From contig NZ_CP139976.1 of NCBI RefSeq assembly GCF_034424625.1, positions 2,666,001 to 2,730,000 on the forward strand: a stretch of DNA of 64,000 nt, written 5' to 3'. Positions 1 through 64,000 of the stretch are shown one piece after another. A model generated the notes under the pieces. It was given only the letters and a program-made list of their open reading frames with translations, did no database searches and had not been told where the DNA came from. The translations under genes and the position numbers were made by a program. Numbering within the stretch: position 1 is the stretch's first letter; each line of letters starts with the position of its first letter. This stretch comes from Janthinobacterium lividum. Lineage in GTDB: Bacteria > Pseudomonadota > Gammaproteobacteria > Burkholderiales > Burkholderiaceae_D.

Positions 1-353
1 GCGAAGTGCGGGCCTTCGCGGACGGCTTGGGCACCATGTTGGGCGAGGGCGGTTTGGGATTGTCGGGCGGCCAGGCGCGGCGCCTGGCGCTGGCGCGGCT
101 GTTCCTGCACGAGTCGACCTTGTGGCTGCTCGACGAAGCGACGGAAGCGCTGAATGCGCAGACGGCAAGCGACGTCCTGCAGCGCCTGGGCGCGCGCTGC
201 GAAGGGCGCAGCTTGCTGATCGCAACCCACTTGCGGCGCGAAGCGGCGCTGGCGGACCGGCTGCTGCGCATCCGCGACGGCCGCATCGTCGAAGAGCTGC
301 GACGCGGCACGGATGGCTTCGAAGCGGCCCTGGCGGGCTTGCGGGGGGATTAA
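1..353 (+). CDS. cydC: Thiol reductant ABC exporter subunit CydC, C-terminal end (partial)
   Basis: The gene enters from the left edge; codons run in frame from base 3 to the TAA at 351-353. Only the end of the ATP-binding domain is present. It shows the ABC signature LSGGQ followed by RRLALARLFL, a Walker B stretch LWLLDEATE, and an H-loop ATH near the end. CydC pairs with CydD to export cysteine and glutathione to the periplasm, which is needed to assemble cytochrome bd. The cydAB genes start about 115 bases downstream on the same strand, which supports CydC over other ABC exporters. The N-terminal membrane domain lies outside the window, so the identification rests partly on context. Confidence 0.85.
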   Translation, partial: EVRAFADGLGTMLGEGGLGLSGGQARRLALARLFLHESTLWLLDEATEALNAQTASDVLQRLGARCEGRSLLIATHLRREAALADRLLRIRDGRIVEELRRGTDGFEAALAGLRGD

Positions 354-467
354 CAAGAACGGAGACAGGCGGTACTGCAGGCCAGCTTGAGGGCAGCGGA
401 ACCAATCGAATCGCATCAGATAGATACCAAGTTTACAATTACAGTAGGGAAACACCAAGGAAATCAT

Positions 468-2045
468 ATGGACTTCGATATTGTCGCTTTATCCAGACTG
501 CAGTTCGCGCTGACAGCTCTGTACCACTTTATATTTGTTCCGCTGACGATCGGCCTGTCAGTGATCCTCGCCATCATGGAGACGGTTTATGTGATGACGA
601 ACCGCCCCATCTGGCGCGACATGACCAAGTTCTGGGGTGTCTTGTTCGGCATCAACTTCGCCATGGGCGTGGCGACGGGCATCGTCATGGAATTCCAGTT
701 CGGCATGAACTGGAGCTATTACAGCCATTATGTGGGCGACATTTTCGGCGCGCCGCTGGCCATCGAGGGCTTGATGGCCTTCTTCCTGGAAGCGACCTTC
801 GTCGGCCTGTTCTTCTTCGGCTGGGATAAGCTGTCGAAGCGGGGCCACCTGGTCACGACCTGGCTGGTGGCCATCGGTTCGAACTTCTCGGCCCTGTGGA
901 TCCTGATCGCCAACGGCTGGATGCAAAATCCCGTCGGCGCGGCCTTCAATCCGCAAACCATGCGCATGGAAGTGACGGATTTCGGCGCCGTGCTGACGAA
1001 TCCCGTGGCACAGGCCAAATTCGTGCACACGGTGTCGGCCGGCTATACGGCCGCGGCGATTTTCGTGCTGGGTATTTCCGCCTGGTATCTGCTGAAGGGC
1101 CGCCACGTGCAGCTGGCCAAGCGCTCGATGACGGTGGCCGCCTCGTTCGGCCTGGCCGCCTCGCTGTCGGTAGTGGTGCTCGGTGATGAAAGCGGCTACC
1201 TGTCGTCCGAACATCAGAAGATGAAGCTGGCCGCGATTGAAGCCATGTGGACCACGGAGCCGGCCCCGGCCGCCTTCACGGCCTTCGGCTTCCCTGACGC
1301 GAAAGCGCGCGAAACGCATTACGCCGTGCACATCCCGATGGTCATGGGCTTGATCGGCACGCGTTCGCTGACGACGGAAATCCCTGGCATCGAGCAACTG
1401 GTCGACCGCGGCGAGCTGCTGATCAAGGATGGCATCAAGGCGTATGACGCGCTGCAGACCATCCGCGGCGTGGCGCCGGGCAGCCCCGTGCCGCAAGAGG
1501 CGAAGGACATGTTCGAGTCGAAAGGCCAGTCCATGGGCTATGCCCTGCTGCTGAAACGCTATGTCGACGATCCGCGCCAGGCCACGCCCGAGCAGATCCG
1601 CAAGGCCGCGCTCGACACCGTGCCGCCCGTGGGGCCCCTGTTCTGGTCCTTCCGCGTGATGGTGGGCCTGGGCATGTTCTTTATCTTGTTGACTGGTACG
1701 TTCTTCATCCTGTCGACGCGCCGCACCCTGGACAAGCACCGCTGGCTGCTGAAAGTGGCCGTGTTCGCCATCCCGCTGCCATGGGTGGCCATTGAGGCGG
1801 GCTGGATCGTGGCCGAAGTGGGCCGCCAGCCGTGGGTCATCGAGGGCGTGCTGCCGACGGCCGTGGCCGTGTCGAACCTGGGCGCGACGACCTTGCTGAT
1901 CACGATTGCCGGCTTTGCCGCCATCTACACCGTGTTGTTGATTATCGAAATGAAGCTCATGCTCAAGGCCATCCGCAAGGGGCCGGAAGAGAAGGCGCCG
2001 GCCCCCGTGCCAGCCCCCGCTGCCATTCAGACTCAACGCGCCTAA
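468..2045 (+). CDS. cydA: Cytochrome bd ubiquinol oxidase subunit I
   Basis: Subunit I of the inner-membrane quinol oxidase that reduces oxygen to water at low oxygen tension. The 525-residue length fits the family. His20 in the first helix (ALYHF) matches the axial ligand of haem b595. A second His sits in KFVHTVSAGY, and a Met-rich stretch near VMVGLGMFF matches the b558 ligand region. The quinol-binding loop starts around GTRSLTTEIPG, and a GWIVAEVGRQPW block is near the C-terminus. The reading frame is open 27 codons further upstream, but the ATG at 468 follows AAGGAAAT and gives the normal CydA N-terminus MDFDIVALSR. cydB follows after 13 bases. Confidence 0.97.
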   Translation: MDFDIVALSRLQFALTALYHFIFVPLTIGLSVILAIMETVYVMTNRPIWRDMTKFWGVLFGINFAMGVATGIVMEFQFGMNWSYYSHYVGDIFGAPLAIEGLMAFFLEATFVGLFFFGWDKLSKRGHLVTTWLVAIGSNFSALWILIANGWMQNPVGAAFNPQTMRMEVTDFGAVLTNPVAQAKFVHTVSAGYTAAAIFVLGISAWYLLKGRHVQLAKRSMTVAASFGLAASLSVVVLGDESGYLSSEHQKMKLAAIEAMWTTEPAPAAFTAFGFPDAKARETHYAVHIPMVMGLIGTRSLTTEIPGIEQLVDRGELLIKDGIKAYDALQTIRGVAPGSPVPQEAKDMFESKGQSMGYALLLKRYVDDPRQATPEQIRKAALDTVPPVGPLFWSFRVMVGLGMFFILLTGTFFILSTRRTLDKHRWLLKVAVFAIPLPWVAIEAGWIVAEVGRQPWVIEGVLPTAVAVSNLGATTLLITIAGFAAIYTVLLIIEMKLMLKAIRKGPEEKAPAPVPAPAAIQTQRA

Positions 2046-2058
2046 GGAGGGCCAGACC

Positions 2059-3213
2059 ATGATTTTGCATGAAATGATTTCTTACGAAACACTGCGCCTG
2101 ATCTGGTGGCTGCTGATCGGCATCCTGCTGGTGGGCTTTGCCATCACGGACGGCTTCGACCTGGGCACGGGCATCCTGCTGCCCTTCGTCGGCAAGACGG
2201 ACCTGGAACGCAGGGTCGTCATCAACAGTATCGGTCCCGTGTGGGAGGGCAACCAGGTGTGGCTGATCCTCGGCGGCGGCGCCATCTTTGCCGCCTGGCC
2301 GCAACTGTACGCCGTCTCGTTCTCGGGCTTTTATCTGGCCATGTTCGTCATCCTCGTGGCGTTGATCGTGCGTCCCGTGGCCTTCAAATTCCGCAGCAAG
2401 CGCGAAGATCCGCGCTGGCGCGCCCGTTGGGATGCGGCCCTGTTCGTGGGCGGTTTCGTGCCGGCCCTGATCTGCGGCGTGGCGATCGGCAATGTGCTGC
2501 AAGGCGTGCCGTTCCGTTTCTCGCCAGACATGCACATCTTCTATGACGGCAGCTTCTTTGCGCTGCTCAACCCGTTCGCCCTGCTGTGCGGCCTCGTCTC
2601 GGTCGCCATGCTGGTGATGCACGGCGCCACCTGGCTGCAGCTGAAAACGGACGGCGCCGTGGCCGAACGGGCGCGCCGCTACGGCAGCGTGGCGGCGATC
2701 GCGACAGTGGTGCTGTATGCGCTGGCCGGCGTGGCCCTGTGGCTGTGGGTCGATGGCTACCGCATCAGCAGCACGGTGGTGGTCGACGGTCCGTCGAATC
2801 CGCTGCTGAAAACGGCGGAAGTCCACGTGGGCGCCTGGTTCCTCAATTTTGCCGCCCATCCGTGGACCTGGATCGCCCCTGCGCTGGGCCTGCTTTGCCC
2901 GCTGCTGGCGTTTGCCTTCCAGCGTGCGCGCCGCGAAGTGCCGGCCTTGCTGGCCAGCGCGGCCGGCATCGCCGGCATCATCCTTGGCGTGGGCGCGGCC
3001 ATGTTCCCGTTCATCCTGCCATCGTCGATCGACCCGCGTGCCAGCCTGACGGTGTGGGATTCCTCGTCCAGCCACATGACCCTGTTCATCATGCTGGTCG
3101 TCACGGCCGTCTTCATTCCCCTCATCGTGGCGTACACGACGTGGGTATATAAAGTGCTGTGGGGTAAGGTTGATGGAAAAGCAATTGAAGACGAGAGCGG
3201 TCACGCTTACTAA
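2059..3213 (+). CDS. cydB: Cytochrome bd ubiquinol oxidase subunit II
   Basis: Partner of CydA in the bd oxidase, a 384-residue polytopic membrane protein. The family hallmark FDLGTGILLPFVG is near residue 35, and GPVWEGNQVWLI follows at the end of the second helix. A strong ribosome site AAGGAGG overlaps the cydA stop region and places the start at ATG 2059. The C-terminus ends in a short cytosolic tail, and cydX starts 22 bases after the stop. Co-transcription with cydA and cydX is very likely. Confidence 0.97.
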   Translation: MILHEMISYETLRLIWWLLIGILLVGFAITDGFDLGTGILLPFVGKTDLERRVVINSIGPVWEGNQVWLILGGGAIFAAWPQLYAVSFSGFYLAMFVILVALIVRPVAFKFRSKREDPRWRARWDAALFVGGFVPALICGVAIGNVLQGVPFRFSPDMHIFYDGSFFALLNPFALLCGLVSVAMLVMHGATWLQLKTDGAVAERARRYGSVAAIATVVLYALAGVALWLWVDGYRISSTVVVDGPSNPLLKTAEVHVGAWFLNFAAHPWTWIAPALGLLCPLLAFAFQRARREVPALLASAAGIAGIILGVGAAMFPFILPSSIDPRASLTVWDSSSSHMTLFIMLVVTAVFIPLIVAYTTWVYKVLWGKVDGKAIEDESGHAY

Positions 3214-3235
3214 GAATCAACGAAAGGATATAACT

Positions 3236-3361
3236 ATGTGGTATTTTGCCTGGATACTGGGACTTCCGCTGGCGGCGACTTTCGCCGTGCTCAACGCGAT
3301 GTGGTATGAAATTGCCGATGGCGACACGACGCCCGAGCAGTACCGCGACACGCCGAAATAG
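3236..3361 (+). CDS. cydX: Cytochrome bd accessory subunit CydX
   Basis: A 41-residue single-helix membrane protein. It begins MWYFAWILG, the conserved CydX (YbgT) N-terminus, and contains NAMWYE followed by a short charged tail. CydX binds CydA and stabilises the haems of the bd oxidase. The start at ATG 3236 is preceded by AAAGGA. An in-frame extension of 22 codons into the end of cydB exists but lacks a ribosome site and is not part of the family. A terminator follows directly, so cydX closes the operon. Confidence 0.95.
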   Translation: MWYFAWILGLPLAATFAVLNAMWYEIADGDTTPEQYRDTPK

Positions 3362-3380
3362 GAAGGTGTCGGCTTGACTG

Positions 3381-3418
3381 GCCCCGCCCCGTGCGCATGC
3401 ATCGGGCGGGGCTTTTAC
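3381..3418 (+). terminator. Rho-independent terminator of the cyd operon
   Basis: A 9-bp perfect GC stem (GCCCCGCCC with GGGCGGGGC, loop of 14) is followed by TTTTACTTTT. It lies 20 bases after the cydX stop and also sits at the 3' end of the opposite-strand ORF, so it may serve both directions. Confidence 0.85.
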
Positions 3419-3423
3419 TTTTA

Positions 3424-3636
3424 TCACAGCAAAATGAATTCGCCGCGGATGCGCAACTTCATGCCGCGCGGCGCATCGGCGCCCGCCGCCACGGCCCAGG
3501 CCGTGATCCATTGCGCGCAGCGTTCCCGTTCGGCCGCGTCGTGCAAGCGTTGCAGGCGTGCACCGGCCCGGTCGATGCGCTGGGCCAGATACAGGCGCTG
3601 ATCCATGGGATCCGTCTTTTTGCTGTAATGCTGCAT
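3424..3636 (-). CDS. Small hypothetical protein, 70 aa
   Basis: No family recognised. The chosen ATG at 3636 follows a strong ribosome site (GGAAGGA, six-base spacer) and gives MQHYSKKTDPMDQ. The frame stays open 12 codons further upstream without a comparable site. The protein is charged, with an Arg-rich helical middle (RIDRAGARLQRLHDAAERERC) and a C-terminus GMKLRIRGEFILL. No signal peptide or membrane segment is visible. It converges on cydX with the terminator between them. It is probably real because of the ribosome site, but there is no functional clue. Confidence 0.55.
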   Translation of the reverse strand: MQHYSKKTDPMDQRLYLAQRIDRAGARLQRLHDAAERERCAQWITAWAVAAGADAPRGMKLRIRGEFILL

Positions 3637-3719
3637 GGCTTTTCCTTCCCGCGTGGCAACTTCATTCGTCATGGCATAGCCATGTACGCGCGGGTGGGGC
3701 GGCCAGATTCAGTTTCGGC

Positions 3720-3745
3720 AAAAAAAAGCCACCGCAAGGGTGGCT
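3720..3745 (-). terminator. Rho-independent terminator, minus strand
   Basis: Read on the minus strand, a 6-bp stem (GCCACC with GGTGGC, loop of 5) is followed by a run of eight T. It lies 17 bases after the stop of the 59-residue gene that starts at 3941. Confidence 0.8.
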
Positions 3746-3761
3746 GATGGGGGGGATGCCT

Positions 3762-3941
3762 TCAGGAGGGCGTCTTGCCGGCCGGTTTTGGGGTGGCAAT
3801 GGCGATCGGGTCGCTGGCCGGAAAGCTTTCCTTCAGCGCTTCATCGAGCGCTTCCTCCGCATGGCTTTCATTGGCCGGCGTGGGCGAATCGCGCTCCGGT
3901 GGCGGGGCGGGTGCGGTGGCGGCGTTGGTGCTCGAATGCAT
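3762..3941 (-). CDS. Small hypothetical protein with a FPASDP motif, 59 aa
   Basis: A short acidic protein. The first half is low-complexity (Ala, Pro, Thr); the second half carries EEALDEALKESFPASDPIAI. This ALKE-FPASDP-type signature occurs in many small uncharacterised proteobacterial proteins. The start at ATG 3941 follows AAGGGG. A longer frame reaching 4022 has no ribosome site and overlaps the promoter side of the next gene. A terminator follows the stop. Function unknown. Confidence 0.75.
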   Translation of the reverse strand: MHSSTNAATAPAPPPERDSPTPANESHAEEALDEALKESFPASDPIAIATPKPAGKTPS

Positions 3942-4105
3942 GATGATCCCCTTGTGGTGGTGCGCCAGTCGGCCGGGGGGCCGTGGCGCGTGCTGATGCT
4001 TCCAGCCTAGCACATCGCGCAAAAAAGGCGCGCCCGCTGCGCCTGCCGACAGGGATGATGGCGGCGTCTGCTACACTGCGCTCCACTTTTATCGACGGAA
4101 CCGCC

Positions 4106-4828
4106 ATGACCTCCCTTTCCTTGCCGTACCGCGCCACCGCCTTTGATGCCTGTGCCTGGCTGGCTGAACAGACGGGCACGCCTTGGAACCTGGCGCGTTT
4201 GCTGGAGCAGGGCGGCTTGCCGTACGTCTGGCTCGATTACAGCGAAGCATGGGCCGAGCTGTTCCATGACGGCGTGACGCGCTATGCGGCGCCTGTCGTG
4301 TTCATCGGCGACAAGGAGCACCTGGCCTCGGGCGCCGATGACGTGTGGCTGCGCTTTACGCGCGACTCGGGCAACATCGCCATCGAGCTGAAGGCGCCGG
4401 GACTGCGCGTGCCGGTCGATGGCTTGCACTTCCAGGAGCGCGATCTGTTGCGTTTGCTCAAGGAACTCCAGCACCCACAGCCGGACCCGGCCGAAGCTGA
4501 CAAAGCGGCGCCGGTGGTCTTGCCCAGCGCCTTGAAGGGCCTGGGACGCGAGCAGATTTTGATTGCCTTTGCCGGCGTGGGCAAGATCGACCTGGACAAG
4601 GGGTTGGCCAGCGGCGTGGGCATCTTTGGCGACGATGGCGCGCGCGTGCGCAAGAATTCGCGCGGCGGCAAGAACAGCCACCTGTGGCATCCGGTGACGT
4701 TGGCGTTCGGCTTGCACGATGTGCACCGCGTGCCGATGGCGCACCTGAAGAAGGCCTTCGCCACGCAACCATTGCTGCGCGAATGGAAGGCGGACTGGCT
4801 GGAATCGCTGCGCTTGCTGGGCGAGTAA
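4106..4828 (+). CDS. Hypothetical protein, 240 aa
   Basis: I do not recognise the family. The N-terminal part (ATAFDACAWLAEQTGTPWNLARLLEQG) looks like a helix-turn-helix-sized helical segment. The middle is beta-rich (YAAPVVFIGDKEHL, VWLRFTRDSGNIAIELK). The C-terminal third begins SALKGLGREQILIAF and is Lys/Arg/His-rich (VRKNSRGGKNSHLWHPV), which could contact nucleic acid. The start at ATG 4106 is chosen because the 41 codons before it are low-complexity and overlap the likely promoter (a TACACT box near 4071). There is no signal peptide, so it is probably cytoplasmic. It stands alone, with a minus-strand gene on each side. Confidence 0.75.
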   Translation: MTSLSLPYRATAFDACAWLAEQTGTPWNLARLLEQGGLPYVWLDYSEAWAELFHDGVTRYAAPVVFIGDKEHLASGADDVWLRFTRDSGNIAIELKAPGLRVPVDGLHFQERDLLRLLKELQHPQPDPAEADKAAPVVLPSALKGLGREQILIAFAGVGKIDLDKGLASGVGIFGDDGARVRKNSRGGKNSHLWHPVTLAFGLHDVHRVPMAHLKKAFATQPLLREWKADWLESLRLLGE

Positions 4829-4912
4829 TAATATTGAATCAAACCCGCCACGCCTCGTGATGCGCGGTAGCCACGGCGGCGTCTTGTGCGGCGGCATCAG
4901 CCTTTCGATACT

Positions 4913-5302
4913 TTATTTACTCTCCTCGATTCTGCCACCGCATTGCGTATAGCACGCTCTGTAATCTGCCTCGCATTGCCACGTTCCAGCCGCGTTGGAG
5001 GAACAATATTGCCGTTTCTTCGAGCACAGTTCCCGGTCAGCATCTGTTTTCGCAACTGCCAGGCAAATGGAGACGGTACTGACATTCCTCATCTCACAAG
5101 CCTGTACCTGGGCCGCCGCAACTTGCTCTTTGCCTGCGATGCATATTTGTTGATTGGTCCCGCAGCTCGTCACGCATTGACGGCCCGCGTCGGAGTCCGG
5201 GGGAATAAAGCGATAGCTGGTGCAGCCGGCCAGACTGATGGCGAAACAAATCGCCACAGCAAGGCGTGACAAGAAGGAATTGTGGAATTGCAAGGTAGGC
5301 AT
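4913..5302 (-). CDS. Cys-rich predicted lipoprotein, 129 aa
   Basis: The N-terminus has a hydrophobic signal ending in the lipobox SLAGC, with the lipid Cys near residue 27. The mature part has about ten further cysteines in patterns such as CVTSCGTNQQIC, CEMRN, CSKKRQYC and CYTQC, suggesting several disulfides in an envelope protein. No family is recognised. Base composition is clearly more AT-rich than in neighbouring genes, and so is the 160-base stretch upstream, which hints at separate ancestry. The start at ATG 5302 gives the shortest complete signal peptide. Confidence 0.8.
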   Translation of the reverse strand: MPTLQFHNSFLSRLAVAICFAISLAGCTSYRFIPPDSDAGRQCVTSCGTNQQICIAGKEQVAAAQVQACEMRNVSTVSICLAVAKTDADRELCSKKRQYCSSNAAGTWQCEADYRACYTQCGGRIEESK

Positions 5303-5468
5303 GCTTGAAAAGGGCTTTCCCGTGTAGATGAATGGGGTTGAATATCGTATATGTTGATATTCTGACAGGCGATCTTTTCATGAACAATGCGCTGCAATAA
5401 CTGTTACATCTTAGCGGGTGGAACTGCTTCTCGACAACGGTGTTCTACGAGCGAGAAGCCGGGCAGTT

Positions 5469-5843
5469 TTACAGTTCGATCGGCGCCACCTCGGTGCCGA
5501 TATCGGGCGCCGCGTAATGCATGCTGAAATACACGAAAGCGCCGATGTTGATGGCGACCGTGATCCAGAACGCGATGCGGAATGAACGCTTGCTGGACTT
5601 GTGGCGCAGCCATTGCTGCGCCAGTACGGCACCCGGCCAGCCGCAAAGCAGTCCCAGCAGCAACAGGGTGCGTTCCGGCGTGCGCCAGCGTCCCTGTTTT
5701 GCGGCGGACTTGTCGATCGCATAGGCAACGAAACAGCTCAGGCTCAGCACGCCATACACGAGGGCGACCAGGGCGGGAATGTGGAAAAAGAAAGTGGCCA
5801 GCAAATACAGAACAACAAAGAACAGGATGACAAGGTAGGGCAT
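5469..5843 (-). CDS. DUF1294 family membrane protein, 124 aa
   Basis: A small inner-membrane protein with four predicted helices: residues about 3-35 (two hydrophobic runs), a helix after RTPERTLLLLGLL, and a last helix around FWITVAINIGAFVYF. The central sequence YAIDKSAAKQGRWRTPE followed by GWPGAVLAQQWLRHKSSK is the DUF1294 signature. Many DUF1294 proteins carry an N-terminal cold-shock domain; this one does not. The start at ATG 5843 gives MPYLVILFF; upstream sequence in the same frame is the shadow of ogt. Function unknown. Confidence 0.88.
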   Translation of the reverse strand: MPYLVILFFVVLYLLATFFFHIPALVALVYGVLSLSCFVAYAIDKSAAKQGRWRTPERTLLLLGLLCGWPGAVLAQQWLRHKSSKRSFRIAFWITVAINIGAFVYFSMHYAAPDIGTEVAPIEL

Positions 5844-5902
5844 ATGATGTGTTTGCTTGAGCGGGGTGCGTGAGTATCCCACAAGGGGAGCGATGCTGCA
5901 GC

Positions 5903-6469
5903 TTAAAACAAACAGCCTTGCGCCGTATCGATGGGCACGGCGCGGCGGCGGGCGTGGCCCGTTTTCAGCGCTTCGCGGTCGCTGGACAGGGCGATGCCTT
6001 CCAGGGCCAGCAAGGTTTCCTTGGCATGCAGGCCGCCCGCAAAACCCGTCAACTCGCCCGTGGCGCCGATGACGCGGTGGCAGGGGGCGATGATGGAAAT
6101 GGGATTCTTGCCGTTGGCGGCGCCCACGGCGCGCACGGCGGCGGGACGGCCGATCTGGCGCGCGATCTCGCCATAGCTGCGCGTCTGGCCGTACGGTATC
6201 GTCAGCAGCGCACGCCACACTTCCTGCTGGAAAGGCGTGCCGGCAAAATCGAGCGGCACGTCGAATTGCTGGCGCGTGCCGGCGAAATATTCCGCCAGCT
6301 GGCGCGCCGTTTCCTGCAGCACGGGGCAACTGTCATCGACGCGCATCGCGCCCAGACGCACGCGGTTGGGCTTGTCGTTTTCCCACAGGATGGCGGTCAG
6401 GGCCGCGCCGCGCGCCACCAGGGTCAGCTCGCCCACGGGCGAGGGCACCACGATGCAGTCGTATTCCAT
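5903..6469 (-). CDS. ogt: Methylated-DNA--[protein]-cysteine S-methyltransferase
   Basis: A suicide DNA repair protein that moves the alkyl group from O6-alkylguanine to its own cysteine. The active site PCHRV is at residues 129-133, with Cys130 the acceptor. The helix-turn-helix that inserts into the minor groove is seen as YGEIARQIGRPAAVRAVGAANG, with the Arg finger in it. FQQEVWRALLTIPYG is also typical. The C-terminus runs about 30 residues past the usual end (ALEG), ending in RRRAVPIDTAQGCLF. There is no AraC-type Ada N-domain, so this is the Ogt form. It is divergent from the nucleotidyltransferase gene. Confidence 0.95.
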   Translation of the reverse strand: MEYDCIVVPSPVGELTLVARGAALTAILWENDKPNRVRLGAMRVDDSCPVLQETARQLAEYFAGTRQQFDVPLDFAGTPFQQEVWRALLTIPYGQTRSYGEIARQIGRPAAVRAVGAANGKNPISIIAPCHRVIGATGELTGFAGGLHAKETLLALEGIALSSDREALKTGHARRRAVPIDTAQGCLF

Positions 6470-6575
6470 GTTTGTTCCTTGATCAGATGGCGCCAGTTTA
6501 GCAGGATGGCGGCAGCGTGCATGTCGTCTGCACGATCGCGTGTAGGATAACCTTTTTCGGCCCGGAGAATGTGCT

Positions 6576-7337
6576 TTGACGACGATCCCTACCTATGACG
6601 ATATCCGCGCGATTGCCGCGCGGCTGGTGCGGCAGCAATATCCCACGGCCGTGGCGGCCATCATCGGCGGCTCGTTCGCCACGGGCCGGCAGACGCCCAG
6701 TTCCGATATCGACTTGCTGCTGCTGTTCGACCACCTCGACTGCGCCTGGCGCTCGACCATCGTGGCCGAAGGGCGCACGGTGGAACTGTTCGCGCATGAC
6801 GTGGCCACGTTCACGTATTTTTGCAAGGAAATCGATGCGCCGGGCGGTACGGTGCCGCTGGCGAGGATGGTGCTGGAAGGCGAGAACATCGCCGCGCCCG
6901 GACCGCAGCACGCGCAGCTGCTGGCGCTGGCGCAAGCCATCGCCGCCGCCGGGCCGCCCGTGCTCGATGTGGACAATTTGCAGCGGCGCCGCTACGCCAT
7001 CACCACCTCGCTGGAAGACCTGGTCGACAGCCGTCACCCGGGCGAGGCGCTGACCGTTGCCTGCCAGCTGTATCCGGCGCTGGCCGACCTGCACTTGCGC
7101 GCGGCGGGCCAGTGGAGCGGCGAGGGCAAGCACCTGTTTCGCCGCCTGCTGGCGTTCGACGCCTATATCGCCGGGCAACTCGATGGCGCGCTGCGCCTGG
7201 TGGCGGCCGACTTGCCGGCCGGCCAGCATGCGTTCGGGCAGGTTGCCGCCGCCGTGCTGGCGCCGGTCGGCGGCCCCTTGCTCGATGGCTTTACCTTGCC
7301 GGCGCCCGCGCACTGGCGCAGCGCGCCGGCAGGTTGA
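6576..7337 (+). CDS. Nucleotidyltransferase-fold protein, 253 aa
   Basis: The N-terminal domain has the polymerase-beta nucleotidyltransferase signature: GGSFATG at 31-37 (the GS motif) followed by SSDIDLLLLF, where Asp44 and Asp46 are the metal ligands. A third carboxylate is probably Glu70 in GRTVELFAHD. The C-terminal half is helical and may bind the substrate, as in antibiotic nucleotidyltransferases or MNT-type enzymes. No in-frame ATG exists nearby; the TTG at 6576 is preceded by CGGAG at a proper distance, so a TTG start is inferred. There is no HEPN partner gene, which argues against an MNT/HEPN toxin pair. Substrate unknown. Confidence 0.8.
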   Translation: MTTIPTYDDIRAIAARLVRQQYPTAVAAIIGGSFATGRQTPSSDIDLLLLFDHLDCAWRSTIVAEGRTVELFAHDVATFTYFCKEIDAPGGTVPLARMVLEGENIAAPGPQHAQLLALAQAIAAAGPPVLDVDNLQRRRYAITTSLEDLVDSRHPGEALTVACQLYPALADLHLRAAGQWSGEGKHLFRRLLAFDAYIAGQLDGALRLVAADLPAGQHAFGQVAAAVLAPVGGPLLDGFTLPAPAHWRSAPAG

Positions 7338-7352
7338 AGCACTGCAGCCCGC

Positions 7353-9590
7353 TTAAAACGCCGTGCGCACGGCCAGGCTGATGTTGCGCGGTTCGCCCCA
7401 GAATACGCCGTCGAAGAAGCCCACGTTGCGGTAGTACTTTTTATCGAGCAAGTTATTCACGTTCAGCTGCACGCTGGCATGCTTGCTGAGCGTATAGCTG
7501 GCCATGGCGTTGACCAGTGCATAGCCGGCCTGCGGGATATCCGTGATCGTGCCCGATGGCGGGCGGCCGTACCACGATTCACTGTAGGTGGCGCTTTGCG
7601 CCGTCATGCTGGCGCCCGCTTTCAGGCCAGCCAGGCTGCCGTCGAAGCGGTAGCTGGTGGCCAGGCGCAGCAAATGGCGCGGCTGCGTGGTGGCGGCGCG
7701 TCGGCCATCGGCCTCGGCCGCGTGCAGGTAGGTATAGCCGCCGCTCGCTTCCCAGGCGGGCGTGATCTGGCCTGAGACGTCGAATTCCACGCCCTTGGCC
7801 GTCACGCCGGCGCCATTGGCCACCATGGCCTGGCCGCCGTCGGGCAGCAAGAAGCCGGGCGGCACCGTGCGGTCGAGTTCCGCCAGGTTCTTTTTCTTCG
7901 TGTGGAACAGGGCGGCCGATGCATTCAGCTTGCCTTCATAGAATTCGCCCTTGATGCCCAGTTCCGCATTGTCGCCCGTTTCCGGCGCCAGGAACTGGTT
8001 GTTGCGGTCCTTGCTCGATTGCGGGTTGAACAGCTGCGTGAAGCTGGCGTAGGCCGAAAATTGCTTGTTGATGTCGAACACGGCGCCCACATACGGCGTG
8101 ACTTCATTGCGCGTTTCCACGAAGTCGCTGTTGTCCGTGTGCACGCCTCGCGTATCGTAGTTGCGCGTATCCGTGCGGTACGTGCTGCTGCGCGCGCCGA
8201 TGATCAGGTGCAGCGGGTCGGCCAGGCTCAAACGCGTGGCCACATAGCCGCCCGCCAGGCGCGTCACGGTTTCCGTGTGCGAGCCGTCCGGGTGGAACAC
8301 GGGACGGGGAATGTTGCCCGTCCAGCTGCGGTAATCGGGGATGAAGTCCGGGTAATTGATTTCCGCTTCGCCGCCCAGCGAGCGCGAGCGCTGGTTGCCG
8401 CCGTTCCAGCCGACGATGGCCGTGTGCTTGCGTCCCAGCAAGGTGAAGGGACCGCTGGCGTACACGTCGAAATTGTCGCTGTTCTTCTTGCCTGCGCCCC
8501 AGGCGCCCGTCCACAGGCGCATGCCTTCACCGGTAGCCGGGTCGGGATGGCCCGCGCCCGCATAGGCGACGGTGGTGCGGTTCGTGCTTTCCGTGCGCGC
8601 ATAGCCCAGGTGCACATTCCAGTTGCCGGGCAGGCGCTGGTCCAGCGATGTGAACAGCGTGTGCTGCTTGTTGGCCCAGGTGCTCCATGGCGTCGTGAAA
8701 CTGGTGTTGCGCGGCAAATTGGCCAGGCTGCCATCTGCGTTCCAGTACGGCACGGCGCCCCAGGTGGCGCCCGTGGGCTTGTTGTCCTGGAAATCGACAC
8801 CGGCCGTCAGCAGGGTGCCGGGGCGCACGTCCGCCTCGACGATGACCATGCCGACCGTCTTGCGCTCGTGATACATGTCCAGGTAGGAATCGCGTTTTTG
8901 CCAGGCCAGGGCTGTGCGCGCGCGCACGCTGCCCTCCGCGTTCAGCGGCGTGGAGAGGTCGGCCTCGACGCGCTGGTCATCCCAGCGGCCCATGATCAGG
9001 CCGGCGCTGGCCTGGAATTCCTTCGTCGGCCGCTTGCGTACCATGTTGATGGTGGCCGACGGGTCGCCCGTGCCGCCCATCAGGCCGGTGGCGCCGCGCA
9101 CGACCTCGATGCGGTCGTACAGGATCGTGTCTTGCAATGGCGCATTGCCGCCGCGCGCCATGCCGTCGATCTGGATATTGTCGATGCCGAAGCCGCGCGC
9201 ATAAAAGGTCGTGCGCTCCGTATCGTTCTGGCCCACCTGGATGCCCGTCGTCTGTGCCAGCGCCTGGTCCAGGCGCACGGCGCCCAGGTCGTCAAGCAGC
9301 TGGCGCGTGATGACGCTGACCGATTGCGGCGTTTCGCGCAAGGACAGGTCCATGCGCGTGGCGCTGCGCGCTTCGCCCGCCGTGTACGACTGCGTGCCTT
9401 CCGTGGTAGCCGTCGACTGGCCCAGCACGGTGACGGCTGGCATGGTGACGTCGGCCGCAGCGGCGTCGGCAGCCTGTGCCGGCAGGACCACGCCGGCGGC
9501 AAGGCTCAGCAGGGCGATGTGCAGCAGGCGGGGGAGGGGGCGCAAGGCGGGCTGGTGCGAAGAAGAAAATACGGTAGTCGATTGCATCAT
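7353..9590 (-). CDS. TonB-dependent siderophore receptor (FhuE/FpvA-like)
   Basis: A 745-residue outer-membrane receptor that imports ferric siderophores using TonB energy. The signal peptide ends around VLPAQAADA (about residue 41). The plug domain covers roughly 65-190, with TPQSVSVITRQLLDD, FYARGFGIDNIQIDG and DRIEVVRGATGLMGG. The barrel follows and ends in the receptor C-terminus NVNNLLDKKYYRN, a WGEPRN segment and a terminal Phe. The closing FDGVFWGEPRN resembles FhuE and FpvA receptors. There is no N-terminal signalling (STN) domain, so it should not itself control a sigma factor. A Fur box and promoter lie 170-215 bases upstream. Confidence 0.95.
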   Translation of the reverse strand: MMQSTTVFSSSHQPALRPLPRLLHIALLSLAAGVVLPAQAADAAAADVTMPAVTVLGQSTATTEGTQSYTAGEARSATRMDLSLRETPQSVSVITRQLLDDLGAVRLDQALAQTTGIQVGQNDTERTTFYARGFGIDNIQIDGMARGGNAPLQDTILYDRIEVVRGATGLMGGTGDPSATINMVRKRPTKEFQASAGLIMGRWDDQRVEADLSTPLNAEGSVRARTALAWQKRDSYLDMYHERKTVGMVIVEADVRPGTLLTAGVDFQDNKPTGATWGAVPYWNADGSLANLPRNTSFTTPWSTWANKQHTLFTSLDQRLPGNWNVHLGYARTESTNRTTVAYAGAGHPDPATGEGMRLWTGAWGAGKKNSDNFDVYASGPFTLLGRKHTAIVGWNGGNQRSRSLGGEAEINYPDFIPDYRSWTGNIPRPVFHPDGSHTETVTRLAGGYVATRLSLADPLHLIIGARSSTYRTDTRNYDTRGVHTDNSDFVETRNEVTPYVGAVFDINKQFSAYASFTQLFNPQSSKDRNNQFLAPETGDNAELGIKGEFYEGKLNASAALFHTKKKNLAELDRTVPPGFLLPDGGQAMVANGAGVTAKGVEFDVSGQITPAWEASGGYTYLHAAEADGRRAATTQPRHLLRLATSYRFDGSLAGLKAGASMTAQSATYSESWYGRPPSGTITDIPQAGYALVNAMASYTLSKHASVQLNVNNLLDKKYYRNVGFFDGVFWGEPRNISLAVRTAF

Positions 9591-9923
9591 TTTCCTGGAA
9601 TATTGTAGTCGTGTGTTTTCCTATCTCGTCTGGCGAGGTGCGCAGTAGCTGGGGGATGGCGTGATGCTGGCCCGTGGTCTGGCTTGGATAGCAGTTCCAC
9701 CGCAAGGCCCGGCGCGGTCGGGCAGTGGAAAAGAAGGGCGCGCGATTCCCGTCACTTTCGTGAATAAGAATCATTATCAATATAGGCGATATTTGCCAAA
9801 TAATCAAGCGTGCGCACCAAAAGAGTGCAGACAGGAGTGTAGGCAGACCCGGGGCGGCGCATCGGCGGGCCTTCTGCGATAATGCAGGCGCTGATAAAAT
9901 ATTTTCCTCATTGAAAGAAATGC
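9591..9923. other. Divergent intergenic region (333 bases)
   Basis: It separates the TonB receptor (minus) from the secreted protein gene at 9924 (plus). The right half is AT-rich and holds the Fur-controlled promoter described separately. The left part would form a leader of about 180 bases on the receptor mRNA. I found no coding capacity in it and no recognisable riboswitch. Confidence 0.6.
9762..9807 (-). promoter_or_regulatory. Fur box and promoter of the TonB receptor gene
   Basis: Read on the minus strand: a -35 box TTGATT (9807-9802), a 17-base spacer and a -10 box TATATT (9784-9779), directly followed by TTGATAATGATTCTTATTC (9780-9762), a close match to the 19-bp Fur consensus. Fur with iron bound would block the start region. 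The predicted leader to the receptor ATG is about 180 bases. Confidence 0.75.
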
Positions 9924-10790
9924 ATGCGTACATGGATCGCTTGTGCCGGATGGTTGTGTGTCGTGTCGCTGGGCCAGGCCCAGGAACACGCGCCGCCGGC
10001 TGTTCCCGCGCCGCTGCAGAGCGCCAGCGTGCCCGCCGCCGTATCGCCACCCCTTGCGCCTGCCACGCCTGTCATACCCGCCGCGGCACCGGTATCGGCA
10101 CCGGCGCCAGCGGCGAGCGCAGACGAAGCCTTGCCACCGCAAATGGTGACGATCACGGCCAGCAGCGACGCCAAGGCGCCGCGCATCCGTTTCACGGCTT
10201 ACCGCGAAAGTTATCTGACGGCCAGGAAAGTGTGGCAAGTGTCGAGCGGCAGCGTGGTCATGGCCCTGCGCCTGATTCCTGCCAAGCTGAGCGCCACCAT
10301 CGACGACGTGCGTGTGGCCTTGCAAGGCAATGGCGCGCCTGTGCCGATCAAGGTCTCCAGCGGCGGGGTGTTTGTCGTGCCGCTCAACGATGACATCGCC
10401 GCGCAGGACGGCACTTTCCTGGTGAACAAGGGCAGGGGGGAGCTGACGGCGAATATCGTCCTCCAGCCGTCTGTGGCGCGCGATGCCTGGAACGTCACGC
10501 GCGTGGGGCAAGTCTTGCAGGACGCCAGGCGCGCCGTGCGGGCCATCACGCCATGGTACAAGCGGCCGTTCGCCAGCGATGTGCAATCGCTGGCGTTTTG
10601 CGCGGCCGAGCGGGGCAGCGCCTTGCAGTTGATGGATGGCGAGCAACTGATCGCCACCTTGCCCATGAACGAGTCGGCTGTGAACGACATCAACCAACCC
10701 GTGTATTGCAAGATTTTCGACGGCGAAGACAAATACCCGGGACACTACCGCGTCGTCATGCCCGAGCAAGCGACGGTGCTGCTGCTGTAG
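9924..10790 (+). CDS. Secreted hypothetical protein, 288 aa
   Basis: An N-terminal signal peptide (residues 1-20, ending around LGQAQEH) is followed by a 50-residue Ala/Pro-rich linker and then a globular domain of about 215 residues. Visible segments include ITASSDAKAPRIRFTAYRESY, a beta-rich middle (LIPAKLSATIDDVRVALQG), and two cysteines near the end (LAFCAAER and VYCKIFDG) that could form a disulfide. No family recognised. It is probably a periplasmic or cell-envelope protein. It is divergent from the Fur-controlled receptor and could share that regulation, though the promoter found points the other way. Confidence 0.8.
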   Translation: MRTWIACAGWLCVVSLGQAQEHAPPAVPAPLQSASVPAAVSPPLAPATPVIPAAAPVSAPAPAASADEALPPQMVTITASSDAKAPRIRFTAYRESYLTARKVWQVSSGSVVMALRLIPAKLSATIDDVRVALQGNGAPVPIKVSSGGVFVVPLNDDIAAQDGTFLVNKGRGELTANIVLQPSVARDAWNVTRVGQVLQDARRAVRAITPWYKRPFASDVQSLAFCAAERGSALQLMDGEQLIATLPMNESAVNDINQPVYCKIFDGEDKYPGHYRVVMPEQATVLLL

Positions 10791-10793
10791 AGG

Positions 10794-11192
10794 TCAGTTT
10801 GGCTGGCGCTGCACCATTTCCAGCGCCGCCGCCAGGGCCAGGTCCATCGTAGCCTGGTGGAAGATCAGCCATTGCGGCAACAGCGACAGCGCATGGCGGC
10901 CCTGTTCCAGGTCGCCTTCATCGACGGCGGCCCAGGCATGGTGCAAGCCGCTGAGCACGCGCGCATGCTGTTCGCGGTGGTTGGCCAGCGAAGGAAAGGC
11001 GATCTGCTCCATCAAATCCTCTTCCTCGCGGAAGTCGCGTTCGACGGCCGCGATCAGTTCGCGAAACGCCACGCTGAAATGCTGGTCGCCCAACTGCTGC
11101 AGCCGCGCCAGCTCCTGAAACAGCGCCTCATGCGCCTCGTCGATGACGGGAACCCCCAGCGCCATCTCATCCTTCCAATGCGATTTACCCAT
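10794..11192 (-). CDS. Bacteriohemerythrin-type oxygen-binding protein
   Basis: A 132-residue hemerythrin domain protein. The di-iron ligands are visible in order: His in IDEAHEALFQEL, the FREEEDLME acidic helix, the pair HREQH, and His plus Asp in LIFHQATMDL. Such proteins bind oxygen, or sense it when fused to signalling domains; here the domain stands alone. The start at ATG 11192 (MGKSHWKDEM) is taken because GGAG lies 7 bases upstream. A frame extension of 21 codons lacks a ribosome site. It converges on the secreted protein gene with a 3-base gap. Confidence 0.88.
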   Translation of the reverse strand: MGKSHWKDEMALGVPVIDEAHEALFQELARLQQLGDQHFSVAFRELIAAVERDFREEEDLMEQIAFPSLANHREQHARVLSGLHHAWAAVDEGDLEQGRHALSLLPQWLIFHQATMDLALAAALEMVQRQPN

Positions 11193-11386
11193 GCCGATGC
11201 TCCAGGTTAAGTCCGTCACGGTGCGAAGCGGACTGTTCCAGTTTGGGCGCAGCAAAGGTGGAAATCCATGATCTGGATCAAAAGTACGGCGAAGAGGGGG
11301 AGCAAATCAAGGCAAAAATAAATGGGAGGAGAGAACAAATCCCCACCCGCAAAACAAAGCGGTTTTAACGATGCAATCCACTACCG

Positions 11387-11488
11387 AGCGCCGCTGAAAA
11401 ACGCCGCTGGCAAGGCGCCGCGCCGAAGGCAGTACGAATGTACGACGAGGCACGGCAACGCAGTCAGCGACGTTTTCTCAGCCGCGCG
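11387..11488. repeat. Imperfect 100-bp palindromic element
   Basis: Two arms of about 45 bases face each other around GTACGAATGTAC (centre near 11437). The outer arms are GCTGAAAAACGCCGCTG (from 11393) and CAGCGACGTTTTCTCAGC (11465-11482), complementary with few mismatches and continuing inward less perfectly. It begins directly after the stop of the small gene at 11491-11646 on the minus strand. The shape is that of an interspersed palindromic repeat or a long RNA hairpin; it has no coding frame. Copy number cannot be judged from one window. Confidence 0.6.
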
Positions 11489-11490
11489 TC

Positions 11491-11646
11491 TTATTGTTTA
11501 GGCCAGTGGGCCCACATGCCTTGCGCATCGACATTCGGCACCTGCAATTGCTGCCCGGCGGACGTTTGCATCGTATCCCTCAGCACGAGGGGCACGAGCA
11601 TCAAGGCCGACAGGGCAAGGCAGGCCAGCACTTTGAGCGTCAACAT
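11491..11646 (-). CDS. Small secreted or membrane-anchored hypothetical protein, 51 aa
   Basis: The start at ATG 11646 follows AGGAGA. The N-terminus MLTLKVLACLALSALMLVPLVL is a hydrophobic segment fitting a signal peptide or single membrane anchor. The remaining 29 residues are polar and end in GMWAHWPKQ. No family known. The palindromic element lies immediately beyond its stop codon. Confidence 0.6.
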   Translation of the reverse strand: MLTLKVLACLALSALMLVPLVLRDTMQTSAGQQLQVPNVDAQGMWAHWPKQ

Positions 11647-11808
11647 GGTCGTCTCCTGATGAGCCGGTGGCGGCGCGGGGTTGCGGCGCCTGCCGGTCAC
11701 TTCAATCGCGTACGCATATCTTTATTCCATGCTTGCAGTTTAGCCCACCTGGTCGTAACTTCAACTTATTGCTGTGATGCACTGCACCAGTTCGTCTGCT
11801 GCCAGGGG

Positions 11809-11994
11809 CTATTTCGCCTTGCGCCCGCGCCGTGGCTTGCCTGCCGGGGGCAGGAAGGAATCGAACCACACTTGCGTCAATTGCCGCGTATTTTTCGCCG
11901 CTTCGCGCTTGACGGCGGCCGTGGCATGGCCGCGCGCCGTGTTGGCGATGCGGTTGGCGGCGCTCAGGTACATGCTCATCCAGGGGTTTTTCAT
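11809..11994 (-). CDS. Small basic hypothetical protein, 61 aa
   Basis: Starts MKNPWMSMYLSAANRIANTA at ATG 11994. It has an amphipathic Ala-rich helix (ARGHATAAVKREAAKN) and ends in a strongly basic tail KPRRGRKAK. The helical first part faintly resembles phasin-like or polyhydroxyalkanoate-granule small proteins, and the tail could bind nucleic acid; neither is established. It lies downstream of the reductase fusion on the same strand (gap 137 bases). Confidence 0.55.
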   Translation of the reverse strand: MKNPWMSMYLSAANRIANTARGHATAAVKREAAKNTRQLTQVWFDSFLPPAGKPRRGRKAK

Positions 11995-12069
11995 GGTTAG
12001 CCTCGCAGACTGTGGGTGGGGCGGCGCGGATATGTCTCCATGCCGCCATGCCGCTACTGTAGTCCGATG

Positions 12070-12092
12070 GCAGGCGCTGACTGTGCGCCTGC
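12070..12092 (-). terminator. GC hairpin after the reductase gene
   Basis: A perfect 8-bp inverted repeat GCAGGCGC / GCGCCTGC with a 7-base loop lies about 40 bases past the stop of the minus-strand reductase gene. There is no T-run, so it may be a weak or Rho-assisted terminator, or an mRNA-stabilising hairpin. Confidence 0.35.
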
Positions 12093-12131
12093 CCACATAG
12101 CCGGGCGGCGCCGGGGGCGGGCTGATGTAGA

Positions 12132-14699
12132 TCAATACACGTCGCGACGGTAGCGTCCGGCCGCCAGCAGGGCATCGAGTCCCTCCTGGCCCAGTACTTC
12201 TTGCAGTACAGCATCGATTCCTGTCGCCATGCCTTGCAGGCTGCCGCACACGTAGACGATGGCCCCTTGCGCCAGCCAGTCGCGCAGTTCGCCGGCGCTG
12301 GCGCGCAGACGGTCCTGCACGTATTGCCGTGTTTCACCATCGCGCGAAAAGACACGGTCCAGGCGCGCCAGGTGGCCAGCGTCCAGCCAGCCTTGCAACT
12401 CTGCGCCGCAGATACTGTCAAAAGCTTGCTGGCGCTCGCCGAACAGCAGCCAGTTGCGGGCCAGTCCCGCCCGCTGGCGCGCGCGCAAATGCGCACGCAA
12501 GCCGGCCAGGCCGGAACCGTTGCCGATGTAAATGCAGGGCACGTCGACCAGGGCGGGCGCGAAGGCGGGATTGGCTTGCAGGCGCAGGCGGATGGGGGTG
12601 TCCAGCGGGGCGAAGCGCGTGAGCCAGCCGGAACAGACGCCATAGCCCTGGTTGTCATCGCCCGCATGGCGCTCTTGACGCACGAGCAATTGCAGTTCGC
12701 CATCGGATGGCAGCGAAGCGAGCGAATAGCTGCGCGGCGCGTGATGGGCACTGCCTGCCTCGCCATCGCTGCCGTCCGCATTGCATGGGATGATTTCCGC
12801 CAGCGCGCCCGCTTCCCAGATGGCATCGGCGGGGCCCGTCAAGGTGATTTCATGCAGTTCGCTGCCCAGGCTGCCCGGGTTGAGCAGCACGCGGCGCGCC
12901 AGGCGCCACTCGGCATATGATGCTTCTTCCTGCATGCCGATGGCATCGATGGCGCTGCCGCTGCAGCGGGCCAGCGCTGTGGACCAGCTGGCCAGGGCGG
13001 CGGGGTCGTGCTTGTCCACTTCGATCAGCGGGAACAGGGGCGTGGCGCCCAGCGCCTGCAATTGTTGCGCCAGCGCATGGCCGAAGCCGCAGAAGGCGCT
13101 GTAATGGCGGTCGCCCAGGGCCAGCATGCCGAATTCCAGGCCCGCCAGCGGCGTGCCGGAGGTGGCTTGTAGCAGGCGCACGAAGCGGCGCGTGCCATCC
13201 GGCGCCTCTCCTTCGCCAAAGGTGCTGGCGACGATCAGGGCCCGTTCGTACTGGCGCAATTGCGCGGGATCAAACTGGTCCAGCGATTGCACGTCGACGG
13301 CCACGCCCGCCTGCTGCAGGGCGCGCGCGCTTTCCAGGGCCAGGCGCTCGGCCTGGCCCGACTGGCTGGCGTAGGCCACGAGGGTGGGCAATCCCGTGTT
13401 CGCCTGGTCCGCCGCACCGGCGCCCAGCATGGCGCGCTGCGCCCGCACGGCCTGTTTTGCCTTGCGGCGGCCCAGGTACAGCATCCAGCCCGTGATGGCG
13501 AACAGGGGCAGGCCCAGGCTGGCCAAGGTGACGATGATGCGGCCCGGCAAGCCAAAATACGTGCCCATGTGCAGCGGATAAATGATGTTGACGAGGCGCG
13601 AACCCAGGGCCTGCTGGCTGTACGGTTCGTTTTCCGTCACCGTGCCGTCGGCCGGCAGGATGCTCATGCGGCTGCGCGCCCGCTCATGCGGCGCATCGCT
13701 GGCCAGCCACGTGAATTGCACCGCTTCGCCGGCGCGTGTCGGCAGGCGCACGCTGGCCAGGGTCCAGCCGGGGGCGTGCTGCTGGAAGCTGCTCCAGGCC
13801 GGGCCGATGTCGACGGCCGGTATTTCCTTCTTCTCCTTGGACTGGCCTTTCTTGCCGGGCGCCTGCGCCTGTGCCATCCTTGGCGGCTTGCCGGCCCAGG
13901 CGTCGATATTGTCGCGCACCACGTCGTAGCTCCAGTAAATGCCCGTCAGGGTCAGCGCCACGTAGACGACCAGGCACCAGGTGCCGGCCACGGCGTGCAG
14001 GTTCCACAGGAAGGAGCGGCCTTTCAGGGCAGGGTCGAAGGTCAGCCAGGTGCGCCAGTCCAGCGGACGGCGAGGCCAGCGCAGATACAGGCCCGATAAT
14101 GCCAGGCCCAGCAGGCACAGGGCCAGCGCGCCCGCTACTTGCCGGCCCGGATCGCGGGGCAGCAGCAGCCAGCGGTGCAGCGATTCCGTCCACTCGAAAA
14201 AGCCCGCCCCCGTCAGTGCCGGCCGGGTCGCTCCCGTGTACGGGTGGACATAAATGGATTCGCCGCGCCGCTGGCCATTCTTCGGCGCGAAGAACAGGCG
14301 TGGCGCCGCGCCCGCCTCCGCATACATGGTGATCGAGGCGACGCGCTGGCCGTGTTCGGCAGCGGCAATGGTGCCCAGCTGGCCAGGCGTCAGCGGCGCG
14401 CGCGTTTCCACTGCCACATGGCGCACGCCGGGATTTATGACATCGAGCAATTCATCCTTGAAGGCCAGGGTTGCGCCGCTCAGGCCTATGATCACCAGCA
14501 CCGTGCCGGCCGTGATGCCGATAAACCAGTGCAATTGAAACCACACCTGCTTCCAGCTCCAGTGCCAGCGCCGCGGTTGCGGGGCGGCGGCAGGCTGGCG
14601 CTGCTGTTGGCGGGTCTCCGGCGCCTCGTCGGCGCTGGCGCGCAGCTGGGGTTGTGGCAGGGAGGAGGTGGTCATGGCGGCTTTCGATGGCGCCGCCAT
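12132..14699 (-). CDS. PepSY-TM / flavodoxin / ferredoxin-reductase fusion (probable ferric reductase)
   Basis: An 855-residue inner-membrane oxidoreductase. Residues about 45-400 form a PepSY-TM module (QVWFQLHWFIGITAGTVLVI, LHRWLLLPRDPGRQ, LHAVAGTWCLVVYVALTLTG, YPLHMGTYFGLPGRI). Residues about 435-575 are a flavodoxin domain with the FMN loop ASQSGQAE and STFGEGEAPDG. The C-terminal 260 residues are a FAD/NADPH reductase part with RSYSLASLP (FAD), GVCSGWLT and YVCGSLQGM. This is the layout of sulfite-reductase-flavoprotein-like PepSY proteins found near siderophore receptors. It probably reduces ferric siderophores using NADPH. A Fur box overlaps its promoter. Start uncertain: ATG 14699 or 14675; neither has a good ribosome site. 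Confidence 0.88.
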   Translation of the reverse strand: MAAPSKAAMTTSSLPQPQLRASADEAPETRQQQRQPAAAPQPRRWHWSWKQVWFQLHWFIGITAGTVLVIIGLSGATLAFKDELLDVINPGVRHVAVETRAPLTPGQLGTIAAAEHGQRVASITMYAEAGAAPRLFFAPKNGQRRGESIYVHPYTGATRPALTGAGFFEWTESLHRWLLLPRDPGRQVAGALALCLLGLALSGLYLRWPRRPLDWRTWLTFDPALKGRSFLWNLHAVAGTWCLVVYVALTLTGIYWSYDVVRDNIDAWAGKPPRMAQAQAPGKKGQSKEKKEIPAVDIGPAWSSFQQHAPGWTLASVRLPTRAGEAVQFTWLASDAPHERARSRMSILPADGTVTENEPYSQQALGSRLVNIIYPLHMGTYFGLPGRIIVTLASLGLPLFAITGWMLYLGRRKAKQAVRAQRAMLGAGAADQANTGLPTLVAYASQSGQAERLALESARALQQAGVAVDVQSLDQFDPAQLRQYERALIVASTFGEGEAPDGTRRFVRLLQATSGTPLAGLEFGMLALGDRHYSAFCGFGHALAQQLQALGATPLFPLIEVDKHDPAALASWSTALARCSGSAIDAIGMQEEASYAEWRLARRVLLNPGSLGSELHEITLTGPADAIWEAGALAEIIPCNADGSDGEAGSAHHAPRSYSLASLPSDGELQLLVRQERHAGDDNQGYGVCSGWLTRFAPLDTPIRLRLQANPAFAPALVDVPCIYIGNGSGLAGLRAHLRARQRAGLARNWLLFGERQQAFDSICGAELQGWLDAGHLARLDRVFSRDGETRQYVQDRLRASAGELRDWLAQGAIVYVCGSLQGMATGIDAVLQEVLGQEGLDALLAAGRYRRDVY

Positions 14700-14738
14700 G
14701 CAGGGTGTCAGACATGGCGGGGAAGAAGGAAGGCTGAC

Positions 14739-14767
14739 ATATTAACGCAAACGAGAATCATTCGCAA
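14739..14767 (-). promoter_or_regulatory. Fur box within the promoter of the reductase fusion
   Basis: Read on the minus strand: -35 TTGCGA (14767-14762), a 17-base spacer, and -10 TAATAT (14744-14739). The spacer contains GAATGATTCTCGTTTGC, a good Fur-box match, so Fur would cover both promoter elements. Confidence 0.72.
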
Positions 14768-14808
14768 ATGATGGCACCCTGTTTTCGCGTGGCGGGGGCC
14801 ATCCTCGT

Positions 14809-14839
14809 TTGCCTGATTGGGCGCTATAGGCGCTACAAT
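14809..14839 (+). promoter_or_regulatory. Candidate promoter of ilvE
   Basis: TTGCCT at 14809-14814 and TACAAT at 14834-14839, separated by 19 bases (longer than optimal). The TACAAT box lies 32 bases before the ilvE start. Confidence 0.4.
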
Positions 14840-14871
14840 AGGGATACTGTTCACTAGTTCCCATTGCTGCC

Positions 14872-15972
14872 ATGACCACTTCCACACCGAATCTCGTCGT
14901 CACCCCATCCGCCCACCCCTTGTCCGACGCCGAGCGCGCCGCGCGCATGGTCAATCCCGCCTTCGGCCGCATCTTCACCGACCACATGGTGGTGATTCCT
15001 TACCGCGACGGCAAGTGGCAGCAGGGCGAACTGAAAGCCTACGGCCCTTTGACGCTGGACCCGTCCGCGTCGTCCCTGCATTACGGCCAGGCCATCTTCG
15101 AAGGCTATAAAGCGTTTGCCCAGCCGGACGGCAGCATCAAGACCTTCCGTCCGGAACAGAATGCCGAGCGCTTCAACCGCAGCGCCGCGCGCCTGGCCAT
15201 GCCGGCTATCCCTGTCGAACTGTTCCTGGAAGCGGGCGACGCGCTCATTTCGCAAGACCGCAACTGGGTGCCGAAGAATACGGGCGAGAGCCTGTACATG
15301 CGTCCGCTGATGATCGCCACCGACCCGTACCTGGGCGTGCGTCCATCGGAAGAATACCTGTTCGTGCTGTTCGCCTCGCCAGCCGGCGCCTACTTCCCGA
15401 AAGGCGTGAAACCCGTCACCGTGTGGATCAGCGAAGACTTCGTGCGCGCCGCGCCGGGCGGCACCGGTGAAGCCAAATGCGCGGGCAACTACGCGGCCAG
15501 CCTGATGGCCCAGTCGCAAGCGCAAGAGAAGGGCTGCGACCAGGTTGTGTGGCTGGACGCCGTGCACCGCGAATTCATCGAAGAAATGGGCGGCATGAAC
15601 CTCTTCTTCGTGTATAAGGATGGCGAGAAAGTCACCGTCGTGACGCCGGAGCTGACGGGCACCTTGCTGCCAGGCATCACCCGCCGCAGCCTGCTGGAAA
15701 TGGCGAAAGACCTCGGCTATGTGACGGAAGAGCGTAAATTGTCCGTCCAGCAATGGCGCGACGACATCGCCTCGGGCCGCATGACCGAAGTGTTCGCCTG
15801 CGGTACGGCCGCCGTCATCACGCCCGTGGGCGTGGCCAAGGCCAATGGCTTTGAAATGACCATCAACAACAATGAAAATGGCGCCGTTACCCTGGCCCTG
15901 CGCGAAGCCCTGCTGGGCTTGCAGCATGGCACGGCGGCTGATACGCACGGCTGGATGCATAAAGTTTGCTAA
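14872..15972 (+). CDS. ilvE: Branched-chain amino acid aminotransferase
   Basis: A PLP enzyme that moves the amino group between Leu, Ile or Val and 2-oxoglutarate. At 366 residues it belongs to the longer, eukaryote-like class II form. The catalytic lysine is in GGTGEAKCAGNYAASL. IEEMGGMN, SLHYGQAIFEGYKAF and CGTAAVITPVG are standard blocks for cofactor and substrate binding. The start ATG 14872 is the first in the frame and gives a typical N-terminus. A terminator overlaps the next gene's upstream region. In this neighbourhood mmsA/mmsB (41.8 kb) can degrade the same amino acids. Confidence 0.96.
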   Translation: MTTSTPNLVVTPSAHPLSDAERAARMVNPAFGRIFTDHMVVIPYRDGKWQQGELKAYGPLTLDPSASSLHYGQAIFEGYKAFAQPDGSIKTFRPEQNAERFNRSAARLAMPAIPVELFLEAGDALISQDRNWVPKNTGESLYMRPLMIATDPYLGVRPSEEYLFVLFASPAGAYFPKGVKPVTVWISEDFVRAAPGGTGEAKCAGNYAASLMAQSQAQEKGCDQVVWLDAVHREFIEEMGGMNLFFVYKDGEKVTVVTPELTGTLLPGITRRSLLEMAKDLGYVTEERKLSVQQWRDDIASGRMTEVFACGTAAVITPVGVAKANGFEMTINNNENGAVTLALREALLGLQHGTAADTHGWMHKVC

Positions 15973-15996
15973 GTTGATGGTGTAATTTCCATACCG

Positions 15997-16025
15997 CGCC
16001 GGCACTCAGTTGCCGGCGTTTTTAT
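15997..16025 (+). terminator. Rho-independent terminator of ilvE
   Basis: An 8-bp perfect stem CGCCGGCA / TGCCGGCG with a 6-base loop followed by TTTTTATAT. It lies 25 bases after the ilvE stop and 18 bases before the RNase T2 start, so the nuclease needs its own promoter or read-through. Confidence 0.85.
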
Positions 16026-16042
16026 ATCTTGAAGGAAGCTCG

Positions 16043-16759
16043 ATGAAAATCCGCTCTGTCTTGCCCGCGCTGGCCGCCGTGTTCCTCAGCCTGTCTGCCG
16101 GCGCCGTCCACGCGGCCGACGCCACGTGCGCCATTCCCCGCAACGTCAGCTACTACGATTACGACGTCAAGCCGTCGGACGAGAAAAACACGTGCTACAA
16201 GCAAAGCACGAACGTGCCCACCGATTACTTCATGCTGGCGCTGTCGTGGTCGCCAGGCTTTTGCGACAGCCAGCGCCGCCGTGGCGCAGTGTCGAAAAAG
16301 GCTGCCTTCCAGTGCGCCGAGAGCAACCAGTTCGGCTGGATCGTACATGGCTTGTGGGCGCAGTCGGCCAATCCGGCCACCTGCGACGACATTTCCGTGA
16401 CGCCGCCGCGCAAGACGGAACTGCACCCGCGCTATTGCAAGGGCAATCTGCCGAAGCTGGCGCCGTCCGACATCCTGCCCTACATGTGCATGCAGCCGGG
16501 CGAAGCCTTGCTGCAGGGTGAATGGGAAAAGCATGGTGCCTGCGATTTCGATACGGCCAAGGAATATTTCGAAAAGGAACGCGAACTGTTCCAGGCCTTG
16601 AAGTTGCCGGATTCCACCATGCCAAAGAACGAGCTGTTCCAGTGGATGAAGCAGCATAACCCGCAACTGAAGGGCCGTTGGCTCGGCTATGAAAAGCACT
16701 CGGGCGAGTTGCGCATCTGCTATTCGAAAGACTTCAAGGTCATCGACTGCCAGAAGTAA
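16043..16759 (+). CDS. Secreted ribonuclease T2 family protein
   Basis: A 238-residue endoribonuclease exported by a signal peptide (residues 1-25, ending VHAAD). Both catalytic segments are intact: CAS1 FGWIVHGLWAQ with His102, and CAS2 EWEKHGAC at 160-167 with Glu162 and His164. SWSPGFCD near residue 70 is another T2 hallmark. Ten or so cysteines suggest several disulfides. It probably acts in the periplasm (like E. coli RNase I) or outside the cell, cleaving single-stranded RNA. AAGGAAG places the start at ATG 16043; an 11-codon longer frame runs through the terminator. Confidence 0.94.
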   Translation: MKIRSVLPALAAVFLSLSAGAVHAADATCAIPRNVSYYDYDVKPSDEKNTCYKQSTNVPTDYFMLALSWSPGFCDSQRRRGAVSKKAAFQCAESNQFGWIVHGLWAQSANPATCDDISVTPPRKTELHPRYCKGNLPKLAPSDILPYMCMQPGEALLQGEWEKHGACDFDTAKEYFEKERELFQALKLPDSTMPKNELFQWMKQHNPQLKGRWLGYEKHSGELRICYSKDFKVIDCQK

Positions 16760-16832
16760 GCTGGCCTCTCCTGCAGGTTTCTTACATACATGTTAGTGTA
16801 TTGTCCGGATCAGCAAGATGAACAGGTAGTGT

Positions 16833-18248
16833 ATGCAGCAGTCTAGGCGGCAGCAAACGCAAGCCGTGATGGTGGGCGAGGACGGCTTGCCGCCCGGCGC
16901 CCGTGTATGGGCCATGCTGGCGCTGGCCATCGGTGTGGGCATGGCCTCGCTCGATACGGCGATTGCCAACACGGCCTTGCCGGCCATCGCCGGCGAGCTG
17001 CACACGACGCCGGCCGCCTCCGTCTGGATCGTCAACGTGTACCAGCTGGCCATGGTGGCGACCTTGCTGCCGTTTTCCGCCCTCGGCGAAATCGCCGGCT
17101 ACCGGCGCGTATTCATCTCCGGCATGTTTTTATTTACCCTCGCTTCGCTCGCTTGCGCACTGGCCTGGTCCTTGCCCTCGCTGGTGGTGGCGCGCCTGTT
17201 CCAGGGCGTCGGCGCCAGCGCCATGATGAGTGTCAACACGGCGCTGCTGCGCGCCCTGTATCCGAAACACTTGCTGGGACGCGCGTTTGGCAACAATGCG
17301 CTGGTGGTGGCTGTCGCGTTTGCCATCGGCCCCACGGCCGCGTCGCTGATCCTGGCGACGGCATCGTGGCCGTGGCTGTTCGCCATCAATGTACCCTTGG
17401 GCGTGGCCGGCTTCTTCCTCGCCAGCCGCATGCTGCCGGCGACCAAACTGTCCGGTCACACGCTCGATGCGCGCACGGCGCTGTACAACGTGGGCGCTTT
17501 CGGCTTGCTGATCCTGTTGTTTGGCGATGCCGCCCATCACGCGGCCCTGTCGACCTTGCTGCCGGAACTGGTGGCGGTAGTGATCTTCTTTATTTTGCTG
17601 CTGCGCCGCCAGGCGGGGCACGCAGCTCCGATGCTGCCGATCGACCTGTTTCGCCGTCCATTATTCCTGCTGTCGTCGCTGACGGCCATCTGCACGTTTG
17701 CCGCGCAGGGCCTGGCCTTCGTCTCGCTGCCGTTTTATTTTGAAGTAACCCTGGGCCGTTCACCCGTTGAGACGGGCTTCCTGATGACGCCGTGGGCCGT
17801 GCTGGTGGCCGTGATGGCGCCTGTCGCCGGGCGCCTCAGCGACCGCTATTCGCCGGGCGTGCTGGGCGGCATCGGCCTGGCGGCGCTGGCGGGCGGCTTG
17901 CTGACCCTGGTGTGGATACCGGCCCACCCCAGCGTGTTCGATATCGGCTGGCGCATGGCCTTGTGCGGCATCGGTTTCGGTTTCTTCCAGGCGCCCAATC
18001 TGAAAGCCATCATGGGCAGTGCGCCGCCCGAGCGGGCTGGCGGCGCCAGCGGCGTGGTGGCCACGTCGCGCCTGATCGGGCAAGCGACGGGCGCGGCGCT
18101 CGTCGCGTATTGCTTCACGGTTTCCGCCACGCGTGGCACGACGTATGCGCTGTGCCTGGCGGCAGGCTTCGCCGCCGTGGCCAGCATCGCCAGCTTCTCG
18201 CGCCTGGTGGTGGCGCAGCCGGCGTGGTTGCAAGGCAAGCGCGACTGA
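16833..18248 (+). CDS. MFS transporter, DHA2 (EmrB/QacA-like) family
   Basis: A 471-residue inner-membrane exporter with 14 predicted helices. The N-terminal segment carries MASLDTAIANTALPAIAGEL, the D1-type motif of 14-helix drug:H+ antiporters, and VVARLFQGVGASAMM matches motif B/C in helices 4-5. The second half contains GFFQAPNLKAIMGSAPPERAG, also typical. It probably expels a toxic compound using the proton gradient; the substrate is not predictable. There is no EmrA-type membrane fusion gene next to it. It converges on the acyl-CoA synthetase gene with a 10-base gap. Confidence 0.9.
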   Translation: MQQSRRQQTQAVMVGEDGLPPGARVWAMLALAIGVGMASLDTAIANTALPAIAGELHTTPAASVWIVNVYQLAMVATLLPFSALGEIAGYRRVFISGMFLFTLASLACALAWSLPSLVVARLFQGVGASAMMSVNTALLRALYPKHLLGRAFGNNALVVAVAFAIGPTAASLILATASWPWLFAINVPLGVAGFFLASRMLPATKLSGHTLDARTALYNVGAFGLLILLFGDAAHHAALSTLLPELVAVVIFFILLLRRQAGHAAPMLPIDLFRRPLFLLSSLTAICTFAAQGLAFVSLPFYFEVTLGRSPVETGFLMTPWAVLVAVMAPVAGRLSDRYSPGVLGGIGLAALAGGLLTLVWIPAHPSVFDIGWRMALCGIGFGFFQAPNLKAIMGSAPPERAGGASGVVATSRLIGQATGAALVAYCFTVSATRGTTYALCLAAGFAAVASIASFSRLVVAQPAWLQGKRD

Positions 18249-18258
18249 CAGGTACAAA

Positions 18259-19893
18259 TCAGACGTCGATGGCCTTGTCCGACTGCATGCGTTTGCGCAG
18301 TTCGAACTTCTGGATCTTGCCCGTCGACGTGCGGGGCAGGGGGCCGAAATAAATGGCTTTCGGCACCTTGAAACCGGCCAGGTTGTTCTTGCAAAAGGCG
18401 ATCAATTCCGCTTCCGTCACCGTGCCGCCTTCGCGCAGCTCGACGAAGGCGCATGGCGTCTCGCCCCATTTCTCGTCGGGCTGGGCAATGACGGCGGCGG
18501 CCAGCACTTGCGGATGGTGGTACAGCGCGTCTTCCACTTCCACGCTGGAAATGTTTTCTCCGCCGGAAATGATGATGTCCTTGCTGCGGTCCTTCAGCTT
18601 GATATAGCCGTCCGGATACATGACGCCGAGGTCACCCGTGTGGAACCAGCCGCCGGCGAACGCTTCCTGCGTCGCTTTTTCATTTTTCAGATAGCCCTTC
18701 ATGCAGATATTGCCGCGGAACATGATCTCGCCGATCTGTTCGCCGTCGGCCGCCACCGGCTGCATGGTCTCCGGGTCCAGCACGGCCACGGCGCTTTGCA
18801 GGTGGTAGCGCACGCCCTGGCGCGATTTGAGTACGGCGCGTTCTTCCTGCGACAGGGCCGCCCACCCATCCTGCTCGGCGCAGATGGCGGCCGGGCCGTA
18901 CACTTCCGTCAAGCCATACGAGTGGATCAAGTCAAAACCCATGGCTTCGATCTTTGCCACCATGGCGGCCGGCGGCGGTGCGCCAGCCACCATGCCGCGC
19001 ACGGTCCAGTCGATTCCGTCGCGCCAGTTGGCGGGCGCATTGGCCAGCGCTGCATGCACGATGGGCGCGGCGCAATAGTGGGTGATGCGCAATTCGCGCA
19101 TCAGGTCGAACACGAGTTTCGGTTCGAACTTGCGCAGGCACACGTTGACGCCGGCCCGCGCGGCCACGGTCCACGGGAAGCACCAGCCATTGCAGTGGAA
19201 CATCGGTAATGTCCATAAGTACACGGCATGCTTGGGCATGTCCCACTCTAATATGTTCGACAGGGCGTTCAGGGCCGCGCCGCGGTGGTGGTAGACGACG
19301 CCTTTCGGGTCGCCCGTGGTGCCGGATGTGTAGTTGAGGGCGATGGCGTCCCACTCGTCGGCGGGCGGCTGCCAGTCGTAGTCGGGGTCGCCGCTGGCCA
19401 GCAAGCTTTCATAGTCGAGCTCGGCAAATGCTTCCACTTCCGGTCCCAGCACATCGTTGACCTGGATCACGCGCAAGCCGGGAATCTGCGCCGCCATCTG
19501 GCGCGCCAGTTCGGCAAATTCCGTGTCGGCCAGCAAGACCTTGGCTTGGCCATGGCGCAGCATGAAGGTCAGGGAGGCCAGGTCGAGGCGGATATTCAGG
19601 GCGTTGAGGACGGCGCCGGCCATCGGGACGCCAAAGCTCGCTTCCACCATGGCGGGCGTGTTCGGCAGCATCACGGCCACCGTGTCGCCAGTGCCCACGC
19701 CCAGCTTGATGAGGCCGGAGGCGAGGCGGCGCGTGCGCGTATAGGTTTCGCCCCATGTCTGGCGCACGGCGCCATGTGCAATTGCCAGGCGATTGCCATA
19801 TACTGCGGCTGCCCTGGCGATATAGTCGAGCGGGGTGAGGGCGGCGTAGTTGGCGCTGTTTTTGCCGAGGCCGGTGTTGAAATCAGCTGTCAT
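18259..19893 (-). CDS. Acyl-CoA synthetase (AMP-forming)
   Basis: A 544-residue ANL-superfamily ligase that activates a carboxylic acid with ATP and CoA. The P-loop YTSGTTGDPKG (about residues 190-200) and SYGLTEVYGP (A5 motif) are intact. GGWFHTGDLGVMYPDGYIKLKDRSKDIIISGGENIS spans the A7-A8 hinge (here read in pieces), and the C-terminal catalytic lysine is in RTSTGKIQKFELR. FHCNGWCFPW is typical of medium/long-chain and 3-methylmercaptopropionyl-type ligases; the exact substrate cannot be told. It is divergent from the Crp/Fnr regulator, whose predicted operator lies between them. Confidence 0.92.
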   Translation of the reverse strand: MTADFNTGLGKNSANYAALTPLDYIARAAAVYGNRLAIAHGAVRQTWGETYTRTRRLASGLIKLGVGTGDTVAVMLPNTPAMVEASFGVPMAGAVLNALNIRLDLASLTFMLRHGQAKVLLADTEFAELARQMAAQIPGLRVIQVNDVLGPEVEAFAELDYESLLASGDPDYDWQPPADEWDAIALNYTSGTTGDPKGVVYHHRGAALNALSNILEWDMPKHAVYLWTLPMFHCNGWCFPWTVAARAGVNVCLRKFEPKLVFDLMRELRITHYCAAPIVHAALANAPANWRDGIDWTVRGMVAGAPPPAAMVAKIEAMGFDLIHSYGLTEVYGPAAICAEQDGWAALSQEERAVLKSRQGVRYHLQSAVAVLDPETMQPVAADGEQIGEIMFRGNICMKGYLKNEKATQEAFAGGWFHTGDLGVMYPDGYIKLKDRSKDIIISGGENISSVEVEDALYHHPQVLAAAVIAQPDEKWGETPCAFVELREGGTVTEAELIAFCKNNLAGFKVPKAIYFGPLPRTSTGKIQKFELRKRMQSDKAIDV

Positions 19894-19972
19894 GCTTGTC
19901 TCCTGGTAAAAGAATCTTGTAGCTCCCTGTTTCGGGATTGATACCGGTTAGCATAGCACCGGCGTTGGAAAA

Positions 19973-19992
19973 TCACTGTCATCTTAGTGACA
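19973..19992. promoter_or_regulatory. Candidate Crp/Fnr-family operator
   Basis: The 20-base composite palindrome contains TGTCA-N6-TGACA (19977-19992) and an overlapping TCACT-N8-AGTGA (19973-19990). The spacing is that of Crp/Fnr-family sites. It lies 13 bases before the Crp/Fnr gene start and 80 bases before the divergent acyl-CoA synthetase. Confidence 0.5.
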
Positions 19993-20005
19993 ACTGAAGG
20001 ATGGA

Positions 20006-20707
20006 ATGGATAGCAACGATAGTGTAGACCGTGCCGTGCCCGAACTCGATAGCCACGACTGGTTCACGGCCCTCGATGCCAGGCATCAGGCCCTGTTGCG
20101 CGCTGGCAGCGTGATCCGGCATTTCGAGGCGGGCGCCTTCATCACGCGGCGAGGCGAACCGTCGGCGCACTGGATCGGCGTGCACACGGGCTTGATCAAG
20201 CTGGCCGTCTACAACGCCGATGGGCGCGGCGCCACGTTTTCCGGCGTGCCGGCCGGTGGCTGGTGCGGCGAGGGCAGCGTGCTCAAGCGCGAACTGCGCC
20301 GCTACGACGTGGTGGCCGTGCGCGCATCGCGCATCATTCTCGTGCCGGTGGACCTGTTTCACCTGCTGCTGGCCGAGAGCCTCTCCTTCAATGCCTTCGT
20401 CATCCGTCAGTTGAACGAGCGCATGGGCCAGTTCATCGCCACCATCCAGAACCAGCGCCTGCTGGCCGTCGACGCGCAAGTGGCGCAAGCCATCGCGCAG
20501 CTGTTCCATCCCATGTTATGTCCTCGTACCTCCAGCGTGCTTGAGCTGTCGCAGGAAGAAATCGGCTTGCTGACCGGCATTTCGCGCCAGCGGGTGAACC
20601 AGGCGCTGGGCCATCTGGCCGAACTCAAGCTCATCAACATCGCCTACCAATCCATCCGCGTCGTCGACCTGGACGGCTTGCGCCGTTATGGCGTGGCGTC
20701 GCTGTGA
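20006..20707 (+). CDS. Crp/Fnr family transcriptional regulator
   Basis: A 233-residue regulator. Residues about 25-150 form a cyclic-nucleotide-type beta-roll (ITRRGEPSAHWIGVHTGLIKL and GGWCGEGSVLKRE), followed by a long dimer helix. The C-terminal winged helix is clear: LSQEEIGLLTGISRQRVNQALGHL with the recognition helix SRQRVNQAL. The N-terminus lacks the four-cysteine iron-sulfur ligands of FNR. Divergent placement suggests control of the fatty-acid ligase and of itself through the palindrome upstream. The effector is unknown. Confidence 0.92.
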   Translation: MDSNDSVDRAVPELDSHDWFTALDARHQALLRAGSVIRHFEAGAFITRRGEPSAHWIGVHTGLIKLAVYNADGRGATFSGVPAGGWCGEGSVLKRELRRYDVVAVRASRIILVPVDLFHLLLAESLSFNAFVIRQLNERMGQFIATIQNQRLLAVDAQVAQAIAQLFHPMLCPRTSSVLELSQEEIGLLTGISRQRVNQALGHLAELKLINIAYQSIRVVDLDGLRRYGVASL

Positions 20708-20769
20708 TGACAGACCGGGCGCGCGATGTGTGGCATGCTGGCGGCTCGTTCACCACATTGACCTGACGC

Positions 20770-21393
20770 ATGGCCCTCGTTTCCGATCATCCATTGCACC
20801 TGCTGGGCTTGCGCTTTCCGCTCCGGTTGCGCGTTACCGTGCGCCAGGGCTTTGTGACCTTGCACAATGAAATCACCACCAAGAAACTGGCCAGCGGCGA
20901 CAGTTTCGTCGTGCCTGCTTTCCTGCGCTTTGCCTGCGACGTGATGCCGGGGCGGGGCAAGCCGGCCGTTTTCACCCTGGCGCTGGAAGGCGATGAGCCC
21001 GATGGCGGACACGGCGGCGGCAAGCGCTGGAGCCAGGCGCTGGCGCAGCACATCTTTGATACGCCGCAAGGTAAGTGGACGGCTGCGCGCCTAGCGGCCC
21101 TGTGGCAAGTGACGCCGCACAAGGCCAGGGCGCGCCTGTTTTCCGAGGGCGAGGCATTGCTCAGCCTGGTGCGCGAACAGCGCCTGGCGCACGCGCTGCA
21201 CACGGCGGCGCAAGCGGATGCCGAGGGAGGGCACGGCGAGCGCGACCTGGCGCAAGTGGCGGCCGGCTCCGGCTTTGCCTCGATCCCCGCGTTTTGCGAT
21301 GCCTGCGTGGACGTGGCGGGCGTGCGCCCCAGCCTGTTCCTGCGCGGCCAGGCGGGCGCGCCTGCGCAACGCGATAGCCAGACTCCGTTATAA
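20770..21393 (+). CDS. AraC-type helix-turn-helix regulator, 207 aa
   Basis: The N-terminal half is a short beta-rich segment resembling a cupin (FVTLHNEITTKKLASGDSFVVPAF). The C-terminal part looks like an AraC DNA-binding domain: WTAARLAALWQVTPHKARARLFSEGEALLSLVREQRL (first HTH region) and DLAQVAAGSGFASIPAFCDACVDVAGVRPSLFLR (second HTH). The match to the family is clear but divergent, notably in the linker. It lies directly upstream of the copper genes, so control of those is plausible. A -10 box for the next gene overlaps its stop codon. Confidence 0.75.
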   Translation: MALVSDHPLHLLGLRFPLRLRVTVRQGFVTLHNEITTKKLASGDSFVVPAFLRFACDVMPGRGKPAVFTLALEGDEPDGGHGGGKRWSQALAQHIFDTPQGKWTAARLAALWQVTPHKARARLFSEGEALLSLVREQRLAHALHTAAQADAEGGHGERDLAQVAAGSGFASIPAFCDACVDVAGVRPSLFLRGQAGAPAQRDSQTPL

Positions 21394-21394
21394 T
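21389..21394 (+). promoter_or_regulatory. Perfect -10 box (TATAAT) of the copper gene group
   Basis: TATAAT overlaps the stop codon of the AraC-like gene and lies 7 bases before the ATG of the DUF2946 gene. A start of transcription at about 21401 would give a nearly leaderless mRNA. No good -35 box is seen at 17 bases, so an activator may be needed. Confidence 0.5.
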
Positions 21395-21401
21395 CGGGGC
21401 C

Positions 21402-21800
21402 ATGGGATCATTATTGAAGCGCAAACAGTGGCATATGTGGTTCGCCTGCCTGGCGATACTGCTCAATGCGCTGTCGCCATCCCTGTCGTATGCGTTTGCT
21501 TCGCTGCATGCGAACGCGAACAATGCCGCCGTCGAGATTTGCTCGGCCAGCGGCGCCGTCTACACGCAAGCGGACCTGGCGCCAGCCGCCAAATCCACCA
21601 CTGATTCCGTGCTGCACCACATTGAGCATTGCCCGTTCTGCATGAGCCATGCGGGCAGCGCGGGTTTGCCGCCGTCGTCAGCATCGCCGCTGCCCGTGAT
21701 CACGGGCCACGACCTGTATCCGCCATTGTTTTACCAGGCGCCGCGGGCCCCGTTCGCCTGGCTGGCCGCCAGCCCGCGCGGCCCGCCTCTGGCTGCCTGA
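21402..21800 (+). CDS. DUF2946 family protein, copper-locus type
   Basis: A 132-residue protein with an N-terminal membrane or signal segment (MWFACLAILLNALSPSLSYAFA). A conserved HHIEHCPFCMSHAG motif with paired cysteines and histidines suits metal binding. Proteins of this kind sit next to SCO and PCuAC genes, as here, and are thought to take part in copper handling in the periplasm. The C-terminal third is Pro/Ala-rich. The ATG has no convincing ribosome site and lies 7 bases after a TATAAT box, so a leaderless transcript is possible. Confidence 0.8.
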   Translation: MGSLLKRKQWHMWFACLAILLNALSPSLSYAFASLHANANNAAVEICSASGAVYTQADLAPAAKSTTDSVLHHIEHCPFCMSHAGSAGLPPSSASPLPVITGHDLYPPLFYQAPRAPFAWLAASPRGPPLAA

Positions 21801-21862
21801 ATACACCCGTCACGCCTTCCACGTCTTAACTGTATCCACTACGCCCATCGGGCCAGAATGCC

Positions 21863-22459
21863 ATGAAACGTCGTCTTTTTCTTCTCGCCGGTACGGCGGG
21901 ATTGCTCACGCTTGCGGCTTGCGAACCCGCGCCGAAACCCCATTACAACGGCCTCGACTTGACGGGAGGCGATTACAAGCCCGACTTCAAGTTGAGCGGC
22001 CCCGACGGCAAGGTTTACACCCTGGCCGATTTCAAGGGCAAATATGTGATGGTCTTCTTTGGCTTTACGCAATGCCCGGACGTGTGTCCGACAGCCCTGT
22101 CACGCGCGCTGGAAATCCGCCAGAAACTGGGGCCGGATGCCGATAAGCTGCGAGTGATCTTCATCAGCATCGACCCCGAGCGCGACACGCCCGAGCTGCT
22201 GGGCGAATACATGCGCGCCTTCGACCCCAGCTTCCTGGGTTTGCGCACGGATCCGCAGGCGACGGCGCAGACGGCCTTCAATTACAAGGTCTTCTACCGC
22301 CGTGTGCCGAGCGGCAGTTCCTACACGATGGACCACACGGCCATCAGCTATGTGCTCGATGCCGAGGGACGCATGCGCCTGGGCCTGAAGCACCAGTTGA
22401 CGGGCGACGAGTGCGTGCAGGATATCAAGACCCTGATGAAATCGAAATACACCTTATAA
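21863..22459 (+). CDS. SCO1/SenC family copper chaperone
   Basis: A 198-residue lipoprotein with lipobox LTLAAC (Cys20) and a thioredoxin fold. The copper ligands are complete: CPDVC at 71-75 and His158 in YTMDHTAISY. The SCO family delivers copper to, or reduces the disulfide of, the CuA centre of cytochrome c oxidase. The downstream PCuAC partner belongs to the same assembly route. It follows the DUF2946 gene by 62 bases and the PCuAC gene begins 18 bases after its stop. Confidence 0.93.
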   Translation: MKRRLFLLAGTAGLLTLAACEPAPKPHYNGLDLTGGDYKPDFKLSGPDGKVYTLADFKGKYVMVFFGFTQCPDVCPTALSRALEIRQKLGPDADKLRVIFISIDPERDTPELLGEYMRAFDPSFLGLRTDPQATAQTAFNYKVFYRRVPSGSSYTMDHTAISYVLDAEGRMRLGLKHQLTGDECVQDIKTLMKSKYTL

Positions 22460-22477
22460 CCATACCGAGGAATGATC

Positions 22478-22954
22478 ATGACCCATTTGAAAACCCTGCT
22501 GGCCACGGCCCTGGCTGTGCTGTCCTTCTCCGCCTCTGCCCAGACTTCCGTGCAGATTACCGACCCGTGGGTGCGCGCCACCGTGCCGCAGCAAAAAGCC
22601 ACGGGCGCCTTCATGCAGATCACGGCGCCGAAAGCCATGCGCCTGCTGGAAGTGCGCTCGCCCGTGGCCGGCGTGGCGGAAATCCATGAAATGAGCATGA
22701 CGGACAATATGATGCGCATGCGCCAGGTCAAGGAAATCGCCTTGCCAGCCGGCAAAGCCGTCGAACTAAAACCGGGCGGCTACCACGTGATGCTGCTGGA
22801 ACTCAAAGGGCAGGTGAAGGCGGGCGACAAGATCCCGCTGACCCTCGTCGTCGAAGGCGAGGACAAGCGCCGCGAAACGATCGAAGTCAATGCCGTGGCC
22901 CGTCCGCTGGGCGCCACCTCGACGTCATCCGCGATGCCGGCGATGAAACACTAA
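22478..22954 (+). CDS. Periplasmic copper chaperone PCuAC
   Basis: A 158-residue periplasmic protein with a signal peptide ending in SASAQ (about residue 22). The copper motif H-x10-M-x21-H-x-M is exact: His70, Met81, His103, Met105. It passes Cu(I) to cytochrome oxidase CuA together with SCO. GAGG at 22467-22470 lies 7 bases before the ATG at 22478 but only 1 base before the in-frame ATG at 22472, so the second is chosen. A strong terminator follows. Confidence 0.94.
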   Translation: MTHLKTLLATALAVLSFSASAQTSVQITDPWVRATVPQQKATGAFMQITAPKAMRLLEVRSPVAGVAEIHEMSMTDNMMRMRQVKEIALPAGKAVELKPGGYHVMLLELKGQVKAGDKIPLTLVVEGEDKRRETIEVNAVARPLGATSTSSAMPAMKH

Positions 22955-22975
22955 GCTAGAGCAATACCCTTGCAA

Positions 22976-22998
22976 AGCCCGGTTCGCCGGGCTTTTTT
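22976..22998 (+). terminator. Rho-independent terminator of the copper genes
   Basis: A 7-bp stem AGCCCGG / CCGGGCT with the stable TTCG tetraloop, followed by six T. Confidence 0.92.
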
Positions 22999-23006
22999 GC
23001 GTCCAT

Positions 23007-23062
23007 TTGAAAATTAAACAGCTGTTTGATACAATGCTGAATAATATTAAACGGCTGTTTAA
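23007..23062 (+). promoter_or_regulatory. TetR-controlled promoter with two palindromic operators
   Basis: -35 TTGAAA (23007-23012), a 17-base spacer, -10 TACAAT (23030-23035). The 16-bp near-palindrome TTAAACAGCTGTTTGA (23014-23029) fills the spacer, and TTAAACGGCTGTTTAA (23047-23062) lies just after the predicted transcription start. Centres are 33 bases apart, three helical turns. This is the expected site for the TetR-type repressor encoded immediately downstream. Confidence 0.85.
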
Positions 23063-23076
23063 ATGATGGGAATGGC

Positions 23077-23733
23077 ATGACAGAAGAAGTCGAAACGGCG
23101 CGCACGCGCATCCTGCAGGCGGCGGTCCAGCTGTTTGCCGACGAAGGCTATAAGCTCGCGTCCGTGCGCAGGATCTGCGAGGCGGCCCACGTCAACGTGG
23201 CGATGGTTAACTATTATTTTCATGGCAAGGAAGAGCTGTACCTGGCAGCCTTCGACCATGCGCGCGCGCTGGCGCGTGCCACGGCTGCTGCCGTACCGGA
23301 GGCAGGCCCAGCGGCGGCCGTGGCGCCCGTGGAACAGTTGCGCCTGGCGATAGAAGCGATGGTCTTCGACATGCTGCGTCCGGGAGCGGCTTCGCTGTTC
23401 AGCCGCCTGGTGGCGCGCGAATTGATCGAACCCACGTCCGCCATCCACATGCTGGCAGACCGCGACGTGCGCGCGCACCATGCCCTGTTTACAGGCTTGA
23501 TCCGTGGCGTGGTGGGCGAGGCCATGCCGGCGGCCGTGGTGCAGAAATGCGTGTTCAGCGTGATCGGCCAGGCCGTGTTCTATGCCCGTTCGCGCATCGT
23601 GCATGAACTGGTGGCGCCGGAAATTACCTATGACGAGACTGGCACTGCCAGCATTGCGCAGCATGTCGCCGCGTTCTCGCTGGCGGCCCTCGACGGCTTG
23701 CGCCGCCAATATGCTGTGCAGGCGGGCGCATGA
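23077..23733 (+). CDS. TetR/AcrR family repressor (CecR-like)
   Basis: A 218-residue repressor. The N-terminal HTH is clear: RTRILQAAVQLFADEGYKLASVRRICEAAHVNVAMVNYYFHGKEELY (in pieces), with the tyrosine-rich recognition helix NVAMVNYYF. The C-terminal domain (SLFSRLVARELIEPTSAI) matches the CecR/YbiH subgroup (DUF1956), which often controls efflux genes. It overlaps the MFS gene by 4 bases (ATGA) and so is co-transcribed with it. Binding to the two palindromes upstream would give autoregulation plus drug-inducible efflux. Confidence 0.93.
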   Translation: MTEEVETARTRILQAAVQLFADEGYKLASVRRICEAAHVNVAMVNYYFHGKEELYLAAFDHARALARATAAAVPEAGPAAAVAPVEQLRLAIEAMVFDMLRPGAASLFSRLVARELIEPTSAIHMLADRDVRAHHALFTGLIRGVVGEAMPAAVVQKCVFSVIGQAVFYARSRIVHELVAPEITYDETGTASIAQHVAAFSLAALDGLRRQYAVQAGA

Positions 23734-24938
23734 AAGCGCGCAACCTGACCCTGGTGCTGGCCGGGCTGGCCATGCTGGGCCCGTTCGCCACCGATACCTT
23801 CCTGCCGTCGTTTCCCGCGATCGGCACGCATTTCGACGTCAGCAGCGTGCTGGTGCAGCAGACCCTGAGCGTCTACCTGGCCGCCTATGCCTTCATGACC
23901 TTGTTTTACGGCACCTTGTCCGATTCGTTTGGCCGCCGTCCCGTGATTCTCGCTTCGCTGCTGATCTTTGCCGTGGGCTCCATCGGCGCCGCGTTTGCCC
24001 CCAGCTTTGGCTGGCTGCTGTTCTTCCGCGGCATGCAGGGCGCCTCGGCGGGGGCGGGCAGGGTCATCGGCCAAGCCATCGTGCGCGACAGCCTGTCGGG
24101 CGCGGCCGCACAGAAGATGCTGGCCAATATCATGATGGTGTTCGGCATCGCGCCCTCCATCGCGCCCATCATCGGCGGCTGGCTGCACGTGGCGTATGGC
24201 TGGCAATCCACGTTCGTGTTCACCTTTTCCGTCACGGTGCTGCTGTTGCTGGCCTGCCTGAAAGGCTTGCCGGAAAGTTTAGCCGTCGAGCAACGTCAAC
24301 CTTTTCACCCAGGCAACATCGCACGCAATTACTGGCTGGCCTTGCGCCACCGGGCGTTCCTGCTGCGTTCGCTGGCCGTGGCCTTTGCGTTTGGCGGCTT
24401 TGCCCTGTACATCGCCTCGGCCCCGCATTTCATCCTGGAACTGCTGCACCTGCCGGAAACGGCCTTCGGCTGGATGTTCATTCCCATGGTGGCGGGCCTG
24501 GTGGGCGGCTCGGCGCTGTCGGGCAAGCTGGCCCATGCGGTGAAAAGCGCCGTGCTGGTGCGCTGGGGCTTGCTGGCCATGGCGGCCACGGGCGCGCTCA
24601 ACATTGCCTACAACCACTGGTTCGCGGCCAGCGTCCCGTTCGCCGTCGTGCCCGTGATGCTGTACGCGTTCGGCATGTCGCTGGCCTTGCCGGGCATGAC
24701 CATGTCGACGCTCGACATTTTTCCGCAGATGCGGGGCCTGGCTGCCTCCCTGCAAAACTTCGTGCAAATGCTGGTGTTTGCGCTCGTGTCCGGTTTTGTC
24801 GCACCGCTGCTGTTCGACAGTGCGTTCAAGCTGGCGCTGGGGCAGGCCTCTGCCGTGGCGCTGGCCGCGTTTTTCTGGTGGCTGGGCACGCGCCAGGACG
24901 CGGCGCAGGGTGTGATGAGTATTGCCAAAACGGCATGA
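23730..24938 (+). CDS. Bcr/CflA family multidrug efflux MFS transporter
   Basis: A 402-residue, 12-helix proton-driven exporter. The family shows in MLGPFATDTFLPSFPAIG (helix 1), YGTLSDSFGRRPVI (motif A in loop 2-3), FFRGMQGASAGAGRVIGQAIVRD (helix 4) and GIAPSIAPIIGGWL (motif C, antiporter). Its start ATG overlaps the TetR stop (ATGA), so expression is tied to the repressor. The substrate is unknown; relatives act on bicyclomycin, chloramphenicol or sulfonamides. A GC hairpin lies between its stop and the next gene. Confidence 0.92.
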   Translation: MKARNLTLVLAGLAMLGPFATDTFLPSFPAIGTHFDVSSVLVQQTLSVYLAAYAFMTLFYGTLSDSFGRRPVILASLLIFAVGSIGAAFAPSFGWLLFFRGMQGASAGAGRVIGQAIVRDSLSGAAAQKMLANIMMVFGIAPSIAPIIGGWLHVAYGWQSTFVFTFSVTVLLLLACLKGLPESLAVEQRQPFHPGNIARNYWLALRHRAFLLRSLAVAFAFGGFALYIASAPHFILELLHLPETAFGWMFIPMVAGLVGGSALSGKLAHAVKSAVLVRWGLLAMAATGALNIAYNHWFAASVPFAVVPVMLYAFGMSLALPGMTMSTLDIFPQMRGLAASLQNFVQMLVFALVSGFVAPLLFDSAFKLALGQASAVALAAFFWWLGTRQDAAQGVMSIAKTA

Positions 24939-24990
24939 GCGGAGTTTGAAAAGGTAGGCATGCTTCCTGCTTTGTTACACTGTGACAATC

Positions 24991-25029
24991 AGACCCACGC
25001 TGCGGGCACAGCAGCACGCGCGCGGGTCT
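24991..25029. repeat. Inverted repeat with TCAGACCC core
   Basis: AGACCCACGC (24991-25000) pairs with GCGCGGGTCT (25020-25029) with one mismatch. The left flank reads TCAGACCC, the same core as the perfect palindrome at 59528-59548, so both may belong to one dispersed family. There is no T-run after it. Confidence 0.4.
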
Positions 25030-25060
25030 AAGCAGTTTTGCAACTTTACCTTTGGCTATC

Positions 25061-26407
25061 ATGCACTTGATTAACTCCAGTTTGAACCACGCCTTGCGCG
25101 TGCCGCTGGCGGCGGAAATCCATTCGCGGCCGTTTTTGCAGCTCGACGCACCCGAGCTGATCACCCATCTGGCCGTGTATAAAGATGACAGCGCAGCGCC
25201 CGGTGCGTCGAATATGGCCGCCCAGCACGCCACCCTGGCGGCCCTGTGCACGCATTTCGGCGTCACGCCGCCCGCCGCCGAAGCCAAGTATTTTTATTAC
25301 GACTTCGGCCGCTTCCGCCTGAAATGGGAATGCCACACGGAATTTGCCACGTTTACCTTTGCCGAGCATCCGGGACAGGCCTTGCCCCTGGCGCAGGCGT
25401 TCGAGCGAATGCCTTTGGCGCAGTTGCCGCAGCAATGGCTGGCGGGCTTGAAGGGCAAGCTGATGGTGGCGGCGCACGTGGTGCTCGAGCAGGCGACCGA
25501 GCCGGCCGAAATCTTCATGCAGGGCTTGTCGCGCGTCTTCGAGGGCAATACCCTGGCCGGCAGCAAGGTGCTGCAGGGCGGCGAATTGTGGACGGATTTC
25601 ACGATCCAGTCCGATGGCTTCAGCCGTTTCGTCATCCGCGATGCGGGCATGCGCTCGCAGCAGTCGGGCCGCCTGGTGCAGCGCGTGCTGGAAATCGAAA
25701 CCTACCGCATGATGGCTTTATTGGGCTTGCCCTACGCCATGCAGGCGGCGCCATCCTTGAATGCCATCGAGAACGAACTGGCGACCCTGGCCGCCGCCAT
25801 GGTCGACACGGACGATACTCCGGGCCTGGTCAAGGCCGACGAGGGCGTTGCCGAGCAAGCCTTGCTCGACCGCATCACGCGCCTGGCCGCCCGCATTGAA
25901 AAGCTGTCGCTCGACAATAGCTACCGCTTTTCCGCGTCGAAAGCCTACATGGGCCTGGTCAAGGCGCGCATCGACGAGTTGCGCGAAGTGCGCATCGAAG
26001 GCATACCCACGGTCGAGGAATTCATGGATCGGCGTTTGACGCCCGCCATGAACACGTGCGAAGCGATGGCCAGCCGCCAGGAAGCGATGGCGCAGCGCAT
26101 TGCCAACACGAATGACTTGCTGCGCACGCGCGTGGGCATCGTGCAGGAATTGCAGAACCGGCAAATCCTGCAATCGATGAACGCCCGCGCGGCGCAGCAG
26201 CTGCGCTTGCAGCAAGCCGTGGAAGGCTTGTCGGTGGCCGCCATTTCCTATTATGTGATCGGCCTGTTCAGCTACACGGGCAAGGCGGCCAAGGTGATGG
26301 GCTTGCCCGTGAATCCGGAAATCCTCGTCGGCGCGCTGGTGCCGTTCGTGGCGACCGCCGTGTGGCTGGGACTGCGCCGCATGCACCACAAGCTGCACGC
26401 GGACTGA
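25061..26407 (+). CDS. DUF3422 family membrane-anchored protein
   Basis: A 448-residue protein of unknown function. The conserved N-terminal block [14 protein letters not shown] and the phrase [13 protein letters not shown] define DUF3422. The middle is a long helical region (residues about 270-380) with coiled-coil character. Two C-terminal membrane helices ([12 protein letters not shown] and [17 protein letters not shown]) anchor it, so most of the protein is likely cytoplasmic. The frame also opens with a TTG at 25052; the ATG at 25061 is preferred, although no ribosome site is evident. It stands alone between the efflux pair and the LRR-like gene. Confidence 0.88.
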
Positions 26408-26481
26408 ACAGGACGACATCGCGCTGTCATTTTTGCTATCTTTCAACATTCGACCGTCAGGTGTTTTGAAAAGGAAGTTGC

Positions 26482-28002
26482 GTGCTAGCGAATGTTGGAG
26501 ATGTTTACAGTGTGTTTTCGTCCGAGCTGCAGCAGTATGTGGCTTGCCAGGTCACCCGCATCAAGGATGCATCCTCGTCCAGGCCCGTAGCTGCCGTGCT
26601 GGAGCTGGACTGGACCGGTGACGCCTTGCCCGATGCGGCGGCCGTGCAAGCCATGCGGCCGCTGCTGTGCGATTATTTCTTCTGGAACAATCGCCACGAT
26701 CACTGCTATGCCACGGCGAACGTGCCGCCTGGCTATACGCTCGTTGGCAATATCGCGCCGCTGGTGGATGTGGAAGTCAATAGCTACCGCAGTGCCTGGT
26801 ACGTGGGCGACAGCGTGCTGCGCCAGCGCAACTGGGAGCGCATCGATCCGGCGCGGCGCCAGCAGTTCAAGGCCGCATCGGACAAGCGTGAAGTGACGCT
26901 GGGCGGCCAGGTCTTCCGGCAGGACGCGACGAAAATCAATGACAGCGTCTTGCAGGCGCTGGGCGACGTGTCCGAGCTGGAACAACTGCCTTGCCTGATG
27001 TCGATCGAGACTTGCAACGGCACGCAGGCATTGATGGAGTTTATCCAGGGCAATCCCTTCATCAATGAGCTGGACTGGCAATCATCGACGGTGCATGCGC
27101 TCGACTTCAGCGGCAGCGGCTTGAGCCGCCTGATCCTGCAGCCCGATGGCGTCACCCGCCTGGTCTTGAACGAAGGCTTGAGCCTGCTCGCGCTGCGCAG
27201 CGCGCCATCGCCGGCGCTGCGCATCGACGATGGCGCGGACGGCCGCCACCTGACACTGCAGTGCACGCACGCGCTGCCGCCGTTCCACGGTCTCGGCCAG
27301 TTGGGCGGCCTGTCGCTGATCGGCATGAAGGACGTTGATCTGGCGCATGTAGCGCAGCGTTTTCCCCACCTGACATCCTTGCGCATCTGGGGCAAGCCTG
27401 GGCTGGCGTCGCAGATGGCCAGCCTTGCGCGGCTGACCGAGCTGCGGACGTTCACCGCCTATGACCTGTTCGGTTTCACGGCGGAGGAATTTCCATCGGC
27501 CGCGCAATTGCCGAAGCTGTCGGCCTTGTGGCTGACCAGCTTGCCAGCGGATGTCGCCAAGGCCATCAAGGCCGGCTACAAGACAGCGGCGGCGCTGGGA
27601 CTGGACTTGTCGGTGACCAAGGCACGCAAGCCGGAATGGCTGGCGGATAACCTGCTCAACCCGTTCCGCGATTGGGATGGCCGCGAGCATATTTCCCCCG
27701 CGTATGCGAAAAAGGCGGCGCTGGCCTACAAGAACATGCTGGCCGTGACGCGCGGCATCGATGCCGCCATGCAGGCGACGGCGGCGGCCGCCGCGCTGGA
27801 AACGATGGTCGCCGCCTATGTGGATGCCTTCAACAAGATCGAGCGGCGCACGAGCATCATCGAGACGGTCGAGCGCGAGGAAATCTACACGGTGCTGGCC
27901 GAGCTGCTGGCCCAGCTGCGTGGGCAGCTGGGCGGGCAGGGCGCCACGCTCGTCGATGAGGCGGCCTTGCTGGCGCTGTTCGACCGCTTGCGCGAATTCT
28001 AG
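26482..28002 (+). CDS. Hypothetical protein with leucine-rich-repeat-like segment, 506 aa
   Basis: I do not recognise the family. GTG at 26482 is taken as start because AAGGAAG lies six bases upstream. Residues about 1-160 are a compact mixed domain rich in aromatic residues (LLCDYFFWNNRHDHCYA). Residues about 200-370 contain repeated L-x-x-L patterns (LDFSGSGLSRLIL, LTSLRIWG, LTELRTFTAYDL, LSALWLTSLP) that look like degenerate leucine-rich repeats. The last 120 residues are helical. No signal peptide. Its TAG stop lies inside the first TCTAGA of the bla operator array, so its 3' end overlaps the blaI control region. Confidence 0.75.
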   Translation: MLANVGDVYSVFSSELQQYVACQVTRIKDASSSRPVAAVLELDWTGDALPDAAAVQAMRPLLCDYFFWNNRHDHCYATANVPPGYTLVGNIAPLVDVEVNSYRSAWYVGDSVLRQRNWERIDPARRQQFKAASDKREVTLGGQVFRQDATKINDSVLQALGDVSELEQLPCLMSIETCNGTQALMEFIQGNPFINELDWQSSTVHALDFSGSGLSRLILQPDGVTRLVLNEGLSLLALRSAPSPALRIDDGADGRHLTLQCTHALPPFHGLGQLGGLSLIGMKDVDLAHVAQRFPHLTSLRIWGKPGLASQMASLARLTELRTFTAYDLFGFTAEEFPSAAQLPKLSALWLTSLPADVAKAIKAGYKTAAALGLDLSVTKARKPEWLADNLLNPFRDWDGREHISPAYAKKAALAYKNMLAVTRGIDAAMQATAAAAALETMVAAYVDAFNKIERRTSIIETVEREEIYTVLAELLAQLRGQLGGQGATLVDEAALLALFDRLREF

Positions 28003-28066
28003 ACCAGTCCAGCAGTCTAGAAAAAAAGTTCTAGACATTGAGTTCTAGACTGGGTATTCTAGCGGC
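27998..28066 (+). promoter_or_regulatory. BlaI operator array and promoter of the beta-lactam locus
   Basis: Four TCTAGA hexamers (27998, 28016, 28030, 28044) and one TCTAG (28058) occur in 65 bases; the last four are spaced exactly 14 bases apart. GTCTAGAA / TTCTAGAC form inverted pairs. The promoter TAGACA (28032-28037), 17-base spacer, TATTCT (28055-28060) is embedded in the array, and transcription would begin at or next to the blaI ATG at 28067. A bound BlaI dimer would cover the promoter fully. Confidence 0.8.
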
Positions 28067-28459
28067 ATGTTAAAAAATACCTCCACTCCCCATCCCACGG
28101 CCGCCGAACTGGACCTGCTGCGCATCCTGTGGCAGCGCGGCCCGTCCGACGCCCGCGCCGTGTATGACGCGCTGGCCGCTGAGCGTGCCGACGCCAGTTA
28201 CGCCACCGTGCTGCGCCAGTTGCAACTGATGCATGGCAAGGGCTTGCTGAGCCGCGATGAAAGCCAGCGGCCGCAGCTGTATGCGGCCGTCGAAGCGCAG
28301 GAAAAGTTGCAAACGAGTTTGCTCAAGGACTTGATCGGCAAGGTGTTTTCCGGTTCCGGCAAGGCGCTCGTGCTGACGGCGCTGCGCGAACACGTGAGCG
28401 ACGCGGAACGCCTGGAAATTGAAAAAATCCTGCGCAGCAAGGATGGCGGCGCGCCATGA
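28067..28459 (+). CDS. blaI: BlaI/MecI/CopY family repressor
   Basis: A 130-residue winged-helix repressor. TAAELDLLRILWQRGPSDARAVYDAL and YATVLRQLQLMHGKGLLSR form the DNA-binding domain, as in BlaI and MecI. The C-terminal helices (VLTALREHVSDAERLEIEKIL) dimerise. In BlaI systems, the membrane protease BlaR1 causes repressor cleavage once a beta-lactam is bound. The TCTAGA array overlaps its promoter, so it is autoregulated. No ribosome site is seen, and the predicted transcription start coincides with the ATG, hinting at leaderless translation. It overlaps the sensor gene by 4 bases. Confidence 0.93.
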   Translation: MLKNTSTPHPTAAELDLLRILWQRGPSDARAVYDALAAERADASYATVLRQLQLMHGKGLLSRDESQRPQLYAAVEAQEKLQTSLLKDLIGKVFSGSGKALVLTALREHVSDAERLEIEKILRSKDGGAP

Positions 28460-30213
28460 ACCTGGACCTGGGCATAAAGTTGGGCAACCTTGTCCCTGCG
28501 CTGGGCTGGGTCTTGCTGTATTTTGTCTGGCAGGGCTTGATCGTCGGCGCCGTCTCCGCTGCATTGCTCTGGCTGCTGCGCCACGCCAGCGCGCGCTGGC
28601 GCTATGCCGTGTGCGCGCTGGCGCTGCTGCTGTGCCTATGCATTCCCTCGCTCCACCTGCTGTCTCTGCTGTTGGGCACATCACTGGCCCAGCTGCCGAT
28701 GGCTGCGCCGCCCGCCTGGCGCGCCGCGCTGCAAGCGTGGATGCCGGCCCTGGTGCTGGCCTGGAGCGCCGGCGTTGGCCTGATGAGCTTGCGCCTGTGC
28801 CTGGGCCTGGCCTGGGTCGGCAGGCTGCGCCGCCAGGCTGTGGCGGCCCCCGCCATCTGGCAGACGCGCCTCGATGCGCTGGCGCTGCGCATGGGCTTGC
28901 GCGGCAGTCGGTCAGTGCCGCTGAAGCTGCATGCAGGCCTGGCCAGTCCAGTGACGGTGGGTTTCTGGCGCCCCGTCATCCTGCTGCCGGCCGCCTTGCT
29001 GAGCGGCATGCCCGTCGCCTTGCTGGAAGCGCTGCTGGCGCATGAACTGGCGCATGTGCGGCGCTGGGATTACCTGGTCAACCTGTTGCAAAGCGTGGCC
29101 GAGGCGCTGCTGTTCTTTCACCCCGTCGTCTGGTGGCTGTCGGCGCGCATGCGGGCCGAGCGGGAACAGGTGGCCGATGCCCTGGCTGCGCAAGCGCTGC
29201 AAGACCCGCAGCAGCTGGCCACGGCGCTGCATGCGTTGTCCCTGCACACGGCTGCGCCGCAGCATTCCCGCTTGCTGATGTCGGCACGGGGCGGGGCGTT
29301 GCTCACGCGCATAGAACGCCTGATGGCGCCAGGGCTGGATACGGTCGGCTGGAAACTGGCCGTACCCGCCTTGCTGCTGGCTTGTGCCACCCTGTTGTTG
29401 CAGACGCAGGAAAAGCCCGCAGTCAACGGGGCGATGCTGGCCGAGGCTGCCGCCGGCATGCTGGCCTTGCCCGTCAGCGCGAAACACATGCTGGTATTCG
29501 ATGACGCCAGCGGCAAGGTGTTGATGGCGAAAGATGCGGATGCCGTCGTGCCCATCGCCTCGATCACCAAGCTGATGACGGCCATGGTGGTGCTCGATGC
29601 GGGACTCGATCCCGATGAACAGTTGCGCATCGTGCGCGCCGACGGCGATGCGTCGTTGCAGCGCCACAGCCTGCTGGCCGATGGCGTGGCCGTGTCGCGC
29701 GGCGCGCTGCTGCAACTGGCCCTGTTGCCGTCCGAAAACCGCGCCGCCGCCGCGCTGGCGCGCACCTATCCCGGCGGCAACACTGCCTTTGCGCAAGCGT
29801 TGCAAGCGAAGATCCGCCACCTGGGCTTGCGCCGCACCACCTTGACGGACCCCGTCGGCAGTTCTCCGGCGAATATGTCCACTGCCAGCGAAGTGGCGAA
29901 GATCGTCGCGGCGGCCGCGCGCTATCCGGACATCGCGCGCATCACCAGCCACCCGCAGGCGAGCGTGGCCGTCAATGGCAAGACGCGCACCCTGCACAAC
30001 ACCAATCCGCTGGTGGGCGGCAAGGGCTGGGACATTCTGCTGTCCAAGACGGGCAGCAGCAACGAGGCGGGCAGTTGCCTGACGATGCGCATGCGCAGCG
30101 GCGGCAAGCACGTTACCGTGGTGCTGCTGGACGCCGCCGGCGCGCAGCGGCGCTCGCTCGACGCCGGACACATCCGCGACACCCTGGCCGGGAGCCCAGG
30201 CCGCATGCATTGA
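28456..30213 (+). CDS. BlaR1-type sensor: M56 metalloprotease fused to S11 penicillin-binding domain
   Basis: A 585-residue membrane protein. Residues 1-320 are an M56 (BlaR1/MecR1) module with several membrane helices, the zinc motif HELAH at 196-200, a further acidic ligand near EREQVAD (Glu235) and FHPVVWW. Residues about 335-585 form a D-Ala-D-Ala carboxypeptidase/endopeptidase domain of family S11 (PbpG/DacA type) with all three motifs: SITK (Ser369, Lys372), SEN (426-428) and KTG (531-533). Classical BlaR1 carries a class D-lactamase-like sensor instead. Acylation of Ser369 by a beta-lactam would trigger the protease. Whether the S11 part also keeps peptidase activity is unknown. Confidence 0.88.
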   Translation: MNLDLGIKLGNLVPALGWVLLYFVWQGLIVGAVSAALLWLLRHASARWRYAVCALALLLCLCIPSLHLLSLLLGTSLAQLPMAAPPAWRAALQAWMPALVLAWSAGVGLMSLRLCLGLAWVGRLRRQAVAAPAIWQTRLDALALRMGLRGSRSVPLKLHAGLASPVTVGFWRPVILLPAALLSGMPVALLEALLAHELAHVRRWDYLVNLLQSVAEALLFFHPVVWWLSARMRAEREQVADALAAQALQDPQQLATALHALSLHTAAPQHSRLLMSARGGALLTRIERLMAPGLDTVGWKLAVPALLLACATLLLQTQEKPAVNGAMLAEAAAGMLALPVSAKHMLVFDDASGKVLMAKDADAVVPIASITKLMTAMVVLDAGLDPDEQLRIVRADGDASLQRHSLLADGVAVSRGALLQLALLPSENRAAAALARTYPGGNTAFAQALQAKIRHLGLRRTTLTDPVGSSPANMSTASEVAKIVAAAARYPDIARITSHPQASVAVNGKTRTLHNTNPLVGGKGWDILLSKTGSSNEAGSCLTMRMRSGGKHVTVVLLDAAGAQRRSLDAGHIRDTLAGSPGRMH

Positions 30214-30215
30214 TA

Positions 30216-30227
30216 CCCCCCCCCCCC
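30216..30227 (+). repeat. Homopolymer tract of 12 C
   Basis: An uninterrupted C12 run two bases after the sensor stop and immediately before a hairpin, 47 bases before the lactamase start. Such tracts slip during replication; sequencing error in length is also possible. Confidence 0.8.
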
Positions 30228-30257
30228 GGGCGCGCCAGTGCGGGCGCCCATCTTTTT
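30228..30257 (+). terminator. Terminator-like hairpin before the lactamase gene
   Basis: GGGCGC / GCGCCC stem with a 10-base loop, then A and TCTTTTT. It would weaken read-through from blaI-blaR1 into bla. The C12 tract lies at its 5' foot and could pair alternatively with the G-rich arm. Confidence 0.55.
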
Positions 30258-30274
30258 ACACTCTGGAGATGAAG

Positions 30275-31237
30275 ATGACACTATTGGCGAAGTTGATGCT
30301 GGCTACGGTTGCGACCATGGCGGCTGGTTCGGTGCAGGCGAAGACCCCCGCACCGGTGCAGGATAAACCTGTCGATTGCGATAATTGCAAGGAATGGAAT
30401 GCGCCCGTCAAGCCGTTCAATGTCTTTGGCAATACCTGGTATGTGGGGACGGCCGGTTTGTCCGCCGTGCTGGTGACGAGTCCGCAAGGCCATATCCTGC
30501 TGGACGGCGCGCTGCCGCAGTCGGCGCCCCTGATCGTGGCGAACATCAAGGCGCTGGGCTTTCGCATCGAGGATGTGAAATACATCCTCAATTCGCATGC
30601 CCATTGGGACCATGCAGGCGGCATTGCCGCGCTGCAGCGGGCCAGCGGCGCCACCGTGATGGCCAGCGCAGCGGCCGCCCCGGTGCTGCAAAGCGGCACC
30701 AATGGCAAGGATGATCCCCAATACCAGGCCAATCCCGTCGTGCATGTGGCCAAGGTGCGCAAGGTCAGCCTGGTGGGCGAGGGCGATACCGTCAAGGTGG
30801 GCCCAGTGACCTTGACGGCCCACATGACGCCGGGCCACACGCCGGGCGGCACGACGTGGACGTGGACCTCGTGCGAAGGCGACCGCTGCCTGGACGTCGT
30901 GTATGCGGACAGCCTGAACCCGTATGCGAGCGGCGATTTCCGCTATACAGGCAAAGGCGCGGGCAAGGGTGGCACGCCTGACATTTCGGCCTCGTTTGAA
31001 GCGAGCATCGCCAAGGTAGCCGCCTTGCCATGCGACATCATCATCCCCGTCCATCCGGGCACGACGGATGTGCTGGGCAAGGCCGCCAAGCGCAGCGGCA
31101 CGGACAATCCCCTGATCGATGCGAATGCTTGCCGCGCCTATGCGGCCGAAGCGGGCGGCTTGCTGGCCAAGCGCCTGGCGAAGGAACGGGGCGTCGCGTT
31201 ACCAGCCGAAGCCAAGGACGCCGCGCACGCGCATTAA
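30275..31237 (+). CDS. bla: Subclass B3 metallo-beta-lactamase (THIN-B-like)
   Basis: A 320-residue periplasmic zinc enzyme that hydrolyses beta-lactams including carbapenems. The signal peptide ends near SVQAK (about residue 22). Zinc ligands are complete: HAHWDH at 108-113 (His108, His110, Asp112, His113), His188 in TPGHTPGG, His260 in VHPG. The intact HxHxDH and the lack of the B1/B2 Cys ligand put it in B3. The family known from J. lividum is THIN-B, and this gene fits it in length and layout. The ATG at 30275 has GGAG six bases upstream; the ATG at 30269 abuts it. Cys pairs (DCDNC, SCEGDRC) may form disulfides. Confidence 0.95.
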   Translation: MTLLAKLMLATVATMAAGSVQAKTPAPVQDKPVDCDNCKEWNAPVKPFNVFGNTWYVGTAGLSAVLVTSPQGHILLDGALPQSAPLIVANIKALGFRIEDVKYILNSHAHWDHAGGIAALQRASGATVMASAAAAPVLQSGTNGKDDPQYQANPVVHVAKVRKVSLVGEGDTVKVGPVTLTAHMTPGHTPGGTTWTWTSCEGDRCLDVVYADSLNPYASGDFRYTGKGAGKGGTPDISASFEASIAKVAALPCDIIIPVHPGTTDVLGKAAKRSGTDNPLIDANACRAYAAEAGGLLAKRLAKERGVALPAEAKDAAHAH

Positions 31238-31243
31238 ACGGTT

Positions 31244-31567
31244 TTACCCTGACGCCTGCCGCTGTTTTTGCAGGCGTTTCAGGAACACCGTCATTTCCTT
31301 GACGGCTTGCAGGTCGCCTTGCTGCTGGGCCACTGTCACGCCCGTGGTCCAGGCCGCCTGCGCTTCGTCCACCCGGTCAAGCTGGTGCAGGGCCTTGCCC
31401 AGCAGCTTCCAGGCGGCGGAATAGCCGGGCTGCTGCACGGTGGCTTGCGCCAGGTGCAGGGCCGCTTGCTCGGCGTCATTGTCTTTCAGGCAGGCGTCGC
31501 CCAGGCCAAAGCGCAGCAGGGCGTTGTCGCGCCCCTGCGCCAGCAGTTTTTCCAGATTTTCACGCAT
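31244..31567 (-). CDS. Small TPR-like protein, 107 aa
   Basis: Two tetratricopeptide-like repeats can be traced: LRFGLGDACLKDNDAEQAALHLAQATVQQPG and AAWKLLGKALHQLDRVDEAQAAWTTGVTVA (in pieces), followed by a basic helix EMTVFLKRLQKQRQ. TPRs bind other proteins. The ATG at 31567 has GAGG six bases upstream and is preferred over the in-frame ATG at 31579. It converges on the lactamase gene with a 6-base gap. The partner is unknown. Confidence 0.8.
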   Translation of the reverse strand: MRENLEKLLAQGRDNALLRFGLGDACLKDNDAEQAALHLAQATVQQPGYSAAWKLLGKALHQLDRVDEAQAAWTTGVTVAQQQGDLQAVKEMTVFLKRLQKQRQASG

Positions 31568-31638
31568 TCCCGGCCTCATCAATATGCAAGTTTATTCTTG
31601 TATATTAACGCTTCGGCGCGCGGGAAACAAGCTGACGT

Positions 31639-32625
31639 TCAATCCTCCACATCCACCACCAGCTTGCCGCGCGCGCTGCCATCGATTTGCGCCGCATGCG
31701 CATCGTGCGCCGTGCGCAAGGTAAAGCGGCGCGGGTCGAGCCGCACCTGTAGCTTGCCCGCCTCGATCAGCTTGTTGGCTTCGCGCAGGATGGCGCCATG
31801 GCGCGCATGGCCCTGGCCGCTCAACAGGGGCAGCAGGGTGAACACGCCCGAATAGCTGGCCGCGCGCGCCGTCAGCGGGCTCAGCGCGAACGTGCCCCAG
31901 CCGAGGCAGCTGACGACGTGGCCGCCGTAGATTCTTGCCGCCTTGAAACTGGCGTCCAGGGTAGCGCCGCCCACCGTGTCGTAGACGATGTCGAAGCCGG
32001 CGCCGCCCGTGTGTTCGGCCACGTAGTCATCCACCGTGCTGGTGCGGTAATCGATGAAGCGGGCGCCCAGCGCCTCGATGGCATCGCGGCTGGCCGCGCT
32101 GCCCGTGGCATACACCGTGGCGCCAAGGGCGACGGCCAGCTGCACGGCCATATGGCCCACGCCGCCCGCGCCGCCATGCACGAGTACGCTGTCGCCTGCC
32201 TGCACGTGGGCGCGGTCGACCAGCCCTTCCCAGGCCGTGATGAAGACGAGGGGCAGGGCGGCCGCTTCGCGCATGCTCAGCGCTGGCGGCACGGGCGCCA
32301 GCAGGGCTGCGTCGAAGACGCCGTACTCGGCCAGCGAGCCCTGGATGCCGCCGATGCCGCCCGCCATGCCATAGACTGTTGCGCCAACGTGAAAAGTCGT
32401 CACGCCATCGCCGATGGCCGCCACCGTGCCGGCCATGTCGATGCCGAGGATGGCGGGCAGGCGGGGCCGGGCGTGCGGGGCGGCGCCGGCGGCGATCTTC
32501 GTGTCCAGCGGATTGACGCCGCTGGCGGCGATGCGCACGAGGACTTGGCCGGGGCCGGGCTGCGGCACGGGCAGGTTGGCCATGCTCATGGGGGCGGCAA
32601 AGGTGTTGAGGACGAGGGCTTGCAT
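31639..32625 (-). CDS. MDR-family NAD(P)-dependent quinone oxidoreductase / alcohol dehydrogenase-like
   Basis: A 328-residue medium-chain reductase. The N-terminal GroES-like part has GPGQVLVRIAASGVNPLDTKI and LPAILGIDMAGTVAAIG. The Rossmann part has LVHGGAGGVGHMAVQLAVALGA, where GGAGGVG binds the dinucleotide. No Cys-rich structural zinc loop is present, which puts it in the quinone oxidoreductase branch. It probably reduces enones or quinones with NADPH. It is divergent from a LysR gene (125-base gap) that likely controls it. Confidence 0.9.
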   Translation of the reverse strand: MQALVLNTFAAPMSMANLPVPQPGPGQVLVRIAASGVNPLDTKIAAGAAPHARPRLPAILGIDMAGTVAAIGDGVTTFHVGATVYGMAGGIGGIQGSLAEYGVFDAALLAPVPPALSMREAAALPLVFITAWEGLVDRAHVQAGDSVLVHGGAGGVGHMAVQLAVALGATVYATGSAASRDAIEALGARFIDYRTSTVDDYVAEHTGGAGFDIVYDTVGGATLDASFKAARIYGGHVVSCLGWGTFALSPLTARAASYSGVFTLLPLLSGQGHARHGAILREANKLIEAGKLQVRLDPRRFTLRTAHDAHAAQIDGSARGKLVVDVED

Positions 32626-32750
32626 GGGATCTCCTGTGGTTGATGCCCCAGTCTAGGCGCGGACGGTCCAAAGAAAAATGGGGCGCATCCCGATGCACTA
32701 TTTCAGTATCGTGGATAATCGCCGGAATCAAAGAATTACAGGAGACCGGC

Positions 32751-33662
32751 ATGGACAGGCTGGAAGCAATGCACGTGTTTTGCGCCGTGGTCGAGGCGGG
32801 CGGCTTCAGCAAGGCGGCGCAGCGCCTGGGTATTTCCACGTCGTCCGTGACGAACCAGGTGGCGGCGCTGGAAAAGCATTTCGGCGTGCGTCTCTTGCAG
32901 CGCACCACGCGCAGCATGTCGCTCACGGCCGAAGGCCGGCAGTGCCATGCGCAGGCGCGCCAGGTGCTGGCCGACATGGCGGCGCTGGAAACGAGCTTGC
33001 TGCAGGCGGCCGAGCGGCCATCGGGCAGCTTGCGTGTGGACATGCCCAGCAGCATCAGCCGCAACCTGGTGGCGCCCGCCTTGCCCCGCTTTACCGCCGC
33101 CTATCCCGACATTTCCCTGCGCCTGACGGTCAGCGACCGCCTGGTCGACATGGTGGAAGAGGGCATCGACGTGATGCTGCGCATCGGCGCACCGCAGGAT
33201 TCATCGCTGGTGGCGCGCAGCCTGCTGAACATGGATTATCTGTGCTGCGCCTCGCCCGCCTTTGTCGCCCGGCATGGCACGCCGCGCACGCCGCAGGAAC
33301 TGGACCAGTTTGCCTGCCTGCATTTTCTGTACCCGAAATCGCGCCAGGTGCGGCCCTGGCTGTTCCAGGCCGGGGAGGGCGATGCGGCGTATGCGCACAC
33401 GCCGCCGGCCGCCCTGGCCTTCGACCATATCGAATCGATGATCGCCGCCGCCCAGGCCGGCTGCGGCGTCGTCCAGGCCCTGTCCGTCTCCGTGTTGCAG
33501 CCCTTGCGCGAAGGGACTCTGGTGCCCGTGCTGCAACCGTTCCGCACGCGGGGGCCGGATCTGTGGGCGCTCTTCCACCCGCGCCAGCTGCGCGCGGCCA
33601 AGGTGCAAGTGTTTGTGGAGTTCCTGGCGCAGATTTTTCACGAAGGCTTTAATGAGAATTGA
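32751..33662 (+). CDS. LysR family transcriptional regulator
   Basis: A 303-residue regulator. The N-terminal winged HTH reads AMHVFCAVVEAGGFSKAAQRLGISTSSVTNQVAALEKHFG (in pieces), followed by RLLQRTTRSMSLT, the usual LysR pattern. The effector domain (SLRVDMPSSISRNLVAP) is of the type found in AaeR/DmlR-like regulators. AGGAG upstream fixes the start at ATG 32751; the open frame 37 codons before it is the promoter region. It probably controls the divergent MDR oxidoreductase. Its stop codon lies inside the Fur box of the next gene. Confidence 0.92.
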   Translation: MDRLEAMHVFCAVVEAGGFSKAAQRLGISTSSVTNQVAALEKHFGVRLLQRTTRSMSLTAEGRQCHAQARQVLADMAALETSLLQAAERPSGSLRVDMPSSISRNLVAPALPRFTAAYPDISLRLTVSDRLVDMVEEGIDVMLRIGAPQDSSLVARSLLNMDYLCCASPAFVARHGTPRTPQELDQFACLHFLYPKSRQVRPWLFQAGEGDAAYAHTPPAALAFDHIESMIAAAQAGCGVVQALSVSVLQPLREGTLVPVLQPFRTRGPDLWALFHPRQLRAAKVQVFVEFLAQIFHEGFNEN

Positions 33663-33676
33663 TTATCAATTATAAT
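33651..33676 (+). promoter_or_regulatory. Fur box and -10 box of the second TonB receptor gene
   Basis: ATGAGAATTGATTATCAATTAT is an AT-rich Fur-box match (33652-33673) and is followed by the perfect -10 TATAAT (33671-33676). It overlaps the last codons of the LysR gene. The receptor ATG is 41 bases after the -10 box. Confidence 0.72.
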
Positions 33677-33716
33677 GCAAGCCTATTGCATTGAATTGTC
33701 CATTGTCAGGAATCCC

Positions 33717-35819
33717 ATGTCCGTGTTTTTACGCCGCCCCGTGGCGCTTTTGCTTGCCGCCGCCAGTCCCCTGGCGCTGGCAGCTGACCCTGCTGCCGAC
33801 AAGCCCGACGCACAGGACGTCGTCACTGTCAAGGCCGAGCGCCAGCATTACCGCAGCCTGTCCGCCACGGGCGCCACCAAGACGGATGCCTTGCTGATGG
33901 ATTTGCCGCAAAGCGTGCGCGTGCTGACCGGCGACTTGCTGCGCGACGCCGGCGTGACGACCCTGGCCGGCGCGCTGGACCTGGCCAGCGGCATCGCGAA
34001 GCAAAGTCCGCTGGGCGGTTTGTGGGACAGCTATGCCATGCGCGGCTTTACGGGCGACCCGAATTTCGGCTCCGACTACATGGTCAACGGTTTCAGTTCC
34101 AGCCGCGGCTACAACGGCATGCGCGACGGCGGCAATACGCAGGCCATCGAAGTGTTGAAAGGCCCCGCTTCGGCCCTGTACGGCCGGGGCGAGCCGGGCG
34201 GCACGGTGAACATCACGACGAAGAAGCCGAAATTCGCGCCCGAGTACAGCGCCGATGTGTCGTTCGGCAGCTTCCAGACGCGCCGCGCAGCTTTGGATTT
34301 GACGGGACCGCTGAGCGCCACCATCGCCTACCGCCTGAACGCGGCGCATGAAGAAGGGCACAGTTTCCGCGATACCTTGAAGGTCGAGCGCAGCCTGTTT
34401 TCTCCCTCGTTTCTCTGGCTGCTGGGCGAGCACACGACCGTGTCGTATGAAATCGAAGCGGTGCGCCAGCGCGCGCCGTTCGACCGCGGCGTGGTGGCAG
34501 TGAACGGCCAGCTGGGTCTTGTCCCCGTCTCGCGCTTCCTGGGCGAACCGGGAGACGGGCCCATGACGGTCAAGTCGCTGGGGCAGCAGCTGTTCATCCA
34601 CCACGCGCTGTCGGAAGACTGGACGGTGCAGGCAGGGGCTTCCTACCGCGACAGCGAATTGAGCGGTTATTCGACCGAGGCGAACAAGCTGCTGGCCGAT
34701 GGACGCACCCTGAACCGCCAGCGCCGCCACCGCGATTTTTCCGCCACCGACGTGTCGGCCCGTGTCGAAGTGCTGGGCAAGTTCATGACGGGGGCGCTGG
34801 CGCACGAGGTGCTGGCCGGTGTCGACGCCTATCATTTTGACGACCACCGGGTGCAGCTGCGGCGCAATCCTTCGGCCGCGAATGCCTATGCCATCGACAT
34901 CTTCAATCCCGCGTATGGCGGCAAGGCCGATCCGCTGGCCCTGTCCATCGACACGCAGGAAGGGCAAAAGGCGCGCGGCCTGTATGCGCAGGATCAACTG
35001 GATCTGGGCGCGCAGTGGAAGGCGCTGGTCGGCGTGCGCCACGATACGTACACGCAGGACGTGACGAACAATCGCTTGAACGTGAGCAACCGCCAGTCGC
35101 TGTCGGCCACGAGTCCCCGCGCGGGCCTCGTCTACCAGCCGTCGACAATGTGGTCGCTGTATGCAAGCGCGGCCAAGGGCTTCCGGCCCAACAGCGGCAT
35201 CAGCATCGCCAACCAGGCTTTCCCGGCAGAGCGCAGCCGCTCGTATGAACTGGGCGCCAAGCTGGAAACGGGCAAGCTGACGGGCACCGTGGCCGTGTAC
35301 GACATCCGCAAGAGCAATGTGCTGACGACGAATCCCGCCAACACGGATTTCGCCATCGCGGCGGGCGAGGTGGGCAGCCGGGGGCTGGAACTGGACGTGT
35401 CGGGCGAAGTGGCGCGCGGCTTGCGCGTCTCGGGCGCCTATGCCTACACCAACGCCACCGTCACGCGCGGCGACAATACGATAGTGACGGGCAGCCGCTT
35501 CGCCAACGTGCCGCGCCACAGCGCCAATCTGCTGGCCACCCAGCAATTTGCGCTGGCCACGGGCACGGCCAGCGTGGGCGGCGGCGTGCAATATGTGGGC
35601 GAGCGCCTGGGCGACGTGGCCGTCAGCAGCAGTTTTACTCTGCCGGCCTACACGACGGCCAGATTGCTGGCATCGTATTCGCCCAACGCACAATTGCGCC
35701 TGGCCCTGAACGTGGAAAACCTGTTCAACCGCAGTTACTATGCGAGTTCGTATAGCCAGTTGTGGGTGGCGCCGGGGGCGGAGCGCACGGTGACCTTGCA
35801 TGCCCATTACCGTTTTTAA
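33717..35819 (+). CDS. TonB-dependent siderophore receptor
   Basis: A 700-residue outer-membrane receptor, distinct in sequence from the one at 7.3 kb. The signal peptide is MSVFLRRPVALLLAAASPLALAA (about residues 1-22). Plug: DLPQSVRVLTGDLLRD, MRGFTGDPNFGSDYMVNGF, IEVLKGPASALYGRGEPGG. The barrel ends in NVENLFNRSYYASSYSQLWVAPGAERTV and a C-terminal Phe, as expected. It resembles ferrichrome/hydroxamate-type receptors (FhuA/FcuA group), though the ligand cannot be fixed. ATG 33717 follows CAGGAA. A Fur box precedes it, and a DUF1624 membrane protein gene follows 9 bases after its stop. Confidence 0.94.
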   Translation: MSVFLRRPVALLLAAASPLALAADPAADKPDAQDVVTVKAERQHYRSLSATGATKTDALLMDLPQSVRVLTGDLLRDAGVTTLAGALDLASGIAKQSPLGGLWDSYAMRGFTGDPNFGSDYMVNGFSSSRGYNGMRDGGNTQAIEVLKGPASALYGRGEPGGTVNITTKKPKFAPEYSADVSFGSFQTRRAALDLTGPLSATIAYRLNAAHEEGHSFRDTLKVERSLFSPSFLWLLGEHTTVSYEIEAVRQRAPFDRGVVAVNGQLGLVPVSRFLGEPGDGPMTVKSLGQQLFIHHALSEDWTVQAGASYRDSELSGYSTEANKLLADGRTLNRQRRHRDFSATDVSARVEVLGKFMTGALAHEVLAGVDAYHFDDHRVQLRRNPSAANAYAIDIFNPAYGGKADPLALSIDTQEGQKARGLYAQDQLDLGAQWKALVGVRHDTYTQDVTNNRLNVSNRQSLSATSPRAGLVYQPSTMWSLYASAAKGFRPNSGISIANQAFPAERSRSYELGAKLETGKLTGTVAVYDIRKSNVLTTNPANTDFAIAAGEVGSRGLELDVSGEVARGLRVSGAYAYTNATVTRGDNTIVTGSRFANVPRHSANLLATQQFALATGTASVGGGVQYVGERLGDVAVSSSFTLPAYTTARLLASYSPNAQLRLALNVENLFNRSYYASSYSQLWVAPGAERTVTLHAHYRF

Positions 35820-35828
35820 GCAATCACT

Positions 35829-36986
35829 ATGACATCGACTTCTTCTGCCACCCTGCGCACCCGCATCGCCGTCATCGACGTGCTGCGCGGCCTCGTCATG
35901 CTGATCATGCTGTTCGACCATGTGCGTGAAACTGTCTTTTTACACCACCAGGTCAGCGACCCGATGGATGCGGCCAGTGTCGATCCGGCCCTGTTCTTCA
36001 CGCGGCTGGCCGCCCACGTGTGCGCGCCCATGTTCGTTTTCCTGACGGGCTTGTCCGCCTGGCTGTATGCGCATCCGGCCGCCGGGCCCCGCAGCGCCAC
36101 GGGCTTCTTGTTCAAGCGGGGCTTGCTGCTGGTGGTGCTGGAATTGGTGTTCGTCAATTTCGCCTGGAGCGGGGCGTTTCCGCCAGCCGTGCTGTATCTG
36201 CAGGTGATCTGGGTCATCGGCCTGGCCATGATGGCGCTGGCCGTGCTGCACCAGTTGCCGTTGAAAGTGCTGGCACTGTTGGGCGTGGCGATCATCGCGG
36301 GCCAGCATTTGCTCACGGGCTTGCGCGCGGAAGAGGGCAGCCTTGGCTATTATTTGCTGACGGTGCTGCTGCAACGGGGGTATCTGGTGGCGGACGGCGC
36401 CATGAAGATCAAGGTCAGTTATCCGTTGCTGCCGTGGATAGGCGTGATCGTGCTCGGCTATGCGGCCGGGCCCCTGTATGCGCGCAGTCGTTCGCCGGAG
36501 GGGCGGCGGCGCCTGCTGCTGGCGCTGGGCGCAGGCAGCTTGCTGTTGCTGGCCGTGCTGCGCGGTTGCAATATCTATGGTGAAACCCTGCCGTGGGTGG
36601 CGGGCGACACGGTCTTGCGCACGGCCATGAGCGTGCTGAACTTCACGAAATATCCGCCATCGCTGGACTTTTTGCTGTTCACCCTGGGCCTGGGTATGCT
36701 GGGCCTGGCCTGGCTGGAGTCGCTTGACAACTGGTTCACGCGGGCTTGCGCCACCTTTGGCGGCGCGCCCATGTTTTACTATCTGCTGCATTTATACCTG
36801 CTGCTGGCCATCGGTCTCGCCTTGACAGCCGTGCTGGGCGCCAACCACGGTGCCCGGTATGGCGTCGAGCATGTCTGGCAAGTGTGGCTGATCGCGCTGG
36901 CCCTGATGCCCGTGCTGTACTTTCCCTGCCGCGCGTTTGCCAGCTACAAGCGCACCTCGCAACGGGCGTGGGTGCGCTATTTCTGA
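35829..36986 (+). CDS. DUF1624 / heparan-alpha-glucosaminide acetyltransferase-like membrane protein
   Basis: A 385-residue protein with about ten membrane helices. The N-terminal signature RIAVIDVLRGLVMLIMLFDHVRE is the conserved D-x-x-RG-x-x-x-x-x-M-x-x-DH core of this family, whose His is the acyl acceptor in the lysosomal enzyme HGSNAT. GGAPMFYYLLHLYLL near the end is also conserved. It may acetylate an envelope sugar or similar substrate, but no bacterial substrate is established. It starts 9 bases after the receptor gene, so it is likely co-expressed under Fur control. Confidence 0.85.
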   Translation: MTSTSSATLRTRIAVIDVLRGLVMLIMLFDHVRETVFLHHQVSDPMDAASVDPALFFTRLAAHVCAPMFVFLTGLSAWLYAHPAAGPRSATGFLFKRGLLLVVLELVFVNFAWSGAFPPAVLYLQVIWVIGLAMMALAVLHQLPLKVLALLGVAIIAGQHLLTGLRAEEGSLGYYLLTVLLQRGYLVADGAMKIKVSYPLLPWIGVIVLGYAAGPLYARSRSPEGRRRLLLALGAGSLLLLAVLRGCNIYGETLPWVAGDTVLRTAMSVLNFTKYPPSLDFLLFTLGLGMLGLAWLESLDNWFTRACATFGGAPMFYYLLHLYLLLAIGLALTAVLGANHGARYGVEHVWQVWLIALALMPVLYFPCRAFASYKRTSQRAWVRYF

Positions 36987-36993
36987 AGCATGC

Positions 36994-38865
36994 CTACTTG
37001 CAGTACAGCCTATCGATGCTGTGGCTGGACGCCAGGTAATGCCGCGTCTGCCAACCGATGGCCACCCTGTAGGCGCACGGCGGATCGAGCGCCACGTTGA
37101 CGGGGAAGCCGCCATTGTTGCCTGATAAATGCGGCCCGCCCGCGCCGCCGCGGAACAGATAATTGCTCGGTGGTGGCGGCGGCGTGAAGCTGGCGGCCGG
37201 CAGCGGTGGCGGCGGATGCTGGATGCCGTTGTTGTTGGAAATCGTGATATTGAAAAAGCGCAGATGCGGATGGTCGATCGTGTACAGGATATGCACGAGG
37301 CCGCCCGCGATGGGGTTGCAGGCATTGCTGCGCAGCTCTTCCAGGTCCAGCGCCACGATGACGGGCGAGTTGTCGAAGACGATGGAATCGAGCCCGTCCG
37401 TGGCCACCAGCGCCAGGGTATTGCCATCGCGCACCTCGAAGCCCAGGCGGTAGCGGCGTATCGGTTCGCTCTCGGCGGCCGTCAGGCTGCGGCCCGCGTC
37501 GAGGATGGGCAAGCCGCCCGGCAGCTTGGCAGGATGCAGGCTGGTGATGGCCGGCGTATTCACTACAAGCAAGTCAAACGTGCGCAGGAAGATGCTGGGC
37601 GCCACGTTGACGACGGCCGTCGTGCCGTCGCGCATGTCCACGGTGACAGGCTTGCCGTCCACCCGTATCCAGCCGCCAGGCTGCAGATCGCCCGCGTCGA
37701 TGATGACGGGCGCCGAATCGCCCAGACCCAGTCCGTTTGTATAAAACACATAGCCGACGTGCGTGCCGAGGATTTGCGTGAGCGGCGCCAGGCTGGCGGG
37801 CGCCACCGTGGGGATGGCGGCCGGGTCGTCGCTTCCGCCGGGCCAGGACCATTCACCGATCAGGAAACGGTATTCCAGCGGGTTGGCGGGAATGGCGCTG
37901 TTGCGCAGCGGGCAATTGCCCTTCAAGGTGACACCGCCGGCGAACACATACGAGGCGCCGGCGCCGCCCGCATAGCCTTGCGCTGAAAAGCCGGCCAGCG
38001 AGGGAAACGGGTGGATGTCGAACATTTCCACCTGCTGCCAGTGGGGCACGCCTTCCACGTCGGGCGGCAAGACGTCTTTCGAACACAATTCCACGCAGAA
38101 GCAGTGGCCCACATTTTCGCGCCCCGGCTGGCGTCCGTTGGCTTGCGTTTCCGACAGGATCGTCACGCTGCCCAGCTGCGCCGTGAAATACACGTCTGGC
38201 CCGCTGGCGAATTCCACGTTGATGAATGGGGAAAACGGCGTCAAGGTGAAGTCCGACGTCAGGTAATCGATGCGGAAGCGCCCGCCGGCGTCCGTCACCG
38301 CCACTCCCAGCGCATCGTCCTGCAGCCAGTCCGCGTCGAACGCCCGCACGGTGGCGCCGGCGATCGGCGCGTGGGGAGCGTCGCAGGTGCGCAGCCGGCC
38401 GCAGATGGTCCAGGCGCCGAAGCGGGCGCGCACCAGGCACCAGAAGCGTTGCGGCAGGCAATAATCCCAGACGGCGAGGAAATCGTTCTCTACCTGGCGC
38501 CAGCGGGGCTGGATGGTGGTGATGGAAAACTGCAGCGGCACGGGGTCTTTCGGCCCCGGTTTCAAATGCGGCACGGTGGGGCACAGGATATCGACTTCGA
38601 CGGCCTCGCCCCGATAATCATCTTCCAGGGTAAAACTGTAGTTGCCATCGTCATCCGTGCGCGCCTCGGCCAGCAGGAAGGGCGCTTTCGCCTGCACTTC
38701 CTCGTCCGTGAGGATGGCGAAGGTTTCCTTGGCGCTGGCCACGGCCAGGGCAGTGACGTTTTGCGACTCGCGTGGCCGGTACAGGCGCATGAGGACGTGG
38801 GATAAAGCTTCAGGACACTCGGCACAGATCAAGCCGCACAGCTTGCCCCGCAGGATATAGGCCAT
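36994..38865 (-). CDS. Large hypothetical protein with transthyretin-like repeats, 623 aa
   Basis: I do not recognise this protein. It starts MAYILRGKLCGLICAECPEAL, with clustered cysteines and no signal peptide. Two stretches look like carboxypeptidase-regulatory (transthyretin-like) beta-sandwich units: around residues 55-95 (ARTDDDGNYSFTLEDD) and 165-215 (AGATVRAFDAD, DAGGRFRIDYL). A long middle region is rich in beta-strands and aromatic residues. Near the end is a proline-rich patch (PPPPLPAASFTPPPPP) followed by GGAGGPHLSGNNGG, then a conserved-looking C-terminus. It is tail-to-tail with the DUF1624 gene, 7 bases apart. Confidence 0.75.
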   Translation of the reverse strand: MAYILRGKLCGLICAECPEALSHVLMRLYRPRESQNVTALAVASAKETFAILTDEEVQAKAPFLLAEARTDDDGNYSFTLEDDYRGEAVEVDILCPTVPHLKPGPKDPVPLQFSITTIQPRWRQVENDFLAVWDYCLPQRFWCLVRARFGAWTICGRLRTCDAPHAPIAGATVRAFDADWLQDDALGVAVTDAGGRFRIDYLTSDFTLTPFSPFINVEFASGPDVYFTAQLGSVTILSETQANGRQPGRENVGHCFCVELCSKDVLPPDVEGVPHWQQVEMFDIHPFPSLAGFSAQGYAGGAGASYVFAGGVTLKGNCPLRNSAIPANPLEYRFLIGEWSWPGGSDDPAAIPTVAPASLAPLTQILGTHVGYVFYTNGLGLGDSAPVIIDAGDLQPGGWIRVDGKPVTVDMRDGTTAVVNVAPSIFLRTFDLLVVNTPAITSLHPAKLPGGLPILDAGRSLTAAESEPIRRYRLGFEVRDGNTLALVATDGLDSIVFDNSPVIVALDLEELRSNACNPIAGGLVHILYTIDHPHLRFFNITISNNNGIQHPPPPLPAASFTPPPPPSNYLFRGGAGGPHLSGNNGGFPVNVALDPPCAYRVAIGWQTRHYLASSHSIDRLYCK

Positions 38866-38971
38866 GATGGCTCCCTTGCTGATGTGGACGGCGCACTGCT
38901 CGGAATGGCGGCGCTGTTACCAAGCTAGCAAATGGACGGCCGACAGGATTGATCTGGCTTAAACCTGCTTT

Positions 38972-39502
38972 CTATTTAATCAGCGCCAATACTTCGCGGA
39001 AACGCGGATGCTTGCAATCGCGCAACCATTCGAAGGCCAGCATCTCCACCGTCACCAGATGGGCGCCCAGCTTGCCCAGGCGGGCCAGCGCCGCGTCGCG
39101 GCTGGCGGCCTGGCGCGAGCCGACGGCGTCGATGGCGATGATGACCTCGTACCCCAGTTCCAGCAAGCCGATGGCCGTCTGCAGCATGCACACATGGGCT
39201 TCGCAACCCGTGACGACGATTTGTTTGCGTCCAGGCGGCAAGATATTCTGCAAACCGTCGGCACAGGCGCCGAAATGCGTCTTGTGCAAGGTCCGTTCGC
39301 ACAGGGCGGCGATCTCTTCCACGTTCGGCCCCAGCCCCTGGCGGTTCTGTTCCGTGCCCAGCACGGGCACGTCGAGCAGTCGGGCGATCTTCGCCAGGCG
39401 CAGGTTTTGCGCCAGCACGAGGCCGGCATCGTGGATGGCCGGCATCAAGCGACCTTGCAGGTCGATAATGACCAAAACAGCCTGGTTCGCATCCATCAGC
39501 AT
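38972..39502 (-). CDS. Isochorismatase-family (cysteine) hydrolase
   Basis: A 176-residue alpha/beta hydrolase of the isochorismatase-like (YcaC/nicotinamidase) superfamily. The catalytic triad is visible: Asp in VLVIIDLQGRL (about residue 14), Lys in LHKTHFGAC, and the nucleophile Cys in TGCEAHVCMLQTAIGLL. The substrate is unknown; family members hydrolyse isochorismate, nicotinamide or N-carbamoyl compounds. AAGGAG six bases before ATG 39502 fixes the start. It is 50 bases downstream of the LysR gene on the same strand and may be co-transcribed. Confidence 0.9.
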   Translation of the reverse strand: MLMDANQAVLVIIDLQGRLMPAIHDAGLVLAQNLRLAKIARLLDVPVLGTEQNRQGLGPNVEEIAALCERTLHKTHFGACADGLQNILPPGRKQIVVTGCEAHVCMLQTAIGLLELGYEVIIAIDAVGSRQAASRDAALARLGKLGAHLVTVEMLAFEWLRDCKHPRFREVLALIK

Positions 39503-39552
39503 GGCGTTCTCCTTATTAGTATCTGGCGACAGTGTAGCGCGCCGCAGTTTGC

Positions 39553-40470
39553 TCAAGTTGGCCAGCTGGGCACGGCTGTTTCGCCCATCAGGTAGCCATG
39601 ATTCAAATCGACGGCGGCACGCAAGTAGTTCCACAGGGCGCTGACCCTGGCAATATTGCGCCGCTCGCTGGGCGAAATCATCCAGAAGGCGCGCAGCAGG
39701 TCGATCTCGCCATCGAGCACGGGCACCAGTTCGTTCGACTGCTGGGCCACGAAGCAGGGCAGGATGGCCAGCGCCTGGCCCGCGCGCGCCGCGTGATACT
39801 GGGCGATCACGCTGGTGCTGCGAAACGCGCGCAGGGAATCGGGCGCCACGTTGTCCATGTAGCGCAGCTCCGAACTGAAGACCAGGTCGTCCACGTAGCC
39901 GATGATGGGGTGCTGCGCCAGTTGGGCCACGCTGGTGATCGGCGCGTGGCGCGCCAGGTAGGCGGGCGTGGCATACAGTTTCAGGCGGTAGTCGGACAGC
40001 TTCGTCACCACGTAGGGGCCGGACTGGGGGCGTTCGACGGAAATGGCCACGTCCGCCTCGCGCTTGGACAGGCTGACAAAGCGGGGCACGGCGATCAGGT
40101 CCACGCTGATGTGCGGGTATCGCCCGCAGAACTGCGCCAGGTGGGGCGCCAGCACGATGGCGCCGAAGCCTTCCGTGGCGCCCAGGCGCACCTGGCCTGA
40201 CAACAGGCGGTTGTGCTCGCCCAATTCCTCGGTGGCGGCGAACACCGTGCTTTCCATGGTTTCCGCGTATTCCATCAGGCGGTGGCCTTCGGGCGTCAGC
40301 TGGTAGCCCACGTAGTTGCGGTCGAACAGCTGCGTGCCCACCTGCTCCTCGAACTTGCGCATGCGCCGCGACACGGTGGAATGGTCGATGCCCAGCTTTT
40401 TCGCCGCATCGACGAGGCCGGCGCTGCGCGTCAATTCCAGGAAGACCCGTACATTGTCCCAATCGAGCAT
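39553..40470 (-). CDS. LysR family transcriptional regulator
   Basis: A 305-residue regulator. The HTH is VRVFLELTRSAGLVDAAKKLGIDHSTVSRRMRKFEEQVG (in pieces), followed by LFDRNYVGYQLTPEG. The remainder is the periplasmic-binding-type effector domain. It is divergent from the binding protein gene at 40592, with an AT-rich intergenic region full of TGCAT motifs between them, so it probably controls the binding protein and mmsAB. The isochorismatase-like gene lies downstream. Confidence 0.92.
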   Translation of the reverse strand: MLDWDNVRVFLELTRSAGLVDAAKKLGIDHSTVSRRMRKFEEQVGTQLFDRNYVGYQLTPEGHRLMEYAETMESTVFAATEELGEHNRLLSGQVRLGATEGFGAIVLAPHLAQFCGRYPHISVDLIAVPRFVSLSKREADVAISVERPQSGPYVVTKLSDYRLKLYATPAYLARHAPITSVAQLAQHPIIGYVDDLVFSSELRYMDNVAPDSLRAFRSTSVIAQYHAARAGQALAILPCFVAQQSNELVPVLDGEIDLLRAFWMISPSERRNIARVSALWNYLRAAVDLNHGYLMGETAVPSWPT

Positions 40471-40485
40471 GGCAAATCCTCTCTG

Positions 40486-40563
40486 TGCATTTTTGCAAAG
40501 GAATTATGCATTAATTTCACTTGAGTGCATATTTTTACACATGCAGAATGCATCTAAACATAT
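40486..40563 (+). promoter_or_regulatory. Divergent control region with TGCAT repeats
   Basis: The AT-rich stretch contains TGCAT at 40486, 40507, 40526 and 40549, and TGCA at 40494 and 40542, partly as palindromes (TGCATTTTTGCA, ATGCAT). A possible promoter for the binding protein is TTTACA (40534-40539) with ACATAT (40558-40563) 18 bases on. These are candidate binding sites for the divergent LysR protein. Confidence 0.4.
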
Positions 40564-40591
40564 AAGAAAACCCATTCACCTGGAGACACGC

Positions 40592-41809
40592 ATGAAAAAA
40601 ACCGTTCTGGCCATGGGCGCGCTGGCGCTCACCCTTTCCTTTGGCGGCGCGCACGCGCAAATTTCCGATGGCGTCGTCAAGGTCGGCATCCTGACCGACA
40701 TGTCCGGCCCGTATTCTGCCATGGGCGGGCGCGGCTCCGTCGTCGCCAGCCAGATGGCCGTCGAGGATTGCCTGAAGGCCGAATGCAAGGGCATGAAGAT
40801 CGAAATCCTCTCGGCCGACCATTTGAACAAGGCCGACATCGCCGCCTCCAAGGCGCGCGAATGGATAGACCGCGACAAGGTCGACGCCATCGCCGACCTG
40901 ACCAATTCCTCGGTCGCTCTGTCCGTGCAAAAGCTGATGAAAGAGAAGGGCGGCATCGCCATGTTCAGCGGCCCGGCCACGGGGCGCCTGACCAATGAAG
41001 ACTGCTCGCCGAACGGCTTCCACTGGATGTTCGACACGTATTCGCAGGCAGCCGGCACGGCGGCGGCGCTGACCAAGCTGGGACAGAAATCCTGGTACTT
41101 CGTCACCGTCGATTACGCGTTCGGCCATTCGCTGGAAAAGGACGCCAGCGATGTCGTCAAGCGCAATGGCGGCACCGTCGTGGGCGCCGTGCGCCATCCC
41201 CTCAACGCGTCCGATTTCTCGTCCTTCCTGGTGCAGGCGCAAGGCTCGAAAGCGCAGGTGATCGGCCTGGCCAATGGCGGCGCCGACACGGTATCGGCCA
41301 TCAAGCAGGCGCGTGAATTCCGCATCGGCAGCGGCAAGGACCAGCGCCTGGCCGCCTTGCTGGTGTTCCTCTCGGACGTGCATGCGCTGGGACTGGATAC
41401 GGCCCAGGGCCTCGTCTACGCGGACGGTTTTTACTGGGATTACGATGAGCGCAGCCGCGCGTTTGCGAAACGCTTCGAGGCGCTCAACAAGGGCGCCAAG
41501 CCGACCATGGTGCAGGCGGGCGTGTATTCCAGCGTCTACCACTACCTGAAGTCGGTGGCGGCCGCGAAGAGCGACGACTCGAAAATCGTCGCCGAAAAAA
41601 TGCGCCAGCTGCCCATCAAGGACTCCGTGATGAACAACGCCTCGATCCGCCCCGACGGCCGCGTGATCCACGACATGTACCTGGTGCAGGTGAAGACCCC
41701 GGCCGAATCGAAAGGCGCGTGGGATTACCTGAAAGTGCTGTCCACCATCCCCGCCGACCAGGCGTTCAAGCCGATGGATGCTGCGGCGTGCAATCTCGTT
41801 AAAAAATAA
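40592..41809 (+). CDS. ABC transporter substrate-binding protein, branched-chain amino acid type
   Basis: A 405-residue periplasmic binding protein of the LivJ/LivK type (type 1 fold). The signal peptide MKKTVLAMGALALTLSFGGAHA ends about residue 22. VKVGILTDMSGPYSAMGGRGSV is the classical N-terminal segment, and WYFVTVDYAFGHSLEKDA is in the second lobe. No permease or ATPase genes accompany it, so it either uses a distant transporter or has a sensory role. It precedes mmsA by 17 bases, which ties it to valine or a related branched acid. TGGAGA precedes ATG 40592; the upstream 92 codons in frame are not part of the family. Confidence 0.9.
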   Translation: MKKTVLAMGALALTLSFGGAHAQISDGVVKVGILTDMSGPYSAMGGRGSVVASQMAVEDCLKAECKGMKIEILSADHLNKADIAASKAREWIDRDKVDAIADLTNSSVALSVQKLMKEKGGIAMFSGPATGRLTNEDCSPNGFHWMFDTYSQAAGTAAALTKLGQKSWYFVTVDYAFGHSLEKDASDVVKRNGGTVVGAVRHPLNASDFSSFLVQAQGSKAQVIGLANGGADTVSAIKQAREFRIGSGKDQRLAALLVFLSDVHALGLDTAQGLVYADGFYWDYDERSRAFAKRFEALNKGAKPTMVQAGVYSSVYHYLKSVAAAKSDDSKIVAEKMRQLPIKDSVMNNASIRPDGRVIHDMYLVQVKTPAESKGAWDYLKVLSTIPADQAFKPMDAAACNLVKK

Positions 41810-41826
41810 CCACGGAGTCTCGAACC

Positions 41827-43341
41827 ATGAACCAAGCCCTCACCCAAGTCCCTGCCATCCCCCTGCACATCGGCGGCAAGCACCATGCGTCAAGCAGCAG
41901 CGAATGGCGCGACGTCGTCAACCCGGCGACGCAGGAAATCGTCGCCAAGGTGCCGTTTTCCACGCCGGACGAAGTCAACCTGGCCGTCGCCACGGCCAGG
42001 GAAGCGTTCAAGACCTGGCGCAATACCCCGCTGGCCGCGCGCATGCGCATCATGCTCAAGTACCAGCATCTGATCCGCGAAAACATTGGTGCCCTGGCCG
42101 AACTGATCACGCGCGAACACGGCAAGACGCTGCCCGACGCGGAAGGGGAAGTCATGCGCGGCCTGGAAGTGGTGGAGCACGCGTGTTCGATCGCCACCCT
42201 GCAGCTGGGCGAGATTGCGGAAAACGCGGCCACGGGCGTCGATGTCTACAATATCTACCAGCCGCTGGGCGTGGGCGCCGGCATCACGGCGTTCAATTTT
42301 CCCGTCATGCTGCCGTGCTTCATGTTCCCGATCGCTATCGCCTGCGGCAATACTTTTGTGCTGAAACCGTCGGAACAGGATCCGTCTTCGACCATGTACC
42401 TGGTCGAACTGATGTACCAGGCGGGCTTGCCGGCCGGCGTCCTGAACGTCGTGCATGGCGGCGCCGACGTCGTCAACATGCTGTGCGACCATCCCGACAT
42501 CAAGGCCGTGTCCTTCATCGGCTCCACCCATGTGGGCACGCATGTGTACCGCCGCGCCAGCGAATCGGGCAAGCGTGCGCAATCGATGATGGGGGCGAAA
42601 AACCATTGCGTGGTGCTGGCCGACGCCAACAAGGAGCAGGCGATCAATAACCTGATCGGCGCGGCCTTCGGTGCGGCTGGCCAGCGCTGCATGGCCAATT
42701 CCGTCGTGGTGCTGGTGGGCGAGGCGCGCTCCTGGCTGCCGGAAATCGTCGCCCGCTCGCAGGCGCTGAAAGTGGGGCCGGGCAGCGACCGCGATGCCGA
42801 CCTGGGACCGATGGTTTCCAAGGCGGCCATGCAGCGCGCGGAAAAGCTGATCCAGGCAGGCGTGGACGAAGGCGCGCAGTTGCTGCTTGATGGCCGCGGC
42901 CACAAGGTGGCAGGCTACGAGGGAGGCAACTTCATGGGCCCGACGATTTTCTCCAAGGTCCAGGCATCGAACTCCGTCTACACGCAGGAAATCTTCGGCC
43001 CCGCCATGTGCGTGGTCGAAACGGACACGCTGGACCAGGCCATCGCCTTCATCAACGCCAACCCGAACGGCAACGGCACCTCGATCTTCACCTCGTCCGG
43101 CTGGGCCGGGCGCAAGTTCCAGAACGAGATCGATGTGGGGCAGGTGGGCATCAACGTGGCCATTCCCGTACCCGTCGCGTATTTCAGTTTTACGGGGTCG
43201 CGCGCGTCGAAGCTGGGAGACCTGGGCCCGAACGGCAAACAGGCCTTGTACTTCTGGACGCAGACCAAGACCGTCACGGCGCGCTGGTTCGCCCCGGACG
43301 ATGGCGGCAGCGGCGTCAATACCACCATTGCGATGAAATAA
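41827..43341 (+). CDS. mmsA: Methylmalonate-semialdehyde dehydrogenase (CoA-acylating)
   Basis: A 504-residue aldehyde dehydrogenase family enzyme that converts methylmalonate semialdehyde with CoA and NAD to propionyl-CoA, late in valine breakdown. ALDH motifs: GVGAGITAFNFPVMLP (oxyanion and cofactor site), SFIGSTHVG (NAD loop), and the nucleophile Cys in AAGQRCMANS, where the RCMA context is characteristic of MmsA. The glutamate common to hydrolytic ALDHs is replaced by an Asn-type site (GAKNHCVV), fitting acyl-CoA formation. mmsB follows 10 bases after. Confidence 0.95.
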   Translation: MNQALTQVPAIPLHIGGKHHASSSSEWRDVVNPATQEIVAKVPFSTPDEVNLAVATAREAFKTWRNTPLAARMRIMLKYQHLIRENIGALAELITREHGKTLPDAEGEVMRGLEVVEHACSIATLQLGEIAENAATGVDVYNIYQPLGVGAGITAFNFPVMLPCFMFPIAIACGNTFVLKPSEQDPSSTMYLVELMYQAGLPAGVLNVVHGGADVVNMLCDHPDIKAVSFIGSTHVGTHVYRRASESGKRAQSMMGAKNHCVVLADANKEQAINNLIGAAFGAAGQRCMANSVVVLVGEARSWLPEIVARSQALKVGPGSDRDADLGPMVSKAAMQRAEKLIQAGVDEGAQLLLDGRGHKVAGYEGGNFMGPTIFSKVQASNSVYTQEIFGPAMCVVETDTLDQAIAFINANPNGNGTSIFTSSGWAGRKFQNEIDVGQVGINVAIPVPVAYFSFTGSRASKLGDLGPNGKQALYFWTQTKTVTARWFAPDDGGSGVNTTIAMK

Positions 43342-43351
43342 GGGGAAGGCC

Positions 43352-44245
43352 ATGGGCACCAATATCGTTTTCATCGGCCTGGGCAACATGGGCTTGCCCA
43401 TGGCGCAGAACCTCGTGCGGGCCGGCCATGCGGTGACGGGCTTCGACTTGCTGCCGGCCAGCGTGCGGCAGTTTGCCGACGGCGGCGGCCTCGTGTCCGA
43501 TGACCAGGCGGCGGCGATCGGCCAGGCCGACATCGTCATCACCATGCTGCCGGCCAGCCGCCACGTGCTGGGGGCCTACCTTGGGGACGCGGGTATTTTG
43601 GCGCAGGCGCGGCCCGGCACCCTGCTGATCGACTGTTCGACGATTTCCACCGAGGCGGCGCGCCAGGTGGGCCGCGCGGCGCAGGAGAAGGGCATGCCGA
43701 TGCTGGACGCGCCCGTGTCGGGCGGTACGGCGGGCGCCACCAACGGCACCCTGACTTTCATGGTGGGCGGCGAAGAATCCGCGCTGGCGGCGGCGCGGCC
43801 CTACCTGGACGTCATGGGCAAGGCCATCTTTCACGCGGGCGGCTCCGGTTGCGGCCAGACGGTCAAGATCTGCAACAACATGCTGCTGGGGATACTCATG
43901 ATCGGCACCAGCGAAGCCATACGCCTGGGCGTGGCCAATGGCCTCGATCCCAAGGTGGTGTCCGACGTGATGGCGAAAAGCTCGGGCCGCAACTGGACCC
44001 TGGACGTCTACAACCCGTGTCCGGGCGTGGCCGAGAATGTGCCCGCGTCGCGCGGCTACACGGGCGGCTTTGGCGTCGACCTGATGCTGAAAGACCTGGG
44101 GCTGGCCGTGGAAAGCGCCGAGGCGGCGGGCGCCAGCGTGCCGCTGGGCGCGCTGGCGCGCACGCTGTACGACATGCATAGCAAGGCTGGATCGGGCGGG
44201 CTCGATTTCTCCAGCATCTACCGGTTGCAGGATCCGCCGGCATAA
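43352..44245 (+). CDS. mmsB: 3-hydroxyisobutyrate dehydrogenase
   Basis: A 297-residue NAD-dependent beta-hydroxyacid dehydrogenase that oxidises 3-hydroxyisobutyrate to methylmalonate semialdehyde, the substrate of MmsA. The N-terminal Rossmann loop is VFIGLGNMGLPMAQNLV. The substrate region LDAPVSGGTAGATNGTL and the catalytic lysine in GCGQTVKICNNMLLG are intact. It follows mmsA by 10 bases, completing a two-step valine catabolic pair. A strong terminator follows. Confidence 0.95.
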   Translation: MGTNIVFIGLGNMGLPMAQNLVRAGHAVTGFDLLPASVRQFADGGGLVSDDQAAAIGQADIVITMLPASRHVLGAYLGDAGILAQARPGTLLIDCSTISTEAARQVGRAAQEKGMPMLDAPVSGGTAGATNGTLTFMVGGEESALAAARPYLDVMGKAIFHAGGSGCGQTVKICNNMLLGILMIGTSEAIRLGVANGLDPKVVSDVMAKSSGRNWTLDVYNPCPGVAENVPASRGYTGGFGVDLMLKDLGLAVESAEAAGASVPLGALARTLYDMHSKAGSGGLDFSSIYRLQDPPA

Positions 44246-44264
44246 GGCAGCTATTGTGGCGATG

Positions 44265-44291
44265 GCGCTCCTGCGGGAGCGCTTTTTTTTT
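44265..44291 (+). terminator. Rho-independent terminator of mmsB
   Basis: A 7-bp stem GCGCTCC / GGAGCGC with a four-base loop, followed by nine T. It insulates the following five-gene cluster from the mms operon. Confidence 0.92.
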
Positions 44292-44457
44292 GATGCTCGT
44301 CATCCAAACGTGCATGCTGTCAGGAGGATAAGAATATACAATCAGCAACTTGATTGGATGCAAGTTTGATGCAAGATGAATGCTGCGGATCTGGACGCTG
44401 ATTGCGAAAAAACATGCCCGGCAAGGGCCTTGATGAACAGGAAAGACGAATCACCCG

Positions 44458-47400
44458 ATGTTTAAAAAAATACTGGAATTGGCGCAGGGCGTAGTGGGCC
44501 TGGATGAGCACGCGCAATTGAAAAAGGGCTTGCGCGGCCTGGCGCAGATATCGCCTGCGCTGTGGGAGCGCGCCTGCGAGTTCGTTTGCGAAGGGCGTCA
44601 GGAAGGCGTGCTGCTCGATGTGCAGGCGGCGGCGCCGCGCGGCGGCACCTTGCTGGGCAAGCCAGGGCGCCTGTACTCGCATTTTTATACCCATAACATG
44701 CCTAACAAGGATGCGGCACTGGCCAATGAAAGCCTGCGCCACCGGCACCAGTTCTATGCCCAGTCCGATGCGGCGACGCTGGACGTGGCGCTGCTGGTCC
44801 GCTTGGGCAAGCTGCTGCAGGCGGCCGACGGGGGCGACTCGCTGGAGCGCACCGGCGCCGCGGTGCCGCAGTGGCTCGACTACCTGGTCAGCGATGCGCT
44901 GTTCGCCAGTTTTTCCGAGACCCGCGCGCAAGCGACCACGGTCAACCGGCGCGGCTGGGACGTGCTGCTGCTGGCGCGCCTGCTGGCCGCCGATGGCGAG
45001 GCGGAAGAGGGCGCGCTGCAACTGGTGTTCGAGCGGCGCGAATTGAACGAATACGTGCGCGACAACTGCCTGCAGCGCCTGTTGGCGCCCGGCGCGCTCG
45101 ACGCTTACATGCTCGCGCATGCGGCGCTGGTGGAGCACCTGCCGGCATTACTGTCGGCCAGCGGCAAGGCGCAGCTGGCCAGACGCCTGGGGGCCTCGCC
45201 CGCGCTGGCCGACACTTTTGCCGCCGTCCTGGTGCGCCTGGCCGTCGATGGCGGCAAGAGCGTGCGCACCGAAGCGGCGCCCCATCTGGCAGCCATTCCC
45301 GAGGAGCGCAGAGCCACCTTGCTGCAGCAGTGCCTGTTGACGGGCAAGACGGAAGAGCGGGTGCAGGCGGCCGAGCTGTTGGGCCGCAGTCTGGGGCCGC
45401 AGCAGGGGGCGCTGCTGGAACAGGCTCTGGCGCAGGAGACGAGCAAGCCGGTGCAGGCGGCCATCCGCAACGCCTTGTCGTGGCTGGACGCGGCCAGCGA
45501 GGCCGGCGCGGCGGACTTGCCGCTGCCGCCGCTGCCGCCCGCGCCACCGGTGGCGCGCCTGGGCGACGCTGCGCTGCAACTGCTGCAGGCCAATCATGCG
45601 GCGCTGCTGGAAAAGTACCGCGCCGAAGCACGGCAGGAGCGCGAAGACAACCAGCACGCCGAGCACAAGTACGAATGGAAGCAGGAGCGCCTGAAGCGCT
45701 ATGAGACGATCAAGCCGGGCTGGCTGGAAGCGGCCATACGCGTGTTCAATGGCGAGGCAGCGAAGAGCGACGCGCAGTCCCTGCAAAACAACCTAGTGCG
45801 CGAACCGATCGAACTGCAGGGCAAGCTGGCCGCCTTGCCGGACTTTGGCGTGGCGCACATGGCGCGCTGGCTGCTGGCCACGCGGCGCAATATTTTCCAT
45901 TTCTGGCACGATGAATTTTTCCAGCAATGGCTGGCGTACCAGGACCTGTCGACTTTCGACTTGCGCCTGCTGGCGCGCGCCATGCGCGAAGCCGGCGACG
46001 AGCAGGACAGCGTGGCCATGGCCTGCATGGCCAGCAATTGGTGGGGCGCCAAGCCGCAGCAGGTGCTGGCGGCGGACATGGTATGGCCGCTGTTCGCGGA
46101 ACGGCCCGAACTGATCGACCAGGGTCTGGGCTTGCGTGCCGCCGAAAGGCGCCGGGGCGTGGCGCCCGAGCTGGGTCCCACCCTGGAAATATTGGCCACC
46201 TTCCCGGTGCTGCCGGTGCAATGGCTGCCGCGCGTGATGGAGATCGCGCTGGGCGAAGGCAAGCAGCACCGTGCCAGCGCGCAGCAGGTGCTGTCCAGCT
46301 TGCCCGACATCGGCAAGCGCGTGGCCGAGGCGCTGGGATCGGGCAAGCAGGACATGCGCATCGGCGCGGCGCGCTGGCTGACCGACCTCGACTACCGCGC
46401 CGCCATCCCGGCGCTGTACCAGGCGCTGGACAAGGAGGCGCGCGAAACCGTGATCGCCGCGCTGCTGACGGCGCTGGAAAAACTGGGCGAGGACCTGAGC
46501 CCGCGCCTGTCGCCCGAGATTCTGCTGGCCGCGGCGCGCAAGGGCTTGAAGGGCAAGGCGCCCGTCGGCCTGGCCTGGTTCGTCTTCGAGGCGCTGCCCG
46601 CCTGCCGCTGGCAGGACGGTACGCCGGTCGATGCCGACATCATCCGCTGGTGGGTGGTACTGGCCTGTAAATTGAAGGAGCCGGGCGGCAATGCCCTGCT
46701 GCTGCGCTATCTGGGCCTGCTTGACGAGGCAGGCCGCGCCGCCTTGGGCGAGACGGTGCTGCGCCTGTTTATCAACGAGGATTTGCGCGGCCCGAGCCTG
46801 GAAGTGGCGACCGCCGAAGCGCAGGCGCGTGCGCCGCAGGCCTATCAGAGTTACCAGGACCACGCCAGGCGCTATCCCCAGCATTATGCCGCCGAGGGCA
46901 AGATGACCCTGGAGCAGGTATTCGACCAGATCCGCCGCAACAAGATGGCCGAGTACCTGGGCAGCGCCATCGGCGAGAAGGGCATCCTGGCGCTGGCCGC
47001 CCACACGCCAGGCCATGTGGCAATCAGCCTGCTGCAAGCGTATATGCGCGACCATTACCCGCGCCGCGCGCAGATCGAAGCGATGCTCGACGGCCTGGCC
47101 GACGGCTACGACGCGGCCGTGATCCAGTTATTGCTGGGGATCGCGCGGCGCTACCGCACCGCTTCGGTGCAGGAAAAGGCGCGCCTGCTGGTCGAGCGCA
47201 TCGCGCAGGGCAAGGGCTGGAGCCACGACCAGCTGGGCGACCGCACCATCCCGACGGGCGGCTTTGACGATAGCGGACGGCTCGACCTGTCGTATGGCGC
47301 GCGGGTCTTCCATGTGACCCTGGATGGCGCCATGAAACCGCGCCTGCACAACCCTGACGGCAAGGAGATAAAGGCCTTGCCCGAGCCGCGCCAGGACGAA

Positions 47401-48198
47401 TCGCCCGAACTGGCCAAGGAAGCCAAACAGCAGCTAGCCATCTGCAAGAAAGAACTCAAGCAAGTCATCGCCATGCAGACGGCACGCCTGTACGAAGCCA
47501 TGTGCGGGGGACGTGTCTGGCCGGCGCAGGAGTGGCGCGACTACCTGCTTGGCCACCCGATCGCGGGCCGCCTGGTGCAGGCGCTGGTGTGGATACGGGA
47601 AGATGACGCAGGCAGTACCCTGCTGCGCCCCAGCGACGACGGCAGCCTGCTGGACGCGGACGACGAGGAAGTCGCCCTGAACGAAGGCAGCCGGCTGCGC
47701 CTGGCGCACGCCTCGCTGCTGGATGCGCCGCAGATCGCCGCCTGGCAGCGCCATTTCAAGGATTACAAGGTCAAGCCCCTGTTCGAGCAGCTGGCGCACC
47801 AGTTGCCCGATGCCTCGCTGATGGCGGGCCGGCACATCGCGGACCGCGAAGGCTGGGTGGGCGACACCTTCGGCCTGCGCGGCGCGTTCGGCAAGCACGG
47901 CTATCAGCGCGGCCAGGCCGAGGATGGCGGCGTCTTCACCGAATATCACAAGGATTTCATCAGCGCCGGCCTGCGCGCCGTGATCGAATTTTCCGGCAGC
48001 AGCCTGCCCGAGGAACTGATGGCCGCGGCCCTGAAAACGCTGCAGTTCTATCCCTTGCCGCGCTCCTGGCGCGACGAGGCGGTGCCGCTGGCCGACGTGC
48101 CGTCCGTGCTGCTGGCCGAAACCTATGCCGATTATCTGGCGGTGTCGAAGGCGTGCGGCGGCTATGATGCGCAGTGGGAAAGTAAAATGCCGTGGTAA
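44458..48198 (+). CDS. DUF4132 protein, MolR/YehI-like, 1246 aa
   Basis: A very large cytoplasmic protein with no signal peptide or membrane segment. Residues about 200-360 show HEAT-like alpha repeats (VRTEAAPHLAAIPEERRATLL, RVQAAELLGRSL), and more occur between 580 and 700. The C-terminal part from about residue 1005 (TARLYEAMCGGRVWPAQEWRDYLLGHP, here in pieces, then VQALVWIRED) is the DUF4132 domain of E. coli YehI and MolR. Such proteins are scaffolds of unknown role. The gene begins a run of five near-contiguous genes; the MoxR ATPase gene starts 14 bases after its stop. The start ATG 44458 has a weak ribosome site. Confidence 0.85.
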   Translation: MFKKILELAQGVVGLDEHAQLKKGLRGLAQISPALWERACEFVCEGRQEGVLLDVQAAAPRGGTLLGKPGRLYSHFYTHNMPNKDAALANESLRHRHQFYAQSDAATLDVALLVRLGKLLQAADGGDSLERTGAAVPQWLDYLVSDALFASFSETRAQATTVNRRGWDVLLLARLLAADGEAEEGALQLVFERRELNEYVRDNCLQRLLAPGALDAYMLAHAALVEHLPALLSASGKAQLARRLGASPALADTFAAVLVRLAVDGGKSVRTEAAPHLAAIPEERRATLLQQCLLTGKTEERVQAAELLGRSLGPQQGALLEQALAQETSKPVQAAIRNALSWLDAASEAGAADLPLPPLPPAPPVARLGDAALQLLQANHAALLEKYRAEARQEREDNQHAEHKYEWKQERLKRYETIKPGWLEAAIRVFNGEAAKSDAQSLQNNLVREPIELQGKLAALPDFGVAHMARWLLATRRNIFHFWHDEFFQQWLAYQDLSTFDLRLLARAMREAGDEQDSVAMACMASNWWGAKPQQVLAADMVWPLFAERPELIDQGLGLRAAERRRGVAPELGPTLEILATFPVLPVQWLPRVMEIALGEGKQHRASAQQVLSSLPDIGKRVAEALGSGKQDMRIGAARWLTDLDYRAAIPALYQALDKEARETVIAALLTALEKLGEDLSPRLSPEILLAAARKGLKGKAPVGLAWFVFEALPACRWQDGTPVDADIIRWWVVLACKLKEPGGNALLLRYLGLLDEAGRAALGETVLRLFINEDLRGPSLEVATAEAQARAPQAYQSYQDHARRYPQHYAAEGKMTLEQVFDQIRRNKMAEYLGSAIGEKGILALAAHTPGHVAISLLQAYMRDHYPRRAQIEAMLDGLADGYDAAVIQLLLGIARRYRTASVQEKARLLVERIAQGKGWSHDQLGDRTIPTGGFDDSGRLDLSYGARVFHVTLDGAMKPRLHNPDGKEIKALPEPRQDESPELAKEAKQQLAICKKELKQVIAMQTARLYEAMCGGRVWPAQEWRDYLLGHPIAGRLVQALVWIREDDAGSTLLRPSDDGSLLDADDEEVALNEGSRLRLAHASLLDAPQIAAWQRHFKDYKVKPLFEQLAHQLPDASLMAGRHIADREGWVGDTFGLRGAFGKHGYQRGQAEDGGVFTEYHKDFISAGLRAVIEFSGSSLPEELMAAALKTLQFYPLPRSWRDEAVPLADVPSVLLAETYADYLAVSKACGGYDAQWESKMPW

Positions 48199-48212
48199 GC
48201 AAAGAGAGCACA

Positions 48213-49319
48213 ATGATGACGGAACAACATGATGATAGCCAGGTGGTGCGCCGCAGCGCCGAACAGCGCTACGCCGGCGAGCTGGGACGCCTGAAAGCGG
48301 CCGATACCGAGCCGCGCCCGGAGGGCTGGCAGCTGTCGCCGCGCGCGGTGCGCCGCTTCATCCTGGGCGACGCGGCGCTGCAAGTGAGCCGCAAATTCTA
48401 TGGCGACGATCCGCTGGTCGACCGCGCCATCGTCACCCTGATGGGCCATCAGGGGCTGATGCTGGTGGGCGAACCGGGTACGGCCAAGTCGCTGCTGTCC
48501 GAATTGCTGGCGGCGGCCATCAGCGGCGACTCCGCGCTGGCGATCCAGGGCACGGCGGGCACCACCGAAGACCATATCAAGTATTCGTGGAACTACGCCT
48601 TGCTGCTGGCCGAAGGACCTAGCCGGCGCGCACTGGTGCCGTCGCCCTTGTTCCAGGCCATGGAAGCGGGCAAGCTGGTGCGCTTCGAGGAAATCACGCG
48701 CTGCGCGCCCGAGATGCAGGATGTGCTCATTTCACTGATGTCGGAAAAGCAGCTGATGATTCCGGAACTGGGCGGCGACGCGCGCGTACACGCGCGGCGC
48801 GGCTTCAATATCATCGCCAGCGCCAACTTGCGCGACCGCGGCGTGCATGAAATGTCGTCGGCGCTGAAACGCCGCTTCAACTTCGAAACCGTCAAGCCGA
48901 TCCGCGACCATGGTTTCGAAGTCGAGCTGGTGATGCAGCAGCTGCAGCGCGAACTGGACGCCATCGGCGCCGCCGTCGTTGTCGGGCGTGACGTGGTCGA
49001 ACTGCTGGTGACCACGTTCCAGGAACTGCGCGCCGGCCAGACCCGCGAAGGCACGGCCATCAAGACGCCGGAGGCGGTGATGTCGAGCGCCGAGGCGGTC
49101 AACCTGGTCTATGCGGCCTCGCTCGAGGCGCTGCATTTCGGCGACGGCACCTTGCGCCCGCGCGAACTGGCCAACCAGTTGCAAGGCGTGGTACTGAAGG
49201 ACAACGCCGATGACCTCAAGCGCGTGCGCCATTATTTCGACACGGTGGTGCGCGAACGCGGTCGCCGCGACGATCTCTGGAAAAGCTTCGGCGACGCGGC
49301 GCGCAAGCTATGGCTGTAG
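48213..49319 (+). CDS. MoxR-type AAA+ ATPase (YehL-like)
   Basis: A 368-residue AAA+ ATPase. Walker A GEPGTAKS at 86-93, Walker B LVRFEE at 155-160, sensor 1 in NIIASANLRDRG (199-210), and an arginine finger in SSALKRRFNF. MoxR ATPases act as remodelling machines, usually with a VWA protein, as in RavA-ViaA; here the VWA partner is the fourth gene. The start is ATG 48213 or 48216; an in-frame GTG at 48192 overlaps the previous stop. Its own stop overlaps the DUF5682 start by 10 bases. Confidence 0.92.
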   Translation: MMTEQHDDSQVVRRSAEQRYAGELGRLKAADTEPRPEGWQLSPRAVRRFILGDAALQVSRKFYGDDPLVDRAIVTLMGHQGLMLVGEPGTAKSLLSELLAAAISGDSALAIQGTAGTTEDHIKYSWNYALLLAEGPSRRALVPSPLFQAMEAGKLVRFEEITRCAPEMQDVLISLMSEKQLMIPELGGDARVHARRGFNIIASANLRDRGVHEMSSALKRRFNFETVKPIRDHGFEVELVMQQLQRELDAIGAAVVVGRDVVELLVTTFQELRAGQTREGTAIKTPEAVMSSAEAVNLVYAASLEALHFGDGTLRPRELANQLQGVVLKDNADDLKRVRHYFDTVVRERGRRDDLWKSFGDAARKLWL

Positions 49320-51781
49320 TGCAGCCGGACTTGCCGGCCGGCGTGGCTGCCGCGCGCGCCAGGCTGTTCGAGCATGGCTTGTACTTCGCGCCGGTGCGCC
49401 ACCATAGCCCGGCGTGCGCCCATGCATTGCAGGCCATGCTGCGCGAATTGCGCCCGGCCGCCGTGCTGATCGAGGGGCCGGAAGGCTTCACGGACATGCT
49501 GCCCCTGTTGCTGGACGAACGCACGCGACCGCCCGTGGCCCTGTTGTGCCAGACGCCGGCGGCAGGCGAAGAAGGGGCGCGCACGGTATCGGCGTTTTTC
49601 CCGTTTTGCGATTACAGTCCTGAGTGGGTGGCGCTGCGCGAGGGGGCGGCCGCGCAGGCGCAGCTGGCCTTCATCGACCTGCCGTGGCAGGCGCGCGCGG
49701 GCAGGGCAGATGCGCAGGACGATGCCGAGGCGCGCAGCCTGATGGCCGAGCGCTACCTGGCACACAGCACCTATCTGAATACCCTGGCCGCGCGCGCCGG
49801 CTGCCGCGACCAGGACGAACTATGGGATCACCTGTTCGAAGCGCGTTCGCGCGCCGCGCTGGCGGACTGGCGCAGCATGTTTGGCGACGTGTTTTCCTAT
49901 TGTGCCATGGCCCGTCTCGATTACGAGCCGGCGGTGCTGGAAGCGGAGGGCAGCCTGCCGCGCGAACGCCACATGGCGGCGCATATTGCCCGCTGGCGCA
50001 AGCAGGTGGACGGCCCCGTGGTGGTGGTCACCGGCGGCTTTCATACCAGCGCGCTGATCGAACTGGTCGCCGCCGCTCCCGCCCACGCCGTGCCGGCCGC
50101 CGCCAGCCCCAGCTGGCTGATACGCTACAGCTTTGATCGGCTCGATGCACTGACTGGCTATGGCGCGGGCATGCCGGCGCCCGCCTATTACCAGGCCGTC
50201 TGGGACGCCCTGCAATCGCCGGCGGACGGCGATCATCAGCTTGCCGTCGCCGTGGACCAGTTGACCATGCTGGCAAGGCACAGCCGGGCGCGCGGCTTGC
50301 AGGAGCGTATTTCCACGGCGGAGGTACAGGCGGCCGTGCTGCAGGCGGCCAGGCTCGCCGTGTTGCGCGGCCATGCGGGGCCAGGCCGCCAGGATGTGCT
50401 TGACGCGATGGCTTCCTGTTTTGTCAAGGGCGCCATCGACGACGGCATGCAGGGCCTGTTCGACGATGTGCGGCGCCAGATGACGGGCAGCCGGCTGGGC
50501 GACGTGCCGCCGTCGGCCGGTTCGCCGCCGCTGGTGGTGGATGCGCGCCTGGCTGCGCATCGTCACGGCTTGCGGCTGGACGACGGCGACACGCGGCTGG
50601 CGCGGCTGGACCTGTACCGCAAGGACCGCCACCGCCGGCGCAGCCGGTTCATTCATCTGATGCAGTATCTCGATACGGGCCTGGCGCGCTGGCAGGGCGG
50701 CCCGGATTTCATGGCCGGCAGCCGGTTGGAACTGCTGTTCGAGGAATGGACGTATGCGTGGACGCCGCTGGTCGAAGCGCGCCTGATCGAGCTGTCCGCC
50801 GATGGCGCCACCCTGGCCGAGGTGGCGCTGGCGCGGCTGCTGCGCGAAGAGCAGGCGCTGGGCGCCGCGGGCCAGGCCCGTTCGGCCGGCAGCGCCGCCG
50901 CCCTGCTGGTGCGTGCCTGCGTGGTGGGATTGCATGAACGTCTACCCGGCCTGCTGGCGCTGTTGTCGCGCCATCTCGATGACGATGCCGATTTCTCCTC
51001 CGTCGTCGCCTGCGGCCATGCGCTGGTGACCCTGTGGCGCGCGCGCGAGCCGCTGGGTGTGCGCGAGCATCCTGGTGTGCTGGCGTTGATGCGGCGCGTC
51101 TGGCCGGCCGCGCTGTTCCTGCTGTCCGGTCTGGCCGATACGGGGATGGAAGGGGAAAGCGCGCAAGTGGGGCAGTTGCTGGCATTGCGCGAATTTGGCC
51201 GCGCCGCGCGCAGCGCCTTGCCTGCGCACGAGGCGGACCTGGCCTTCGAGGCCGGCGACCTGCACCAGCGCCTGCACGCCCTGACGGCGACGCGCCACTG
51301 CGCGCCCGGCATTTGCGGCGCCGCCGCCGCGCTGCTGTTCCTCGATGGCGCCTGGGGCGAACAGGATTTATCGCGTTTGCTGGAACAGCGCTTCGGCGCC
51401 GGCGCCACGCCGCAGGATGCCGTGCGCTTCCTGTCGGGCCTGATGGCCGCCGCGCCTGAATTGCTGCTGACGCAGCCGGGGTTGCGGCGCAGCTTCAACA
51501 CCCTGGTCGGCAGCTGGGACGAGGCCAGTTTCATCCATTATCTGCCCGATTTGCGCTTGGCCTTCACGGGTTTGAAACCGCAGGAGACGAGCGACCTAGC
51601 CGAGGCGCTGGCGGTGCTGAACGGCGCCGCGCCGGACGCCTTGCAGGCTGAATTCCATTGCGACGTCAGCGAAGACGAGATGCTGGCCGGCGGCCGCCTG
51701 AACGCGGCGCTGGCCGCCTGCCTGGAGCGCGATGCGCTGTCCGGCTGGCTGGATATTTCAACGGAGAAGCCGCATGGCTGA
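49310..51781 (+). CDS. DUF5682 family protein (YehM-like), 823 aa
   Basis: The conserved N-terminus APVRHHSPACA (27-37) and AVLIEGPEGFTD identify DUF5682, together with a VVVTGGFHTSAL segment near residue 240. The His-rich HH and the GFHT motif could bind a metal or act in a hydrolase site, as in the distantly similar erythromycin-esterase/ChaN-type folds; that is inference. The remaining 500 residues are mostly alpha-helical. It overlaps the ATPase gene by 10 bases and the VWA gene by 8 bases, which suggests translational coupling. Confidence 0.85.
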   Translation: MAVVQPDLPAGVAAARARLFEHGLYFAPVRHHSPACAHALQAMLRELRPAAVLIEGPEGFTDMLPLLLDERTRPPVALLCQTPAAGEEGARTVSAFFPFCDYSPEWVALREGAAAQAQLAFIDLPWQARAGRADAQDDAEARSLMAERYLAHSTYLNTLAARAGCRDQDELWDHLFEARSRAALADWRSMFGDVFSYCAMARLDYEPAVLEAEGSLPRERHMAAHIARWRKQVDGPVVVVTGGFHTSALIELVAAAPAHAVPAAASPSWLIRYSFDRLDALTGYGAGMPAPAYYQAVWDALQSPADGDHQLAVAVDQLTMLARHSRARGLQERISTAEVQAAVLQAARLAVLRGHAGPGRQDVLDAMASCFVKGAIDDGMQGLFDDVRRQMTGSRLGDVPPSAGSPPLVVDARLAAHRHGLRLDDGDTRLARLDLYRKDRHRRRSRFIHLMQYLDTGLARWQGGPDFMAGSRLELLFEEWTYAWTPLVEARLIELSADGATLAEVALARLLREEQALGAAGQARSAGSAAALLVRACVVGLHERLPGLLALLSRHLDDDADFSSVVACGHALVTLWRAREPLGVREHPGVLALMRRVWPAALFLLSGLADTGMEGESAQVGQLLALREFGRAARSALPAHEADLAFEAGDLHQRLHALTATRHCAPGICGAAAALLFLDGAWGEQDLSRLLEQRFGAGATPQDAVRFLSGLMAAAPELLLTQPGLRRSFNTLVGSWDEASFIHYLPDLRLAFTGLKPQETSDLAEALAVLNGAAPDALQAEFHCDVSEDEMLAGGRLNAALAACLERDALSGWLDISTEKPHG

Positions 51782-52907
51782 GAATCTGGACAATCAGGCG
51801 TTGCTGCGCCGCTGGCGCCTGATACTGGGGCGCTACGCGCAGCCGCTGCAGGGCGCGGCCTGGTCTGACAATGATGGCCGGCTCGATGCCAGCCTCGATT
51901 ACCTGTATGGCCGCGAGTATAAGCGCAAGGGCATGCTGCGCGCCGGCGGCGGTGGTTCGCTGGACCCCAGCCAGCTGCGTGCCATCGACTGGCTGGCGCA
52001 GGCGCGCAAGCTGTTTCCGCAGGATGTCTACGAGCGCGTGCAGGGCCACGCGATCGAGCGCTATGAACTGAGCGGCTTGCTGCGCGATCCGGCGGTGCTG
52101 GCCAGCCTGGAGCCGAACCAGGCGCTGGCGCGCGCCCTGATCGGCATGCGCGGGCGGCTCGGCGCGGACATGCACGACGCGGTGCGCGCGGTGATACGGC
52201 GCGTGGTCGAGGAAATCACCGAGCGCCTGCGCAAGGATTTCGTCAACGCGGTGGTGGGGCGGCGCAACCGCTTTCGCCGCACGCAGATGAAGAGCACGCA
52301 GAATTTCGACTGGCGCGCGACCATTGCCGCCAACCTGAAACACTACGATATGGCCAGCCGCCGACTGCTCATTGCGCATCCCATCTTCAATGCGCGCGTC
52401 AAGCGCAGCCTGCCGTGGGACGTCATCCTGTGCGTCGACCAGAGCGCTTCGATGATGGATTCGGTGATCTATGCGGCGGTGGTGGCCGGCATCCTGTCCG
52501 GCCTGCCGGCGGTCAACGTGCGGCTGGTGGTGTTCGACACCAGCGTGGTGGACTTGACGCACCTTGCCGCCGACCCGGTCGAGGTGCTGCTGACGGTGCA
52601 GCTGGGCGGCGGCACGAATATCGGCCGCGCGGTGCAGTACTGCGAGCAACTGGTGAGCAATCCGCAGCGCACGGTACTGGCCCTGATCAGCGATTTCGAG
52701 GAGGGCGCGCCGCCAGGGCCGTTGCTGGCGGCGCTCAGGCGCATGGCAGAGTCGCGCGTCACCCTGCTGGGCCTGGCCGCGCTCGACGAGCGCGCGCAGC
52801 CTGCGTATGACCACGGCATGGCGCAGCGCCTGGCGGATCAGGGCATGCACGTGGCGGCACTGACACCGCAGCACTTTGCCGAATGGCTGGCTGGGGTGAT
52901 GGGATGA
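51774..52907 (+). CDS. VWA domain protein (YehP-like)
   Basis: A 377-residue protein whose C-terminal half is a von Willebrand factor A domain. The metal site (MIDAS) is complete: DQSAS at 222-226, Thr281 in GGGTN, Asp307 in ISDFEEG. The N-terminal 200 residues are helical and basic (RKDFVNAVVGRRNRFRRTQMK). VWA proteins of this kind bind MoxR ATPases and recruit substrates. The start ATG 51774 has GGAG upstream and overlaps the DUF5682 stop. The SWIM gene begins at its stop (ATGA). No signal peptide, so it is cytoplasmic. Confidence 0.92.
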   Translation: MAENLDNQALLRRWRLILGRYAQPLQGAAWSDNDGRLDASLDYLYGREYKRKGMLRAGGGGSLDPSQLRAIDWLAQARKLFPQDVYERVQGHAIERYELSGLLRDPAVLASLEPNQALARALIGMRGRLGADMHDAVRAVIRRVVEEITERLRKDFVNAVVGRRNRFRRTQMKSTQNFDWRATIAANLKHYDMASRRLLIAHPIFNARVKRSLPWDVILCVDQSASMMDSVIYAAVVAGILSGLPAVNVRLVVFDTSVVDLTHLAADPVEVLLTVQLGGGTNIGRAVQYCEQLVSNPQRTVLALISDFEEGAPPGPLLAALRRMAESRVTLLGLAALDERAQPAYDHGMAQRLADQGMHVAALTPQHFAEWLAGVMG

Positions 52908-54910
52908 GCTGGCACGCCGTGTACCGCAGCTTTGACGACGACAGCCTGGCGACGCTGGCCAACGCTGGCCTGCTGCGCCGCGCCCTGAAAGATGTCGAGG
53001 CGGGCAAGGTGGGCTGGCAGGCTGACGCGGGAGGCGCCCTGGTCGCCGACGGCCAGCATGTGTCGCTCGATGCGGGGGGGCCGCAGGAGGGCCGTTGCGA
53101 TTGCCCGGCGCCCGGCATCTGCAAGCATATCCTGGCCGCCGCCGTGTGGCTGCGCGAACTGCCGCAAGACAGCGCGCAGGACGGAGTGCCGGCCAGCGTG
53201 CAGGACGAAGTGCTGGCGCTCGACAGCGCCGCCGTGTGCAAGCAGGCTGGCAAGCCGGCGGTGCGCCAGGCGCTGGCCTGGCTGGCTGAAGGCGACCAGG
53301 CGGACATCACCATCGTCAATGCGCGACTGCAGATCGAGTTGCCCCTGTTGAAACTGGGCTGCAGCTATCTGCGCGGCGCCGGCGTCGAGGCCATGGTGTC
53401 CGATACGCCGGCCGCCATCCGCAAGGCGCTGCACCTGTATGCGCTGGCCTGTGTCTGGCGCAAGCATGGCCGCGAGTTTGCCTGGCCGACGGGCCTGACG
53501 ATGGCGCCTGCCGACGCAGCGCCAGGGATGAGTACGTCCGAACTGGTGTTCGTGGCCCAGGTGCGGCGTTTGCTCGGTGAACTGTACGACAATGGCTTGT
53601 CGCATGCCAGCGCGATTGCCGCTGGCCAGTTGCGCGCGCTGACCATGTCGGCGCGCACTGAAAGCCTGCCCCGCCTTGCAGCCATGCTGCGTGGCCTCGG
53701 CGGTACGCTGGACCTGCTCGTGCGGCGCGACTGCCACGCCAGCGAACGTCAGGCATTTGACGAGATGGCGGCCATCTGCGCCTTGTGCGCGGCGCTCGAA
53801 CACGCGTCTGGTGCGCTATTGCAGCGCTTGCGCGGGCAGGCGCGGCGCAGCTTTGATGCGGCCGGAGATGCGCCCCTGGACCTGCTGCCGCTGGGCGCGT
53901 ATTGGTGGGAAACGCGCGGCGGCGCGCACGGTCTGACCTTGTCGTTCTGGCAGCATGCAGAGGAGGGCGAGGGACGGATCGTGCAGGCCGTGCTGGCGCG
54001 GCCCGACGCCAGCGACCGCTCGTTTACGCGCGAATCGGCATGGGATGCGAGCAGCCTGTGGCAGGGCGCTGGCAGCGCCCGGCATATTTGTGAGGCGGGC
54101 TTACAGTTGGCAGGCGCGTCCTGGGCCGAGGATGGGCGCCTGGCTATGGACAGCCAGGTGCGCGCCAGTGCGGCGCCACTGTGGGCGCTCGACGATGCGC
54201 GCTGGCAGCGCCTGGGTTTTGACGACTGGACGGCACTGGCTGCCTTCATGAGTGACAGCGTCGGTTTGGCGCCGGATCCCATCGATTGCGTGGTGCTGCG
54301 TCCGGCGGCCGTGGCGCGGCCGCAGCTTGACGAAGTAGGTCAGCGGCTCGATTGGCAGGTGTTCGATGCCTGCGGCACCGTTCTGGACTTGCAGATACCG
54401 GCAGTGCCGACCCTGCGTCCGCGCATCGCCCGGCTGCAGGCGGCCGTGGCGGATGGCGCCGATATCCGGGCCGTGCTGGCCAGCCGCGCGCGCGACGACT
54501 CAGGTGGCTGGCAACCGGTGACGCTGCTCATCGCCAAGAATGGCAAGCTGCGCGTGGTATCGCTCGATTTCGAGATCGATGCGGGCAAGCTGCCGTCGGC
54601 GCTGGCGCGCTTTTTCAAGAGCCTTGGAGGCACCAGTCTGGCGCCGTCCATGCCGCAGCAAGCCTCGGCGGCATCGCGGGTGCTGGTCCAGGTGCTCGAC
54701 CTTCTCGCACTGCAGGCGCGTAGCGGACGCCCACGACTGGAAGCCGAACTGGCCGGCGAACTGGCGCAGCATGGCGCCACCTTGCGTGCGCTGGGCCTGG
54801 ACTTGCCGGCCGGCCTGCTGGCGGCCTACGTCAGCGCGCCGCGCGCACCTGAAGCCTTGCGCCTGGCATATGTCTGCACGACGTGCATCGCGCTGGAGGC
54901 GGCAGGGTAG
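52904..54910 (+). CDS. SWIM zinc-finger protein (YehQ-like), 668 aa
   Basis: Contains a SWIM zinc finger near the N-terminus: C-x-C-x5-C-x-H with Cys65, Cys67, Cys73 and His75 (CDCPAPGICKH). SWIM fingers bind DNA or proteins. The rest is a long alpha-rich region without a recognisable catalytic motif; segments such as LAYVCTTCIALE at the C-terminus add a further CTTC pair. It is the last gene of the five-gene cluster, overlapping the VWA gene by 4 bases, and converges on the DUF1090 gene after 12 bases. The order and domains match E. coli yehI-L-M-P-Q. Confidence 0.85.
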   Translation: MSWHAVYRSFDDDSLATLANAGLLRRALKDVEAGKVGWQADAGGALVADGQHVSLDAGGPQEGRCDCPAPGICKHILAAAVWLRELPQDSAQDGVPASVQDEVLALDSAAVCKQAGKPAVRQALAWLAEGDQADITIVNARLQIELPLLKLGCSYLRGAGVEAMVSDTPAAIRKALHLYALACVWRKHGREFAWPTGLTMAPADAAPGMSTSELVFVAQVRRLLGELYDNGLSHASAIAAGQLRALTMSARTESLPRLAAMLRGLGGTLDLLVRRDCHASERQAFDEMAAICALCAALEHASGALLQRLRGQARRSFDAAGDAPLDLLPLGAYWWETRGGAHGLTLSFWQHAEEGEGRIVQAVLARPDASDRSFTRESAWDASSLWQGAGSARHICEAGLQLAGASWAEDGRLAMDSQVRASAAPLWALDDARWQRLGFDDWTALAAFMSDSVGLAPDPIDCVVLRPAAVARPQLDEVGQRLDWQVFDACGTVLDLQIPAVPTLRPRIARLQAAVADGADIRAVLASRARDDSGGWQPVTLLIAKNGKLRVVSLDFEIDAGKLPSALARFFKSLGGTSLAPSMPQQASAASRVLVQVLDLLALQARSGRPRLEAELAGELAQHGATLRALGLDLPAGLLAAYVSAPRAPEALRLAYVCTTCIALEAAG

Positions 54911-54922
54911 TCGCGGCTTTGG

Positions 54923-55312
54923 TCAGGGTTGTTGCGCCTGCAGGGCCGTCAACTCGGCCCTGGCTTTTTCCAGCTTGCCTTCCAGCTTGGCGATCTTCTT
55001 CGGTTCCTTGTTGGCTTCCTGGGCCAGGCGCAGCGAACGCTCCGTCTGGTTCACCTTCGCCTGCGCCTTGACGATCTTCTTGTTGTGGCGTTCGACCAGG
55101 GTACTGTCGCGGCAGTGGGCGTTGACTTCGTCGAGCGCGCGCGTGAGGCCCGCGACCTTGTCGGACAGGCCCTGTTCCTGCGCCTGGCGCAATTCGCTGC
55201 GGATGCTTTCGCGCTTGGCGGCGCAGCCGGCCAGCTGGGTGTCGGCGGCGCTGGCGCCCACGGAGGCTGCGGCGAGCAGCAGGGTCAAGGCGGTTGTGGC
55301 GAGGCGGTTCAT
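54923..55312 (-). CDS. DUF1090 family periplasmic protein, 129 aa
   Basis: The signal peptide MNRLATTALTLLLAAASVGASA is followed by a mature protein beginning ADTQLAGCAAKRESIRSELRQA, the DUF1090 pattern. Two cysteines (GCAAK and HCRDS) could form a disulfide. The C-terminal half is a charged coiled coil (KAQAKVNQTERSLRLAQEANKEPKKIAKLEGKLEKARAEL, in pieces). E. coli relative: YqjC. The start ATG 55312 follows AGGA; the 35 codons upstream in frame are not coding. Function unknown. Confidence 0.88.
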   Translation of the reverse strand: MNRLATTALTLLLAAASVGASAADTQLAGCAAKRESIRSELRQAQEQGLSDKVAGLTRALDEVNAHCRDSTLVERHNKKIVKAQAKVNQTERSLRLAQEANKEPKKIAKLEGKLEKARAELTALQAQQP

Positions 55313-55446
55313 GGCGTTCCTGTGTAAGTGGTGGGCTCGTGCAATGTAAGCCTGCCGGCTTGCCCTGTCAAACTTCTTGTGCAGTGCGCGCCTGTCTGGC
55401 ATGGCATCGGCTACCATGCGTGTTTTCTTCTTTCCGACACCGCCGC

Positions 55447-56289
55447 ATGCCCAAGAAATTCCTCTTGCTGATTCCTTTCCTGCTGCCGTTGCCGCTCCTG
55501 GCCCAGACCTCGCCCACCTTGCTCGACCTGCAGCTGCTCGCCATCAAGGCGAGGGCTGATGCGGCTAGCCATAGCCCGGAAAGCATCGCCGAGTTTGAGC
55601 AGGCACGGCGCGCGGCCGAAGCGGGCGACGTGGAGGCGCAGCTGGACCTGGCGCGCATGCTGCAGCTGGGCGTCGGCACGCCGCAAGATACGGCGCAGTC
55701 GATGGCCTGGATACGCAAGTCGGCCGAAGGCGGCTATGCGCCGGCACAGTCGGCTTTGGGGGTGGCCTATACCTTGGGCGGCAAGGTGCCCATCGACCGC
55801 GTGCATGGCGAATACTGGCTGCGCAAGGGCGCGGCGCAGGGCAATGCAGAGGCGCAAACCATCCTGGCGCTGGAATTCATCGATGGCGACAGCAGCGCCG
55901 AAGAGCAGGCGCTGGCCATCCAATGGCTGAAGAAGGCCGCACTCGAAGAACACTTTACTCCTGCCTATAACGCGCTCGGTGAGCACCTGATGCGCACAGC
56001 CGCCGACGAGCAGGATCGCGGCGAGGCTTTCCACTGGTATGACAGATCGGCGCGTGAAAAGGAGCCGGCCGGCATGCGCAACCTGGCCCGCGCGCACGAG
56101 CTGGGCCTGGGCGTGGCGCAGTCGGACAAGTGGGCCTTGGTCTGGTACGAGCGGGCGGGGTGGAGCGGCGACGTGCCCGCCATGCGGCGCATGATCGAGG
56201 TGTATGTCAAAGGCGAACTGGGACAGGCTGCGAATGCCGAAGACGCGGCCGAGTGGCGCGGCAAGCTGGCCGAGAAGGAAAAGAAATGA
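55447..56289 (+). CDS. Secreted Sel1-repeat protein A, 280 aa
   Basis: An exported repeat protein with a signal peptide (MPKKFLLLIPFLLPLPLLAQ). Sel1-like (TPR-type) repeats are visible: EAQLDLARMLQLGVGTPQD, SMAWIRKSAEGGYAPAQSALGVAYTLGG, EYWLRKGAAQGNAEAQTILALEF, and a later WYERAGWSGDVPAMRRMIEVY. Such repeats mediate protein contacts, often in the periplasm. It overlaps the next gene by 4 bases and is its paralogue, so the pair is a tandem duplication. ATG 55447 begins the signal peptide; the upstream frame is non-coding. Confidence 0.9.
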   Translation: MPKKFLLLIPFLLPLPLLAQTSPTLLDLQLLAIKARADAASHSPESIAEFEQARRAAEAGDVEAQLDLARMLQLGVGTPQDTAQSMAWIRKSAEGGYAPAQSALGVAYTLGGKVPIDRVHGEYWLRKGAAQGNAEAQTILALEFIDGDSSAEEQALAIQWLKKAALEEHFTPAYNALGEHLMRTAADEQDRGEAFHWYDRSAREKEPAGMRNLARAHELGLGVAQSDKWALVWYERAGWSGDVPAMRRMIEVYVKGELGQAANAEDAAEWRGKLAEKEKK

Positions 56290-57287
56290 GAACCATGCTG
56301 TTTGTATTGAGCCTGGCCCTGGCGCAGCCCGTGCTGGCGCAGCCGGCGTCCACCAAGGAACCGCGTCAGCATCCGGCGCTGGCCGAATTCGATATGTCCG
56401 GCCTCGACGACATGCGCGCAAGGGTGCGGGCCGTGATCGACCGTCCCGCCGACCTGTCGCCGGACAAGGTGGCAGCCTTCGGGAAGGCGCGCCTGGCTGC
56501 GGAAGGGGGAGACACGGCCGCCCAGCTGGAGCTGGCGCAGATGCTGCACGGCGGCGAAGGCACGCCGCGCGACTATGACGCCGGCCTGGCGTGGATGCGG
56601 AAATCGGCCGAAGGCGGCTATGGTCCGGCGCAGGCTTTCCTCGGCGTGGCCTACACGCTGGGGCAGGGCATGGCCATCGACCGCAAGCTGGGCGAATACT
56701 GGTCGCGCAAGGGCGCCGCGCAAGGCGTGGAGCTGGCCAACTTCACGCTGGCCATGCACTTTGAAAATATCCACAGCAGCCCGGCAGAACAGGCGCATGC
56801 GCTGCACTGGCTGAAGTTCTATGCCGAAAACGGCTTTATCTATGCCTACAATGAAATCGGCTACCGCCTGATGATGACGGCCAGGGACGAGGCGCAGCGC
56901 AAGGAAGCGTTCACCTGGTACATGAAGGCGGCCAAGGCGCTTGACCCGCCCGGCTTGAACAATGTCGCGTACTCGTATGAAGTGGGGCAGGGCGTGCCGC
57001 AGAGCGACGAGGCGGCCCTGGGCTGGTATGAAATGGCCGCCATCGCCAAAAGTCCGCCGGGGCAGACGGGTTTTGCGCGGCTGCTGGAACAGGGCCGTGG
57101 CGGCCCCACCCGGCAAGGGCCGGCGCCCAAGCCTTTCGCGCTGTACCTGCTGGCGGCGAAGCAGGGCGACGCGGAAGCCATCGAACGGCTGGTCAAGGTG
57201 TACGATAAGGGCGAGCTGGAACAGGCGGCCGACCCGGCGCAAGCGGCACTGTGGCGCGAAAAGCTCAGGCTGGCCAAGACTCCCTGA
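56286..57287 (+). CDS. Secreted Sel1-repeat protein B, 333 aa
   Basis: Close paralogue of the preceding gene, starting in its stop codon (ATGA). Signal peptide MRTMLFVLSLALAQPVLAQ. Sel1-like repeats: AAQLELAQMLHGGEGTPRD, LAWMRKSAEGGYGPAQAFLGVAYTLGQG, EYWSRKGAAQGVELANFTLAMHF, LGWYEMAAIAKSPPGQTGFARLLEQG, YLLAAKQGDAEAIERLVKVY. It has one more repeat region than its neighbour and a longer inter-signal linker. Function unknown; probably a periplasmic scaffold. Confidence 0.9.
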   Translation: MRTMLFVLSLALAQPVLAQPASTKEPRQHPALAEFDMSGLDDMRARVRAVIDRPADLSPDKVAAFGKARLAAEGGDTAAQLELAQMLHGGEGTPRDYDAGLAWMRKSAEGGYGPAQAFLGVAYTLGQGMAIDRKLGEYWSRKGAAQGVELANFTLAMHFENIHSSPAEQAHALHWLKFYAENGFIYAYNEIGYRLMMTARDEAQRKEAFTWYMKAAKALDPPGLNNVAYSYEVGQGVPQSDEAALGWYEMAAIAKSPPGQTGFARLLEQGRGGPTRQGPAPKPFALYLLAAKQGDAEAIERLVKVYDKGELEQAADPAQAALWREKLRLAKTP

Positions 57288-57293
57288 GCGGGC

Positions 57294-57341
57294 ATGACGG
57301 AGTCAAGACGGCATGCTATCATCATTGTTATCGATAACAAT
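57294..57341 (+). promoter_or_regulatory. Promoter with 18-bp LacI-type operator
   Basis: A perfect 18-bp palindrome ATTGTTATCGATAACAAT (57324-57341), with the CG centre common to LacI-family sites, lies 15 bases before the isomerase start. A promoter ATGACG (57294-57299), 17-base spacer, TATCAT (57317-57322) would start at about 57329, inside the palindrome. The LacI regulator is encoded 2 kb downstream. Confidence 0.7.
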
Positions 57342-57355
57342 ATCATGAGAGACCC

Positions 57356-58570
57356 ATGAATCCCGATTTCCGCTCCAAGGCGACGCTTGAAAAGCATATC
57401 CTGCACACGATGAATTTTTATCACCCGCGCGCTGTTGACCCGAGCGGCGGCTTCTATCACTTCTTCCTCGATGACGGCACGGTGTATGACGCCAGCACGC
57501 GCCATCTGGTCAGCAGCACGCGCTTCATCTTCAATTACGCCATGGCGTACCGCCGCTTCGGCGGCGACGATTACCAGGCGGCCCTGCGCCACGGCGTGGC
57601 CTTTTTGCGCGACGTGCACCGCGACCCGGCCACGGGCGGCTATGCCTGGCAACTGTCGTGGAAAGACGGCGTCAAAACGGTGGAAGACGGCGCCAACCAC
57701 TGCTACGGCCTGGCCTTCGTGCTGCTGGCCTATGCCCACGCCTTGCAGGCGGGCGTGCCGGAAGCGCGCGCGTATCTGGACGAAACGTTTGAGCTGATGG
57801 AGCAGCGCTTCTGGCTGCCCGAACACGGCCTGTATGCGGACGTGGCCAGCGCCGACTGGTCCACCCTGGACGGCTACCGGGGCCAGAACGCCAACATGCA
57901 CGCCTGCGAAGCCATGCTGGCAGCGTTCGAGGCGACGGGCGAAGCGAGATATCTGCACCGCGCCGAAACCCTGGCGCACAACATCACGGTCCGTCAGGCG
58001 GGTCTGGCGAACGGCATGATCTGGGAGCACTACACGCCCGACTGGTCGATCGACTGGGACTACAACCTGCACGACAAGAGCAATATCTTCCGTCCGTGGG
58101 GTTACCAGCCTGGCCACTTCACGGAATGGGCCAAGCTGCTGCTGATCATGGAGCGCCACAGCCGGTTCATGGCCGGCCCGTCCGACTGGCTGCTGCCGCG
58201 CGCGCGCGCGCTGTACGACATGGCCCTGGCCAAGGCATGGGATGGCGCGCATGGCGGCATCCACTACGGTTTCGGCCCGCAGGACGAGATCTGCGATGGC
58301 GACAAATATTTCTGGGTGCAGGCGGAAAGCTTCGCCGCCGCCGCCGTGCTGGCCGTGCGCACCGGGGACGAGGCCTACTGGCAAAGCTATGACAAGATCT
58401 GGGACTACAGCTGGACGCATTTCGTCGACCATGAACACGGCGCCTGGTACCGCATTCTGACGCCGGAAAACGGCAAGATCAGCAATGAGAAAAGCCCGGC
58501 CGGCAAGACCGATTACCACACCATGGGCGCCTGCTATGAAGTGCTGAACGTGATTGGCGGTGCCGCATGA
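57356..58570 (+). CDS. AGE-family sugar isomerase/epimerase (probable mannose isomerase)
   Basis: A 404-residue (alpha/alpha)6-barrel enzyme of the N-acylglucosamine 2-epimerase family. Conserved histidines include the one in PWGYQPGHFTEWAKLLL and the C-terminal YHTMGACYE. Family members close to YihS convert D-mannose and D-fructose. With a fructokinase gene overlapping by 4 bases, the likely role is mannose to fructose to fructose 6-phosphate. DGANHCYGLAFVLLAY and RGQNANMHACEAMLAAFEA are typical barrel helices. The substrate is inferred from family and context; an N-acetylglucosamine epimerase is less likely. Confidence 0.88.
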   Translation: MNPDFRSKATLEKHILHTMNFYHPRAVDPSGGFYHFFLDDGTVYDASTRHLVSSTRFIFNYAMAYRRFGGDDYQAALRHGVAFLRDVHRDPATGGYAWQLSWKDGVKTVEDGANHCYGLAFVLLAYAHALQAGVPEARAYLDETFELMEQRFWLPEHGLYADVASADWSTLDGYRGQNANMHACEAMLAAFEATGEARYLHRAETLAHNITVRQAGLANGMIWEHYTPDWSIDWDYNLHDKSNIFRPWGYQPGHFTEWAKLLLIMERHSRFMAGPSDWLLPRARALYDMALAKAWDGAHGGIHYGFGPQDEICDGDKYFWVQAESFAAAAVLAVRTGDEAYWQSYDKIWDYSWTHFVDHEHGAWYRILTPENGKISNEKSPAGKTDYHTMGACYEVLNVIGGAA

Positions 58571-59499
58571 GCGCCACCGCTTTTCCCTCTTTCCCGGCTT
58601 TTGTGTCGGCCGGCGAAGCGTTGACGGACATGCTGCGCACGGGCGCGGACTCCTGGAACAGCCAGGTGGGCGGCTCGACCTGGAACGTGGCGCGCGTGAT
58701 GGCGCGCCTGGGCGTGCCCAGCGCCTTTGCGGGCGGCGTCAGCCTCGACGTCTTCGGCGACGCTCTGGCGCAGGCGACCGACGTGGCGGGCCTGGACATG
58801 CGGTTTTTGCAGCGCCATGCGAAGTCGCCGCTGCTGGCCATCGTGCATGAACTGCATCCGCCTACCTATTACTTCATCGGCGACGACAGCGCCGACCTGC
58901 ATTTCGACGCGTCGCTCCTGCCGGCCGGCTGGATGCAGGGGGCGCAATGGGTGCATTTCGGCGGCATCAGCCTGGCGCGCGAACCGCTGGCGGGCAAGCT
59001 GGTGGCGCTGGCGCAGGAGCTCAAGGCGGCTGGCGTGAAGATCAGCTACGACCCGAACTTCCGCATCATGATGGATGAACGCTATGACGCCACCCTGCGC
59101 CGCATGACGCAGCTGGCCGACGTGATCAAGGTGTCCGATGAAGACCTGGCGGGCCTGTTCCGCCATGACGACATCGATGGCGCGTTTGCCATGCTGCGCA
59201 GCTGGAATCCGCAAGCCACGTATTTGTATACGCGCGGCGCGCAGGGTGCGGCGCTGTACCAGGGCGAACAGACATGGCAGGCGGCACCGCCCGTCATCGA
59301 GGTGGTCGATTCGGTGGGGGCGGGCGACGCCAGCATCGGCGGCTTGCTGTACAGCCTGATGTACCGGCCCGATGCCAACGGCGGCCAGCACTTGCGCTTT
59401 GCCGTCGCGGCGGGCGCGGGCGCCTGCCTGGCGGCTGGTGGCTCGCCGCCGTCCGTGGAACTGGTGGAATCGCTGGCGGCGCGCACGGTGCTGCGCTAG
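58567..59499 (+). CDS. PfkB-family carbohydrate kinase (probable fructokinase)
   Basis: A 310-residue ribokinase-fold enzyme. GGSTWNVARVMARLGVPSAFAGGVSLDVFGD is the N-terminal PfkB signature region (in pieces), and DSVGAGDASIGG is the C-terminal signature with the catalytic Asp and ATP anion hole. It starts within the isomerase stop (ATGA). Together with the isomerase it would phosphorylate fructose with ATP. 2-Keto-3-deoxygluconate kinase is an alternative for the family; context favours fructose. Confidence 0.88.
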   Translation: MSATAFPSFPAFVSAGEALTDMLRTGADSWNSQVGGSTWNVARVMARLGVPSAFAGGVSLDVFGDALAQATDVAGLDMRFLQRHAKSPLLAIVHELHPPTYYFIGDDSADLHFDASLLPAGWMQGAQWVHFGGISLAREPLAGKLVALAQELKAAGVKISYDPNFRIMMDERYDATLRRMTQLADVIKVSDEDLAGLFRHDDIDGAFAMLRSWNPQATYLYTRGAQGAALYQGEQTWQAAPPVIEVVDSVGAGDASIGGLLYSLMYRPDANGGQHLRFAVAAGAGACLAAGGSPPSVELVESLAARTVLR

Positions 59500-59527
59500 C
59501 AGTACCAGCCCGGCGGTAAATGCCGAG

Positions 59528-59548
59528 GTCAGACCCGGCGGGTCTGAC
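59528..59548. repeat. Perfect inverted repeat GTCAGACCC
   Basis: GTCAGACCC-GGC-GGGTCTGAC, a 9-bp stem with a 3-base loop, covers the last codons and stop of the LacI gene and lies 29 bases after the kinase stop on the other strand. It shares the TCAGACCC core with the element at 24991. It may act as a bidirectional terminator without T-run. Confidence 0.6.
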
Positions 59549-60608
59549 TCCACGTAACGGGTCCCGTCGACGCCCGCTCCATCAAGGTAAACGCCATCAA
59601 ATGATGCGTGGCGGTGGCCGGTTCCCCCGCGCGGCGCTGGCGGATTTCGTCGATGACGAGATTGACGGCGGCGCGCGCCATGTCGGCGATGGGCTGGTGG
59701 ATGGTGGTCAGCTCGGGCCAGACGGTGGTGGCGACGGGCGTGTCGTCGAAGCCGCACACGCTCAATTCCGCCGGCACCTGCAAGCCCATGCCGTGCGCCA
59801 CGGCCAGGGTGGCGGCGGCCATGTCGTCGTTGCTGGCGAAGATGGCGCTCGGGTGCGGTTTCTGCGCCAGCAGCCGGCGCGCCGCGTCGAGTCCCGAGCG
59901 ATACGTAAAATAGCCTTGAGCGACCCTGTGCGGCGGCACCGGCAAGCCGGCTTCCCGCATGGCGTCCTCGAAGGCCTGGCGGCGCAGCAGGGCGGGCGTG
60001 TGCGCCGGATCGCCTTCGATGAAGCCGATGTCGCGGTGGCCCAGCGCGAGCAGGTGGCGCGTCATGGCCAGCGCGCCTTCGTAGTCGTCGATGCGCACGG
60101 CCGAGACGCCGGGCGAGGGGCGCGCCGTGGCCACGGCGATGGCCGGGATACCCATCCGGTTCAGTTGCGCCAGCACTTCCGGCGAATCGCACAGGGGCGG
60201 CGGCACGAGGATGCCATCCACGCCGGCCGCCACCAGGCAATCGATGCCGGCGCGCTGGCTGTCCAGGTCTTCGCAGCGTTCCAGCAGCAACTGGCCGCCG
60301 CCCTGGCGGCATTGATCCATGGCGCCAACTAAAAATTCGCTGAGGAAGGCTGCGCTCGGATTGCTGTACAACAGGCCGATGCGCAGGGTGCCCGTGCGCG
60401 CCGCCCTGGCCGCCAGGTTGGGCTGATAGCGCAGGCTGGCGATCGCCGCCTCGACCTTGTCGCGCGTGGCCGCGCTGACGCTGCTGCGTCCATTGATCAC
60501 GCGCGATACCGTCATGGCCGATACGCCGGCCACGCGCGCCACGTCATGCACGGTGGCGCCGTTGGCGGCATCAGGGGCGGCGTGCGCCGCCTTATTCGAG
60601 GTGGCCAC
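59529..60608 (-). CDS. LacI family transcriptional regulator
   Basis: A 359-residue repressor. The HTH reads VHDVARVAGVSAMTVSRVINGRSSVSAATRDKV, with the hinge helix LAARAARTG. The ligand domain is of the GntR/GalR type (FGDDTPVATT is replaced by CGFDDTPVATTVWPEL). A long N-terminal tail (about 18 residues, Ala-rich) precedes the HTH. The likely target is the palindrome before the isomerase gene; the likely inducer is mannose, fructose or a phosphate of it. It overlaps the Glk-HexR gene by 17 bases, so the two are coupled. A perfect inverted repeat covers its last codons. Confidence 0.93.
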   Translation of the reverse strand: MATSNKAAHAAPDAANGATVHDVARVAGVSAMTVSRVINGRSSVSAATRDKVEAAIASLRYQPNLAARAARTGTLRIGLLYSNPSAAFLSEFLVGAMDQCRQGGGQLLLERCEDLDSQRAGIDCLVAAGVDGILVPPPLCDSPEVLAQLNRMGIPAIAVATARPSPGVSAVRIDDYEGALAMTRHLLALGHRDIGFIEGDPAHTPALLRRQAFEDAMREAGLPVPPHRVAQGYFTYRSGLDAARRLLAQKPHPSAIFASNDDMAAATLAVAHGMGLQVPAELSVCGFDDTPVATTVWPELTTIHQPIADMARAAVNLVIDEIRQRRAGEPATATHHLMAFTLMERASTGPVTWSQTRRV

Positions 60609-62505
60609 CGAATTTCAGCTTGCCGCTGATGCGCATGCCGTGCAATTGGCCTTCTTCCAGTTCGGCGGCGCTGGTGCGCTGCGCCGTGTCGCGCCGCGCC
60701 AGTCCCACGGACAGGATATCGAGCATCATCAGCTGCAGCAGGCGCACGATCATGGGCACGAAATTGAGATTGCCTTCAGGGTGGTTCAAGGTCAGCAGCA
60801 CGTCGGCCAGCTTGGCCAGCGGCGAACCGCTGGCCGTGATCGCCAGCACGCGCGCGCCGCAGCCCTGCGCCACCTTGACGGTGCGCAGCAGGTCGGGCAG
60901 GGCGCCCGAGCGGGAAATGACCAGCGCCACGTCGCCCGGTTTCAGCATGGCGGCGCTCATTTCCTGCGCCTGCGGATCGGCAAAGAAGCTGCTGACGATG
61001 CCCAGGTTGAGCAGCTTGTGCTGCATGTCGTCGGCCACCACGCGGGCGCTGCCCACTGCCAGCAATTCCACGCGCTGTGCGCCGCGCAGCAGCTCGATGG
61101 CGGCCGTCAGCGCCTTCACGTCGAGCATGTCGCGCATGGCCAGCGCGGCCGAGGCGTTATTGCCCAACACCTTGCGCGCCAGTTCGGCGTCGGAGTCCGA
61201 GATCTCCACGTGGCAGTGGGCTACCGTAATGGCGCCGCCCGTCAGGCCGGACGCCAGCTTCAATTTGAAGTCGGCCAGGCCCTGCACGCCGATCGAGCGG
61301 CAAAAGCGCATCACGGTCGGCTGGCTCACGCCGACCCTCTGGGCGATTTCCGCGATCGGCAGGGTCAGCATGGCGTTCGGCTCCTTCAGCACCCAGTCGG
61401 CCACCTTGCATTCCGAGGGGCTCATGCGCCCGCGCGCCTGGCGCACGGATTCGAGCACGGGCGCGCCGGAATGGGCGCGCTTGAGCTTTTGCGCCAGGAT
61501 GGCGGCGATACCGAGGAACGTCGGCAGTTCGGCCGTGATCAGAAAGGTGGGGATCTGCGCCAGGTAGTCGTTCAGGCGGCCCTTTTGCTCGAAGCGGGCG
61601 CGGAACTGCGACTGCTCGAACAGGGGGCCCAGGCGCGGCACGATGCCCCCGCCTATATAGATGCCGCCCAGCGCGCCCAGGGTCATGGCCACGTTGCCGG
61701 CGATGGAGCCGAGGATGGCGCAGAAACAGTCCACCGCTTCAAGGCACACTTCGCATTCATTGTTCAGGGCGCGGCTGGTGATTTCGGCTGCCAGCAGCGG
61801 CAGCGCGTCGGGCTTGCCGGCGCGTTCGGACAGGGCGCGGTAGATCAGTTCCAGCCCGCGCCCGGAGGCGAGGCGTTCGGCCGAGACGTGCGACAGTTCG
61901 CGCCAGGCGAAGGACAGCACGTCCATCTCGCGCTGGTCGCAGGGCGCGAAGCTGACGTGGCCCCCTTCGCTGCCCAGCGCGATCCAGCGGTCTTCCGCGG
62001 GGATCATGCCCGACACGCCCAGGCCCGTACCCGAACCGAGCAGGCCGATGACGCTGTCGGCGCGCGCCATGCCGCCGCCGATCTGCAGGCGCTGGTCGGG
62101 CCGCAGATAGGGCAGGGCCATGGCCAGCGCCGTGAAGTCATTCACCACCAGCAGGGTGTCGAGGCCCAGCGTGGCGCGCATGGCCTCGATCGAGAAGAAC
62201 CAGTGATGGTTCATCATGCGGATAGTGTCGTCGTCGATGGGATTGGCGATGGCGATGGCCGCATGGCGCACGCGGGCCGAACCGGCGGCGCGCGCCTCGC
62301 TGCTATCCATATACGCGGTGATGGCGTCGAGCAGCGAAGCGTAGTCGTCGCAGGGCAGCACGGCCACCGCTTCCAGGTGGCCCTGGCGCGTCTCAAGCAC
62401 GAAACGGGCATTGGTGCCGCCGATGTCGGCCAGCAGGCGCGGCCCTTCACTGAATCGCTCCGCCGGATCGCTGCCTGCTACTTCCATTTTTTCATCAATT
62501 TTCAT
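60592..62505 (-). CDS. glk: Bifunctional glucokinase / RpiR (HexR)-type regulator
   Basis: A 637-residue fusion. Residues 22-340 are a glucokinase: LLADIGGTNARF (phosphate 1 loop, 24-35), VVNDFTALAMALP (catalytic Asp at about 123) and LLGSGTGLGVSG (155-166). Residues about 355-430 form the RpiR HTH (IAEIAQRVGVSQPTVMRFCRSIG), and about 460-610 a SIS domain (ELLAVGSARVVADD, ALVISRSGALPDLLRTVK) that binds phosphosugars such as KDPG. This fusion is established in beta-proteobacteria and links glucose phosphorylation to control of Entner-Doudoroff genes. It overlaps the LacI gene start. Confidence 0.95.
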   Translation of the reverse strand: MKIDEKMEVAGSDPAERFSEGPRLLADIGGTNARFVLETRQGHLEAVAVLPCDDYASLLDAITAYMDSSEARAAGSARVRHAAIAIANPIDDDTIRMMNHHWFFSIEAMRATLGLDTLLVVNDFTALAMALPYLRPDQRLQIGGGMARADSVIGLLGSGTGLGVSGMIPAEDRWIALGSEGGHVSFAPCDQREMDVLSFAWRELSHVSAERLASGRGLELIYRALSERAGKPDALPLLAAEITSRALNNECEVCLEAVDCFCAILGSIAGNVAMTLGALGGIYIGGGIVPRLGPLFEQSQFRARFEQKGRLNDYLAQIPTFLITAELPTFLGIAAILAQKLKRAHSGAPVLESVRQARGRMSPSECKVADWVLKEPNAMLTLPIAEIAQRVGVSQPTVMRFCRSIGVQGLADFKLKLASGLTGGAITVAHCHVEISDSDAELARKVLGNNASAALAMRDMLDVKALTAAIELLRGAQRVELLAVGSARVVADDMQHKLLNLGIVSSFFADPQAQEMSAAMLKPGDVALVISRSGALPDLLRTVKVAQGCGARVLAITASGSPLAKLADVLLTLNHPEGNLNFVPMIVRLLQLMMLDILSVGLARRDTAQRTSAAELEEGQLHGMRISGKLKFGGHLE

Positions 62506-62851
62506 GGCGGTGCCTAGTCTCGTTTGCGTGCGCTGTCATGGCGGCGCACTGTCGTTATGGCAAAAACCAAGGATTTTAATTCGTATACGTGCCGCGTGCC
62601 GAAAAATGCGGGGCACCCGCGCAAATGCTTGCACGCAGCGCCGGAAACGGGCGGCGCCAGCTGAAAAATCAGGGCGGTCAACCGGCAAATCCCTGCGCAA
62701 ATAAAGTGTCGCAGAGTAGTCGTAGGATTACAACATAATATGTTGATATTTGTTCGTAGTATAGTTACTATGTCCCTGCTGGAAAGAATTCTGGCCAGTA
62801 CATTCGGCCACGAATGACTAGATAAAAAATAAATTACTGAGGAGACTTACC
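62506..62851. other. Divergent intergenic region (346 bases)
   Basis: It lies between the Glk-HexR gene (minus) and the porin gene (plus). The right third is AT-rich and holds the porin promoter. The left part contains no recognisable gene; I saw no other motif I can support. Confidence 0.6.
62731..62771 (+). promoter_or_regulatory. Porin promoter with two palindromes
   Basis: -35 TTGATA (62743-62748), a 17-base spacer, and -10 TACTAT (62766-62771). The perfect palindrome CAACATAATATGTTG (62731-62745) overlaps the -35 box, and ATAGTTACTAT (62761-62771), with CGTAGT / ACTATG arms, overlaps the -10. Either could be an operator for a sugar regulator. The porin ATG lies 80 bases further and has GAGGAGA upstream. 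Confidence 0.65.
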
Positions 62852-64000
62852 ATGCTGCATCGCACCATGTTGAAGGCCGTGTTGAAGACACTGCCAGCTG
62901 CCATCGTCTTGGCCATCGCCAGCGGTTCCGCTGCCGCCGACCCAATGTACCCATCCGACTCCGAAGGCTTCCACGGCTACCTGCGCGCTGGCGCCGGCAG
63001 CAATACGTCGAGCGACGGCGGTTCGCAAGGCTGCTTCGGCCTGGGTGGCAATACCATGAAATATCGTCTGGGCAATGAGTGCGACGCCTACACGGAATTC
63101 GGCTACACCAAGTCTGTTGCCAAGTCCGGCGGCGTGAACTACCTGGCCACCATCTGGGTCAACGCCTACGCGCCAAACTCGGATTTCGGCGACAACAAAC
63201 TGGGCATCGTCAAGGCCTATGTCGAAGCGCAGGGACTCGATTTCCTGAACGGCGGCACGGCTTGGGTCGGCAAGCGTTTCTACTACCGTCCTGACATCCA
63301 CATGCTGGATCTGCAATACATCAACATGAACGGCACCGGCGCCGGCCTGGACCGCATTCCTGTTGGCCCGGGTAAATTCTCGTATGCCTTCTTCAAGGAC
63401 AACGACATCAATGCCCGCGATAAGAACACTGGCGCCATCACCGGCACCCGTTCCGCCGTGCGCCAGAACTTCATCTACGGCGAAATTCCCGTCAATGAAA
63501 ATGGCACCCTGGACCTGGCCGCGACCATCATCACGGCCGAAGGCAAGGACAACGACATCTACGGCCCGAAACATAACGGCTGGCAACTGTCGGCATTCCA
63601 CCGTCAAGGCAAAGTCTTCGGCGGCGGCAACACCTTCGGCGTGCAGTACGGCGTCGGCCCTGGTGTTGGCGGTGACGGCAACGGACAGTTCGGCGCCTCG
63701 GGCAGCACTTCCTACGGTTCTGACCGCAAGCGCACGCGCGTCTTCAATGACATGGCGATCCAGCCGATGGAAAACTTCGGCATGGAATTCGTCGCCCTGT
63801 GGCAAAAAGACGAATCGACCGCCGCCGGTTCCTCGACCTGGACCTCGGTCGGCGTGCGTCCTGTGTACGCATTCACCAACAACTTCAAGCTGGTGGGCGA
63901 ACTGGGCACGGACCGCGTGACGCAATCGGGCGGCCAGCCAGCCAAGCGCCTGACCAAGCTGACCATCGCACCGACGATCTCGGCCGGCCCTGGCCTGTGG
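62852..64000 (+). CDS. lamB: Maltoporin LamB-family porin (partial)
   Basis: An outer-membrane sugar channel that continues past the right edge; 383 residues are seen. The signal peptide MLHRTMLKAVLKTLPAAIVLAIASGSAAA (in pieces) ends near residue 29. The mature N-terminus EGFHGYLRAGAGSN, then CFGLGGNTMKYRLGNECDAYTEFG with two Cys, is the LamB hallmark, and KRFYYRPDIHMLDLQYINM is also conserved. LamB trimers admit maltose and other oligosaccharides; here, next to mannose and glucose genes, uptake of sugars in general is likely. GAGGAGA precedes ATG 62852. Confidence 0.93.
   Translation, partial: MLHRTMLKAVLKTLPAAIVLAIASGSAAADPMYPSDSEGFHGYLRAGAGSNTSSDGGSQGCFGLGGNTMKYRLGNECDAYTEFGYTKSVAKSGGVNYLATIWVNAYAPNSDFGDNKLGIVKAYVEAQGLDFLNGGTAWVGKRFYYRPDIHMLDLQYINMNGTGAGLDRIPVGPGKFSYAFFKDNDINARDKNTGAITGTRSAVRQNFIYGEIPVNENGTLDLAATIITAEGKDNDIYGPKHNGWQLSAFHRQGKVFGGGNTFGVQYGVGPGVGGDGNGQFGASGSTSYGSDRKRTRVFNDMAIQPMENFGMEFVALWQKDESTAAGSSTWTSVGVRPVYAFTNNFKLVGELGTDRVTQSGGQPAKRLTKLTIAPTISAGPGLW

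Follow-up and report, generated by a model that had tools for sequence, protein, structure and literature searches.

We examined a window of 64,000 nucleotides of the Janthinobacterium lividum contig NZ_CP139976.1 (positions 2,666,001 to 2,730,000 of the forward strand). At 44458-54910 of the window we found HEAT/DUF4132, MoxR AAA+, DUF5682, CoxE-type VWA and SWIM genes, in that order, with the following features.

44246..44457, + strand: left end of the block, with a terminator and a presumed promoter/leader; the edge, taken from empty sites, lies between 44220 and 44246
44264..44291, + strand: intrinsic terminator of the block's left end; hairpin with an 8-bp stem at 44264-44283, followed by 8 T
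44458..48198, + strand: HEAT-repeat scaffold protein with DUF4132, 1246 aa; DUF4132 at 47359-47802
48213..49319, + strand: MoxR-family AAA+ ATPase, YehL-like; alternative GTG start at 48192
48468-48491, 48678-48695 and 48861-48878, + strand: Walker A, Walker B and ALKRRF motifs of the MoxR protein
49310..51781, + strand: DUF5682 protein, YehM-like, 823 aa
49382..50209, + strand: putative hydrolase domain at about residues 25-300 of DUF5682, TraB/PrgY-like (TIKI superfamily)
50297..51778, + strand: C-terminal region of DUF5682, for which the comparisons made gave no relative
51774..52907, + strand: CoxE-type VWA protein; MIDAS residues in 52437-52451, 52605-52619 and 52686-52706
52904..54910, + strand: SWIM zinc-finger protein; finger CDCPAPGICKH at 53096-53128
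54926..54927, no strand: right boundary of the block, from empty sites

The likely starts of the MoxR, VWA and SWIM genes are 48213, 51774 and 52904. With these starts, a 14-base gap separates the DUF4132 and MoxR genes, and the three following junctions overlap by 10, 8 and 4 bases, the MoxR, DUF5682 and VWA genes being contiguous. A preliminary description of this DNA had placed the five open reading frames and the overlaps in the same way, and had also proposed the intact Walker motifs, the full VWA metal site and the domain content, all of which are confirmed here. Its reading of the overlaps as a sign of fixed stoichiometry is not retained; they suggest translational coupling instead. In Pfam scans, DUF4132 (E 7.5e-35), AAA_5 of the MoxR protein (E 1.1e-35), DUF5682 (E 4.7e-102) and VWA_CoxE (E 7.5e-53) are significant. 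SWIM scores 17.6 bits, under the cut-off of 19.6, but its CxCx5CxH motif is intact, and HEAT_2 in the DUF4132 protein reaches 26.1 bits against a cut-off of 27.7. The Walker A and B motifs of the MoxR protein and the MIDAS residues (DxSxS..T..D) of the VWA protein are both present, and Walker A is intact in 87 of 88 MoxR sequences. The MoxR protein is much closer to YehL (E 9e-116) than to RavA, the other E. coli MoxR (E 6e-5). YehL represents one of the seven MoxR AAA+ subfamilies described in PMC3893208. The window protein matches it strongly and likewise lies near a VWA gene; the comparison, made with YehL and RavA among the seven subfamilies, gave no tested difference from YehL.

We then compared the five genes with the E. 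coli K-12 cluster yehI-yehK-yehL-yehM-yehP-yehQ (NC_000913.3), to which they had been likened. The same five families occur there in the same order, while E. coli has an extra yehK as well as WGR and DUF4132 genes upstream. The MoxR and VWA proteins are 51% and 43% identical to their counterparts nearly end to end, and DUF5682 is 30% identical; in BLAST, DUF4132 aligns over 308 C-terminal residues only and SWIM over 67. In a quick tree of DUF5682, E. coli YehM groups with WGR-bearing loci, apart from the window protein. Direct orthology of all window genes with the E. coli cluster was tested and does not hold. Thus, the likeness stands for families and order, not as simple orthology: by sequence comparison, the window genes are family-level counterparts of yehI, L, M, P and Q, with a DUF5682 of another clade. 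The open-licence literature that we searched gave no function for the E. coli counterparts.

That the homologues also keep company in other genomes was borne out. The full set of five is found in 59 of the 61 related loci whose flanks are complete. Across 398 genomes of the phylum, DUF4132 or DUF5691 occurs in each of the 14 that have DUF5682 (this genome included) and in only two of the 384 that lack it (Fisher p = 5e-24), a count that leaves out two DUF5691 matches that did not reach the family cut-off and came from genomes lacking DUF5682. The five-gene set is therefore real, beyond chance. DUF5691 stands in place of DUF4132 in a second cassette type. MoxR precedes DUF5682 in all 89 loci showing MoxR, while the remaining genes shift position. 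In one locus (L092), a single 1385-aa frame fuses DUF5682 and VWA. The five genes are under purifying selection, with omega 0.06-0.30 in 12 congeners. Two orphan DUF5682 genes (L059 and L080) and one accompanied by MoxR alone (L058) were also found, so DUF5682 may work without the other members.

We then investigated the N-terminus of DUF5682. Profile comparison shows remote homology between about residues 25-300 and the TraB/PrgY proteins of the TIKI superfamily, a predicted domain that is new here and that the preliminary description had not recognised. Against a 15-sequence PrgY/TraB profile, whose PrgY rows were picked by motif or taken from protein records, the N-terminus matched over 197 columns with a score of 43.2 (pair E 4e-5; HHalign probability 70%), compared with 24.7 for the best of 100 block-shuffled nulls. 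Six families of both cassette types and the DUF5682 C-terminus, used as controls, scored at most 22.1 on this profile, and GumN, which belongs to the same Pfam family as PrgY, scored 88.8. The two motif halves matched separately (26.5 versus a null of 22.1, n=100; 44.5 versus 21.1, n=99) and are in register. The spacing between the conserved His and Glu is 24 in 89 of 93 DUF5682 and 13 of 14 PrgY sequences. His31, Glu55, Asp123, Arg218, Met222 and His245 of DUF5682 align with invariant TraB/PrgY residues, the corresponding residues being invariant in both alignments. The GxxH / E / GxxH residues are in register, although the first motif of DUF5682 is RHHSP rather than GTxH, with one His aligned. 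H31, E55, D123, R218, E219 and H245 are candidate active-site residues. What DUF5682 shares with TraB/PrgY is the match of about 200 columns and the conserved pattern of H..24..E, D, R-D/E-x-x-M and GxxH; it differs in having a C-terminal region of about 500 residues that gives no PrgY-profile match, and in its gene sitting with MoxR and VWA genes. Twelve PDB sequences matched by the DUF5682 profile were set aside: the matches lie in this C-terminal region (profile positions ~498-640; best E 3e-4) and look like helix composition, and in eleven cases the protein is a b subunit of ATP synthase.

Other comparisons define the reach of this result. The probability was only 30% (E 5.6e-4) when the tool ran its own profile comparison on a narrower TraB alignment. 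The initial alignments of TraB and PrgY were built from the longest frame through each match, and at least one of the six PrgY rows (L136) is evidently in a wrong frame; the main result draws on later alignments, with PrgY rows selected as described above. The whole DUF5682 domain scores only 21.9 with GumN. With GumN and ChaN, the first motif half falls below the nulls (11.4 versus 15.0 and 7.8 versus 14.6) and the second lies above them (22.1 versus 16.3 and 17.4 versus 14.4). ChaN was considered as the closest TIKI relative and rejected, as its score of 17.9 compares with a null maximum of 17.5 and its first half is below the null. ChaN is a published TIKI member and yet scores only 17.0 with PrgY; the method thus overlooks genuine remote relatives and does not allow an exact placement of DUF5682. 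According to PMC6254334, TIKI enzymes carry a set of two His and two Glu, and PMT lacks the catalytic set, so that the fold by itself does not imply catalysis.

The conserved His/Glu/His set within a TraB/PrgY-like domain points to a probable hydrolase function for DUF5682, with peptides as the most likely substrates. The preliminary description had suggested an ATP-driven machine from the MoxR and VWA pair, and this is supported as the likely theme. We propose that the VWA protein, whose metal site would grip a peptide, forms a chaperone pair with the MoxR ATPase, which would presumably be a hexameric ring, and that the pair would use ATP to remodel a partner. This partner would be DUF5682, which the pair may gate, load or mature. 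The SWIM protein and the HEAT protein, which has DUF4132 here and DUF5691 in the second cassette type, may serve as scaffold and targeting parts. That all of these form one machine, in which a HEAT/SWIM scaffold would carry a TraB-like hydrolase gated or matured by the chaperone pair, falls a little short of an even chance in our judgment; complex formation, catalysis, ATP gating, the scaffold role and the substrate are all inferred. More tentatively, and with doubt outweighing confidence, the cassette could represent a class of MoxR-vWA machine for regulated proteolysis that is separate from the four known ternary systems, in which the AAA+ chaperone pair would gate a cytoplasmic TraB/PrgY-type (TIKI) peptidase, the HEAT scaffolds would be interchangeable (DUF4132/DUF5691) and the SWIM finger would pick the target. 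If true, this would place regulated proteolysis in at least Pseudomonadota, Actinomycetota, Bacillota and Planctomycetota, and in most E. coli. In the account of PMC7159879, the roles known for MoxR-VWA chaperones are mainly the assembly of complexes and the insertion of cofactors, and a hydrolase-gating mode would be added to these.

Alternatively, MoxR and VWA might mature a metalloenzyme as a CoxD-CoxE-like machine, with DUF5682 as an insertase or heme/metal-binding helper and not a hydrolase. The VWA protein belongs to the CoxE family, metal insertion is the task of such MoxR-VWA pairs as CoxD-CoxE and Mg-chelatase (PMC7159879), the conserved His, Glu and Asp of DUF5682 could bind metal, and the TIKI relative ChaN is filed as haem-binding (Pfam name Cofac_haem_bdg). 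However, DUF5682 matches TraB/PrgY more strongly than it does ChaN, and most loci have no sixth gene, the largest neighbour-gene clusters spanning 12 and 10 of 95 loci and looking generic. We thus consider metal insertion unlikely.

The distribution of the block bears on a further alternative, an anti-phage or other conflict system related to the MoxR-vWA ternary systems. Four related MoxR-vWA conflict systems are described by Kaur et al. 2020 (PMC7159879). Like the window cluster, these have a MoxR-VWA pair with a constant further partner, which is VMAP, iSTAND, FtsH or a beta-propeller in those systems and the TraB-like DUF5682 protein here. Pfam and NCBIfam scans found none of the four third components in the five proteins, a bpMoxR match staying below the cut-off (23 versus 27 bits), and the words SWIM, WGR, YehL, yehM, TraB and DUF4132 are absent from the main text of that paper. 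The spread is patchy: the phylum has 14 carriers among 398 genomes, and Janthinobacterium 15 among 40. Some carriers have extra DUF4132 paralogues, and the whole block is present or absent at one site, being found there in 13 of 40 Janthinobacterium genomes. Of the 27 empty sites, the eight examined are all clean, with flanks 88-95% identical. The terminator noted earlier on the left is missing from the empty sites and therefore belongs to the block itself. No common direct or inverted repeat of 9 bases or more links the block ends (44151-44460 versus 54801-55000), and 44246..44457 contains neither a sigma-70 consensus on the + strand nor a CTGTN8ACAG box. The cassette also matches 34 of 72,556 plasmid records; among the 30 matches listed, 11 exceed 1 Mb, several being clearly chromosomes, and 19 are of 77-918 kb, including four E. 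coli records of 181-393 kb, so the cassette can sit on plasmids. On the viral side, PHROGs matches exist for DUF4132, DUF5682, VWA and SWIM, and some records counted as viral thus carry relatives. The single phage-record match (MT835988.1), an unverified faecal scaffold carrying MoxR-DUF5682-VWA next to DUF5716/5717, MgsA-like and deacetylase genes, is probably bacterial and was rejected as a phage carrier.

Defence had been offered as a conjecture, and it gains little support. In E. coli, yehL-yehQ are near-core, with 5162 of 5426 genomes holding at least 80% of them; PADLOC gave nothing usable for the cassette proteins (at best two matches at E 7e-4), and IMG/VR contigs contain no relatives (45 stretches). 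On these grounds we set this reading lower. Moreover, no hypervariable effector was seen. The flanking ORFs are weak evidence: each was the longest within 2.5 kb, some may not be genes, and there was no control set. The 106 ORFs used, of 112 picked, matched 57 PADLOC families at E 1e-10, none of them more than twice. Inheritance within Janthinobacterium is mostly vertical, the cassette dS being similar to that of the neighbour gene where measured. We judge an anti-phage or other conflict system improbable.

We likewise give little credence to a DNA-damage or nucleic-acid-linked response module. Deinococcus DUF4132/WGR genes are reported in PMC8533742 to be induced upon DdrO depletion. A SWIM finger is present, for which the preliminary description had raised nucleic-acid targeting as one possibility, and E. 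coli-type clusters have WGR domains, but WGR is seen in just 4 of 95 loci. The sequence CTGGATAAAATTACAG upstream of E. coli yehF resembles a LexA box; however, the window has no strict SOS box, and upstream of 87 gene groups the loose box was observed 9 times versus 6.1 expected and the strict box 0 times versus 0.25, with no clear enrichment that would make SOS regulation a general feature.

Dedicated phage defence fits the distribution less well than would a conditional stress or maintenance role for the proposed chaperone-gated hydrolase. For near-core E. coli genes such as these counterparts, the analysis thus offers specific residues, protein pairs and an activity to examine, foremost MoxR and DUF5682 as the pair whose order is constant in the loci examined.

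We found that the cassette consists of five genes, which ORF finding recovered at the positions read from the sequence alone in the preliminary description.

Genes of the cassette (window coordinates)
44458-48198, + strand, DUF4132 gene, 1246 aa (ORF finding and Pfam DUF4132)
48213-49319, + strand, MoxR gene, likely start (alternative start GTG 48192), Pfam AAA_5
49310-51781, + strand, DUF5682 gene, 823 aa, Pfam DUF5682
51774-52907, + strand, VWA gene, likely start, Pfam VWA_CoxE
52904-54910, + strand, SWIM gene, likely start, motif CDCPAPGICKH

With the likely starts, the overlaps of 10, 8 and 4 bases described for three of the four junctions are reproduced, and the remaining junction (DUF4132-MoxR) is a 14-base gap. 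The domain assignments also stand: four families match in Pfam, and SWIM falls below the cut-off but has its motif. The HEAT_2 and SWIM scores are both slightly below their cut-offs. The CxC..CxH motif is present in 77 of the 79 SWIM homologues inspected, 87 of the 88 MoxR homologues have an unbroken Walker A motif, and the MIDAS residues of VWA (D236, S238, S240, T295 and D321) reach 97% conservation or more at each position across 61 sequences. None of the five proteins matched an NCBIfam model above cut-off, PADLOC anti-phage models gave just two matches to them (near E 7e-4), and nothing in Rfam exceeded the gathering score in window 43300-55500. The DUF5682 protein is 99% identical to a J. 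lividum protein (P0006), which marks the host as a Janthinobacterium, and DUF4132 and DUF5682 each have a single match in the source genome. The GC content is 68% for the block and 65% for the whole window. Two Sel1-repeat ORFs of related sequence lie downstream (55294-57287).

The five genes are conserved as a set. Relatives were collected from GTDB genomes via DUF5682 alone (at least 590 pattern stretches, 575 relatives), and the flanks of the best 80 of the 575, a sample weighted toward close kin of the window, were annotated with purpose-built profiles. In 59 of the 61 loci with full flanks (8 kb before and 7 kb after), DUF4132, MoxR, VWA and SWIM all lie within the same ~22-kb stretch as DUF5682, confirming the expected co-occurrence in other genomes; this count includes L070, where the DUF4132 genes are on the opposite strand. 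The two exceptions are L058 (MoxR only) and L059 (no partner gene). Among the 19 loci with cut flanks, nine have all five genes, nine have some and L080 has DUF5682 alone. The best 80 loci, several of them from MAGs, belong to Pseudomonadota, Bacillota, Actinomycetota, Planctomycetota and Verrucomicrobiota, with one each from Acidobacteriota (L059) and Bacteroidota. The lone DUF5682 genes of a Blastocatellia MAG (L059:9989-12436) and a Planctomycetaceae MAG (L080:5628-8180) retain the invariant residues with no partners nearby.

The cluster has two main types. In the second, found in six loci (L019-L024), SWIM and DUF5691 are the two genes ahead of MoxR, as seen with profiles in all six and with Pfam in the four scanned (L019, L020, L022 and L024). 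In profile comparisons, the kinship between the SWIM proteins of one type and those of the other extends past the finger (probability 84%, pair E 7e-6), and the DUF4132 and DUF5691 proteins weakly share a HEAT-like stretch (probability 28%). Among 398 phylum genomes, DUF5682 occurs in 14, DUF4132 in 11 (nine with DUF5682) and DUF5691 in six, all with DUF5682, leaving out two sub-cut-off DUF5691 matches. All 14 DUF5682 genomes have DUF4132 or DUF5691 (Fisher p 5e-24). In the two genomes with DUF4132 but without DUF5682, the protein is DUF4132-DUF7737, and the 15-20 kb taken around these genes gave no match to the other family profiles. Three Janthinobacterium carriers (L189, L201 and L202) have a further DUF4132-like stretch within the block, at about 67-73% DNA identity, and several DUF4132 frames are also seen at E. 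coli and Gilliamella loci.

Reading along the DUF5682 strand, we scored how the scanned families are arranged in 95 loci (the 80 loci, 14 further genomes and E. coli). The order DUF4132-MoxR-DUF5682-VWA-SWIM is found in 53, DUF4132 at the end in 10, DUF4132 followed by a final SWIM in seven, VWA-SWIM in front in four and SWIM-DUF5691-MoxR-DUF5682-VWA in six; the other 15 are partial, cut or single. MoxR immediately precedes DUF5682 in all 89 loci showing MoxR. In a Micrococcales MAG contig (L092:3-4157), a single open frame of 1385 aa spans DUF5682 and VWA; it is possibly a natural fusion, and an internal start is possible.

We then investigated the DUF5682 protein. An alignment of 79 rows (the window, 11 database proteins and 67 of the 80 loci) has 32 invariant columns, 24 of which fall within the first 290 residues, and this crowding raises the suspicion of an active site there. 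R30, H31, H32, E55, E105, D123, E177, R202, R218, E219 and H245 are invariant, and they are retained in a 22-row alignment taking in the DUF5691 type and E. coli. We compared this region with profiles of TraB/PrgY/GumN (PF01963) and ChaN (PF04187). A first pass against mixed TraB scored 27.9 (maximum of 60 block-shuffled null profiles, 18.4), and six PrgY-like rows, one evidently in the wrong frame, gave 32.1. Against the main PrgY profile (14 PrgY sequences from the search and L126), DUF5682 scored 43.2 over 197 columns (probability 70%, pair E 4e-5), where 100 nulls reached at most 24.7. Taken separately, one motif half scored 26.5, above the 22.1 reached by the best of 100 nulls, and the other 44.5, above the 21.1 of the best of 99. 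On the same profile, the controls gave lower or higher values: GumN scored 88.8, ChaN 17.0, and the DUF5682 C-terminus, VWA, MoxR, DUF4132, DUF5691 and both SWIM families 14.6-22.1. On the other hand, in the profile tool's own comparison the probability fell to 30% with a narrower PrgY alignment drawn mainly from halomonads (E 5.6e-4, 229 columns, same register), and the first motif half was below the nulls against both GumN and ChaN. The PrgY invariants H26, E50, D125, R197, D198, M201, G222 and H225 correspond to H31, E55, D123, R218, E219, M222, G242 and H245 of DUF5682. His and Glu lie 24 residues apart in 89 of the 93 DUF5682 proteins; two more have a spacing of 29, and two gave no reading. 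The same distance of 24 holds for 13 of the 14 PrgY sequences, the last one falling outside the pattern. These profile comparisons suggest that the N-terminal region of DUF5682 is a remote homologue of TraB/PrgY. TIKI enzymes are described as having a common 2His/2Glu catalytic set, PMT being a member without it (PMC6254334), and Tiki/TraB proteins are termed metalloproteases or potential metalloproteases (PMC12329661).

In MoxR-VWA pairs, as outlined in section 8 of PMC7159879, the VWA metal site takes a client peptide and the MoxR ring remodels the client with ATP. The constant MoxR-DUF5682 order would make DUF5682 the natural client or co-enzyme. The MoxR-VWA pair may thus use ATP for gating or maturing a TraB-like putative hydrolase, with the HEAT proteins as exchangeable scaffolds and the SWIM finger as the targeting part. 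For this machine we infer complex formation, hydrolase activity and a substrate. PMC3893208 already treats YehL as one of the MoxR subfamilies and reports that MoxR and VWA genes are linked. None of the four MoxR-vWA conflict classes, as far as their description was accessible, is this five-gene cluster, and six terms for the cluster are absent from a later paper by the same group. In the open-access papers searched, we found nothing on DUF5682 or on DUF4132 together with MoxR and VWA; the accessible passages mention DUF4132 without treating a cluster function and give no function for the yeh genes. We file the cluster as a new form of MoxR-VWA system.

A search of 40 Janthinobacterium genomes for DUF5682 only found it in 15: 13 of the window type, including the source genome, and two of the DUF5691 type (G433 and G436). 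All 12 other window-type carriers have all five genes, and in each the same 3-hydroxyisobutyrate dehydrogenase gene lies 5-16 kb upstream of DUF5682, on the DUF5682 strand. The block sits between two convergent genes (44220-54927). In all eight genomes inspected of the 27 without the window type (seven non-carriers and G433), 44220/44231 joins 54927 directly, with flanks 88-95% identical to the window. From these clean junctions, the terminator, leader and five genes form a single piece that a genome either has or lacks; end repeats of at least 9 bases were not found at the block edges. The dS of the neighbour gene was obtainable in seven of the 12 carriers. It is ~0.7 in the distant G420 and G412 (cassette genes 0.39-0.72) and 0.22-0.31 in close carriers (cassette 0.07-0.31). 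On the whole, this similar divergence favours vertical inheritance, with loss of the entire block, over a recent transfer. In G411, dS is lower for the cassette (0.07-0.16) than for the neighbour (0.23), perhaps a trace of recombination. Purifying selection acts on each of the five genes; MoxR is the most constrained (omega 0.06-0.12), and SWIM (0.18-0.30) and DUF4132 (0.15-0.28) are the least.

In E. coli, the stretch yehL-yehQ is nearly core: it is matched in 5301 of 5426 genomes, with at least 80% of it in 5162, counts that describe sequence extent rather than frame intactness. The genome-reduced strain DGF-298, however, is reported to lack a segment that reaches from within molR to yehQ, along with further sequence (PMC10652928), and 184 isolates of one sublineage have an insertion in the DUF4132 region (PMC9334617); thus, the cluster is dispensable in E. 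coli. Of the five block proteins, four have a match among the PHROGs families (phrog_20839, phrog_30700, phrog_31592 and phrog_29006), so some genome classed as viral seems to carry the cluster. The record MT835988.1, submitted as an unverified bacteriophage, has MoxR-DUF5682-VWA next to MgsA-like, deacetylase and DUF5716/DUF5717 genes, and its DNA is probably of bacterial origin. PADLOC families in 106 flanking ORFs, viewed without a control set, never matched more than two, and SOS boxes upstream of the gene groups showed no clear excess across taxa. Beside the yeh cluster, a LexA-box-like CTGGATAAAATTACAG lies just upstream of E. coli yehF, encoding a WGR protein (L002:4450-4465), and MolR is linked to the LexA regulon in the accessible text of PMC8533742. 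In Massilia sp. YIM B02769, a TerD and vWA-TerF protein (L033:3569-4903) adjoins the cluster, a hint of a link to Ter stress systems.
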